From Dillenia suffruticosa (taxonomy: Eukaryota > Streptophyta > Magnoliopsida > Dilleniales > Dilleniaceae): a stretch of 64,000 nt of DNA. The position numbers and the translations under genes are program-made. The stretch spans positions 14,917,001-14,981,000 of the forward strand of contig JAVTVX010000031.1 of assembly GCA_033439265.1 (NCBI GenBank), given 5' to 3'. The notes beneath the pieces were generated by a model, which saw only the letters and a list, made by a program, of their open reading frames with translations, was not told where the DNA came from and ran no database searches. This document shows positions 1-64,000 of the stretch, piece by piece (position 1 is the first letter of the stretch; each line of letters begins with the position of its first letter).

Positions 1-597
1 AAATTTAATCACTATAAATTATCTATTATTAGGTCAAAACTTGATTTCTATATTTAAAATTTCATAAAATAGAGTATTCCTGTATTTCTACACCGAAATT
101 AAAATTTTGAGTTAATCGATATAACTAACTCTAAATATTTTTTTTTACACTATATCAATCGATATCTGGAGTTATACTCTAACTAATTCGATCCAGAATT
201 TATAATGATTCATTTAAAGGAATTATTCTCTCAACGTAATTTACTTCATATTCAAATTGTGAGTCGAAGTCATGATATTTGTTAAAAGATTTAGTATTAC
301 ATTTTACTAAATCAACTAACCGTTAGTACTAACTTTAAATATCGATAAAATAATATGTATACATTCCGATAAATATAATTATAAATATGATTAAATAGTT
401 TTGAACTTTAAAGTAAAAATATTAGTGAGAAATTAACTCCCAAAATATAGCTTTGCTTTTATATTGTTGGATACCGAATATATATTATATATATTTATAC
501 GGGCTAAAATTACTTTAGCCCGAGTATAAATCAGTAAATTTATAAGAATAATAATATATTTTATTTAGAAAGTAAAAGATAAAGGAAGAAATCTCAC
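1..597. other. AT-rich intergenic DNA
   Basis: No coding signal was found on either strand. If the exon at 598-670 is real, this stretch is part of its first intron or beyond, and the remaining exons lie left of the window. It holds only AT-rich sequence with short TA runs near 480-500. Confidence 0.5.
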
Positions 598-670
598 CTG
601 CACTGAGAAGCAAAGCGAAATATAAGATGCCTATGAAAAGGCTGTTGGTAAACAAAACACTTCCTGCCAT
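598..670 (-). CDS. Orphan first exon encoding a signal peptide (partial gene)
   Basis: On the minus strand an ATG at 670 opens 24 codons plus one base, ending at a good splice donor (GCAG then GTGAGA, exon end 598). The peptide starts MAGSVLFTNS and continues with a strongly hydrophobic stretch, so it looks like a secretory signal peptide. A TTATAAAA motif sits about 65 bases upstream of the ATG (near 735-742). Downstream exons were not found in 1-597 and would lie outside the window. Seen: ATG, hydrophobic codons, donor. Inferred: first exon of a small secreted or cell-surface protein. The family is not recognisable from 24 residues, and a chance ORF cannot be excluded. Confidence 0.4.
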
Positions 671-2699
671 GGTGATTGAATACGATTCTACCTTAATTCT
701 TTTTATTAGAATTTTAGAACATTAACATCCATTTTATAAGATTGATACATCAAAGCCTTAGATTTCAAGTTTAGCAACATGTGGATAAGTTTTGAAATTT
801 TCCATTGACTTCCTTATCCATTCATAAAATCGTGTCTCAAAATAGAAACTTTTTTCTTTTTATTTTTATTATTTTTTTTTAATTTTCAAATCACTTCCTT
901 CTTGAGTGATTCTCTTAAATAAATTTAGTAAAAATAAAATTTTATGTATTTTCTATAAAATGATTATACTTCCTTTTATGTTAATGACACTTCCTTTTGA
1001 GAGAAGTCTATCATGGATACGGGGAAAAGGAATTTTTTTTTTTTTTAAAAAAAAAGGGGAATTTTCTGACAAGTGCTCTGGGGGTAGATGTTAAGGAAGA
1101 AATGTGATTCTATTTTTGGAAACTTTGTTTTTACTGTTTTTTTTTACTATATCTATCGAAATCTGAAATTATATTTCGATTAATTCATTTTAGAACTTGT
1201 AGTGTCTCATTTAAGGGGGCTACTCTCTTAATATAATTTTTTTATATCCAAATCGTGAATCAAACTCGAGAACTTAATTAAAAAACTTAATACTATATTT
1301 TACTAAATCGATTATCTATCGTTTTGTTCTACCATTTTAATTATGATGGAAATGATCATTCTGATAGCTTTTATGGTTGGATTTCTTTTTTCTTTTGCCT
1401 AATACTTTTTCACTTCCTTTGTTTGTTAAATTCCTTAATTTGTTTCCGGTAGCCATGTAAATAATGAAATAACCCATTTATGAGTTTAATTAAATAATTC
1501 TTAATAAGAATAATCCAAATTAGGGAGGGCAATGAGACAGATATGGTGCGATTTTTGATATTTCCATATCTGCCCTGAAACTTTAACTTTGTGATACATA
1601 TCCGACTTTGACTCTTTTTTATCCGTAAAATAAAAAATCATATTTGATTCTATAATTTTTTTTCTAAAAATCGAACCAAATTAAACCTACAAATTTTTTA
1701 CGACACGACTCAACTCGACCTTATATCATACTCTTTTGTCATTTTTTGTTTTTTTAAATTTACATGCTCTTTTTCTCTTCTCTACAAAGACATCCCATTT
1801 TCCACTCAATCAAATTAGCTGTGATAAGATCAACCCAAATCAAACAACTTAAGGTCTATAAAAACATTCATGACACTGAGTACTTGACTATAGAAACGCA
1901 AAATATTATTAGTCTCACCCACTTTCAATTAAAATCTGATTGCGTCATAATCTCAAAATTTTAAAATCTATCATATCATAAGATTTGCTAATGATAATTT
2001 TCACGACTACCATCAAGTGTCCTTGATTTCATATGATGGATAATTTCAAAAGTCAAAACCACTTATTCTCTCTCTCTCTCTCTCACTGATGAGAGCATCC
2101 ACTCTATTCCATCTGCACATTGATCCCAATGCGACCTACCATGAAAATCATGATCAAATTAAGCCGTTAGAACCTCCCAGTCTACCTTTGGGCCCAATCA
2201 CAAAATCAACGGCCGAAAGACTTAAAAAGCAAGTAGAATCATTTATAATTGGAAGTATGAAGGACGTCCGGCCTGCTTTCAAGAAGCCCAATGAAGAATA
2301 TAAGCTCATACAGTTAATTCAAACTCAAATATCTCAAATGAAATAATAAGGAATCATTTATATTTGTTTTTTTTTTGTGCCAGCTTATAGAGTTATTGTA
2401 GGAAAGATTTTGTAAGTTTTAGGGAAAGAATACTACCTAATATTCAGTCCCCTAAATCTACCAATTATGCATGTAATTTCTAGGAATAATTGTGATTGAT
2501 TAGGGAAATAATAATGTCAAATTTTCAACCCCTAAATCTATCAATTATGTTTCCTGATTTTAGAAATAATTTATGGCTAATTAGCCTTAACTCTTTAGAT
2601 TTACTACTGAAACTTTATACATATGATTATTGATGTATATATATCCTCATTTTTAGCTATATATGGAACAAATTTGAATAATAATACAATGAGATAAAA

Positions 2700-2730
<31 letters not shown>

Positions 2731-2746
2731 TGGTACAGCTGAGATA

Positions 2747-2778
<32 letters not shown>

Positions 2779-3198
2779 TTGTATATATACAGAATAAAAG
2801 AAGAGGGAGAGATTTAAAAGATTAATAAAAATATATAAGTATAATATAAAAATTCATCTTTTAATGGGGGCAATATTGACATAAAGAATTCTACCAAATA
2901 CACACTTACACATGTGTGTACCAATCTTGAGCATGGAAAAAAAAATCATTGTCTTGAGAGTTTTAAGTGCGAAAAAAAGAAAAATGAAAATGCTGTCCAT
3001 CTCAGTTATTAATAACGCATTAAAATCAAAACACCAATACCATTAGCAAAATTCTTACAAGCCCATCAATCAACCCTCAAACTTCAAAGCTCAACATTTC
3101 CTATGGTGTTTTTAATATTTTCTTTTGGGAGTTACATATGAATCTATTGCCTAGACAATAGAGCAAACTCTGTTTCAAATAAAACAAATTACTCAAAT
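671..3198. other. Intergenic, AT-rich, with microsatellites
   Basis: No intact gene. There is a CT run near 2068-2083, a TA run at about 2699-2720 and a second TA/TG compound run at about 2749-2778. A weak retroelement-like ORF is listed separately. The right end should contain the 3' UTR of the thiazole synthase gene. Confidence 0.5.
2089..2346 (+). pseudogene. Possible retrotransposon polyprotein remnant
   Basis: An 85-codon open frame includes the segment LPLGPITKSTAERLKKQV. This resembles the GPITR-A-AK-type segment common near the ends of plant Ty3/gypsy polyprotein ORFs. No neighbouring retroelement domains were found, so at most it is an isolated relic. The resemblance is from memory of the family and is weak. 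Confidence 0.25.
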
Positions 3199-5310
<2,112 letters not shown>

Positions 5311-5412
5311 TGAACGAAGGATTTTGCTTCAAATGGTATGTCTCTAATATCTTATCTTGTAATGTATGTTTGAGAGTGAGCCACACTGTAGCGTTGAATA
5401 TTTAATGGGTGG

Positions 5413-5420
5413 TATATAAA
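5413..5420 (-). promoter_or_regulatory. Probable TATA box of THI4
   Basis: A TATATAAA stretch (TTTATATA on the gene strand) lies about 100 bases upstream of the THI4 start codon, which fits a TATA box with a 5' UTR of about 70 bases. Position and sequence are the only support. Confidence 0.35.
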
Positions 5421-6928
5421 GGAAGAGAGTTGGGTGGGGGAGGAAAAAGGTGAAAATATCTGAGAAATATCTTGAAGGGCTGGATAGAATTTGAAAGGTT
5501 GGGATGGGACTTGGGGTGTTTGGATATTTTTGTTTTTTTGTCTGGTTGAGGTTTGATATTTGAATGATCAGATAAACATTTGATGCAAAGGACAAAAGGA
5601 GTAGGAAAAACTTCATTGGAAAGAAAGATTATTTGTTTCCTCATATTTAGTTATTCATTTTTGTTCTAAATTTGGTTCAAACTCGTGAGGATTATCAATG
5701 TGCAATTTCAAGTTCATCTCACCTGATAAATGATAAATTCCTTTCTAAAATTTTAAATTTTATTAATCTTCATTTTACTGACATTAACTAAAATTATATT
5801 ATATTTATCTACTAAATAAAATATATTTATTTTTTCCGCACATAAAACTCGAACCCAAAATCTCTTTAACCTAAATCTCTTGTATCACTCGGTCAAACTA
5901 TCTTGTTGTAGCCAAAGAAGCCGGTGACTGTTCAAGATCAAAGTTCACTGTCGCATTCAAGGTGGGAATATGCCTCTTGCTGGCTCCAAGATGCATTGTT
6001 CCACTAACCTAATGGAAGCCCCGTTCCAAAACTTTAGATTAGAGTTGGGATAAAACTTCTAATATAAAAATTATTTAAATAATGATAATTTTAGCTTTTT
6101 TTATAAAGTTAAACCATTTATTTTCAAAATTTTATTTGTATGACAAAATAAGTTTTAAATAAGAATATTATAAATGAAACAAAAGAAAATAAAAAATAAA
6201 TTGAACCAAATCAAAATTTGGCCCAAAAAAAAAAAAAAACCTAAATATCTCTCTTACAAGTTGCTATCAAAGATAGTAGTAGAAATTTTCATCCAACCTC
6301 CCTCTGTCCTAATCGTGCTTGAGGGCACTATTTGGATATCGTTTTTTTGTTTAATAACTGATTAATATTTATTATCATATTCTAATTAATTCAATTTAAA
6401 TATTATTGAACTTGGAAAACTATTTCAATATATTTTTTTATTTTTAAATTTTAAATATAAAATTTAAGATTTTTACTTATTAACTCTCACTTTGAGCAAA
6501 AGGCAAGAAGGAGATCTCTTCTCCCAACCTGTATTTGAGAAGAAGGATTGGGCGGCGCTTTGAAAATTTTGTTCAGAAGAGGAAAGGCCAAAAAAGGTAC
6601 CCCAAATAACTCTAGACGTTGGAAATTCATAAAAGGGGAAAAGGTGGGGCTTCCAAACAAGCCCTACCCTCAATAATTAATCAAAATTTAACATGTCCCG
6701 TTATTTGTTTTTTGTGAGTACCATAGTTCAAACTTTGAACCCGAGTTTTAAGTCCATGGGGAACCATAACCACCGGGTCAATGTTCTATGGTATGACCCG
6801 TTATTTGTATATCCTATAAAAGTTTTCCTTAATCAATCATCCCAAAAACATTACCTATAATTTAAATATATGCCCCGTGAACATCAACATTTTTAAAATC
6901 AGGCCAAATCAATCAGTTTGACCGATTT
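5421..6928. other. Intergenic region upstream of THI4
   Basis: AT-rich DNA that should contain the distal THI4 promoter. An unrecognised stretch at about 6475-6675 is less AT-rich than its surroundings and carries a 66-codon minus-strand frame. It has no recognisable domain and may be old transposon sequence. Confidence 0.45.
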
Positions 6929-9684
6929 TGTAACACCAAAAAAAAAAAAAATTAAATTAAATTAGGACTTCAAGCCCTAATTTTCTCCCTTTCCCCCTTC
7001 TCTCTCTCTATTTCTTTTTCTCTCTCCCCGACTCCTCATCTCCCCCACCGCTCTCTCTCTCCATCCGTTCCTCTTCCGTGGCCGTGCTTTCCTCCGCCGC
7101 CACCATCGCCGCCGCGTCTCCCTCTCTCTTCGTCTTTCTCTCACTTTCCCTCTCTCTCTCTACCCTTCCCTCTCAATTTCCCTCTCTCTCCGCTGTTCAC
7201 TCTCTCTCTCGCGATCGCCACTCTCCACCGCGATCTGCACAGCCACCACCCAGTTCCTCCGCCACGAAGATTGCCGCGCGCCACCCACAGCCGCTGCAGC
7301 TCCTCCCTCCCGCGAGCGAGCCGCTGCAGCTCCTCCCTACACGAGCGCGACTGCGCTCTCCTTCGCGCGACTGCGCGCTCTCCCGAGCGCTAGCGTGCAC
7401 TGCGCGGCCCTTAGCGCGAGCCTGAGCACGCCCCAGCCTGCGTGCCTCTACGTAAGCACAGCGCCCGACCCACTACGCGCTCACCCTCGCACGACTGCCC
7501 GCTCTCCCTCGCGCGACTGCCCGCTCTCCCTCGCGCGACTGCCCGCTCTCCCTTGCTCGACTACCCACTCTCCCGAGCGCGAGCGCGCACTGTGCGCCCT
7601 CCCGAGTGCGAGCGATCACAGCGCACCCTTGTGCGCCTTTGCACAAGCCCTTGCGCGCCCCAGCACGGGCTCCCATGGGCCAGTGCGACACTCTGCGCTA
7701 GCCTAGCGCGCCCCAACACTACCCAGCACGAGCACGATGCTCTCCAGCGCGCGATCCACTGCTCGAGCGCGAGCACTCCAGCGCGTGACCCACTGCGCGA
7801 GCACTCGATCCAGCACGCGAGCGCGAGCCCTAGCGAGCGCCGCCCAGTCCGGCCCGTGGCCCACTGCCGACCCGCAGTCCCTCTAGGCCCGCCAGACCCA
7901 TCAGGCCCGCAGGCCTACCAGGCCCGCCAGCCCATCAGCCCGCAGCCCACAAGCCCGCAACGGCCCATGACAGTCCGTGAGCCTCTACGAAGGTAAATGA
8001 CCCAAAGTTCGATTTTCGCACTAGGATTTCGAATTTCTTTAGTAATTGGACTTAAATTGTTCACAATTGTTTCAAATTTAGAAATATTCAGCTTTTAGAC
8101 CAAACCGACGGGCGAACGAAAACTAGATCCGAGATCCGAGAAACTCTAGGTGAGAGAAACGAAATCTCTTCAACTTTTGGATAAAATTTGTCAAATTAGA
8201 TAGTATTGGTTGGAAAGAAGATCCATTACTATACCCTTATTTGATATCGAATTGTGATGATTAATTAGGAAAATCTCATTGGAGACTTGAGCGGTCAGAT
8301 TCAAATTGGTTTTTAAAATAGGGAGTGATCACCCTCCCGTATACTGTGAGTGAGATTTATTTCAATACTTTTGTTTAATATGTAAACTCTGTTTTACAAC
8401 ATTTTGATAAATGAGCATGATTTGTCGTATGTTTGAAATATTTTGACTGATTTTAAAATTGATTTTTTTGTGAACCGATGAAGTGTCCAAAAACTGTGTT
8501 GAATTATGAAATTATGTATCCATGTGATTGAAATGTATAATTTGCCATTTTATGCTATATGTTGCATTTAGTTTGTAAACCTGATTTCGGCACATTTTTT
8601 ATACGATATTGATTTTAGCCTTGAAGGCTTTGAATTGTATTGTTCCATAGCTACGAAGGATACCGTGAGAGACGCTTGGGTGGCGTCCGGATATGCCTAG
8701 GCCTGGGGTATCCCACGAGTTGTCGTGATTTGATTATTGACACAGTACTAGCCAGGTTGAACCCGAAAGAGAGAGAATTTGGATTTGGATTTGGATATCC
8801 TCTCCAAGTCTAGCACCTGGACGAGATTCGTCGCCAACGCCGGGGTAGAGAGTACTTTAAATAAACTTGCATATAACACCCCCGGTGCGCCTGTCATAGG
8901 TCGCAGTAGACCTCTGCCATAACATTTTCGGCTGGCAGTTTTATGATTTTAATGACAGTGTTTTGGATGCATATTTGACTTGATAATGTGTGCAAATGAC
9001 ATATTGTTGAAATAAAAAGTATGATGATTTGAAATATGATTTGTATACTTATGTTTTGATATTTCAGATTCACACTTCATATTTGACGATTGCATTGACC
9101 CACTCACTTACTTAGTATTCTTCCCCGAGTACTCACCCCTCATTTCCCTTCTTGTTTCAGAGATAGTATTTGACAAGGAGCGTTGCTTTTAGGACGCTCA
9201 GTATCATTGAGAGATTTGATCTGGATCTGAGAAGTTATTGTATATTTCCGCTGAAATTTCGTGAGTTAGCAATTGTATTGATGATTTATATGTATTATGA
9301 GATCGATAGACGACCATTGTATAATTCTGGAATGACTATATAAATATGAATATGTCATTGCATAACATTGCATTGAGGTATTTCTTATTCATTGTGTAAG
9401 TACTTGGGAATGTGTCATGTCTTAGAAGTATTCTCTAAGATCGTTCAGTGTCTCCTCTAAATCACAGGAGGGGCGACTGGCGGCTGTCCATGCCTTTGAC
9501 GGGGGTATGGCAGTAGAGCTTTGTGGTTAGGTTATTGGAAATTTTTATAGCCTTGCATTATCTGGATGTTGGCTGTGAGATTGGTTGATTTTGGAGAGAC
9601 TGGGATGACCATTTGATCATATTATAGGATGATTGTGATTTATACATGGTAAATTATACTTGGGAAACCTTCAAAATATGGGAA
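6929..9684 (+). repeat. Solo/truncated LTR of the Tekay-like Ty3/gypsy family
   Basis: Begins TGTAACACC and aligns along its length with the LTRs at 44747-47211 and 52636-54697. The order is a 5' inverted-repeat box, a CT tract, a GC-rich block with GCGCGCCACCCACAGCCGCT (about 7275-7294), the CACCGTGAGAGACGCT-like block and the GATCTGGATCTGAG block. It stops near 9684, before the last 100 or so bases, so the terminal GGGGCGTGACA is missing. No gag or pol flanks it. The open frames inside (for example 7078-7425, 7442-7996) are GC-rich low-complexity artefacts. Confidence 0.85.
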
Positions 9685-9797
9685 GGAAACTCTGACGATT
9701 AAAGCTCTATCTTTTTATTTTTTTGGTTAGACATGAGATTTAAACCTCGAATGACAGAATTGAAGAAGGAAACTCTGACGATTAAAGCTCTATCTTG
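9682..9797 (+). repeat. Short direct duplication at the truncated LTR end
   Basis: A segment of about 32 bases starting GAAGGAAACTCTGACG occurs at 9682 and again at 9765 (spacing 83). It coincides with the point where the LTR at 6929 loses similarity to its relatives, so it probably marks the rearrangement that truncated it. Confidence 0.6.
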
Positions 9798-11681
9798 GGA
9801 ACCAATGCCTAGGCTTTTGGTAATGTGAAATCCCTCGAAATCAGAATTTTTGATTCGACCGACACTCCCACATGTCCACACACGTATATTATGGGGCGAT
9901 TGGACTAATGCCACTGGTCACCATCTTCCATCACATTCATAGTTTTCAAATCAAGTGTAGAGACTGGAATTATTTTATTTAGCTTACCCAAAAAAATATT
10001 ATTTTTCACGTTGATTTTAACTTCACTGATATTTTTTAATATCAACTATCCAAATTTTGATAAAAAAAAAATTATGGTAGGTTGATAGCTAATATAAAAC
10101 ATTCATCAAAATCAAAATCTCTGGTCTCTCCTATATTAATTTTTCAAACAATTGATTTTAAGGTTACATGTGGTCGTAGACATGTTCATGAAATGAAGAA
10201 TCAGCCTTTTTCTTTTGCAAAACTCATTTAAACAAGCTTAGTTCTGGGGCTCAATCTCTATCTTTTGTTTGTCTCTCGAAGAACACTCTTATGTCTTAAG
10301 TCATAACACTTTAGTCCCTATTATTGCGGAACTTTGTGTCCTATATTGATTGCTGGCAATAGAAATTCCATGGCAAAGGGTATAAAATCTAATCAATGGA
10401 ATTCAAACTACCTATTTAGTATTTAATTTTCTTTCTAATTAATAAGTCACAAGTTCAAATATCTCTCACCTTTTGCATAAGAATTAAAAAAAAAAAAAAG
10501 AAAAGTAAGGTGAAGACTCGACAAATACATATTATGGTAAGGTTGGATATTGTGACATTTTTCTTGGATATTGTGCTGAAGGATGTTGGCCGTTTTTCTT
10601 GGTTACCAAGAAGCTCACCTACCATGAAACACCCATTCCAATACTCGACAAATACATATTCATGTAAGTGAAGTCATATGGGGGGAGATGGGAAAAAAGT
10701 GATTAAGGGATGGCTTATAATTTACTCATCTTGAATGTGGGGAATAAACACAAAGACGAGTCAAAAGACTAAACAAACCAAATAATGAAGACCCCCTTTT
10801 GATAAAGCCAATTGATCTTTAATTCAAACCTTTTCCCTTTCCCAAGAACAATATTTTGGGTACCAATTCTTTTTTCTAATTTATTTGTTTGTCCAAAGAG
10901 ATTTAATAAATGTTAAACTCTTTTATGAGTTTGTCATAAGATTACAAATTCTTGGACTCTATGCGTAGAGACGAGTTAGATTTAATATATACAGGAGAGT
11001 TCGGATTACGAAATTTTAAGAGAAATAAATAATATCCGTTAAACTATAATTTATTGACATAATTTAAAATTTAAAAATCAAATAAATCAAAATTTACTCG
11101 GTGAAAATTAATTAGATATGAAAAGTATTTTAAAATTGCTTAAATTTGAAAAAATTAATTTTTAAAATATAAATTATCCCCTGAGTTTTGATTTATTTGA
11201 TTTTTGAATTTATTTGTTTGTTAATTAGACTATTGCATTTGGTGAAAATTAAAAAAAAAAAGAAATTGTTCCAATAATTACATTGTAGCCAACTTACGAA
11301 TCCAGTTGGCAAATCTAAGAACTTTCTATTTGATTATGCGACCAATCAAAATCATGCCCTCTTACATGCAACATGTGAAACCCACCACTCTATTCATTGG
11401 CAGCCTGGATTTTTCATATCCATCTGGCCATGTTATGAGCACATTACATTCCCATAATGCCCATTCATCTCATCACCCAAACAAATGTGTTGCCCAACTT
11501 GTATGGGCAAAATGGGAATTGTGATGCAACTCAAAATAACCTTCCATATTTACCCTTTGTATCGTTTGAAGTAACTTGGACAAAGGATCATCCCATTTAT
11601 TGCCCACCGTAGTCGCCTTCTTCTTCAAGCTCTGAAAATTCATTCTTTGCTTCTCTCTCTCTCTCTCTCTCTTCCTCTAAA
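9798..11681. other. Intergenic region upstream of the XTH gene
   Basis: AT-rich DNA without a recognisable gene. The last stretch, with a TC microsatellite at about 11651-11672, is probably the 5' UTR and proximal promoter of the XTH gene. Confidence 0.5.
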
Positions 11682-13046
11682 ATGGAGAAAAGGGTCTCTC
11701 AAATAAACATTTTTCTATACCTTTTAACTCTAATGGTTGCATTTAGCATTAATTCAGTAGCAGCAGATTCAAAAGCTTCATTTGAAGAAAATTTCTACAT
11801 AATGTGGGCTGAAGACCATTTCAGTACATCTGAAGATGGGCAGATCTGGTATCTCTCCCTTGACAAGAAGACAGGTATTTATTTTATCTACACCCTCTAA
11901 ATTCATAATTTTCAATTTCTGGGTTATGTCTATAGATCTTTGTTAGCTTAATTTCTTGATAAAAAAATGTGACAGGTTGTGGGTTTCAGACTAAGGATAG
12001 ATACAGATTTGGGTGGTTTAGCATGAAGCTCAAGTTAGTCGGAGGTGACTCTGCCGGTGTTGTCACTGCTTACTATGTGAGAAATTTAATTCTCTTTAAA
12101 ATGTACCTTTGATTTATGATCATATATCAAAGAAAATGAAGTCGGACTATAAAGCTGTGAAATTGTGCAGATGTGTTCAGACACAGGGGCAGGGCCAGAA
12201 AGGGATGAGATAGATTTTGAGTTTCTGGGGAATAGGAGTGGGCAGCCATATTTGATACAGACCAATGTGTACAAGAATGGGACTGGTGGCCGTGAGATGA
12301 GGCACGTGCTTTGGTTTGATCCCACTGAGGACTTTCACACTTATTCCTTTCTATGGAATGACGAGCAACTTGTGTAAGTTGACTTCTGACTTGTATTACC
12401 TCATTTACAAAACTTTTTTTGGGGGGGGGGGGTGAAGATCAGAAATTTTGCATCATTACCTTAGGTGTAGGCTTCAATACCCTTAAATAATCCTGTTTTA
12501 TCCAATGCTCGAACTCATCTATCCAGTGCTCAGCTTGTAATGCCATTAGATACAGGAGAAAAATAACTTCAGTGTACCATTTTGAGAAGCCAAACATGTC
12601 GAATGAACTTACTCAATATAGTGCTCAAAATTTTTTGGAACAGGTTTTATGTGGACAGAGTGGCCATTAGGGTGTTCAAAAACACAAAGGAATGGAACAA
12701 CTTCTTCCCGAATCAGAAGCCAATGTACCTATTTTCGAGCATATGGAATGCCGATGATTGGGCTACTAGAGGAGGACTTGAGAAAACCGATTGGAAAAAT
12801 GCACCATTTGTGTCATCTTACAAGGACTTTAGTGTTGATGGGTGCAAATGGGAAGACCCTTACCCAGAATGCGTCTCCACTACTACACAACATTGGTGGG
12901 ATCAACCCGATGCTTGGCATCTATCTGATTCTCAAAAAATGGACTTTGCTTGGGTGGAGAGAAACCTTGTTATTTATGACTATTGCAAGGACTATGAGAG
13001 GTACCCTACTCTGCCACAAGAGTGCTCTTTGAGTCCATGGGATTGA
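11682..13046 (+). CDS. Xyloglucan endotransglucosylase/hydrolase, XTH6/7-like
   Basis: A GH16 cell-wall enzyme that cuts and rejoins xyloglucan chains in the apoplast. Exons are 11682-11874, 11976-12076, 12171-12373 and 12644-13046 (GT-AG), giving 299 residues, normal for the family. Residues 1 to about 28 form a signal peptide. The catalytic motif DEIDFEFLG is intact at residues 110-118 (nucleophile Glu111, acid/base Glu115), followed by the usual N-glycosylation site NRS at 119-121. The C-terminal XET_C domain has the [11 protein letters not shown] and [16 protein letters not shown] segments with conserved cysteines, ending in SPWD. One oddity: the usual VPIRVF is VAIRVF here. Intron 3 contains a G homopolymer at about 12420-12432. 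The nearest subgroup by memory is Arabidopsis XTH6/XTH7. Confidence 0.95.
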
Positions 13047-14138
13047 ATGGGCTTGCAACAGGAAGAATAATTCAATATTTTTATATAATTTTTGGTGGGT
13101 TCCATATTATGTGTTTAGATCATTGAATTTGATTGTGCAATAATTATGTATTTATTCATTTTCAAAGAAAACTTTTGTTTCCTTTAATGTTGTTTCCAAA
13201 TTAAATATAGTTTTAGTACAAATGATAATTCAGATCGCAATTATACATGCGAAAATTGTAATCCGAAAATGTTAAGTTTTGAAAACTTAATCCACTTACT
13301 AATCATTTTTCAAATAAAAGATTAAATAATATCATATTTAGAACCCTTAAACCGATAGTTTTGGGACTAGATCTGTAAAAACAAAAGGTATATATCACAT
13401 TTTATCAAAAATTCATAAGACAAAGACGGGATTAGATAAATAATATAGGCACTTTATGAAGTTGAATAGCAGCCTAACTCAATACTTAGGTCAATTTCAT
13501 GAATTTGCGTCGATAGGAGACCAGAGCGTAGAGGAAATTTTTAGGATACATTATATATATTTAAAATTTTTTAATTTACGTGTACAAAGTTTTATTACCA
13601 TGTTTAATCCAAAGGAAGTCTTGTGCAAGTCAGCATCTTTCTTAGTTTTTCTCGTTATTTCCGTTAATTATTCATTTCGACGTAAATATTATAAAGTATT
13701 TTATATTACATTTAAATCATTAAGATTAATGTTTTTAAAATATTTAAATTTAAATTATAATACTATTAATTTGTATTTTATTAGGACCGATGCTTGATCC
13801 AAATGAAGGATCAAACTTAGGACATAAAAACTTTTTTTTTTTTTTTTTTTTAATTTGAGTTCAAGAAATCTCATGTCTATTAAGTATTGCGTAATTTGGT
13901 CTTTAACATATCAGTCATCAAGGATAGAAGCAGGATTGGGAAGCCTTCCTTTCAATATTATAAGGAAGGGTATTTTAGTCCTTTTGTGTTCCTTTTTCAT
14001 TGATCTCCCGCATCTTTGGCGAATTTCTTCAGCTCGAGGTTTTCCGACCGACTTTGCACAAAATGGACAGACGACGAAGGTTTCAGAAAGAAGACTGAAA
14101 TCCTACGGAGAGAGAGAGAGAGAGAGCAGCAAAGGAGA
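13047..14138. other. Intergenic between XTH and CRIPT
   Basis: Contains the XTH 3' UTR and the CRIPT 5' region. A poly-T run lies at about 13831-13850 and an AG repeat at about 14109-14126, just before the CRIPT ATG, probably in its 5' UTR. The 113-codon frame at 13456-13797 is AT-rich and has no recognisable domain. Confidence 0.5.
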
Positions 14139-17100
14139 ATGGTGTGCGAGAAATGTAAGTTCGTCTTTGTCTTTTTAGCAATTTAGAGAGGGGGAGAATT
14201 TTATAGAAATTGGATACGATTAAAGGAAATTGAGTTTTTGAAATTTGCAGGTGAGAAGAAACTAGCGAAAGTAATAGTACCAGACAAGTGGAAGGAAGGT
14301 GCAAGCAACACTAACGAAAGCGGTGGTCGTAAGATCAACGAGAACAAACTCCTTTCCAAAAAAAATCGGTTCGTTTACTTCCCCCCCTCTCTCTCTCTCT
14401 CTTGTTTGTAGATTTTCAATTTGAATCTATTACATATTAATTTCTTTCCTTCTGGGTTTTAATAATTTTTCCTTCTCTCTCTGTCTTGTTTGTAGATTTT
14501 CAATTTGAATCTGTTACATACTAATTTTCTTTTCCTTCTGGGTTTTAATAATTTTCCTCTTTCACTCTCTCTCGCTCGCTTGCTCTCTTCCGTGTTGTAA
14601 TGTTATGACATGATTGCATTGTGCGAACTGTAAATTTTTTTTTTTTTTTGGTTACTTCCTCTAATGGTACAAATCATATGGAGGAAGGATGTAAAAAGAG
14701 GACCCAACTTAAAAAAGGGATTTGTGGGAAAATTCATCAGAATTTCAATTTGGGATTGTAATGATTGACTTCATACAAAATGCTGGTTTAATGTTTGATT
14801 TTCGGTATCAAGCCTGTTTGCAGCGGTGAAAACCCCCCAAAAAATTTAGCACTCCTCAAGAATGAGGGAAAGAGACTAAGCCAGAATGAGCCAAATACGT
14901 ATGGATTACCTTGAATAAAGGAAAACACATCGGGATGACCATAGTAAGACCTAATTTCCATGACCGATGCCCGTTGGCCTGATGGCTCAAAGAAGGGGAG
15001 ATGGATTAGGTTTACCATAATGTTGGGCGTTGATGTTGAACTTATTGGTCCATGTCGAGGGTTTGAGTAGTAGAATCATATCTGTATTGGAATCTAAAAG
15101 GGCATTTGTAGGTAAATGATCATGGAAACATATGGTAGAGAAAAAAAAGTTTCAGAGGAATATCATTATTGCAAGGATATAGAGAAGCACGATATAACCA
15201 TTTTATATGGACTTGGGGAGATTTATGGTGTTGGAGGATGGAGATCTATTAGAAAGGGGCATAATTACTTGTTCGTGGTTGCAAGGCTTAAAAAGGGTGT
15301 GTAAACCACAATTTTCTCTTCACGTGATTGGTGGTAAGGGCCATTTTTCAAATTGTGGTTTCTTGGCATATTGTTGGCCTCCAACTCAGCATGTGGATTA
15401 ATGAAGTTCTTTGAGATTGAAAGTTAGCAAGCTTCCAACCGCAGTTCAATACATTGTATAATATTATCTCTATAATCATCCTAGAAATGCTAGCAAGGAC
15501 TGGTTTAATTGGACTGATGGGACTCTTGAATTTTTGAGATTGAAAGTTAGCAAGCTTCCAACTGCAGTTCAATACATTGTATAATATTATCTCTATAATC
15601 ATCCTAGAAATGCTAGCAAGGACTGGTTTAAATGGACTGATGGGACGCTTGAATTTGAGTCAAGTCCTACATTGGTTTTTTCATAGGAACATAGGTTGGT
15701 GTGCATGTTGAGTTTAAGTGTTTTGAGGAAGTCCTTTTAGTTGGGTAGAGTTCCTTCTGAGGTTGTTTTCTGAGACCCAAGTTGGGTTCCGATAATCACC
15801 ATTAATGATGTACTGAAACGAGGTAGGTCATGGTGTTATTTGCAAGACCAAAATAAAGTCAATGAACCATTTGCCTTTGAGTTGTCATTGTTTATTCTAC
15901 CCATTGTTTATTCTACCGCAGTACTGTCGTTGGTGGCTGGTACAGTTAGAGATGAATTTTGGACTCGGTGGCAGTTACACGGCTGTTATTTAGATTACAG
16001 CCCTTGTTCATCTTTGATCTAGTATGCAAATGGGAGCGGAATATTACAAGGTGATCAGGGCTTCCAAGATTGATTGGCAGAGAGGTTCTTAAATTGGGGG
16101 AAGGGAAAGACATTGCTGAGGACCACTTATTTGTCTTCCAGTCCTGGTATGGATGTTTTCATCACAGAGAATGTAAAGGAGCTATTTTATCATAGTGTAT
16201 CTACTTATGCTTTGAGGCCGTATTTGCTTTAAAAATCAATTTGCTTGTAGTTAGATATTTGGAACTTAGCTTTGTAAAGATTTAAGATCTGGGAATATGC
16301 CAGAAGAAGCAAATGGGTGGAGGAGTTATCTTTCACTTTATCTTTTTGGTATCGTAGTGAGAAATCTTCTAGATAGCATATTTTTCTATGTGTTTGCCTT
16401 TTGCTACTTCATTTTGTAGTATTAGAGGATTGTTATGACAGGAAATTTCAATGGTGATGAAGTGGAGCCATGTAAGCAAGATGAGTAGGCTGCCCCAAAG
16501 ATTCTGCAAGTGTGTAACCGAAGGAAGAAAGAAAGTGTGGGAGCTGATGTGGAGCAACAACCCAACCGAAGAATCTAAGAGGTTAGAGGGCTCTTAGAGA
16601 ATTATAAATGTAAGGGGTGAGAATGAGAGGGGGATAGGAAGGAAATAGATATTGTAACACGGCTGTTAAGCTGGTTAGTCTGGCTTGTATAGACTGAGTC
16701 TCTTTGTGAGTTTCAGAATTGCATTTCAATGAAAAGGAGCACTTAGTGCTCAGTTCTTCACAGTGAATTTTCCCCTCTCCTTGCCATTCTTTATCTTCTT
16801 TAGTTTCTGTGTGTAACAAGGATATTCAAAGAGTACTGGTATGGGAACAAAGAGGAATTTGTGGATAAAAAATTGTTGAAGTTGAACAAGGCTTATGGTG
16901 GGAAAAATACCAGCTTTTTGAGTATTATTTCTGTTGCAAGACAAAGTATAGTTTAAAATTGGCGGATGTCTAAGGTTGAGAAATGGACAAGTGGATGTTT
17001 CTAAGGTCTCTTAGATATATGGAAAGGACTTATGTCTTGATACGGCTTTTCTGTAAAACTATGCTTTGGTTTAATGTTCTTCCCATGAGTCTTGACTAAT

Positions 17101-20100
17101 CAAATGCTTGAGGTTTATTGACAAGGGATGTCAAAACACTAATTAGTTTGTTCTTGTCTATTTCAAATGTTTCTTCATGGGATTGTAGATTGATGATTCG
17201 ACTGCACAAGCTTATGACCAGTAGCTTGAGACTTGTTCCATTTTTATCTCTCGGGGGGGGGGGGGGTTGTGAGAGAAACTCACTAGGCTTGTGCCAAGGG
17301 GGCAAATGTATGTCCATTCAGCCACATATCAAACAGCCAGCTGTTTCAAAATTTGTGGCTGATGGAGAAAGGTCTTTGTTTTATTTCTAAAATGAAATCA
17401 TATCAGGGTTGAATACAGTTGATTCCTGCAGATGCCTAACCCAATTATTGAGCTGAGTGGAATATGGTTTTGTCAAGTGCAAAACTGTTGCTGACCAAAG
17501 TGCTACTAAAACGGTGATGGTCGACACAAAACATTTTGGTCAGCAATGGTCTACTCCTGTCAGCATTGAGCAAGATGACTGGAAATTTGAAAAAAGAACA
17601 ACAAAGGAAAAATGAAGAGAGAATCTTTAAAGGAACCATGAATCTGGAGCAATCCTTGAAATTAAGAAAGAGGGGGCCATGATTCAACATTGACTAAAGA
17701 AGATTCGGCCTTCTTACTCAGGCAGAAGCTTTTTTGGGGTGGTGTCACCTTTAGCCATGAGCTTTTCTGTTAGAGAAACAATGAGATTCTTTTGCAAATA
17801 AGTGCTGCAGAGTGAGCAAGGAGGGAGAAGTGAGAGACAATGGCGGTGGCTTAGATATAAAAATTTAGGGTTTTTCTCTCTAAAACAAGAAAATGATACT
17901 ATTTCCAATTTACCCCTGACTTTCTTAAACATATAGATATGTTTAACAGGTAACATGACATTTGGCTGGTTTGGTTTATGACTGTTTCAAGATGATCAAA
18001 ATTGGATGAACTGAGATTTAGATCGACTTTTAAATTTTAAACCATGCCAACCATTCACATGTAGGCAGGCCGACCGAACACAATCAATCTGTCTCAGCTA
18101 TGCCGGTTTGCTTGGATTCTGACCCTTTTGTACACCCCTAACATCTAAAGTGCTTTTTTTTTTGGGCTTCTGTACAAAAAATGAAGTGGTCTGTCAAACT
18201 AAACTCTAGGACCTCTCAGGGAGGTTTTCATTTTCCTTATATCCTGCTGCTCCTTATCCTTCAAATTTACCATAGCAAAATGGGGAGAATGAGGAGGACT
18301 ACTTCTCTTCTCTTCAAACTCTTAAGCCTTTTTCCACATTTGGCAAGTTTGAGAACTTCTCATTGACGCCATGCACGTATTAGCCTAATCCCTAAAGAAA
18401 AAGTCAAATCAGCATGATTCATAGGTTCATTGTATGCCTTTCCAAGTAAGAATTTGTTAGCTAATCTCTTCCTGGATCTTTTAAGATAACGAAGGTCCAA
18501 ATTTGACAGAAAAATAATTCTCAAGTGAAGATGGCAACCTTGGCTGGAAATAGAAGTTTTAACCTCCAATTTGTATCTCCAATTGAAGTATTTCCCTGGT
18601 GTAACATCTAAGAAGCTTGTTGAAAGATTTGATCTTGTGAAAGAAGCATTCAGTCTGAGAGTCTTCACTGTGGCAGATCATATATGCACCATTGTCTCCT
18701 GAGGAAATCACAAAAGATTATGGAAGTGACACTTTAAAGGACCCGGGTTATACCATATGTCATGCCACAAAGAAACCCTCCAGTAATAGGGAATCTTTGC
18801 CTTCAAATATTAGCTACAAATTTGAGAAACAGCTACATGCAGAAGTTTCTGGTTGCATTTGATATAAAAAGCCAGGACATCCTGTGGATTTTTACATCTC
18901 ATTTACCTTGTTAAGGATAGTTTATGGCGGGACATCCTGTGGTTTATTACATCTCACTGACCTCATAAAAGATCTCAAGGACCCGACTTCTTTTCTTTTC
19001 CATATGGATATTCCAATCTGCCTCCTTTTCTGTTGGCGGCATTCAAGCTGATTTGCTGAAGTAGACTCTGGTGTCAAATATCAAAAGCTGCAAAATAGCT
19101 GGTAATTGTCATATTTGAAGCAACAGAGTGCAGATAGTATGACTTCCAAGTGTTGCATGCACCAAAATGTTAGATTAGGTGCATAATATGAGGAAAAGAT
19201 TTGTATAGAGGGTGATTCATATCTGAGGTAGGACTTATCAAACAACAGTGAACATTGTACCTTCTGATTATGAAGCCCTCAAGGGATATGTAGCCAGTTT
19301 CTTGGTTTCTCTTGAAAATTTTGAATTTGAGAGGAGTAAGATTGAGTTGAAAAGCTCAGTTCATCATAATTTTTTAATCAGGAAAGTGCTTGTTCATTTA
19401 ATCCCTGTTACCAATCTGTGGAGGGAAAGGAATAGGGGAATGTTTTTGGATGCCGAAAAACCCCTTCTTGTTGTGGATATTTGGCTAAAGACCTTTTTCT
19501 TGGTTTTCATTGGGTTCTTTTTGTGGTTTGAAGATGTTTTGTTTGTAGATGTCTTTCAAGAAGTTGAGGTTATTTCCTTTTGCTTTTGTTATGCATTTCT
19601 TTTTTTTCCTCCTCTTGTATTAAAAAAAAAAAAAAAAAGAACAGCAAGATGTGAGATAACCCTTTGGTGTTGATGATATCTGCAAAAGCCATAGTTTATT
19701 TAAAGGAACATGCAAAGGGACTTGTGTGGTTATTACCTATTAGTTTGGAGAAAAGTTGTTTTATTTATTCTTTTAATACTTATACAATAGGGTTACCATG
19801 ATATATTTGTGCAAATCCAAAAACAATTCTCTTTAGTTGTTGAGATTTAACTAGCCTATGTCGCCATTGCCAGGCTTGCATTGAATTATTGATGAACCTC
19901 ATTTGAATACCTTAACATCAGGATGTTCTGTTTGGCTGCCCTTTCAGTTTCTGTTCTATTATCTACCTCTTTGTATGGTGATCTCTAATTTACTGGATTG
20001 ATAAATGCATGGTCGTCTCTCTCAGGCATCATGTTCATTTTAGTCAAGCCTCTTCTCTTAAACTTTAGCAACATTAGGCCAATACTAATCTCGTCTTTCT

Positions 20101-20395
20101 TGTTTTGCAGGTGGACACCATATGGAAACACAAAGTGTATTATCTGCAAGCAACAGGTTCACCAGGATGCCAAGTATTGCCACACTTGCGCCTATAGCAA
20201 AGGTACTTGATGTGTTTTTCTTTTCTTTTCTTTGGGGGGGGGGGGTTTTCTTTCTAATTCTTATGTTTTGTGTTTGATATTTTATACATTGTTATTTTTT
20301 TCCTCCTGTAATGTTGTCCAATATGTGCAGGAGTGTGTGCAATGTGCGGCAAGCAGGTGCTTGACACCAAGTTCTACAAACAAAGCAACGTATGA
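14139..20395 (+). CDS. CRIPT: CRIPT homologue (cysteine-rich PDZ-binding protein-like)
   Basis: A small zinc-binding protein conserved from plants to animals. In animals it binds PDZ domains and has been linked to the minor spliceosome; its plant role is not shown here. Exons are 14139-14154 (only 16 nt), 14251-14368, 20111-20202 and 20331-20395, all with GT-AG introns and matching phases, giving 96 residues (human CRIPT is 101). It starts MVCEKCEKKL, has ESGGRKINENK, then CIIC, a Cys-His-Cys cluster and CAYSKGVCAMCGKQVLDTK, and ends KQSNV, close to the animal PDZ-binding tail QTSV. The Cys-x2-Cys pairs expected to bind zinc are all present. Intron 2 is 5.7 kb, about sixty times the neighbouring coding exons. 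Confidence 0.92.
14369..20110 (+). other. Large CRIPT intron 2, repeat-filled
   Basis: No second gene is recognisable in this intron. It contains a 123-bp tandem duplication (listed separately), a G homopolymer at about 17257-17267 and poly-T/A runs. Stretches at about 14790-16020 and 16400-16830 have near-coding composition with many stops and look like decayed transposable elements. The family could not be identified by eye. Confidence 0.5.
15411..15656 (+). repeat. 123-bp tandem duplication, two copies
   Basis: The block starting TTGAGATTGAAAGTTAGCAA occurs at 15411 and again at 15534, almost identical over 123 bp. It lies inside CRIPT intron 2. The open frame on the opposite strand repeats for the same reason and is not a gene. 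Confidence 0.9.
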
Positions 20396-22312
20396 TGTCG
20401 AATCGGATTATACACTAATGCTCTCATTGTTTTCTCTTACCCATGTGATGCCATCATTGTTAAATGGGATTTCCTGAATTACAATGTATCCACAGGCACT
20501 AAGTAGGTGTTTCTAATTCTGGTAATGCAACTTATAATCAACATTTATGTACTCTTCTAGTTCTAGTTGAATGAAATGCAGTCTGCTTGCTCCATCAAGC
20601 TCTCTCTGTGTTAATTTCTCATATCTGATTATTTATTTTTATTCCTTTGTTCATTGGAAAGATACAATTGACATGATTTACGATAGAGTTGAATTGAAAA
20701 GTTGGATTTATACGACCGGCCTCAACTAAGTTAAGAATAAGGTTTTCCTGAGTTGAGTTGTGTATCTGAGATATACTCTTTCCTGCCAATAATAATACTA
20801 ATACAAGGTTTAAGTAGTGGGAATGCTACTTAAATCCGTTGGTGATACTTGTATTATTATTACTTTTATTTATCTATTTAGTTTTCATGCTTTGGCTGAA
20901 CTAGCTGCTTCATGGGATCAAATATGACTTAACTTTCTTGCCAAACCAATTTTTGCTTGGAACTCTGAAAAGTTATTTCCTCATAAGGTACGATGAAGTC
21001 CTTTTTCAAAGATGGGTTTTGCTAGTTCTGTAACATGTTTGTTGCAGTTTGAAACTTTAGGGAACTGGATGATAGTGTATCCTATATGCTGGTGTTTTCA
21101 CTGGTTTGATCTGGTGGGGAACTAGGAGAAATGATGCAGCCCACCGTTCACATGAAAGGCACTTGGATATAATGTTGTCCCCTCTCGACAATATGCATTT
21201 CCTGGAGTACATTCTGAAATTCTTATGATGCTATCTCATTGATGGGATTCTGAAACAACTATGGTTTGCAAAAGTGACTTTTGTGTTGCTGAGGTTTTCA
21301 CTGGCGTTAATAACATAAGGTGTCTTCTCTTATTTCCTAGAGTACGCATTACCCATTTGAGCTTTTGGACTAGGGCTGGTAAATAGAATGCCAGGGAGAT
21401 TGGAACATAGTTATGTATGTAGATCATAGTTAAGCATTGATCCGCTGAAACAAAATAGGTTTTGTGATGAGTTTATGTGCTAAAGTTGGACTTGATCTGG
21501 ACTACAAGCTTACCTGATTATTACCTCTTAGTATTTACCTTTCTCATGGAATAGATTTCTTCATTCTGTGGTGTGGTTGGTCCCTGGTTAGCATTACCAT
21601 GTTAAGCATATTCGCTTACGCGGTCTCATAGACACACAAACTACGGTGCACCATGTCAAAGACACTGAGGTTTTTGTAGGGCTTTGCGTCTGTGATTTGG
21701 ATACTGATATGTTGTTATTTAATTACATAATTTGCAAATGTTTGTCAGCTTTAGAGGGTAATATATCATTGACTTAACTGTAGTAAGATATTCAAAGTGG
21801 ATTCAAAGTTCCTTTTTGGTCGAAAAGGATCTTTACTGGGGCAAAGGCATGAGATAAATAAGGCCTGAAATCCATGGTGGTGGACAAAGACTAGTGGAAA
21901 CTTGCATAGTGAAAGCCAGGAATTCTTGAGTAACAAAATAAGAAAAGTTGGGAGATCTACTTCTGAAACTAAATGCAGACTTAAAGATCAGAGGAAAAGA
22001 TTGTGATGGTTAAAATCTAAAATTCTTGCAGATTCATGGTAGAACTACAGAATTGCTTATACATGCTTAAAGCATATCCACCCCAAAAGACAAGGGAAAA
22101 AGGGGGAAGACCTAGCATTCGTGGTAAGTTGATAGTGCGGGCAAGTCTGGAAGATTCAATGATAAGTAGAGCTTTAGATTTTCTCGTCAAAACTTGTCAA
22201 AATGCAGAATGTGAACTTCGGAGTTCTGAAAGTGCTTCCAAAGAATGCATCATCTCTCAACATCGGTGTCATGCTTATAGAAGAACACCACAAAACTATC
22301 TAGGCTGAATCT
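20396..22312. other. Intergenic between convergent CRIPT and MYB genes
   Basis: Holds the two 3' UTRs and AT-rich DNA. No gene or domain was recognised. There is a G homopolymer at about 20235-20245, inside CRIPT intron 3, just to the left. Confidence 0.45.
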
Positions 22313-22612
22313 TCATTCGCTTGTCGAATATCTGGAATTCCAGTATTTTTCTATTTCCTCTGCTGTTCTTCCTGGTATTCTCCCGGCAATTAGGGCCCAT
22401 CTGGAATAGAAAAAAAGAGATGTATTTAGCTTCACTAATTCTGTGAATGTTGAGAAAATTGAAAGAAGGGAAAAAAACTAACCTTTCTCCAACGAGGTTG
22501 AACATCCTTATGATAAGTGTTTCTTCGTCTTCTGAGAATTCATGCTTGGATTCTTCGCTTGTGTCTTCTGTAAGATTTACCCCCATGTCAATGATAAGAC
22601 AAAGTCACCCAC

Positions 22613-22648
<36 letters not shown>

Positions 22649-22793
22649 GGGGGGGTTTGTATTGGGGGGGGGGGGGGAATCAATTTAGTGTACGTGCCAA
22701 GAGAGGGACCTTATAAGTTATTTACATTTTGCAATGGATACCTTGAGAATCAACTGTAGTGTCGTCGGAAGATGAGAATTCGGAGTCGGCCAT
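22313..22793 (-). CDS. Single-repeat R3-MYB transcription repressor (CPC/TRY/ETC-like)
   Basis: A small MYB lacking an activation domain. Family members repress trichome and root-hair fate, or pigment genes, by competing with R2R3-MYBs for bHLH partners. Minus-strand exons are 22742-22793, 22483-22567 and 22313-22400 with GT-AG junctions, giving 74 residues. An acidic, Ser-rich N-terminus (MADSEFSSSDDTT) leads into one R3 repeat, FSEDEETLIIRMFNLVGERW, then IAGRIPGRTAEEIEKYW. Regularly spaced tryptophans are at the expected places. The bHLH-binding motif is present, but its opening acidic residue is Thr. The protein ends shortly after the repeat in YSTSE. Intron 1 contains a TG microsatellite and two G runs. 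No single open frame covers the gene; it is assembled from three exons. Confidence 0.88.
22615..22677 (+). repeat. TG microsatellite and two G homopolymers in R3-MYB intron 1
   Basis: A (TG)n tract at about 22615-22646 runs into a G run ending near 22655, and a second G run follows at about 22664-22677. They lie within the first intron of the R3-MYB gene and are likely length-polymorphic. Confidence 0.9.
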
Positions 22794-23084
22794 TTTTATG
22801 CTGGTAAGGAATAGTGAATTGTGTTGGAAGTAAATGGAGTGTCTGTGGGGAGGGAAAATGGTGGCGCTTAAGTGCATGTATTTATAGGAGGGAATATTTG
22901 CCCAACAGCCACTGGAGGGAAGAAGAATGGATGGTGAAGAAGAAGAATGGTAGTTGGAAGATGCTACTTTTGCATTATGAGGACTTTGATGGGTTGTTGA
23001 AAACAGGCTCTTCCCTTGGGTTAAAAAAAAAAGGGTTTCTTAGCTCCCTCGATCGCTGTACTTTATGAGGACTTCTGAGCATTT

Positions 23085-23193
23085 GCAAATTGGAATATCA
23101 TTTGCTGTACTTTATGCTTTTTTGTGATACTTAGCTCTCTCTCTCGCAAATTGGAATATCATTTGCTGTACTATATGCTTTTTTGTGATACTT

Positions 23194-23243
<50 letters not shown>
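23085..23243 (+). repeat. 61-bp tandem duplication followed by a CT microsatellite
   Basis: The block starting GCAAATTGGAATATCA occurs at 23085 and 23146. Each copy ends in CTCTCT, and the second runs into a (CT)n tract at about 23197-23243. It lies about 300-450 bp upstream of the R3-MYB start, so it may be part of its promoter. Confidence 0.85.
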
Positions 23244-23246
<3 letters not shown>

Positions 23247-26200
23247 AAGCGGTAAATAAGACTAATAGAAAGTCGATTTAATGAAATGAAATATTAAATT
23301 TCTTAATCAAATTTCGAATTTGAAACTTGTAAAATCCATATCTAAATAAAATTTTTATAAATATTTAAATCGAATTAATCAAAATATGATTCTAATAACA
23401 ATGATAAAAAATAAAAAGAAAAAAAACAAAGCGGTATATGGTAAGTGTAAAATCAGATGGAAAAGTTATGTTGAACAAACATACAAATGTAGGCCCGTGA
23501 GTAAGATGAAGACGACTCACATTCTTGTTTTGCCTCTACAAAGTGCCCAGAGAGATTTGTTGCGAATTATGATGTGCATACTACGCTCCCGCGAACTACA
23601 AAATGCTAATACTCTAAGAAACCCTCTTTTTCATTTTTGTGGGTGCTCAACTACTCATATCATCTTTCATAATTATGTGGCTTTTCCTTGTACCCTCGGA
23701 TAAATCCTAATTTCGTCTTAGATTTTGAATCTTGCCTAGGGTGTGCATATTGCTCACTTTTTTTTTTTTTTTTTTTTTTTCTTATCGTATAAAAATTTAA
23801 ATATGGAATCATCAGTTTGGAGGATGGGGTTTATACTACTAAACTATTCTCTTGGAAACATTGCTCACTTCAATCAATAGATTCATTATATATGATCATT
23901 GGAGACAAAATTCTAAATTGAGGATTAAGCAAATAATATCTCATTTTTAGGTTGTTACTAGACTGCTTCTTGTCAAGAGAATGACCTAATCATCGCCATA
24001 TGCCGTAGTTATTGGATAATAATTTTAAAACTATTTTTAAAAGAATATTTTAAATATTAAATATTATATATAAAAATTACTGTTTTTCTTAGAGATTGAA
24101 CTCTAGTATTTAAAAAAAAAAAAAAGTGCGTTTAGAGTAATCTAATGCGACCGATCATATCTTTTAATCAGAGTAGTCGGGAATTAGTTAAATTCTAACT
24201 ATGAAAATTAAAATTTCACCGATTTTCATTGCGAGTATTTATATTTATATTTATACATTCCATAAAACAGAGTGGTGAAATTTTGCTCTCGGCTCCTAGG
24301 TAGGTTTAGGTTTCTTTTAATGAGGCAATGAGAAATTAATATATTTCCTGAGTCACTGTATGAGGGGTCGACATCAGCCTATCATTTATGAGGTTTGGCC
24401 GTTGATTTTTTTTTTTGTACGATATCTTGGATATTTTTTAGTATCCAAAATTTTATTCTGATTAATTTGAATCGATCGTTATAGTAGTTTCTTTTGAAGG
24501 TCGAATCTTCTAACAGATAACGTTCCATACACATAAAGTTTCGATATTCCTAACAAGATTCAAATCTTGATCATGCTTAATGATATTCAATTCTACGTCT
24601 AATTAAAACAATCAACGTTTGACAATTTTTGCCCTACTATTTGAATGCCCCACATCCTACTCCTTGAAGCCAAGTTGGTACTTCTTCCTCCTTTGTTTTA
24701 TCCTGTTCTTGCTGTTTTCCCATTATATCTTACTTTATTGGTATGTAAGGTGACAATTATATCATTTTATTATCTTTTTTCCTTGTGCACGAAGGATATT
24801 GTAGCAGTATATTGAATTAGTGTAACGAAATATTAATAAATAATCGATTTAATAAAATTAAATATTAAATTTATTGATTAAATTTTAAATTTAAAGTTTA
24901 AAAGTAAAAAAAAAAAATCATGTTAAAATTTTTATAAATATTTAAATCGAATTAATTAAAATATAATTTTAAATATCGATGATATGATATAAATATCAGG
25001 TAATCAATCATGGGATGCGGTATGTGTCATGAATAAAGAGGATTATCAAATCTTAGAAAGATTTTGTAGGTTTACTTTCCCCTCCCAAGTCCTATAATTT
25101 TTATTTTCCTTTTATTCTCATGGAACTTATAATGTAAATAATATATTAATTATCATGGGCTAACTTATTCGTCTTAACAATTTAATTTTTATTATTTATG
25201 AGATCAGATTCACAGATTCAAAATTTTAAAGAAGAGTTTTAATACTTCTGGACCGTTAACCCTTGGTGGGCAATGAGCTATACAGCAACAACCATTTGAG
25301 ATGATACGCTTTGTCTGACTTAAATGATTACAGATGATTAATAAGATTTTGTGAACTACGTGAAGAATCATGTAATTTGATCGGTAGCGGGGGAGGATGG
25401 ACATGTGGGAATATTATCTCTTTCACACTTTTGCTCTTTTTTGGATCAGTACTGAACTGATTATTGATTATGGAAGATCAAATCTTTAAGTTATCATTGT
25501 TTCTTGATCATGCAAAGGGTACGGTACATTGATGAATAGTTGGTCTCACGATGTTAAATTTTTTAATCGTACGATGAATTTAAAATTTAATAATAAAAAA
25601 AATTATTTTGAAAGAGACGTAATTCAAATAAAAATTTTATAAATATTCGAATTATATTAATTAAAATATAATTTTGAATTTCTGAAAAACAGGTGTGTTT
25701 GGTTGCAAGCAGAAAGGAAGATCAATGGGAGGGACCAAGCCCGCAGTGGCCTTCGCAGTTTTGTTTGACATATTGTCGCCAGTAGTTGTGGTGCCCATAC
25801 GTCATGTCAACAGGTTACAACATCGAGTCATTTTCAGATGTGGTCCATGCCGGGGAATCTCCAACCTCTGATATCTTGGTAAAATTTTAATTGATTTATA
25901 AACATAAGCAGACATATAATCGAACATTAAATATTTCCCATAAAATTTTTTTTAAATAAACATGTTTTGAGTCCTATAGATAACTTGATTTATGTAAAAA
26001 GATTTTTTATAATATTTTGTTTTTATACTTGACCGGGACGTAGAACTCAATTTAAATGCTAACTCTTCTGAATCGATATTTATAATATAATGATAGATTT
26101 ATAAGTTTTTATTGAATAAAGAAACTTATATTAAAAAGATATTGTATTGATTGTATTTTTCTCCTTCATTGGACATTTCAGAGGAGAAAAGTTGTCCCAC

Positions 26201-27352
26201 CAAGGCCTTCAGATTCTAGTTAAGTTCTCAACCCAAATGATAAAGAAAAATGGTCCCATCAGGGTTGTCATTCTCGGAGGGAGATGCCCAAAAACATTTT
26301 GTTGTGTTTTGAATGGAAAGGGCATCTAATATTCGTATTTGAATTATTTGACAAGAAGGAGCTGAAGAACATCCATGAGGGTCCCATCCATTTTACAAGC
26401 TTTGAGCCGTATTGGCTTTTCTTTTCGACATTTGACACTGATTTTTATTCACCGCTTCTCCTTGATCCAGCGCAGCATTTTCATGCGCACCGCAATCCAA
26501 CAGCGAATTAGACCACTCAAAACGGTATGGACAGCACTCCATCTTCTAAGTACATGATGCCATTACCCTGAACCCCCCCCCCCCTTTTTCCCCCTTTTCC
26601 CCCTTTTCCTTAAGAGGCAATACAGAACCACTGGAATGTCCCAGATCCTAACCTTTTCCACTTGGGAGAAGCTGAAAATAAAGGACAGCCAAAGCAAGTC
26701 GAATTCAGTTAAGCCGCTGAATTTATTCAACATAACTCTAGCAGGAAATTAAAGTCAACACACATCATAATCAACCATCAAAAACAACTCATGGGTCACA
26801 AATCGATCTTGTTCGCTAGCCCAACAGGCTGCTTCTAGACTAGCTTTACTCCACTCATTTCTTAATCATTCTTTCAAGAAGCAAGATTGAGTTCGCCACA
26901 AGCACATTCCAGCAACTATAACACCATGCCATCTAAAGAAGGCCTATACACGATTGCATTTCAGCACATTACCCGCATGCCTGCAGTGAGACTGCAGTTG
27001 CAGACTAGCTAAATAGGTAATGTTACCCCCCAGTAAAGCAATACCAAGAAAAAATGCATGAGTACAAAAAGGCCACCATTATAGTGAATAATATTTTTGA
27101 ATGCTCGGCAATAACCCATCATAAGTGGCACACTCATACATTAAGGCAGCACATATACTTGGACAACTAAGTATTAAATTCAGAGTATATGTGCTAAATA
27201 ATTGATGGAATGCACAAATACCACCAGCAGCACACATATATGGTGTCAAATTCAGATAATATTTGGGATCTTACGTATTACTTTCAATCACTTAATTAAA
27301 GCAGTGGCTTCGTATCATAATGGAGATCAATCCTGCTGTTGCTGCTCCCAGG
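23244..27352. other. Intergenic, AT-rich
   Basis: No gene was recognised. A stretch at about 26160-26560 is less AT-rich and has overlapping frames of 60-75 codons, but no recognisable domain. A C-rich homopolymer block lies at about 26572-26608. The right part should include the 3' UTR of eIF1. A poly-T run is at about 23759-23780. Confidence 0.45.
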
Positions 27353-28642
27353 TTAAAAACCATGGAGTTTGATGTGTTCCTTCTTTACAATGCCGGCCTG
27401 TTAGAACAGAATAATGAATAAGTTACCCAACATTCTGAGCATGCAAAGCTTCACATACTCTGAGGAAAAAAAAAAAAAACCTAGAAAATTTAAAGAATTT
27501 GACTTTGCATAGTTAATTGGATAAAATATTGCTTTTCATTCACCAACAAATGTGCGCTCCAGTGGCTCAAATATAAACACAATAAAGGACACTCAAGCAG
27601 TAACATGACAGCATAATACGAAATTTTACTCTTATTGTAAATTCAAAAGTGTCATATCATGTTCTAATATGGACACTCATTTCTAAGTGTCTGTACAACA
27701 CAGTGTGCGCCAATTCAGTATCATTAAGTTCCGTAGTTGATTCCTTACACAGCATTATTTGAGTTAAAATGCAAAAACATAATTTTGTGATGTAACTTTT
27801 ACCTGCACAAGAAAGGTCGAAACATTCTTCCGCTGATCACCTTGAAGTTGGATAACCTATAAAATAGTTTATTTTGTGTGATTATTTATGTTAACACTGA
27901 AAAGTATTAAAGGGAATGAAAATCACTATGATGGCAAGGGTTATATTCAAAAGCCAGACCTGTCCCAGCTCTGGGTCCTGGACAACAGTACCATTGCAGC
28001 AAAACTCCCTTTTGAGATCCTTGAGTATCTTATTGTAGCTGAATTCCTTCTTCAACCCTTGGACAGTGGTCAGGCTTTTCCTACCATTGCGTTGCTGTAC
28101 ACGAATATGGACGTATTCCTTTGTCCCAGCACCTGAATCATCAGCATTTGCCTCCGCGAATGGATCTGCCATGGGCATACCACAAAAGATCAGATGACAT
28201 ACTAACACAAGTTTGTAAAGCTATCACTAGATATGCACAAATTTTGGCCCTACATTTCATTGTCTCAAAAAGCCAACCACTTAGCTTGAATGAAGTATCA
28301 AAGCTTACATACAAGGATCTGCTTATCTACATGTTGCTTAAATTATGGTATGAGAGTCGGATGCAGACAAAGTGTTGGCTGTTATTTTCCTTGACAATTT
28401 CACAGTCTTGTAGTAACAGGCAACTATTTGCATAGTCCTGTTGTCATGTTGTGTCATATTAAACAAGTACCACTTTGTAAAGTTCATAGGTCTTCAATCT
28501 TTTTTCTCTTCCTTTATTTTGGTGATGGTAGGTAGGGAGGGTTTGGATTGGACAATTTTCAACAGCATAGAAGATCAGAAAATGCAAGAAAGGTAATATA
28601 CATACCAAAGGCAGTAGGAATCTGGATATTGAGCTCAGACAT
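27353..28642 (-). CDS. SUI1: Translation initiation factor eIF1 (SUI1 homologue)
   Basis: eIF1 binds the 40S subunit and helps to select the start codon. Minus-strand coding exons are 28606-28642, 27960-28165, 27803-27856 and 27353-27397 with GT-AG junctions and consistent phases, giving 113 residues, the usual plant length. It starts MSELNIQIPTAF, carries the SUI1-fold sequence YVHIRVQQRNGRKSLTTVQG and the conserved FCCNGTVVQDPELGQ, and ends KKEHIKLHGF. All expected blocks are present and the gene looks functional. A splice acceptor just upstream of the ATG (TTTTAG then ACAG, exon resuming at 28655) suggests a 5' UTR intron, with the first exon near 32.0-32.3 kb. Confidence 0.95.
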
Positions 28643-28655
28643 GAACCTTCACTGT

Positions 28656-31600
28656 CTAAAATAGAGCAAACCAACGAGCAAGTGGTAACTTGGAAAAGCC
28701 TCAGCTGAATACACGATAAAAGTCCAATCAATGACAACAATTCAAAACTGAGGACAATAACATAATCTTCAGCCACAATAGAGTCAACCGCACACCAAGT
28801 TATAATTATCTAACTATTATGTTATACAAAACGAGGTGGTTTTAGCACCTCAAAATATCAAGACCACTACTCAAAGATACGAAATCAACCTTGTTACTGA
28901 AGGCTTACTCAGCTACAGGGTAACTAACCATACCTCACACCCCCAAGCCCCCGGTTTTACAATTTCCACGTTTTCTCTGCACAAGTACAATTATGGATGC
29001 CCCACCTCCCTAGTAAGGTTAGGAACTTAGAATAGAAAGTCAATTATCCTTCTGTGCCCTTATTTCTTTCCCCTTTTATTTTTGAAACAAAACGACAACA
29101 TATGATGCATTTTCATGCATGTGATTGTAAAAGAATAACAAATTTTAAGTGAAGTTTGGATTATTCTATTTTAACAATGTTACCTTGACAAAATATATAT
29201 GTATGTATATATGTATGTATTTTAATAAGAAGGAAAAGAGCAAATTAATCCCAATGATGATGATGGTGATGTGGGTACATGAATTATGGAAAAAGAATAA
29301 TTTAACCATGTGGAATAATCCAAAAAATTAAAAACCATCTCTTCTTGAGCATACTGCTGAGTTTGAGAAGATAGCTATTTCTTTTAAATTTGATCTGCAG
29401 TTTCCTGGATCACGGTAGTCTATGGAATCCCAGACAGGCATGGGTACATGATATGCCACTTCCTATGGTACACGGTGTGGGGGATGTGATATGCAACTTC
29501 TTATCGTACAGGGTGGGGGGGATAGGTTTCTTCCCATTGCCATTTAGGATAGTGGTATAGTTAGGGGTTATAGTATTATGAATGTAGTGAATACAAGTAA
29601 CCAAGAACATCGTTTCAATCTCTAATAGTTCAAAAGATAAGAATTGTTTAATAAAAAGAAAAATACTCATCAAAGCAGAAATTAGACCATAAAATTCAGA
29701 ATCTCAAATCTTAATATAATAAACTTATACCGTTTCCAAGTGCATAACATAAAACAAGAAACGCGAAATAAGATTTTAAAACTACAAATCTCCACCCTAG
29801 CAAGCTAGACTAAAAGAAAATAAGAAAAACCCAGAAAATCTAAATAATAAATGAAGTTCACTACCTCAAATCTCCACATTTAAATTTGGGGATGCTGGTG
29901 ACAGGGATCTAGGTCGAGAATGCACCCTGAATTGGGTTGCATGACCTAAATCACAATTCCATGGGGGTGGCCGACCTAAGAAACTAAGATTTCATCAAAA
30001 AATCAGATTAACCCTAGCCATTTTCCCAATTCTTCTACTTATATTTTTACATTTGAGATTTGCATATTAGTCTGCATATTACAAATGCATTCTAATTTCA
30101 TATTGTAATAAACCTAATGGGGCTTTCACTTCTCTTGGATGGAAGTTGATATCTTGCTTTTTGTCTTCAGATATAATGTCCGTAACCTCAAGTGGTCATG
30201 ATGCCCTTAAGTGGGATCATAATACTCTTCATTTCCCATTTGTAGCAAAAGATTTTATGCAATATAACAAACAGAATGGCTATGACCATTATAATGAAAA
30301 AGAAGATATTGAATGAACAATTTATGCTCCAACAGAGATCCCTTTGTGTTTTACCATATTTTCCATTTGAAAACTTTCAGTTCCTTATTGATTACCTAGA
30401 AATGTAGACCTCTTGTACCTTTGTCATGATTAGGATCCCCTAAATTACAGCAGACATTTTGGAGTTGGCCATTACAAGAACTAACATATGTTCAAAATGA
30501 TATTAAAAGGTCAAAAATCAATCTCACCATGGTGATAGGAAGAGAAAAATTTCGGGCAAGAAAAGCATAAATATTTATATCCTTGTGTATGCATCATAAT
30601 TTAACCATTGGTTTAAAATGCTTCTACCATCTTCATTCACTTTCTCCTGCTCCATCTCTAGAACCCTATTTCAAGATTCACCTTATTCAATTAAATTCCT
30701 AAAATTTTGAACATAATACATGAATGGCAAGTCATCATATTGATTTCAAGGAGCAGGAGCTTGGTGCCTCTAACTCAAAATCTACTCATAGTTACTTTCG
30801 ACAATTACAATGGTCCTAGCTGGGCAATATTATGACACCCTGCTGTTTGAGAATCGGCAATTATGAATGTGAAAAACCAAGTAACTCGAGCTCTACTTAA
30901 GTTTTGACAATCTAGATCACGTTTAAGCTTGAGCTCAGTCTTGAAGCTCAGCTCTTATCTATTGATTATAAAAAAGTTTAACATGCTACTAAAGCTTGTT
31001 TAAGCTTGACTAGTATAAGTATAAAGCTCATTCAAGATCGAGTCATAAGTTAAAGGACCAGCGCTTGAGCTCGAATCCTATAATGCAGGAGATGAGCTTG
31101 ATCGACCAGAAATTACCAATGCAATATCTATGTTCAACGTGTTTTGAACATGAGCATGTCATATTTTAACTTACAACAGTGCAATGTCGTGTCATTGTGC
31201 ACATGTCGTGTTGTGTCCCACTTTATATGTCCATCTCCATGCTATATATCTAAACCCTATACAACTCTACTCTTCTATTTTTCACTATTATCAATAAGCA
31301 CTATATGCTATATAAACTAAATCAATACCCTACTTATTCCTCCACTCTGTCTTCCTCTTCCTCCTTTGCACCATAACTTATAACAATTATAGTTTTATCA
31401 AACAACACTTAATCACCTATCGTTCCAAATAAAATTTAGCGACCAACATTTGCCCTTTGTATCAAAATTGGCACCGCCTTAAAATTAACATAGTTTTAGA
31501 CCTCATAGAAGACTTCACAAAGCCAAAAGTCAAACATTGTTCACTCATGCTTCCTTGTTTATACCGCTGCTAGAGAAAATTATGAATCTTTAATTTTCAC

Positions 31601-32320
31601 AGCTATATTTTTATCTATTCTTTAATTCTTACTCTCTCCTTTGAATTTTCATTAAATAATCTCCAAAATCTGTTAATTCTAATAATCAAATACAAAACCT
31701 TAAAATACCCCAATCCAATAGGTCTTGTTCTAAGACCCAATTTGTTTCTAAAAATTAAAAAAAAAAAAGCAAGAATTTTGACAAAAACCAATATGGATAT
31801 TATTAGAATTAGAGCCACAATCCGAATCACTTCATAAACAAATTAATTGAAACGCCGATATAGGGAAGGAAAACACTAAATACAAAGATAACCCAGAATT
31901 GTATTCACAAAAAACAACCCAGAAGAAAAAACAGGAAAATTTCAAGATATGAAACAAAACCCAGCAAAATAATACAAAAGAACATAGAAATATAGAACAC
32001 CCCAGAAAGAATCATACCCTGTTCGATCGCAAATAAAGAACAGAACGAGAGATAGAGAGAGAGAGAGAGAGAGAGGAAGGGGGAGAGTTGGTTTATGTTT
32101 GTTAGGCAGAAAAATGGAAATCTTATAAAAGAAGACGAAATACAGACCATACACAAAAGAACATAGAAAAATGGAACACCCAGTAAGAATCATACCCGGT
32201 TCTATCGCAAACAAAGAACAGAACGAGAGAGAGAGAGAGAGAGGGTTGTTTTATGTCTGCGAGGCCAAAAAATGGAAATCACATAAAAGAAAACAAGTTA
32301 CAGACCATACTCAATTGACC
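28656..32320 (-). other. Probable 5' UTR intron and first exon of eIF1
   Basis: An acceptor at 28656/28655 precedes the eIF1 ATG by 13 bases. About 3.3 kb further upstream (right) a CT-rich stretch on the gene strand ends in a donor-like GGTATGATTC at about 32007-32016, as expected for a plant 5' UTR exon. No other gene was recognised between them. The UTR model is an inference from splice-site-like sequences and composition; cDNA would decide it. Confidence 0.45.
31974..32320 (-). repeat. 179-bp tandem duplication covering the candidate eIF1 first exon
   Basis: A block with ACAAAAGAACATAGAAA at 31974 recurs at 32153. Both copies contain the AG-repeat tract (CT on the gene strand), the GTTCTGTTCTTT segment and the GGTATGATTC donor-like site. 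The copies differ by scattered substitutions and in AG-tract length. Confidence 0.85.
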
Positions 32321-32331
32321 AAACCTATTTA

Positions 32332-32363
<32 letters not shown>

Positions 32364-32527
32364 TTCTCCGTCTTTGACGTTCTACTTTCTACGGTCTATG
32401 CGTTACGGAATATGCATTAAGGGCTGACGGGGCGTTTGGATGAACCAAAAAGAAAAAGACGGTGAGACATTAATCATAATTTTCTACGGCCCGGTCCACG
32501 TGGAGCTTTAGTATAATAAATTATGAA

Positions 32528-32528
32528 C

Positions 32529-32614
<86 letters not shown>
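32528..32614 (+). repeat. (TAA)n microsatellite, nearly 30 units
   Basis: A pure AAT/TAA trinucleotide tract of about 87 bases followed by imperfect TTA repeats. The poly-isoleucine frame read through it is an artefact. Confidence 0.95.
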
Positions 32615-33630
32615 TTATTATTATTATATAAACTTTATTATTATTAATAAAAAATATAAAATAAATGGCAACAGATTAGGCAAGTCAGTCTGGTCTTCCA
32701 TGTTCAAAACTTCAATTTACTTTACCATTTCTGAAATGAAAAGTAATTTCGAGTTTTTATATGAATTGAAACGTAAAATATATTTGTAAATAAATTCATA
32801 TATTTAGAATTAAAAATTAAAATATAAAATTTAATTAAATTTATATGTTTGAATTAATAAAAATTACAAGTGGAATATATTTATAGATATTATTATTTAT
32901 TTAATTATTCAAAGATTTTTCTCCTTTAAGACTTAATTACGACAAAAAATTAATTTAGTATAAATAGTGTCTATATTAAAGTTAAGTTTTTTTTTTTCTA
33001 AAATTACAACATGTTAACTTCCCTTATTTCCTTTTCGATTCATCATGTTACTTCTTTTTATTATCTTTTAATGTGTCACATTAGCAACAAACTCTTAACA
33101 GCTCAATTTGTTTATATTACTGAATTATATATATAAATATTAAAGTTGGATTCCGGCAGCATAATGATTTTTTTAAAATAAATTATCGATATTTAATAAT
33201 CAATTTAGATTCGATTAAATTTTATTAAAATTGAATGAGTTCTTAAAAAATAAAATTTTTTAACACATATTTTTATTATAGATAAAATTTGAATTCAAAA
33301 TTTTATTTAAAAGTTAAATATTATCATATTTGATTATCATTTAATCATGTAATCATGACATCCTTGTAGGAATACTCGAGTGGTCGAACACTAAGCGGCA
33401 AGTCCTCCTTCTGAGATTGTTCCGTTCTTGAAGCAAGATGCGGAAGGCAACTGCCGAGCTAGAAGAAGGAAAAAAGGGTGTGCTTCTCCTGTCCCCTTCT
33501 TGAAGATCGTCAGATTGATCAAGCCTTTTGCTGAGTTTTAGTCGCGTTCTTCCGTTAGGTTTTTTCTCTGTGTTACTTTTTCTCCATTTCCTATACCAAG
33601 AAAAAAAAAATTCGATCTATTTGATTGTAT

Positions 33631-33661
<31 letters not shown>

Positions 33662-33808
33662 AACAATGTATTTAGTGTTAGTGAAAACTAGTGCACTTGT
33701 GCAGTTTTTTTTTTTTTAATTATTATTACACAAAAATTAAAATTCTGGATTTCAGGATCAGGGGAGGTGGATTATGACCACTAAGCTGTCTTCAATATAC
33801 GGGCATAC
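32615..33808. other. Intergenic, AT-rich
   Basis: No gene was recognised. A TA run lies at about 33630-33653. A non-AT-rich patch at about 33375-33545 was inspected for a tRNA or gene and none was supported. It ends at the left edge of the segmental duplication. Confidence 0.45.
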
Positions 33809-34822
33809 GTGTCGAGTGTTGCCCTCAATGTATGGGTCGAGCTCCAACAGCAATGTGGTATCCTCGTGGGCCTAGCCCGATAATGGGTATGGACTTGGGC
33901 CTGAGCTCTAAGTCAGGCAGGCTTCTACGGCACCAATTTGCCTTCTACTTTTTTTTTTCACCACCAGTATTCAGATCTTACCCGACTAATCCAGTTTAAG
34001 TACTGTAAAACTCATTTTAAGAGTTGGTTCTTATAAATCCTTTTTTATCATTCCTAAAATTCAAACTCGAGATCTCTGATTAAGGAGATAAAATGTCCAA
34101 CCACTCAGTGTAAAGGAGTTTTCGACCTCATAGCTATGACTTTACATTTTGTGATGTTATCTCCCAGCCATTTTTCCTTTTAAAAAATGGAGTGCCAAGT
34201 TATATTTCCCTAATAGTGAATAGAGGACGCAATTTTTGTGTCATCTTGTATTTCAAAGAAAGAAATAAGCAGAAAAATAGAGGGAATGAAAGAGAGAGAA
34301 AATTCTTAGTACTTTTGTGTATTTAATGTATCGAATTAAATCAAATTAGGGTATATGTGTGTATATATTAGGGTTGTTACATGAATCGAGTCAAATTCAA
34401 ACAGCTTGCGAGCCGCTTGATCAGTGGCTCGACTCGACTCGAATTTGACCGTGTTCGAGTCAAGTTTGAGTCGAGTTAAGTAGTAGAATTTTATACTCGA
34501 AAACACAACGAGTAACTCGAATACATATATTAATATATATTATATATATTTATATATGATTATAATATAAAAAATAAAATAAATAATATATTATAAAATA
34601 ATCGAGAATTTGAGCGAGTTCGAATAGTTTGTTATATCGTTGAGTCGATTTCGAACCCTGTTATTTATTACTCATTGAGTAAAAAAAATCAAGTTCAAGT
34701 TTGAGTTCGAGTTCGAGTTCGAGTACATGGATACTTGGGATCGACTCGACTCGAATACATCCCTAGTATATATATTTTAAAAAAATATATCTTAAATATC
34801 AAATATGTGAGCATATTAGGAC

Positions 34823-34854
<32 letters not shown>

Positions 34855-35470
34855 TAAAAATCTAATATGTTTTTTTTTTATTTTCTTGTTTGGTTAAAAA
34901 ACAATAATTAATAGAAAATAAAATACCACGCTTCATTATTATTAATAGATATATATATATATAAAAGAAAAAATCATCTTAAATATCATATATCTTAACA
35001 TATTGTGACATATATATTTTAAAAAATCAATAAAAAGTCAAGAGGTTTTTTCATTTTCTTGTTTTGGTTACGAAAACATAATTAATAGAAAATGAGATAT
35101 TTCACTTCATTATCGACATAAGTTGACATAAGTTATCGACCGATAATAATGTTTTGTATGAAAATTGTATTCTCTTTTTTTTTTTTTTTTTTGGTTGTAT
35201 CAAATATTAACATACTTTGTAAATAATGTCATTTATTTAGAAAATGCTAAATATATTTTTGGCAAAGAAAGATAGTAGAAAATGAGAAGTTCTTTTATGT
35301 AATTAAATACTAAAAAGTAAAATTGGATTAAAAAAAAAAACTATTTGTTGGCTGATTTGAAATGTTTTATTTCCTTGACCTATAATAGAATGAACTTTAA
35401 TTTCTTTCTGAAGAGAGATTTCGTTCCTAGGTTCAACTTCTTTACAATTCTCATCAAGAAGGGGAAATTT

Positions 35471-35686
35471 GTTTGCCGGAAAAAATACCCAATATTTTGA
35501 AAATTTCAAAACTTAAAACCTATAAGCAGAAAGAGATAGTGCTAATTGAGTTATAGTTCTATTAAGTAGCAAATTCTTGTTTGCTGGAAAAAATACCCAA
35601 TATTTTGAAAATTTCAAAACTTAAAACCTATAAGCAGAAAGAGATAGTGCTAATTGAGTTATAGTTCTATTAAGTAGCAAATTCTA
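35471..35686 (+). repeat. 108-bp tandem duplication private to copy A
   Basis: A block starting GTTTGCCGGAAAAAATACCC at 35471 is repeated at 35579. Copy B has it once (about 44426-44530), so this duplication arose in copy A after the segmental duplication, or was lost from B. Confidence 0.9.
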
Positions 35687-36489
35687 TTGACACTTTAGAA
35701 ATGTTTATGAATTATAAAAAATTAAAAATTTTCTTAATTTTTATATTTTTAATAACTGAGTTTGAAAACTGAAATTGGATATATCTGATCCCTTTATAAT
35801 TTATGTTCGGTAATAATTGGTAGGAAAAGAATTAACATATGAACTTTAATTTCTTTAAATAATTTTGATTTTTGTTAAGAGAAAATTTTAAAATTAATGA
35901 GTTTGAAAACAGAAAATGTAAACTTAATCCATTTTTTTAGAGAAAAAATTAATATATTTATTTATAGAGAGAAATTAATTTGGGTTTTTTAGAGAGAGAG
36001 AAAAATTAAAATCAATATATTTAACGAGAGATTATATATTATACTTAATGGACCAAATATATCTAGTTCTCCTAATTAAAGTTATAACATTAAAATTATG
36101 ATCCATTCTCTTAAATTATAATTGAAAATATATGATATACTTAACCCACATAAATTTCTAAGTTCCCTCACGATTTCCTCCATCAATTTGATATGAACTT
36201 CGTGCAGGCATTATTTTCAAGTGGAGTATGATCATCTTTACACTTGATTGAATCGAATCTACTGGACAACAATGGTAAAACATTCAGTGTACAAATATCA
36301 AGGAGATTAGAAAATATTTGGACTTGAAGATACCAGAAATGGACATAAATACTAATTTCATTCATATAACTTGAATCTCAAATTTAGATATAAGGAAACA
36401 AGAGCAGACCCTAACTTTTTCCCTTTGGAAGATTGATCATCAGTGATCACTTCCTATACGTAAAGCAAGAACTCTAAGTTTCGGTCTCA

Positions 36490-37134
36490 CTATTTTGTTG
36501 TACGCATAATTATCTCAACTCTAGGACTAATTTCGCTGTATTTATATAGGAAAGATTTATGAAACATTTGTTCGTTTGAACCCTTGACAAAGAGACATAT
36601 GCGGCGAGAGTCTGGCACTTGGAGGTATTGGCGGATGGTGTCCTTGACAGCCTGCACTTTCACCCAGCTATTGAATCTCAATACAAATGGAGGAAAGTCC
36701 TTTTCCGGGATTATTACCAAATCTGTTTCTTGAGAGAGTAGAAGTTGGGTCCCTGGAGGTATGTGATAAGAACCCAAAGTACGATTAGAGTCATCTAATC
36801 TCTGGCGATCAAAGGTGAGTATTTGATAGTGCTCCTGGAGTCGGGTCCTTTCTCTTATTCGAGCTTTCAAGTCACCGACTGAGTCAGTGTGGCTCATCCT
36901 GAAACGATGTTCGACGTCACCATGGATCACGATGATATCCATGACTTGTTCAAAAGCGCAATGGAAGCGAGGAAATGTTCTTCGGAAACAGTGGCCAACC
37001 GCAGTCGCAGTTGCCTTGCCTCGTAGGGTGTTGGGAAGTAGGTGTTTAGCTGAAGGTTTCTCCCCCTCTCGGATCAAAAGAGAGAGAGAGAACAAAGCAA
37101 GTGATGCGAAAAACGGAGGTGGGGTGTTGCCCAT
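36490..37134 (-). CDS. Protein with two ubiquitin-like domains (UBL-A)
   Basis: A 214-residue single-exon frame with two ubiquitin-fold units. The first covers about residues 65-135, starting MDIIVIHGDVEHRFRM, with DSVGDLKARI and the ubiquitin-like RLDDSNRTLGSYHIPPGTQL. The second covers about 137-212, starting DLVIIPEKDF, with VKDTIRQYL and VPDSRRICLFV. Neither unit ends in Gly-Gly, so it is not a conjugatable polyubiquitin; it may act as a ubiquitin-like interaction module. The start is uncertain: the full frame begins MGNTPPPFF, but Met65 (codon 36940-36942) directly precedes the first fold and is conserved in UBL-C, so residues 1-64 may be partly 5' UTR. The gene lies alone on the minus strand. 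Its orthologous copy is UBL-B at 55293-55935. Confidence 0.72.
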   Translation of the reverse strand: MGNTPPPFFASLALFSLSLLIREGEKPSAKHLLPNTLRGKATATAVGHCFRRTFPRFHCAFEQVMDIIVIHGDVEHRFRMSHTDSVGDLKARIRERTRLQEHYQILTFDRQRLDDSNRTLGSYHIPPGTQLLLSQETDLVIIPEKDFPPFVLRFNSWVKVQAVKDTIRQYLQVPDSRRICLFVKGSNEQMFHKSFLYKYSEISPRVEIIMRTTK

Positions 37135-40100
37135 TTTTATAGGTTTGAGACAAAGTAAATTTTTAGATGGAAAGTGAATGATTAATTAAAAAATGTGGGG
37201 GCGTTGCCTATTTCAGAACTTAGTTAATTGCTTGACATGCCATTAGTTAATTGGTTGACATGCCAAAACTTGCACCTGGTAATTCTTATTAGGATGGAAA
37301 GTGAATGATTAGTAACATACCATTTTTGAAGTAAAGATTGATGCCCCAGTTAAATTAATCTCGCAATCGTATGTCTGTGTGATTGATTACAAGTCAAAAG
37401 AATCATCATGTTAATGAATTCAATCACTCCAACATAAGTTAAACAAATTACCAAATTTAAAAGATTTGTGCTCAATCATATAGTTAATTAACCTTATGAT
37501 TCTTTTGATTCGCCCTCAGTTGAACTTGTGTGATTGAGTTAATTATGCTGTCAATGATATTCAAAAATTTAATAAGCAATGCAAATAAAATAATTTCAAA
37601 TGACAACCAAACAGTGGATATTTACCATTTCTAATGCTTTCCCACTCTCGGTGGTTTTGATGGACTTGATCATGCATGTCTTAACATTATTACTTCTAAG
37701 GGAAAGATCTTTTTTTTTTTTTTTTTTGACTTCTAATTTATCAAAACTGTCTATTCTCTCTAGGGTGCTATCGGGTTTGGTGAAAGATACAAATGTTAAC
37801 TATGCATTATTCTTGTTTGGATATATCTTGTATTAACTTATTAAATTTTGGGATTTTAAAAGGACAAATCTCTAACAACATGGCTGTATTGTACTAAACA
37901 AGATCGAACCAGCCAGTTCAACTTGAAAATGGGTGAAGCAGCCCCTTCACAATCTGAGATTATAAAGTAATGTTAATCTGTATGTTGTTAAATTGATTTT
38001 CTCTTAATTTTATCGTTGTAGTTCTATAATTAAATATAAAATAATTTATATGGGCTTTCTACTACAATGAGCGAGTATTTCACTGGTTATATAATATAAT
38101 ACAAGTCAAGCATCTGAGGGTAGATATGTGATCTCCCTCACTTAAGTTAAAACAAAATCATACATAGAATCAATGCTATCAAAACCGAACTTGATACAAA
38201 TGACTCACTAGTTCACCAATTTTATTGACGGTTTAATCCTGGTTCGAAAGAAATAGGACTTGCTGCAAGTTTCCTGCCTTTTAGTCATGAAAGATGTAAT
38301 GCAGTGATGAATCCAAAAATCATAACGTTGGACTTCGTTAAGGTTGCTCTCCACAATGCATTCGTAGATGCCGCAATTTTGATGGAAGCAATGCATGCAA
38401 TGAATTCTAAGTTTTTCTTTGCATCTTGACTTCCCTTGTAAAGTACCTTCTTTTTTTTTTTTTTTCCTTCCCTTTTCATTTCAATGATTCGGGGGTTAAA
38501 ATCACCATTTATTGTAAATAATTGCTAAAAAAGAAAAAAAATTAATTCCCCCAAAAGAAAAGAGCATCAATTAAGCATAATATACATGAAAATTGGTGCT
38601 ATTGTGAAAAAAATTAATAATATAGTATTGGTACATACATAAGGTCATTATACTTTTGCTATATTTTAAGTGATACTCTATTTATTGTAAAGGGAAGAGA
38701 AAGAACATAAAATTTTCAAATTACATGCCGATTACATATTACATTCTCAAGAAAATATATACAGACAACATATTTCAAATTATACAACATTAACCATATT
38801 TCAGCTCCAACTTAAAGCTGAGTTCTCCCTTCACTTTTCCTCTCTGACCCCAAGCAAATCAATTTGCAATAACTTAAGCACCTCACAATCAATTTACACG
38901 ATGGTGCTGTGTTATGCATGCATTCATTTTTTTATTTTTTATTTATAAATTATCGGTATTCGATAATCATTTTAAATTTAACTAAATTCAAATAAAATCG
39001 GATTGAATTATTAGGTAACAAAACTCTTTTGTATATATGATTTCAATATGAACATTACTTTTCCAGCACCTTGGCTTTATTTATCTCTCTTTTTTCTTTA
39101 AGCACAATTATTGACATTGGAATAAGTCCAACGTAAAGTGTTTTTTTTTTTAATTTTATTTTTGGAAAAGATGATCAAACTTTGGTTTGAGCAAATAGGA
39201 TTGAATGTTTTAAATTACTTAAAAGGATTAAAGTGCATGTTCTCAATTCTTCAAGTCTGACTTCTCAACACTTTTTTCCATGATTTTAACATTTCCAATT
39301 ACTTAAAAGGACCAGAATATAAAACCTATTAAAAGATTGTTTCTCTCAAATCTTATTTCTCTATTTTCATGACTCAAATCCGAAACCTATGACTAAGAGA
39401 ATTTAACTATCTATCACTACTCCCATGAGAGTTTGATATGCTCTTGTCTCAATTGATTGTAGTTGTCCTTCTCTTAATCAAAGTCTACCGATTTCTTTGT
39501 GAATATTGACCAAAATTACAACTCAAAAGAATTTAATTTTTAGATTTGGATTTTTGTAGTTTGCTGGAGGACTTAATTAGAAATATAAAATTTATTCTAT
39601 ACAATATGTTTGTGAATTGGGACATACTAATATTCCCCGAGTTCAAGGAAAATGTAAGAATATTCAGTCAAAAAAAAAATCCGAATACGCTAAATTTTTG
39701 AAAGGTCTTGAATATTTGACATTTTAGAAAAATAAATTTAATAAAAAATAATATTTTTGGTGGGAGAAAAATTAAAAGCAAAAGGAAAGTAGAAAAGCAG
39801 AAAGAAGAAACAAAACAAGAATTCGTTGAATTGAAGAAAAAATAGAGAGAGAAAAACAAAAAGTAGAGAATAATAGAAAGCTCACACAGACCAAAATACA
39901 TGGTTCGAAAAATATTACCAGAATGATGAGTAATTTAAATAGAATTCCATATGATGAATGGGAATCAAAGTTAACCTAAAAACAAAGTCTTCTCAAGAAT
40001 TTTGACATGTCAACCTCCATGGATTTCTTTTAATAGGCCATGTAAACAAGAAGGTCTTGACAACTAAGCATGGTATGATATAAATATGCCATATAAGTAG

Positions 40101-40362
40101 AAACCTATTGACAACTAAATTAATTTGTGAATAAGAAGCATAAAACCCAAATAAAATTCATTATCACAAGTATAAAATTATAAAAATAAATAATATCAAA
40201 TATTTTAAAAATAAAATCAATTACTAGTTTATTCTGATAATAAATATTCTCTAATTAAAAAACACACCAATAACTATTGTATTCTAATAATTAATATCTT
40301 CTAATAAAGAAAACAAAGCATAGACCCATCTTTTTTCCCATGGAATATTAATCTTGGGTCTT
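37135..40362. other. Region between UBL-A and UBL-C
   Basis: Contains the UBL-A promoter side. About 37140-38250 resembles 40930-41910 upstream of UBL-C (for example near 37600 and 41321, and 37914 and 41632), showing that the older UBL duplication included the upstream region. Segment 38378-39040 has no counterpart in copy B, where about 40 unrelated bases sit instead. No further gene was recognised. Confidence 0.6.
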
Positions 40363-40893
40363 TCACTTCTTTTCTGTATACATGTTTATCTCGTATCTTC
40401 GACCAAGTCCGAGGCTTCTATATAGATAAGACTTAGGATTCAGCGCTTCGTTCGAACCTTCAACACCAAGAATTATGCGGTGAGAGTCTGGCACGTTGAG
40501 CTTGTGGCGGATTGTCTTCCTTACATCCTCCACGACCGCCCTATGATCGAATGTCAGATCTATTGTGGGAAGGCCGTTGTTTATTGGGATTACTCTCAAA
40601 TCCATGTCTTGAGAGAGTGTAAGTTTGGTTCGTGGAGATATATTATAAGAACCCAAAGTACGATAAGAATCATCCAATCTTTGGGCACCCGAGGAGAGTT
40701 TTTGATGGTATTCCAGGACATTTGTGCTACCCCTTAGTCGAGCTTTCAAGTGACTGACCGGATCTGTGGGGTTCATCCTAAACCCATGCTTGTCATCACA
40801 GTAGACGACGGTGATGTCCATGACTTTTTGTGGTGGGAAGTAGGTGTTTTGCTGGGGCTTTCTCCTCCTCAAGGAACAAAAGAGAGAGAACAA
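40363..40893 (-). CDS. Protein with two ubiquitin-like domains (UBL-C)
   Basis: A 176-residue single-exon frame related to UBL-A but clearly diverged. The first domain begins at Met25 (MDITVVYCDDKHGFRM, codon 40819-40821) and has RLDDSYRTLGSYNISPRTKL. The second begins DLRVIPINNG and has VRKTIRHKLNVPDSHRIIL. No C-terminal Gly-Gly is present in either. Residues 1-24 are basic and may be 5' UTR if translation starts at Met25. Between the upstream leader and this Met, UBL-A carries extra sequence of some 60-75 bases that UBL-C lacks. Open-frame retention in spite of divergence suggests a functional protein. Its copy-B counterpart should lie right of the window. Confidence 0.7.
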   Translation of the reverse strand: MFSLFCSLRRRKPQQNTYFPPQKVMDITVVYCDDKHGFRMNPTDPVSHLKARLRGSTNVLEYHQKLSSGAQRLDDSYRTLGSYNISPRTKLTLSQDMDLRVIPINNGLPTIDLTFDHRAVVEDVRKTIRHKLNVPDSHRIILGVEGSNEALNPKSYLYRSLGLGRRYEINMYTEKK

Positions 40894-42677
40894 AGCAAGT
40901 GCGTAAGAAGAAAGGAGGGAGGAAGTTGCCTATTTGTATGGGGTTTGAGACAAATGGATGGAAAGTGAATAATATTATAATTCATTTATAAGTTTATTTT
41001 TATTAGATTGGAAAGTCAATGATTAATAAGAAAAGGCAAACTACATAATTTTATTGATTATTGAAAAGCATGCTATACATTTATGACAAATTAAGAACTT
41101 ACTTTTTTTAAAAATGATACTTGATGGTATAATTAACTTAATTAGATAGTTCTGTGATTGAATACAAGTTAAAGAAATCAAAGGAATCATCAAACTTTGA
41201 TACTCAATCAGATAGATGATTTCTTTAACTTATATTCCGCCCCTCTCGCGTAATAGAATTGATTACGGGATCAATGATATTCAAAATTCCAATGAAACAA
41301 TACAAATAAAGTAATTTTATATGACAACCAAACAGCGGAAATTTACATTTCCTCATGCTTTCTCGTTCTCTAGTGTTTTGATGAACCAGATCAGGCTTGC
41401 CTTAACATATTACTTTTTAGTGAAAGATTTCTTTTTGACTTCTGATCTATCAAAACTTGGTCCATCCTCTCTACGGTGCGATCGGGCTCGGTGAACGATT
41501 CAAATGTTTAATATACATTATTCTTATATGGATATCTTGTATTAATTTATTAAATTTTGGGATTTTGAATGGACAAATCTTTAACAACGTGACAGTACTA
41601 AACAATGTTATTAGAATAGAATTGAACCGGCCGGTTCAACTTGAGAACAGGCGAACTAGCCCCTTCACAATCTCATGCTATAAAATAATCTTAATATACA
41701 TGTTTCTAAACTTTCTTTCAATTTTATTACCCAAGTCGTATAATTAAATACAAAATATTTTACATGAATTCCTTAAGTAACGTGCGAGTAACTCACTAGT
41801 TATGTAATATAATACAAGTGAGACATCCAAAGGTAAATGTGTTTGAAAAGGAACTACATTTTGAACCAGATATTAGTGGTTCACTGATTCACCCATCGTC
41901 TCGATGGTTCAATTAACCTTAACTTGCACGCTTTTTTTTTTTTATTTTCGAAAAAGACCTCGGTGGGAGGATTGTGATCCTTAACATAAACTAGAGGGAC
42001 GATGTGGTGTTGCAGACATCAAATGTTTTGTCACACACCAACAACCCCCCCCCCCCCCCCCCGGGGAAAAAAAGGAATGCAGTGGCCTTGATTTTGTGAT
42101 GTACCATTTGAAACTATGTGGGTTATTTTCTGCATGCTCATTGTGAGTAATACCACAATGTATGGTCGTCCTAATGGCATATGTGCTACATTCTTTAATT
42201 AAATAATTGATTCAAAATTTGAGAATGAAAAATACTATATTGATAAAGTCATCATTAAATAGGGGTTTACAAATATTCGAACAGAATTAATTAGAATATG
42301 ATTTCAGATAAATGTGGTATATACCAAAAAAAAGAAAAAAGAATGGGTAACGCCAGATACTGTTTCTTGCTGAACATTATGTCTCTTCCTGTTCTAATGT
42401 TTGTGAATTTCCTAAAATCCGGTTGTAATTATGTTATTAGAAAAAAAATGAAAAAAAAAATAGCCAAGAAGGAAAATATATTGAGAGAAAAAGAGAGAAT
42501 TGTTCTGACGAGCCTTACCAGTCTCTGAAGCCGTGGGATCAAACATTTCCCGCAAACAAATGAATCCATAACAACATAAGAAAACATCAAAAACATGGTC
42601 ACATAAAGATTGCAACAAACCAATGTACACATACATACATATACATATATATATGTATGTATGCATGCATGCATGCA

Positions 42678-42718
<41 letters not shown>

Positions 42719-42798
42719 TTTCTCTTAAGAAACATATCCTTGTCCACACACGACGGACACACCCCTACAAACGTTTCATACGAGCACATTTTCTTTAT
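40894..42798. other. Upstream region of UBL-C to the duplication junction
   Basis: Resembles the region upstream of UBL-A up to about 41910. Further right there is a C homopolymer at about 42044-42062 and a compound TA microsatellite at about 42678-42715. Copy B starts at 42799. No gene was recognised. Confidence 0.6.
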
Positions 42799-43769
42799 GT
42801 GTCGACCCTCAATATATGGGTCGAGCTCCAACAACAATGTGGTATCCTCGTGGGCCTAGCCCGATAATGGGTATGGACTTGGGCCTGAGCTCTAAGTCAA
42901 GCAGGCATCTACGGCACCAATCTGCGTTCTACTTTTTTTTTCACCATCAGTATTCAGATTTTACTCGATTAATCCAATTTAAACACTGTAAAACCCATTT
43001 TAGGAGTTGGTTCTCCCAAATGTTTTTTGTCATTCCCAAAATTTGAACTCGAGATCTCTGATTAAAGAGATAGAGTGTCCAACCATTCAACTCAAAGGAG
43101 TTTTCGACCTCATAGCTATGACTTTACATTTTGTGATGTTATCTACCAGCCATTTTTCCTTTTAAAACATGGGGTGCCAAGTTATATTTCCCTAATAGTG
43201 AATAGAGGACACAATTTTTGTGTCATCTTGTATTTCAAACGAAGAAATAAGCAGAAAAATAGAGGGAATGAAAGGGAGATAAAATTCTTAGTACTTTTGT
43301 GTATTTAATATATCGAACTAAATCAAATTATGGTATATGTGTGTATATATTAGGTTTGTTACACGAATCGAGTCAAATTTGAACAGCTCGCGAACCGCTC
43401 GATCAGTGGCTCGACTCGACTCAAATTTGACCTTGTTCGAGTCAAGTTTGAGTCGAGTTAAGTAGTAGAATTTTATACTCGAAAACTCGATGAGTAACTC
43501 GAATACATATATTAATATATATTATATATATTTATATATGATTATAATATAAAAATAAAATAATATAATATATTATAAAATAATCGAGAATTTGAACGAG
43601 TTCGAATAGTTTGTTATATAGTCGAGTCGGCCCTATTATTTATTTCTCATTGAGTAAAAAAAATCAAGTTCGAGTAGAGCGATACTTGGGATTGACTTGG
43701 TTCGAATACACCCCTAGTATATATATTTTAAAAAATATATATCTTAAATATCAAATATGTGAACATATT

Positions 43770-43807
<38 letters not shown>

Positions 43808-44746
43808 AAATATTAATAAAAATCTAATATGTTTTTTTTTTATTTTCTTGTTTGGTTAAAAAACAATAATTAATAGAAAATAAAATACCATGCTTCATTA
43901 TTATTAATATATATATATATATAAAAGAAAAAATCATCTTAAATATCAGATATCTTAACATGTCGTGACATATATATTTTAAAAAATCAATAAAAAGTCA
44001 AGAGGTTTTTTCATTTTCTTGTTTTGATTACGAAAACATAATTAATAGAAAATGAGATATTTCACTCCATTATCGACATAAGTTGACATAAGTTATCGGA
44101 CCAATAATAATGTTTTTGTATGAAAATTGTATTCTCTGTTTTTTTTTTGGTTGTATCAAATATTAACATACTTTGTAAATAATGTCATTTATTTAGAAAA
44201 TGCTAAATATATTTTTGGCAAAGAAAGATAGTAGAAAATGAGAAGTTCTTTTATGTAATTAAATACTAAAAAGTAAAATTGGATTAAAAAAAAAAACCTA
44301 TTTGTTGGCTGATTTGAAATGTTTTATTTCCTTGGCCTAATAGAATGAACTTTAATTTCTTTCTGAAGAGAGATTTCGTTTCTAGGTTCAACTTCTTTAC
44401 AATTCTCATCAAGAAGGGGAAATTTGTTTACCGGAAAAAATACCCAATATTTTGAAAATTTCAAAACTTAAAACCTATAAGCAGAAAGAGATAGTGCTAA
44501 TTGAGTTATAGTTCTATTAAGTAGCAAATTCTATTGACACTTTAGAAATGTTTATGAATTATAAAAAATTAAAAATTTTCATAATTTTTATATTTTTAAT
44601 AACTGAGTTTGAAAACTGGAATTGGATATATCTGATCCCTTTATAATTTATGTTTGGTAATAATTGGTAGGAAAAGAATTAACATATGAACTTTAATTTC
44701 TTTAAATAATTTTGATTTTTATTAAGAGAAAATTTTAAAATTAATG
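42799..44746 (+). repeat. Segmental duplication copy B, left part
   Basis: Collinear with 33809-35899 of copy A except for small indels and one copy, rather than two, of the 108-bp block. It ends with TAATG (44742-44746), the target-site duplication of the inserted retrotransposon. It contains shared TA microsatellites of different length (for example about 43775-43802). Confidence 0.85.
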
Positions 44747-47211
44747 TGTAATACCCAAATAAATAAATATAAAAAAAAGGGAAAATTAAAATTAGGGCTT
44801 AAAACCCTAATTTTCTCCCCTCTTTCTCTCTCTCTCTCTCTCTCCCCCTCTCTTCCCTCCCTCTCTCTTTCTCTTTCCCATCTCCCTGTCGCCGCGTCTC
44901 TCTCTCTCCCGCTGCCATCCTCCGCCGTGAAGATCGCCGCGCGCCACCCACAGCCGCTGCGGTTCCTCCCTTCCGCGAGTGAGCCGCTGCAGCTCCTCCT
45001 TGCACGAGCTGCCCGGTGCGAACGCGCAAGCTAGCGCGTGATCTACCTCACGTGAGCACGAGCCCGAGCGCGCCTCACCCTGCACGCCACTGCACGCTCC
45101 TGCACGAGCGCCAGCGACCCCAGCGTGACCCCAGCGCGAGCAGCGCGCGAGCAAGCGCGATCCAGCGCGCGACTCAGCGTGTGACCCTAGCGGGAGCGCG
45201 AGCGCGCTCTAGCGGGCGATCCGGCTCGCGAGGTCCACCAGGCCCGCAGACGCAGCAGCCCACAGGCCCACCAGGCCGCAGACCCAGTAGCCCGCAGGCC
45301 CAGCAGCCCGCATGCCCTAGGCCCGCAAGCCCATTGCTGCCCACGGCCCACTGTGGCCCACGGCTCGCAGCCCAAGACGGCCTGTGACAGTCCGCGAGTC
45401 CCTGCGAAGGTTTTAGACCAAATCGACGGGCGAACGAAAGTTAAATCTGAGATCCGAATAATCCTAGGTGAGAGAAATGAAATATCTTCAACCCTTGAAT
45501 AAACTTTATCAAATTAGGTAGCATTAGTTGGTTTTAGATTCGAATTAAGATTTATTTTGATTTTGGTTATTTACTTATAAATTGAATAAAATTGATGACA
45601 GTGAAATTGTTTATAAATTGAGAAATTTAGGGTTTGTACGAATTTAAGAAAAACGATAAACCCTGAAATAGTCGGAAATTGATGAAAATCGTGATGATTT
45701 GATTAGGTTGGCTTTCTTGGTGACTCGATTGAGGGACGCCTTGTTCTGCGTATTGTGGTGTTATTGGGGAGTGCGCTACCCTCTCCAAAAACTGTGAGTG
45801 AGATTTTTTTCAATGCTTTTGTTTAATATATAAACTCTGTTTTACAACATTTTGATGAATGAGCATGATTTGTCATATGTTTGAAATGTTTTGATTGTTT
45901 TTAAAATTGATTTTTGTGAACCGATGGAGTATCCAAAAAAATTGTGTTGAATTATGAAATTATGCATCCATGTGGTTGAAATGTATAATGTGACATTTTA
46001 TGCTAGATGTTGCATTTGGTTTGTAAACCTGATTTCGGCACATTTTTGATGCAATATTGATTTTAGCCTTGAGGGCTTTGGATTATATTGTTCCGTAGCT
46101 ATGAAGGACACCGTGAGAGACGCTTTAGTGGCGTCCGGATATGCCTAGGCCTGGAGTATCCCACGAGTTGTCGTGATTTGATTATCGACACGGTACTAGC
46201 CAGGTTGAACCCGAAAGGGGGAGAATTTGGATTTGGATATCCTCTCCAAGTCTAGCAGCTGGACGAGGTTCGTTGTCAACGCCGGGGTAGAGAGCACTTT
46301 AAATAAACTTGCATATAACACCCTCAGTGCGCCTGTCATAGGTTGCGGTAGACCCCTGCCAGGACATTTTCGACTAGCAGCTCTATGATTTTAATGACAG
46401 TGCTTTGGATGTATATTTGACTTGATAATGCGTGCAAATGACATATTGTTGAAATGAAAAATATGATGACGTGAAATATGATTTGTATACTTGTATTTTG
46501 ATACTCCAGCTTCACACTCCATATTTGATAATTGCATTGACCCACTCACTCACTGGGTATTCTTCTCCGAGTACTCATCCCTCATTTCCTTTCTTGTTTC
46601 AGAGATAGTGTTTGGCAAGGAGCGTTACTTTTAGGACGCTCAGTATCATTGGGAGATTTGATCTGGATCTGATGAGTTATTGTATATTTCCGCTGTAAAT
46701 TTCGTGAGTTAGTAATTGTATTGGTGATATATATGTATTATGAGATCGATAGACGACCATTGTATAATTTTGGGATGACTGTATAAATATAGACACGTCA
46801 TTGCATAATATTGCATTAAGGCATTTCTGGTGGATTGTGTAAGTATTTAGGGTTGTGTCAAGTCTTAGAAGTGCCCTCTAAGATCGCTCGGTGCCTCCTC
46901 TAAATCACAGGAGGGGCGACTGGCGGCTGTCCATGCTTTTGACGGGGGCATGGCAGTAGAGGTCTGTGGTTAGGTTATTGGAAATTTTTATAGTCTTGCG
47001 TTATCTGGATGTCGGCTATGAGATTGGTCGATTTTTGGAGAGACCGGGATAGCCATTTGATTTTAATACAAGATGATTGTGTTTTATACAGGGTAAATTG
47101 AACTTGGAAAACCTCCGAAATATGGGGAGGTTTTACCCGATTTTATATAAAAATACAGTCGGTATTCAGGATAACGGGCGGCTGTTCACGATCTCGGTTC
47201 GGGGCGTGACA
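44747..47211 (+). repeat. 5' LTR of element 1
   Basis: 2465 bp, from TGTAATACCC to CGTGACA. An inverted-repeat box at 44791-44811 (ATTAGGGCTT and AAAACCCTAA) is followed by a CT tract, then a strongly GC-rich block to about 45415, then AT-richer sequence. It should contain the promoter and polyadenylation signals. Relative to the 3' LTR it keeps about 540 bp (roughly 46016-46553) that the 3' copy has lost. Confidence 0.93.
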
Positions 47212-47218
47212 GTTGGAT

Positions 47219-47231
47219 TGGTATCAGAGCG
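47219..47231 (+). other. Primer binding site (tRNA-Met type) of element 1
   Basis: TGGTATCAGAGC starts 7 bases after the 5' LTR end. This is the classic plant PBS complementary to the 3' end of initiator tRNA-Met, used to start reverse transcription. Confidence 0.9.
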
Positions 47232-47538
47232 ACTTGTTTAAGAGCTATGTAGGAAGAGAGTCTTGGAAACATTCCCGAATATGTTGGTTTTTAAAGTCCT
47301 CAATGCATGAGAGTTTCATATAGTCATGAAGTCCCAGTGCATGGTCATAGGCATATGAGTTCATCTATTTTAGGGGGTTAGATACGGTTGTATCTAACCT
47401 AACTTGCTATATTTTTCTGCTATTGAACTAAGAATCTCATCCTTTTGTGAAGGTAGCCATGCTATGATTAGTCCAAAATTCTTGAACCGTGCCTATTCTT
47501 TTTATGATACTTAATAAGCATCTTTCTCTTGCAGAATT

Positions 47539-48969
47539 ATGCCACCTAGACGTGAAGGAGAGGTGCTAGATTCGCATCGCTTGAAGGTCTGTTAGTGCCA
47601 AATGCACCTCAGGCACCCAAGACTCCACAAGTACCAGAGGACTTAGACGAGCCGGAGGATCGTACCTCGACTCGCGTGCCACCACCGGCACCTACTCAGC
47701 CAGCTGCTCAGGCTGAGACTCCCGTACCCACACTCGACGCCTTTCAGCAGGTGTACGAGTGGTACGCTTCGCATGGGGTCCAGATTCCTCCCCCACCACC
47801 TCCTACACCGGCGCCTACACCTGCAGCAGCGCCAGTTCCTACGACATCGGTTCCACCTCCGGTGGCTGGTCCTTCTACTTTGTCTGAGCCGAGTGAGACT
47901 ACATCGGCTATTCTTAAACGGGTACATGAGTTGACTCAGTTGGTTAAGGAGGCCCGTCAGCTAGGGTGTACAGATTTTACAGGGTTTGGTGATGTTGCGG
48001 CAGCCAAGCATTGGATCAACCGCACTCGTAGGATTCTGACCGATCTGGAGATTGGAGAGGAGCTCTGCCTGAAAGTGGCAGAGCAATTATTAGAGGGAGA
48101 GGCCCTCTCATGGTGGGAGACCCTCACTGATGAGGCGATAGAGCCACTGCGGTGGGACGACTTCCTTCAAGAGTTTGACCGCATATTTTTCCCACTCTAC
48201 CAGCAGGACCATATGAGGTCAGAGTTGGGACGGCTTACATAGGGGTCCAGATCTGTCTCGGAGTACGAGGCAGATATGCGGAGACTCGCCTCATTCGTAC
48301 CAAATCTAGCTACACCTCAGTATTTGCACTTCAAATTTAAGTATGGTCTTAGTCTCAGCATAAAGAAGTATATGACTGTTACTCCACAGTTTACACTGGC
48401 CGAGGTGATAGACTCTGCTCACCGCGTGGAGGCTTTGGTCCGTGCAGAGACTAGGCAGAAAGAGAGCAAAGAGCAGAAAAGAAAGAAAGAGAAGTCTCAG
48501 TTTGCGCAAAACTCAAAGAGGGGCAGGGGATCTAGTTCGCACAGAGACGGATTTGGATCTGGATTTCCTGAGCTGGGACGGGGACAATATTCCCACGAGT
48601 TTAAACAGCCTACTCCGACTCACCCTTCACAGTATACTACTCAGCGGCATCCTTATTGCCGCAGGTATAATAGGTCTCATCCAATAGGAGCTTGTTCAGT
48701 GACGGTCACTTGCTTCCACTGTGGGAAGCCTGAGCATATTAGGAGTTCTTGTCTTAAGTTAGGACTCGGAGGACAGAGTTCACTGAGCCGCACTAGTACT
48801 CCTCGTATGGGACAGCAGGGGCAGGCTGCTCGGCCAGCAGCTTCTACTCCCAGGGTGACCACTGGGAGTAACATAGTGCAGACTCAGGCACGATAACAGC
48901 CTAGGGCACAGGCCCGGGTTTATGCCATGACGCAGGAGGACGCTCAGGCGAATCCCGACATCATCATGG
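47539..48969 (+). pseudogene. gag: gag of element 1 (decayed)
   Basis: Encodes the capsid/nucleocapsid polyprotein. The likely start is ATG 47539 (MPPRREGEVLD), after which one base of frame is lost near 47590. The main frame then runs from 47595. It has a Pro-rich N-terminal part, then the capsid-like region with WWETLTDEA and LQEFDRIFFPLY, interrupted by TAG at 48240. The frame resumes to 48896 (TAA) and includes a basic stretch and the zinc knuckle CFHCGKPEHIRSSC (CX2CX4HX4C). Downstream codons continue in the same frame to the spacer at 48970. The TAG and TAA lie where Gln is expected. Confidence 0.88.
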
Positions 48970-49216
48970 GTACTCCTCCTTCTGATCCTGTAAAATAGGA
49001 TCTTTATTCGTATTTTCACTTCTTTTGAGGATGTCAGCATTGTATCAGTCGTATAGGTATTGTATGTTGTGTTCCCTTTTGTTGATATGATACTACTCTT
49101 GACATTTTTGTACACTGAAGTTGTAAAAGCCTTAGAGGCTCAACTATTTTGACATATATATATACATATCAAGTTTGAAATCATTCTAAGTCTATGTGCA
49201 TTTTGTTCAATGATAG
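48970..49216 (+). other. AT-rich gag-pol spacer, candidate intron, element 1
   Basis: A 247-nt segment between gag and protease. It begins GTACTC after ATGG and ends GATAG before GTACTC, so GT-AG ends are available. It is AT-rich with T-rich stretches and a CTAAG-type branch-site candidate near 49187. The gag frame meets a TAG at 48996, 26 nt inside. 247 is not a multiple of three, and joining 48969 to 49217 puts gag into the frame used by protease and RT. A homologous spacer lies in element 2. Splicing itself is inferred, not seen. Confidence 0.6.
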
Positions 49217-49702
49217 GTACTCTACTTATCTTTGGAATAGATACCCGTATTCTTATTGACACGAGGTCTAACTATTCGTATGTGAGCGATCAATTCTTGC
49301 GACATTCTGACAGGCCGCTCTCACCTTTGGACGAGGAGCTATTAGTCATCACTCCTCTGGGTGAATAGATTATGCGCGACACAGTGTATAGAGAATGTGA
49401 GATCAAAGTTGGGGATACAGTACTGAAAGCAGATCTAATCCCCCTCGCCATGACTGATTTTGATGCCATCTTGGGGATGGATTGGCTACATATGCATCGG
49501 GCTTCTATTGACTGCTTTAAGAAGTAGTTGGAGTTTAGAAAACCCGATCAGCCAGTGTTAATTTTTTAGGGCAAGAGGCGGATTTTACCCCGCTGTGTCA
49601 TTTCAGTTTTGGAGGCCAGACGCATGATTCGCCACGGGTGTGTGGCTTACCTAGCTCATATCATTGACACTACTGCTTAGGGACCGAGACTAGAGGATGT
49701 CC
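49217..49702 (+). pseudogene. Protease region of element 1 (decayed)
   Basis: Aspartic protease and linker to RT, in the same frame as the RT segment at 49705. The expected active-site triad Asp-Thr-Gly reads Asp-Thr-Arg (in LIDTRSNYSYVS). The DFDAILGMDWL segment typical of retroviral-type proteases follows. TAG stops occur at 49366, 49525, 49567 and 49678. For 49366 and 49678 the related element 2 has Gln. It is inactive as written. Confidence 0.8.
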
Positions 49703-49704
49703 CA

Positions 49705-51194
49705 GTGGTACAGGACTTTTCGGATATTTTTCCCGAGAAGCTACCCGGATTACCACCGGTTCGGGAGTTTGACTTTGAAATCGATTTAGCTCCGGGGACT
49801 ACCCCTATCTCTATGCCGCCATACAGGATGGCGCCGGCTAAGCTGAGGGAGCTTAAGGTCCAACTGCAAGAGTTGCTGGATAAAGGGTTTATCCATCCTA
49901 GCACGTCCCCTTGGGACGCTCCAGTGCTATTTGTAAAGAAAAAATACGGCTCATTAAGATTGTGTGTGGATTACAGACAACTTAATCGGGTGACTGTGAA
50001 TAACAGATATCCACTGTCTCGCATAAATGATTTATTTGATCAATTGCAAGGTGCTCAAGTTTTCTCGAAGATTGATCTTCGATCGGGATATCATCAGTTG
50101 CGGATTAGGAGTCAAGACGTGCCAAAGATAGCTTTCCGCACTCAATACGGGCACTACGAATTTCTAGTCATGCCGTTTGGGCTGACTAATACCCCCGCTG
50201 CATTCATGGATTTGATGAACCGAATTTTTCATGATTATTTGGACCGGTTCGTTATTGTTTTTATTGATGATATTTTAGTCTACTCGCGGAGTGATGATGA
50301 GCATACTCAGCACCTTAGGGTGATTCTGCAAACTCTTCGTGAGAGACAACTTTATCCAAGTTCACCAAGTGTGAATTTTGGCTGCGGCAGATTGGTTTTC
50401 TTGGCCACATAGTTTCTGCGGAGGGTATTTTTGTCGATCCTCAGATCTGGTCGATGCCATTACGAGATAGGAACAGCCACAGACAGTGACTGAGATCAGG
50501 AGTTTTCTTGGTCTAGTCGGGTATTACCGCAGATTTGTAGAGGGCTTTTCTCGAATTGCTGCTCCGTTATCTAAATTGACGCGAAAAGATATCAAGTTTG
50601 TATGGGATGATCGTTGTGAGGTGAGCTTTCGGGAGCTCAAATAGCGATTGACGTCCGCTCCGATTCTAGCCCTTCCCACGAGTAGTCGAGAGTATGTGGT
50701 GTACAGTGACGCCAGCAGGCAGGAATTGGGTTGTGTATTGATGCAGAATGGTAGAGTTATCGCCTATGCTTCGCGACAGTTAAAGAAGCATGAGGTGAAT
50801 TATCCTACGCACGATTTCGAGTTGGCGGCCATAGTCTTTGCGCTAAAGATATGGCGTCACTATTTATATCAGGTCACATGCAGAGTGTTTACAGATCACA
50901 AGAGTCTGAAGTATTTGTTCACTCAGAGGAAGCTGAATTTGAGGTAGCGGAGATAGTTAGAGCTGCTAAAGGATTATGAACTCATCATGGACTATCATCC
51001 GGGCAAGGCTAATGTAGTGGCTGATGCCTTAAGTCGGAAGTCGTCTTCCTCTGCTCAGACTACCGAGAGTACTTATCTCTCATGTTTATTGGGACTCCGA
51101 GCCTTGGGAGTCAGGTTGGTTAGTGATGATCAGGGAGCTATACTAGTCAGATTTGAGGTTCGGCCGAGTTTGCTCGACCGTATTAGGGAGTTTT
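49705..51194 (+). pseudogene. Reverse transcriptase and RNase H of element 1
   Basis: The RT core is an intact 235-codon stretch (49705-50412) with [38 protein letters not shown] and the catalytic box FIDD in [12 protein letters not shown] frameshift near 50360-50400 moves the rest to another frame. There RNase H is recognisable ([35 protein letters not shown]), with its catalytic acids present. TAG stops lie at 50468, 50642, 50945, 50954 and 51194. Identification of the domains is certain; the copy is defective. Confidence 0.92.
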
Positions 51195-51196
51195 AG

Positions 51197-52573
51197 CAGA
51201 GTGATGAAGAGCTCCGATGTATTTATGAGAAAGCCAGCGGAGGTGATATTGACGACTTTAGAGTTCGCAAGGATATACTGTTGGTTTTTCGAGATCAAAT
51301 ATATGTACCAGCAGATAGTGCTCTTCGTAGGGCTATTCTCGAGGAGGCCCATTCATCTGCCTATGCTTTACATCCCGGTAGTACTAAAATATACCGCACC
51401 ATCAGAAACAGTTATTGGTGGTCAGGTATGAAACGGGAAATTGCAGAATTTATTGCTCGTTGCCTTGTATGTCAGCAGATAAAGGTTGAGCACCAGCGTC
51501 CAGCTGGCACTTTGCAGCCCCTTCCCATTCCTGAGTGGAAGTGGGAGCATATCACGATAGATTTTGTAGTGGGATTACCGCGGACTTCGGCACAACATGA
51601 TGCTATTTGGGTGATAGTTGACCGACTTACTAAGTCCGCACACTTCATCCCGATTAGGAGTGATTACTCACTTGAGGCGTTGACACGCCTCTATATTGAT
51701 ATGATTGTGAGACTGCATGGGGTTCCAATGTCGATAGTATCAGATCGAGACCCCAGATTTACATCCTGTTTTTGGCCAGTCTACAGGAGGCTTTGGGTAC
51801 TAAACTAAATTTCAGCACAGCGTATCACCCCCAAACAGATGGTCAGTCAGAGAGGACCATTCAGACTTTAGAGGACATGCTTAGGGCATGTGTTATGGAT
51901 TTCCGGGGGAGTTGGGATCGGCATCTTCCGTTAATGGAATTCGCCTATAATAATAGCTATCAGGCGAGCATTGGCATGCCACCTTATGAGGCATTGTATG
52001 GGAGGAAGTGTCATACCCCGTTGTGCTGGGATGAGGTTGGTAAGCGATGTTGAGCTGGTAGAGGAGACAAAGGAGAAAGTGAGGATTATCCGTACGCGGA
52101 TGAAAGCTGCCCAGGATAGACAGAAATCCTATGCATATCGTAGGCGGCGACCTCTAGAGTTTACTGTGGGATACATGGTATTCTTAAAAATATCTCCCTT
52201 GAAGGGAGTCATTCGATTTGGGCAGCGAGGGAAATTGAGTCCCAGGTATATTGGATCCTTCCGTATCCTTGACAGCGTCGGAAGTGTAGCATATAAATTG
52301 GAGCTGCCAGCAGACCTATCGCGTATTCACGATGTATTTCATGTCTCAGTACTTAGGAGATATCAGCTAGATCCCTCACACATTTTAGAAGCTCCGCCAG
52401 TTGAGCTTCGAGAGGACTTGAGCTTACCTGTCCAGCCCATGACTATTTTTGATCGACAGGTCAGGAAGTTACGGAGCAAAGAGATACCTCTTGTTAGAGT
52501 TTTGTGGAGGAGCGACCAGGTCGAGGATCAGACCTGGGAGCCTGAGGAAGCCATGAGAAGACAACACCCCTAA
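51197..52573 (+). pseudogene. Integrase and chromodomain-like tail of element 1
   Basis: The HHCC zinc-binding region has His in [10 protein letters not shown] and the pair CLVC near 51459-51470. The catalytic core follows, with [19 protein letters not shown] and [13 protein letters not shown] giving the D,D,E residues. A frameshift near 51770 (one base short) and another near 52040-52050 split it. The C-terminal part has GKLSPRYIGSFRIL and IHDVFHVSVLR, then the chromodomain-like VRVLWRSDQVEDQTWEPE. Such tails steer chromoviruses to heterochromatin. The frame ends in TAA at 52571 where element 2 has Gln. Confidence 0.92.
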
Positions 52574-52621
52574 CTTTTCTCTGTATAGTTTCTTTTAGTC
52601 TCGAGAACGAGACTTGTTTTT

Positions 52622-52635
52622 AGGAGGTTAGAAAA
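52622..52635 (+). other. Polypurine tract of element 1
   Basis: AGGAGGTTAGAAAA lies immediately before the 3' LTR start. It is the expected primer for plus-strand DNA synthesis, interrupted by two T residues. Element 2 has the equivalent AGGGGGTTAGAAAA. Confidence 0.8.
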
Positions 52636-54697
52636 TGTAATACCCAAATAAATAAATATAAAAAAAGGGGAAAATTAAAATTAGGGCTTAAAGCCCTAAT
52701 TTTCTCCCCTCTTTCTCTCTCTCTCTCTCTTTCCCCCTCTCTTCTCTCCCTTTCTCTTTCTCTTTCCCATCTCCCCGCCACCGCGTCTCTCTCTCTCCCG
52801 CTGCCATCCTCCGTCGTGAAGATCGCCGCGCTCCACCCACAGCCGCTGCGGCTCCTCCCTTCTGCGAGTGAGCCACTGCAGCTCCTCTTTGCACGAGCTG
52901 CCCGGTGCGAACGCACGAGCTAGCGCGCGATCTCCATCGCGCGAGCGCGCGATCTCCATCGCGCGAGCGCGCGATCTCCCTCGCGTGAGCGCGCAACCCT
53001 TCCTGCACGAGCACGAGCCCGAGCGCGCCTCACCCTGCACACCACTGCACGCCACTGCACGCTCCTGCACAAGCGCCAGCGACCCCAGCGTGACCCCAGC
53101 GCAAGTAGCACGCGATCCAGCTCGCGAGCGCGCTCCAGCGCGCGAGCTAGCGCCCGAGCCAACGCGACTCAGCGTGTGACCCAGCGTGTGACCCAGGGCC
53201 AGCGCTTCAGCGCGCGATCTGGCTCGCGAGGCCCACCAAGCCCACAGACCCAGCAGCCTACAGGCCCACCAGGCTGCAGACCCAGCAGCCCGCAGGCCCA
53301 GCAGCCCGCAGGCCCCAGGCCTGCAAGCCCATTGCGGCCCACGACCCACTGTGGCCCACGGCTCGCAGCCCGAGACGGCCTGTGACAGTCTGCGAGTCCC
53401 TATGAAGGTTTTAGACCAAATCGACGGGTGAACGAAAGCTAAATCTGAGATCCGAAGACTCCTAGGTGAGAGAAATGAAATCTCTTCAACCCTTGAATAA
53501 ACTTTGTCAAATTAGTTAGCATGGTTTTAGATTCGAATTAAGATTTATTTTGATTTTGGTTATTTACTTATAAATAGAATGAAATTGATGATAGTGAAAT
53601 TGTTTATAAATTGAGAAATTTAGGATTTGTACGAATTTAAGAAAAACGATAAACCCTGAAATAGTCGGAAATTGATGAAAATCGTGATGACTTGATTAGG
53701 TTGGCTTTCTTGGTGACTCGATTGAGGGGCGCCTTGTTCTGCGTATTGTGGTGTTATTGGGGAGTGCGCTACCCTCTCCAAAAACTGTGAGTGTGATTTA
53801 TTTCAATATTTTTGTTTAATATGTAAACTCTGTTTTATAACATTTTGATGAATGAGCATGATTTGTCATATACTTGAAATGTTTTGACTGTTTTTAAAAT
53901 TGATTTTTGTGAACCGATGGAGTGTCCAAAAAAATTGTGTTGAATTATGAAATTATTCATCCATGTGGTTGAATTGTATAATGTGTCATTGTGTTGAAAT
54001 GTATAATGTGCCATTTTATGCTAGATGTTGAATTAGAACCGGGTATTCTTCCCCGAGTACTCACCCCTCATTTCCCTTCTTGTTTCAGAGATAGTGTTTG
54101 GCAATGAGCGTTGCTTTTAGGATGCTCAGTATCATTGAGAGATTTGATCTGGATCTGAGGAGTTATTGTATATTTCAGCTGCAAATTTCGTGAGTTAGTA
54201 ATTGTATTGGTGATATATATGTGTTATGAGATCGATAGACGACCATTGTATAATTTTGGGATGACTGTATAAATATGGACACGTCATTGCATAATATTGT
54301 ATTGAGACATTTCTGGTTCATTGTGTAAGTACTTGGGGTTGTGTCAAGTCTTAAAAGTGCCCTCTAGGATCGCTTAGTGCCTCCTCTAAATCACAGGAGG
54401 GACGACTGGCGGCTGTCCATGCCTTTGACGGGGGCATGGCAGTAGAGGTCTGTGGCTAGGTTATTGAAAATTTTTATAACCTTGCGTTATCTGGATGTCG
54501 GCTGTGAGATTGGTCGATTTTTGGAGAGGCCGGGATGGCCATTTGATTTTAATACATGATGATTGTGTTTTATACAAGGTAAATTATACTTGGGAAACCT
54601 CCGAAATATAGGGAGATTCTGTCCGATTTTCTGTAAAAATACAACCGGCATTCAGGATAACGGACGGTCGTTCACGATCCCGGTTCGGGGCGTGACA
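52636..54697 (+). repeat. 3' LTR of element 1
   Basis: 2062 bp, TGTAATACCC to CGTGACA. It lacks about 540 bp present in the 5' LTR (junction near 54030-54034) and carries a 22-bp triplicated GC-rich unit at 52922-52987 that the 5' LTR has once. LTRs are identical at insertion, so these and many substitutions arose later. The open frames on both strands are GC-rich low-complexity artefacts. Confidence 0.92.
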
Positions 54698-57501
54698 TAA
54701 TGAGTTTGAAAACAGAAAATGTAAACTTAATCCATTTTTTTAGAGAAAAAATTAATATATTTATTTTTAGAGAGAAATTAATTTGGGTTTTTTAGAGAGA
54801 GAGAAAAATTAAAATCAATGTATTTAATGAGAGCATATATATTATACTTAACGGACCAAATATATCTAGTTCTCCTAATTAAAATTATAACATTAAAATT
54901 ATGATCCATTCTCTTAAATTATAATTGAAAATATATGATATACTTAACCCACATAAATTTCTAAGTTCCCTCACGGTTTCCTCCATCAATTTGATATGAA
55001 CTTCGTGCAGGCATTATTTTCAAGTGGAGTATGATCATCTTTACACTTGATTGAATCGAATCTACTGGACAACAATGGTAAAACATTCAGTGTACAAATA
55101 TCAAGGAGATTAGAAAATATTTGGACTTGAAGATACCAGAAATGGACATAAATACTAATTTCATTCATATAACTTGAATCTCAAATTTAGATATAAGGAA
55201 ACAAGAGCAGACCCTAACTTTTTCCCTTTGGAAGATTGATCATCAGTGATCACTTCCTATACGTAAAGCAAGAACTCTAAGTTTCGGTCTCACTATTTTG
55301 TTGTACGCATAATTATCTCAACTCTAGGACTAATTTCGCTGTATTTATATAGGAAAGATTTATGAAACATTTGTTCGTTTGAACCCTTGACAAAGAGACA
55401 TGCGGCGAGAGTCTGGCACTTGGAGGTATTGGCGGATGGTGTCCTTGACAGCCTGCACTTTCACCCAGCTATTGAATCTCAATACAAATGGAGGAAAGTC
55501 CTTTTCCGGGATTATTACCAAATCTGTTTCTTGAGAGAGTAGAAGTTGGGTCCCTGGAGGTATGTGATAAGAACCCAAAGTACGATTAGAGTCATCTAAT
55601 CTCTGGCGATCAAAGGTGAGTATTTGATAGTGCTCCTGGAGTCGGGTCCTTTCTCTTATTCGAGCTTTCAAGTCACCGACTGAGTCAGTGTGGCTCATCC
55701 TGAAACGATGTTCGACGTCACCATGGATCACGATGATATCCATGACTTGTTCAAAAGCGCAATGGAAGCGAGGAAATGTTCTTCGGAAACAGTGGCCAAC
55801 CGCAGTCGCAGTTTCCTTGCCTCGTAGGGTGTTGGGAAGTAGGTGTTTTGCTGAAGGTTTCTCCCCCTCTCGGATCAAGAGAGAGAGAGAGAACAAAGCA
55901 AGTGATGCGAAAAAAGGAGGTGGGGTGTTGCCCATTTTTATAGGTTTGAGACAAAGTAAATTTTTAGATGGAAAGTGAATGATTAATTAAAAAATGTGGA
56001 GGCGTTGCCTATTTCAGAACTTAGTTAATTGCTTGACATGCCATTAGTTAATTGGTTGACATGCCAAAACTTGCACCTGGTACTTCTTATTAGGATGGAA
56101 AGTGAATGATTAGTAACATACCATTTTTGAAGTACAGATTGATGCCCCAGTTAAATTAATCTCGCAATCGTATGTCTGTGTGATTGATTACAAGTCAAAA
56201 GAATCATCGTGTTAATGAATTCAATCACTCGAACATAAGTTAAACAAATTACCAAATTTAAAAGATTTGTGCTCAATCATATAGTTAATTAACCTTATGA
56301 TTCTTTTGATTCGCCCTCAGTTGTACTTGTGTGATTGAGTTAATTATGCTGTCAATGATATTCAAAAATTTAATAAGCAATGCAAATAAAATAATTTCAA
56401 ATGACAACCAAACAGTGGAAATTTACCATTTCTAATGCTTTCCCACTTTCGGTGGTTTTGATGGACTTGATCATGCATGTCTTAACATTAGTACTTCTAA
56501 GGGAAAGATCTTCTTTGTTTTTTTTTTTGACTTCTAATTTATCAAAACTGTCTATTCTCTCTAGGGTGCGATCGGGTTTGGTGAAAGATACAAATGTTAA
56601 CTATGCATTATTCTTGTTTGGATATATCTTATATTAACTTATTAAATTTTGGGATTTTAAAAGGACAAATCTCTAACAACATGGCTGTATTGTACTAAAC
56701 AAGATCGAACCAGCCAGTTCAACTTGAAAATGGGTGAACCAGCCCCTTCACAATCTGAGATTATAAAGTAATGTTAATCTGTATGTTGTTAAATTGATTT
56801 TCTCTTAATTTTATCGTTGTAGTTCTATAATTAAATATAAAATAATTTATATGGGCTTTCTACTGTAATGAGCGAGTATTTTACTAGTAATATAATATAA
56901 TACAAGTTAAGCATCTGAGGGTAGATATGTGATCTCCCTCGCTTAAGTTAAAACAAAATCATACATAGAATCAATGCTATCAAAACCGTACTCGATACTA
57001 ATGACTCACTAGTTCACCAATTTTATTGACGGTTCAATCCTGGTTCGAAAGAAATAGAACTTGCTGCAAGTTTCCTGCCTTTTAGTCATGAAAGATGTAA
57101 TGCAGTGATGAAACCAAAAATCATAACGTTGGACTTCGTTAAGGTTGCTCTCCACAATGCATTCGTAGATGCCGCAATCTGTTATATTAGGCATTCTATT
57201 GTCATATCTCAACAACACCAATATGAACATTACTTTTCCAGCACCTTGGCTTTATTTATCTCTCTCTCTCTCTCTCGCTCTGTTTTCTTTAAGCACAATT
57301 ATTGACATTGGAATAAGTCCAACGTAAAGTGTTTTTTTTTTTAATTTTATTTTTGGAAAAGATGATCAAACTTTGGTTTGAGCAAATAGGATTGAATGTT
57401 TTAAATTACTTAAAAGGATTAAAGTGCATGTTCTCAATAAGTCTGACTTCTCAACACTTTTTTCCATGATTTTAACATTTCCAATTACTTAAAAGGACCA
57501 G
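54698..57501 (+). repeat. Segmental duplication copy B, right part
   Basis: Starts with the second TAATG (54698-54702) and is collinear with 35895 onward of copy A, very similar throughout. It carries UBL-B. At about 57178-57217 it has 40 unique bases where copy A has 38378-39040. It ends at ACCAG (57497-57501), followed by element 2. Copy A continues uninterrupted past ACCAG at 39311-39315. Confidence 0.88.
55293..55935 (-). pseudogene. UBL-B, frameshifted copy of UBL-A
   Basis: Nearly identical to UBL-A, with the same MGNTPPPFF start, leader and first ubiquitin-like domain. A 2-bp deletion at about 55399-55400 (copy A has ACATATGCGG, copy B ACATGCGG) shifts the frame in the second domain after PDSRR. 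The shifted frame stops at 55360, giving 191 residues and losing about the last 35 normal ones, including the end of the second fold. The original stop codon is still visible at 55293-55295. The protein could still be made as a truncated form, but the simplest reading is a recent pseudogene. Confidence 0.85.
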
Positions 57502-59916
57502 TGTCACGTCCCAAACCGGAATCGTGAACAGCCGCCTGTTGCCCTAGGATGCTGGCTATATTTTTACAGAAAATCGGGCAGAATCTCCCCATAAATCAGA
57601 GGTTTCCCGTGTACAATTAAACCTGTATAATCAAAATCAACCTGTAATTTAAATAAATGGCCATCCCGGCCTCCCCAAAATCAACAAACATCACCGCCAG
57701 CATCCAGAACAACGCAAGGCTACAAGTTTCTAGCAGTTCTAGCCACAAACCTCTACTGTCATGCCCAACTAGAGCATGAACAGCCGCCACACCGAGTGGA
57801 CCTAAATTTTATGTAAGATACAATAATTCTCCCAAATAACATTCACATACGTACAATCGCCTCAATGCAAAGGAAATATGATAGTTAAATTATACAGTCA
57901 TCCCAAAATAAGTACATGACCAACTACGGACCTCAATGTCAAGATCTCGCAGGGTCGAAACTAAATTAGAAGTAAATCTCACCGTCAGAACACCAAATTC
58001 GCTCTAGAGCCTGTAACGCCGCTCTATCACAATCAACCTGTCTGAGGAGGAAAAATAGAGGGGTGAGTATCATGGGAAGAAACTCAGTGAGTGAGGGGAA
58101 TAATATCAAACATAAATAGCGTGGGTGAACCATTGGAGTGTCAAATAACATCAATCGAAATAAAATTCGCATTTCACAGCAAAACATGATATGTCTAGCA
58201 ATTTGAAATCATTTAAATCAGTCACACGATAACAAGCATGTATGCATCCATTTAAAATCAAGTAATATCAGAGCGAGCCAAAGATTGTCCTGGCAAAGGT
58301 CAACCGTGACCAAAGACAGGCGTATCGGGGGTTTTATTATGCATAGACTTTAAAACGTTTTCTACCCCGACGTTGGCCATGAGTTAGCTGGGGCCAACTC
58401 ATCAACATGTATAGGACCCCGCCCGGTGCTAGACGGTGGCGTCACACACGTCCTCCCCCTACGTGGGTTCAACCGGCCGCGCCTATAGCCTTTAGAATAA
58501 ATGACGTTTGCGGATACCTCCTGCAGAAGCATATCCGGGCAACCCGTGTCTCTACAAACGCCCTTCGTAGCTACGGAATCATCATAGTATCACAAGGGCA
58601 CAACGCCCCATAGTATCACAAGGGCACAACGTCCCAGGGCACAACGTCCCACAAGTATTACCACATCATCATATAACTAGTGGATATCCAACCCACGTAG
58701 TTCATCAAAAACATTTTAAATTTGCGTGCCAATACGTCTTTTTAATTCATTTCAAAACAGCATATCAATGTAACGGTATAAAATGAAATTTATACATTTT
58801 CAAGTAATGGCACAATTATTGTTTCATTTCAAACAATGGATGCATAGTCATTGTAAATATAATTCAAGACACTCCAATAATCACAAAACAGATTTAAAAT
58901 TCAATGTCATACGTCAGATCAATGCATATCAAAAGCATGTTTTATCAAAAACACGGCAGAAAACAGGTTTTTACTATTTTATGCAAGAGATTAGAGTCCC
59001 ACTCACAGTCTACGGGAGGGAAGTCACTCCCTACTGACAAGCCAAATCGGACCTGACCGCTCGAGTCTCCAAAAGATCAACCTAAATCAGATTATCAACA
59101 TTTAATATCAAATAAAAGCCAAATCAGGGATTTTCAATTTTTTTTTCCTTCTAAATTTATACCACCTAATTTACAAAACTTCATTATAGATTCTCGTTTC
59201 CTCAGTTTCGAATCATCTGACTCACCAATGGTCAAGTTTCTAATATTTTTCATTTTTTTTGTCTAATTTTCCTCGAATTTCACACATTTCAATATATTAT
59301 GTAACTCTCGATCTAAATTCGACTTAATTTCGATAGAATTAATTCAAATGTTGAAAAGGTTGTATTTCTCTCACCTAGGGTTTCTCAGATTTCTGGATCT
59401 AGCTTTCGTTCACCCGTCAACCTGGTTTAAAACCTGTAATGTTTACCATTTGAAACACAAGTGAGAAATTTAAGTCAAATTACCAATAATTTTTGAAACC
59501 CTAGTACGTACACGAAATCGAGAATTCATTTACCTACGCAAAGGGTCACGGGTCGTCGTGGCTCACGGGCCATGGGCTGGACTGGGCCGTGGGCCATACT
59601 GGCCTGCGGGCTTGGACGGGCTGTCGGGCCTGGTGGGCCCGTGGGCTTGCTAGGCCTGCGGGCTGTAGTGCGTGCGCAGGCACTGGTGTACGCGCGCAGT
59701 TGCGTATCTCCACGGAGGGAGAGTAAGTTGCGGGAGAAAGAAGAAGAAGCAGAAAAAGAAGAAGAAGAAGGAGGAGGAGAAGGAGAAGGAGGAGTAGGAG
59801 AAGAAGAAGAAGGAGGAGAAGGAGAACCTGTGGCGGCGGTTGCGCGGCGGCGAGGGCACGGGAGGAGAAGCGCGGCAGTGCAGAAATGAAATCGCCACGG
59901 AGGAGAGAGAGAGAAA

Positions 59917-59957
<41 letters not shown>

Positions 59958-60019
59958 AAATTAGGGCTTTAAGCCCTAATTTTTAATTTCAGTTTTTTTT
60001 TTTTTATTTGAGTATTATA
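57502..60019 (-). repeat. 3' LTR of element 2
   Basis: Plus-strand reading starts TGTCACG, the complement of the CGTGACA end, and finishes at the complement of TATAATACTCAAATAAA, close to the TGTAATACCCAAATAAA start of element 1. It has the same inverted-repeat box (59960-59980) next to an AG/CT tract and a GC-rich block at about 59530-59860, but the GC-rich sequence differs from that of element 1. Repeats of CACAAGGGCACAACG lie at about 58596-58650. Confidence 0.88.
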
Positions 60020-60033
60020 TTTTCTAACCCCCT
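60020..60033 (-). other. Polypurine tract of element 2
   Basis: On the minus strand AGGGGGTTAGAAAA precedes the 3' LTR start directly, matching the element 1 tract and position. Confidence 0.75.
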
Positions 60034-60067
60034 AAAAACAAGTTTCGTCCTCGAAACTAAAAGAAGG

Positions 60068-61330
60068 CTATACAGAGAAAAGTTGGGGGTGTTGTCTTCT
60101 CATGAATTCCTCAGGCTCCCAAGCCTGTTCCTCGACCTGGTCGCTCCTCCACAAAACTCTAACAAGAGATATCTCTTTGTTCCGTAGCTTTCTGACCTGT
60201 CGATCCAAAATAATCACAGGCTGGACAGGTAAGCTCAAGTCCTCTCGCATTTCTATCGGCGGAGGCTCCAAAATGTGTGAAGGATCTGAGATATACTTCC
60301 TCAACACTGACACATGGAAGACATCATGGATCCGAGATAGTTCATCTGGCAGCTCTAGCCTGTATGCCACGCTCCCAACCCTACTGAGGATATGGAACGA
60401 GCCAATGTACTTGGGGCTCAACTTGCCCCGCTGCCGATGTCGTACTAGTCCCCTCAAGGGAGAAATCCTCAAGAACTCCATATCGCCCACCTCAAACTCT
60501 AAAAGTCGGCGTCTTCGATCCTCATATGCCCTCTATCTGTCTTGGGCGGCTTTCATTCGCTCACGGATAACCTTAATTTTATCCTTTGTTTGCTCAATCA
60601 ACTCAACGCTGTTGAGACGTCGCTCTTCGACTTCATCCCAGCACATCGGGGTGCGGCACTTCCTGCCATATAGTGCCTCATATGGGGGCATCCCTATACT
60701 GGCTTGATAACTGTGATTATATACGAATTCGACCAGTGGAATGTGCCGATCCCAACTACCTCGAAAATCCATCACACATGCCCTCAGTATGTACTCAAGG
60801 GTCTAAATGGTCCTCTCAGACTAGCCATCCGTCTGAGGATGATATGCTGTACTGAAGTTCAATTTAGTACCCAATGCCTCCAGCAACTTGGGCCAAAATC
60901 TAGATGTGAACCTGAGGTTTCTATTTGAAACAATCGACACAAGCACCCCGTGAAGCCAAACTACAGTATCAATGTAGAGACGTGCCAACGCCTCTAAGGA
61001 ATAGTCACCGCGGATAGGGATAAAATGTGCAAATTTGGTGAGTCGATCGACAATCACCCAAATCGCATCATGCGTGAAGAAGTCCGCGGCAACCCCATCA
61101 CGAAGTCCATAGTAATATACTCCCATTTCCACTCAGGAATGGGAAGAGGCTGCAGTGTGCCCGCTGGACGCTGATGCTCAGCCTTCACCTATTGGCGAGC
61201 TAAACATCTTGCCACAAAATCCTCAATTTCTCGTTTCATGTTAGGCCACCAATAACTATCCCGAATAGTCCAATACATCTTGGTACTACCCGGATGAATG
61301 CTTAAGTTGAGGAGTGTGCCTCCTCTAGTA
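60068..61330 (-). pseudogene. Integrase and chromodomain-like tail of element 2 (decayed)
   Basis: The C-terminal 140-codon frame (60068-60490) is intact, with GKLSPKYIGSFHIL, IHDVFHVSVLR and VRVLWRSDQVEEQAWEPE, ending QLFSV. Upstream pieces show WDEVEERR, the [10 protein letters not shown] segment and the catalytic region with [16 protein letters not shown]. The second catalytic Asp region reads VSNRNLRF, so the Asp is Asn here. The zinc-binding pair has lost its second Cys (CLAR). In-frame TAG codons at 60533-60535, 60803-60805, 60821-60823 and 61189-61191 (plus-strand positions of their complements) fall where element 1 has Gln. Confidence 0.85.
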
Positions 61331-62110
61331 TGGCCTTGCGGAAATCAATGTCAACTGAAATACAATTCCGTTCTCCAAACACTATCTATCCATTTTCTCG
61401 GAATCCGAAGTCTCTGACATAGTTGAACAAGGTCTGTCTGTCTCATATCTGGCTAATGATGCTTCTCACACATCATTAACCACACTGACTCCTAATGTAC
61501 GGAGTCCCACCAATAAAGAGGGGTAAGCACTCTCTCTGCCGTCTGAGAGTAAGATACTTAGCATGCTCCTCAACACTCTGCAAGCTGACTAGGATGTCAT
61601 CAGTGGACACGATAACAAATCGATCTAGAAAATTCATAAAAGACCCGATCTATTCGGTTCATAAATGCAGCTAGGACATTCGTCAGCCCAAATGGCATGA
61701 CCAAGGACTCAAAGTGTCCACGCTGATACGGAATGCGATTTTTGGACAGATCCTCGACCCTAACCCGTAACCGAGTATAACGCGATCGAAGATTTATCTT
61801 CGAAAAAACCTTATCACCGAGAAGCTGATCAAACAAATCATCGATGTGGGAAAATGAATATCAATCCTTGGTAGTGACCTTAGTCAACTGTCAATAATCC
61901 ATAACAAGTTTAAGTATTCTATATTTCTTCTTTACAAATTATACCGAAGCACCCTAAGGTGTGGTGCTTGGATGAATGAATTATTTATCAAACAATTTCT
62001 GTAGTTAAATCTTGAGCTCTCTCAGCTCAAATGGTACCATTCTATATAGCGGAATAGAAATAAGAGTAATCCTTAGAGCCAGATCAATCTCAAAATTGAA
62101 CTTCCGAATC
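61331..62110 (-). pseudogene. Reverse transcriptase remnant of element 2
   Basis: A 78-codon frame at 61600-61836 retains FDQLLGDKVFSKINLRS and [15 protein letters not shown], recognisable RT motifs. The catalytic FIDD box is not intact. The RNase H region between RT and integrase is largely missing. RT N-terminal sequence at about 61840-62110 is present but broken by frameshifts. Confidence 0.75.
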
Positions 62111-62118
62111 AATGATAA

Positions 62119-62651
62119 TTAGGGTGGCTCCTCATGAAATACTTCCGGAAACTTCTGTACCACCAGAATCTCATCAAGTCTCGGATTCTGTATGGTGGTA
62201 TCGATCATATGTGTCAGGTCTATCATACATCCCCGACGTATTATACGTCTGGCTTTCCTCACTAATACAATACCACGGGGTAACACCCGTCTCTCACTCG
62301 TAAACGTCAGTGGTGGCCCTTCAGGCCTCCAAAAATCGTCTTTCTTGATAAAACAGTCTAAGAAAACTCTATAAGTATACAATTAATCTATCTCTAAGAT
62401 GGCATCGAAATCTGTCATATCCAGTAGGATCAGATTTACTCTCAGCACTGTCCCACCTACCATGACATCATACTCTCTATATACGAATTCTCTAACCAAC
62501 TGCTCACCAAGAGGAGCGACAACTAATAGCTCCTCATCAAGTAACGATAACAGCCCATCCGACTGTTGAGCGAAAGAAACTCTCACATAGAAATAGTTCG
62601 ATCTTGTGCCAATAAGAACACAAACGTCGACTCCATATATTTCCATAGCAC
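62119..62651 (-). pseudogene. Protease and linker of element 2 (decayed)
   Basis: Two adjoining frames give the protease (VCVLIGTRSNYFYV, then LDEELLVVAPLGEQL and TDFDAILEID) and the linker to RT (RRIIRRGCMIDLTHMIDTT). The active-site triad reads Gly-Thr-Arg instead of Asp-Thr-Gly. Its Arg is shared with element 1. Gln in PLGEQL and in DTTIQ marks sites that are TAG in element 1. Confidence 0.8.
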
Positions 62652-62872
62652 CAAGATTCAAAAAATATTAAATAAAATAAATAAAAATAAAAATAAAAAT
62701 AAAAAGAATTTACTAAGAGTACGGAAAGAATAGGGATATATACCTGTATATCAAAATAGTTAAACCTCTAGTACTGTAACAATCATGTCCGTACATATCA
62801 TCACAAAATACACGATTTCAAAAGAAACAGTGCATAAGGACCTCTAAACGGAAGGATCCGCAGGAGGATTAC
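62652..62872 (-). other. AT-rich gag-pol spacer, candidate intron, element 2
   Basis: A 221-nt counterpart of the 48970-49216 spacer. The donor side is ATGG then GTAATC, and the gag TAG stop (62844-62846) is 26 nt inside, exactly as in element 1. The interior shares a CTAGAGG-TAACTATTTTGA-TATA stretch with element 1. The acceptor side reads TTG before GTGCT instead of AG, which looks like a point loss of the acceptor. A TTTTTA-repeat expansion lies at about 62667-62706. Confidence 0.6.
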
Positions 62873-63780
62873 CCATGATCATATCTGGGTTCACCAGAGC
62901 GTTCTCCTGAGTCACCGCATACACAAGGGCGTGCACCCTCAACTAATCTCGTGAAAACCTAATACTATATTGCTCCCGGCTGCAGTCCGTGGAGCAGTGT
63001 TACTAGAACGCGTAGGTGTTCCCTGCTGTTCTACACGTGGTGTATTCCGATAACTCGAAGCCAACTAACCTCCAAGTCACAAATCAGGGTATAAAGTCCT
63101 GATATGTCCCGGCTTCTCATAGTAGAAGCATGTAATAAGTGCTCTACATTTTTATTCGAGCGTGGTGCTTGCCACATATGCGGCAAAGAAAAAGTCGTTG
63201 AGCAGTAGCCTAGCTCATGGCACTAGGACTGGTGATATAACCACCGGAGATATGGTGCCGCTGAAACTCCGTGAAATATCTGCGGTCGAATTCCATTAGG
63301 AAATCACTTTGCCGCAATGACTTATAGCCTCATCGCAAATAGCCTCCCATCAAGTGAGGGTTTCCCTATCGAATAGTCTCTCAATAACTCGTAGACTATA
63401 CTCCTCGCGCAAGCCTAGATCTATCAAGAGCCGTCGTGTTCAGTTGACTCAGTGCTGTGCTACCGTAGCATCACCAAGTCCAAAAATCTGTGCATCCCAT
63501 CTGTCGAGCTACCGTGACTAGCTGGGTCAACTCGGGGATGCACCTAAGTATGGCGCAATTATTATAACTCAGATTCGAAACTGTAAGAAGAACGGCCACC
63601 GATGGACGATTTGGTGCCGCTTGAGTAAGAACTACTGTAGAAGAAATAAGTGCAACCGTAGATATCGGCGTTGCCATCAAAGGTGATGGGGTGACATCTG
63701 GACCCCATGTGCCGTGTACCACTCGTACACTTGCCCGAAAATATCAAAAGTAAATAGTGAAGACGTTGGTATAATAGTCG
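62873..63780 (-). pseudogene. gag: gag remnant of element 2
   Basis: Near 62873-62940 the end of gag is recognisable (VYAVTQENALVNPD, like VYAMTQEDAQANPD in element 1). A fragment at about 63471-63722 includes ELTQLVTVARQMGCTDF, matching ELTQLVKEARQLGCTDF of element 1. The rest is broken by frameshifts. The N-terminal part and primer site are missing at the junction with the LTR fragment at 63781. Confidence 0.75.
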
Positions 63781-64000
63781 GCTAGACGGTGGCGTCACAC
63801 ACGTCCTCCCCCTACGTGGGTTCAACCGGCCGCGCCTATAGCCTTTAGAATAAATGACGTTTGCGGATACCTCCTGCAGAAACGTATCCGGGCAACCCGT
63901 GCCTCTACAAACGCCTTTCGTAGCTACGGAATTATCATAGTATCACAAGGGCACAACGCCCCATAGTATCACAAGGGCACAACGTCCCACAAGTATCACC
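63781..64000 (-). repeat. Partial 5' LTR of element 2
   Basis: Nearly identical to 58428-58650 of the 3' LTR, starting GCTAGACGGTGGCG. About 930 bp of LTR, the primer binding site and the gag start that should separate it from gag are absent, so a deletion joined LTR interior to gag. The LTR continues past the window end. Confidence 0.85.

Follow-up and report, generated by a model that had tools for sequence, protein, structure and literature searches.

Between gag and pol of a Tekay-like chromovirus family in Dillenia suffruticosa lies a segment that is probably a spliceosomal intron, a reading to which we assign a probability of about 75% from the sequences compared. In this reading, unspliced RNA would encode Gag, spliced RNA would encode Gag-Pol, and some of the spliced RNA would have been reverse-transcribed. 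The segment occupies positions 48970 to 49216 of the window, the whole stretch of 64,000 nucleotides that was analysed, in a copy here called element 1. A preliminary description of the same DNA had proposed an intron at this place. That proposal is supported in part: by the presence of the segment throughout the family, by boundaries that are exact against relatives in other plants, by base composition and by copies lacking exactly the segment, while the argument from the reading frame fails for most copies.

According to the proposed mechanism, the intron would be a phase-1 intron that splits a glycine codon where Gag meets protease. Unspliced RNA would serve both as genomic RNA and as the message for Gag, which would stop about nine codons into the intron. 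Part of the RNA would be spliced at a weak donor to give Gag-Pol, and a small part of the spliced RNA would be packaged and reverse-transcribed, yielding intronless copies. We infer that splicing would set the ratio of Gag to Gag-Pol.

Element 1 and the candidate intron

Element 1 and a neighbouring relative comprise the following features (strand in brackets):

44742-44746 and 54698-54702: target duplication TAATG, 5 bp, in the flanks of element 1
44747..54697 (+): element 1, a decayed full-length Tekay-like LTR retrotransposon (from LTR self-match and flanks)
44747..47211 (+): 5' LTR, two pieces of which match the 3' LTR at 85.8% and 92.1% identity
47219..47230 (+): primer binding site TGGTATCAGAGC, after the 5' LTR
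47539..48998 (+): gag, broken (from frame reading)
48969..48975 (+): left copy of the 7-bp direct repeat GGTACTC
48970..49216 (+): candidate intron, GT...AG, 247 nt here and 246 nt in 31 of 53 copies
48996..48998 (+): TAG, 26 nt into the segment, which would end Gag on unspliced RNA; a TAG in 52 of 53 copies
49186..49190 (+): CTAAG, putative branch site, proposed in the preliminary description
49210..49212 (+): ATG in the protease frame just before the 3' end of the segment, a possible internal start; in 53 of 53 copies
49216..49222 (+): right copy of the direct repeat GGTACTC
49217..52582 (+): pol, broken, with protease, RT, RNase H, integrase and a chromodomain-like tail (extent from the match to the protein P0005)
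52636..54697 (+): 3' LTR (from LTR self-match)
about 57502-63763 (-): decayed relative of element 1, DNA identity 67% and 77% in two pieces
62652..62872 (-): homologous 221-nt spacer at the same place in this second family, starting GTAATC and ending TTG (no AG)

Element 1 itself is a dead copy, with stops in gag and protease. Its gag had been described as open up to 48969; the frame in fact contains TAG at 48240-48242 and TAA at 48894-48896, and the frame that leads into the segment differs from that of the ATG region at 47539. Several further stops lie in the protease region. The primer site TGGTATCAGAGC, presumably of the tRNA-Met type, follows the 5' LTR both in element 1 and in L039, a young copy. 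Directly before the gag ATG of element 1, at 47523-47541, an acceptor-like sequence was observed, TTTCTCTTGCAG followed by AATTATG; the leader of the intronless copy L076 matches that of L039 unbroken, so nothing has been removed at this site in L076. Elsewhere in the window, a remnant similar to the element 1 LTR (84-89%) occupies 8090-9686, and a repeat pair about 8.9 kb apart (34041-35902 and 43023-44749), perhaps the LTRs of another element, lies beside element 1.

Reading of the sequence bore out the 247-nt length of the segment, its GT start and AG end, the TAG 26 nt into it and the CTAAG. The repeat at its ends, described earlier as GTACTC, extends to 7 bp. The T-rich and AT-rich character was likewise confirmed in 30 copies, with 40.6% T against 22.5% in the flanks and 33.9% GC against 52.6%. 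Such a contrast with exons is given as a criterion for plant introns in the part of the source available (PMC3735527), and the base composition of the segment is that of a plant intron. In its GT...AG ends and its U-rich, AT-rich make-up the segment resembles a U2-type spliceosomal intron. The putative branch site reads CTGAG in L003 and TTGAG in L008.

The splice sites were scored with a matrix that we assume to be valid and on which both values depend. The donor TGG/GTACTC scored -0.8 bits, 8th or 9th among 38-40 GTs in four of the five copies scored, the fifth (L037) having lost its GT; the acceptor is moderate (1.7 bits, 3rd or 4th among 43-46 AGs). A weak donor suits partial splicing, yet it also weakens the case for splicing. 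An alternative donor 165 nt upstream, with the same acceptor, scored slightly better in five copies and was rejected, as it is unused in 35 intronless copies. Two other roles for the segment were ruled out: a stable RNA fold, as folding of the region is no more stable than that of 100 shuffles (z -0.49), and a known structured RNA, as Rfam gave no match at E values up to 0.1.

Distribution of the segment among copies

The junction region (401 nt) was searched against the 596 Mb genome, and all 40 scored matches cover nearly the whole of it at 93-100% identity. The loci L001-L038 (n=38), chosen by similarity to the segment, represent 30 distinct copies. A second sample, chosen by gag alone, comprised 40 places, of which 14 were known segment carriers and 26 were fetched; 23 of the latter have the segment and three lack it, giving 37/40 with and 3/40 without. 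The 53 distinct segment-bearing copies (30 + 23) have segments of 225 nt (1 copy), 244 (8), 246 (31), 247 (3), 248 (8), 249 (1) and 252 (1), so that the length modulo 3 is 0 in 34 copies, 1 in 11 and 2 in 8. Among them GT is kept in 52, AG in 51 and both in 50. Every copy has two to six stops within the segment in the gag frame and at least two in any frame.

It had been argued that removal of the segment brings gag into the frame used by protease and RT. This is true of element 1 and does not extend to the family, as a 246-nt segment, present in 31 of 53 copies, does not shift protease relative to gag and the argument fails for most copies. It is stops, not frame offset, that separate gag from the protease frame in the family. 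Because the relation of the two frames differs among copies, readthrough or a fixed frameshift is a misfit, whereas an intron or a separately started pol fits. Readthrough or a fixed frameshift over the segment was rejected, given stops in every copy and lengths in all three frames.

Scoring the alignment of copies for GT-AG, as suggested in the preliminary description, had a divided outcome, since both ends are kept in 50 of 53 copies but not above the background of such dinucleotides. In 30 copies the GT and the AG of the segment are each kept in 29, against means of 26.6 for 51 nearby GTs and 26.6 for 59 nearby AGs, and 29 of these GTs and 34 of these AGs are kept as well as the segment ends. 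The two ends are not clearly conserved above their neighbours, and their conservation was dropped as an argument for an intron. Low polymorphism at the segment ends (transversions at 0/29 and 1/30 sites) was also left unused, because the copies had mostly been picked by segment similarity.

The relative of element 1 on the opposite strand belongs to a second, dead family. The spacers of the two families are homologous, with a local score of 51 against a maximum of 45 in 300 shuffles (44 without the first 30 nt). The second family is rich in copies: among 40 scored matches to its junction, 37 cover the whole query, one covers all but two bases and two cover 370 of 401 nt. The spacer starts with GTAATC and ends with TTG in all ten copies read at both ends; this TTG tells against a conserved AG, but since pol is dead in the second family, no selection on an acceptor is expected there. 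Its protease motif is IGTRS, not IDTGS, in 7/7 copies read, whose frame is broken by a shared stop (four copies) or a shared shift (three copies), and an ATG lies near the start of protease. Despite the dead protease, the other scored copies of this family, to which L128-L133 belong, share 91-96% identity with the window copy across the junction; the family is possibly non-autonomous and mobilised in trans.

The segment is thus a shared, homologous and precisely bounded feature of the family, beyond chance. The small insertion private to element 1 that had been named as another possibility, or a recent degeneration of this copy alone, would agree with its decayed state, but is refuted by the segment in 52 other copies and in the sister family.

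Relatives in other plants and classification

As relatives, the best 120 of 7954 scored proteins were taken, 75 of which match both gag and pol. A Gag match reaching the boundary and a Pol match starting there were found in 42 of these 75 listed relatives, and in 42/42 of those scorable both matches point to one and the same glycine and leave no residue between them; the remaining listed relatives were unscorable at the boundary, several being pol-only or odd gene models. The segment splits the codon of this glycine, fixed in the continuous relatives, in phase 1. Listed relatives covering at least 92% of pol are 51-74% identical and have the same domain order. These proteins, which we take to be of the Tekay/Del type, are like the Dillenia family in domain order and unlike it in that Gag-Pol is uninterrupted at the boundary.

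In a tree of RT (117 rows, without clade labels), the family groups with P0010 (cacao) and with P0005 and P0014 (Cuscuta) at 99% SH-aLRT. P0005, a continuous protein of 1612 aa from short assemblies, was left out of the splicing evidence. Two protein-database searches with gag gave two weak matches each, so the Gag of close relatives was not comparable. The C-terminal tail of pol aligns gap-free with P0029, P0042, P0057 and P0117, for which PF00385 is listed at the level of the whole protein; in the pol of L039 the chromodomain PF00385 was not called by Pfam. By Pfam alone, the same pol has one RNase H region, covered by two overlapping models, and no second RNase H (aRH) was found in it. Ogre/Tat elements carry such an aRH domain and have no chromodomain. 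In the Tekay clade a single continuous gag-pol frame is usual, not defining; in the Dillenia family this frame is interrupted in the 53 segment-bearing copies and continuous at the junction in 35 intronless ones.

Young copies

Four young copies, whose LTR parts are 98.6-99.5% identical over 1734-1842 nt, have the segment. In L039 both gag (493 codons) and pol (1148 codons) are open from stop to stop, while pol of the other three is broken by stops or a shift. In four copies other than element 1, gag is an open frame of about 480-486 aa, ending ...IIMGTPPSDPVE followed by TAG. Pfam recognised Retrotrans_gag and a borderline CCHC knuckle in the gag of L035, and protease, RT, RNase H, integrase zinc-binding, a weak integrase core and an SH3-like domain in the pol of L039. 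Since the pol frame is complete in a young interrupted copy, there must be some way of expressing pol across the segment.

The youngest group was searched with 301 nt of young gag alone. Of the 40 places scored, 31 have at most one mismatch over the 301 nt and nine are at 99%; the near-identity of the 31 marks a very recent burst. The distance between gag and protease probes is exactly 254 nt (8 + 246) in 25/40 places, and the spacer starts at each of the 20 junctions read directly. At least 34 of the 40 are interrupted (the 25, eight that were read, and L028), three are intronless and three unread; the intronless places were recognised by coincidence with matches to the intronless junction, one of them solely in this way. 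Most places in the latest burst carry the segment.

Copies lacking exactly the segment

The three copies of the gag-selected sample without exactly the segment (L062, L065 and L069) lie in LTR elements, as seen in larger stretches of the same places (L075, L074 and L076). In L076 the LTR parts share 93% identity across 1946 nt, and apart from the segment its gag and pol match those of L039. About 1.76 kb of pol is additionally missing from L075, and L074 has two family gag regions in tandem, both intronless. The two L074 junctions, at 3900 and 9638, have the same orientation and are about 5.7 kb apart, in regions only 88% alike over 3.3 kb. With a natural intronless junction as genome query, 40/40 scored matches were continuous across it; 35 of the 40 were read (four known and 31 fetched), and in all 35 no base is lost or gained between the exons. 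Nine of the 31 fetched copies are open through the 1001 nt read. In each of the two samples for which gag was the sole criterion, intronless copies make up 3/40.

From 985 flanking columns a tree was built for 31 interrupted copies together with 35 intronless ones, L075 entering shortened because part of its pol is absent. Because copies had been chosen for the tree by state, the proportions of the two states in it are meaningless, but their intermixing is still informative. This tree needs 13 changes of state. After removal of two long branches (L078 and L099), the 64-row tree again needs 13 (13-14 in bootstrap trees), of which at least five are imposed by branches with good support; a single change suffices in 0/200 bootstrap trees. 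Shuffled labels gave a mean of 21.8 changes, and 0/500 shuffles were as low as 13, so the state is also inherited in part; being clustered on the tree, intronless copies may also multiply or exchange. The second family does not place the root firmly, interrupted and intronless copies occur together in each of the main branches, and the intronless L074b lies inside the young, fully supported group. Judged from these trees, the state of the segment has changed several times within the family.

Splicing, deletion or separate start of pol

Given the 7-bp repeat GGTACTC, splicing and deletion between the repeats give an identical product. L035 contains, within 3239 nt, 56 exact repeat pairs (7-11 bp) spaced 100-400 nt apart, and among 34 copies compared four other deletions of at least 40 nt were listed, none recurrent and none between those repeat pairs. 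Two copies carry deletions with short shared ends: the loss in L075, which is outside the four listed, has GCAGA at its ends, and a 78-nt deletion in L074a shares about 3 bp. These are single events; the loss of the segment is not. Deletions of this kind, with 3-5 bp shared ends in single copies, nonetheless lower the intron reading and raise an explanation in which the segment is an untranslated spacer, pol is started separately at the ATG before protease, and the segment is lost from some copies through deletion or template jumping from one 7-bp repeat to the other. Such an explanation, which we consider unlikely, draws on the presence of that ATG in all 53 copies, on the repeat at both ends, on the weak donor and on the second family, which has an ATG near the protease start but no AG. 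It has to accommodate the finding that none of the 55 other repeat pairs was deleted in 34 copies, while the segment was lost in 3/40 of each gag sample. Moreover, in the element 1 sequence four ATGs intervene between the Gag stop and the ATG before protease, the region has no unusual fold, and its composition is intron-like.

A further explanation, clearly less probable than a separate start of pol, is that two old layouts coexist and that recombination of co-packaged RNAs shuffles the segment, its boundaries being those of one old insertion with a 7-bp target duplication. The repeat does resemble a target-site duplication, both layouts occur in old and in young branches, and all-intronless groups exist, though intronless copies were sampled on purpose. 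On the other side stand the composition of the latest burst, with only three intronless places against at least 34 segment-bearing ones, and the young interrupted copy with its full pol frame. In addition, for GT...AG to appear in one of the eight equivalent registers is, by our estimate, a coincidence of about 3%. We favour the intron reading, and as a tentative extension, held at rather less than even confidence, the family may live in two forms: an interrupted master making Gag and Gag-Pol from two RNAs, and continuous copies repeatedly seeded from spliced RNA, some with an open junction frame.

Comparison with known systems

It has long been asked by what means plant LTR elements produce Gag in excess of Pol; a chromovirus intron at the Gag-protease boundary, if real, would be an answer reached independently in another lineage. 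If splicing occurs, the intronless copies would record, with no need for expression data, that RNA was spliced and that spliced RNA was packaged, and the same genome scan could be applied to other element families. If the family does live in two forms, the presence of the intron would be a polymorphism of a recently active element, recording how frequently spliced RNA is packaged.

In the accessible part of a 2025 review, plant LTR elements are described as generally without introns, with Ogre and EVADE as exceptions (PMC12786077), and no Tekay or chromovirus intron was reported among the literature matches listed, a scope mostly outside subscription papers. The Ty1/copia element Bianca has, in the text available, two ORFs separated by a short region of 172 bp on average; it is alike in its separated ORFs but belongs to another superfamily, and no splicing is reported for it there (PMC6317226). 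In BARE1 and EVADE, both Ty1/copia, alternative splicing of the element RNA adjusts the products, subgenomic RNAs being described for EVADE, in the excerpts available (PMC3735527, PMC12786077). The spliced RNA of BARE1, as far as those excerpts describe it, encodes only Gag, whereas in the Dillenia family splicing would yield Gag-Pol. The subgenomic RNAs of EVADE are likewise Gag-only. The principle of the intron is alike in Ogre, a Ty3/gypsy element of the Tat lineage and hence of another lineage; in the Dillenia family the candidate intron lies between Gag and protease, in an element with a chromodomain-like tail and a primer site presumably of the tRNA-Met type.
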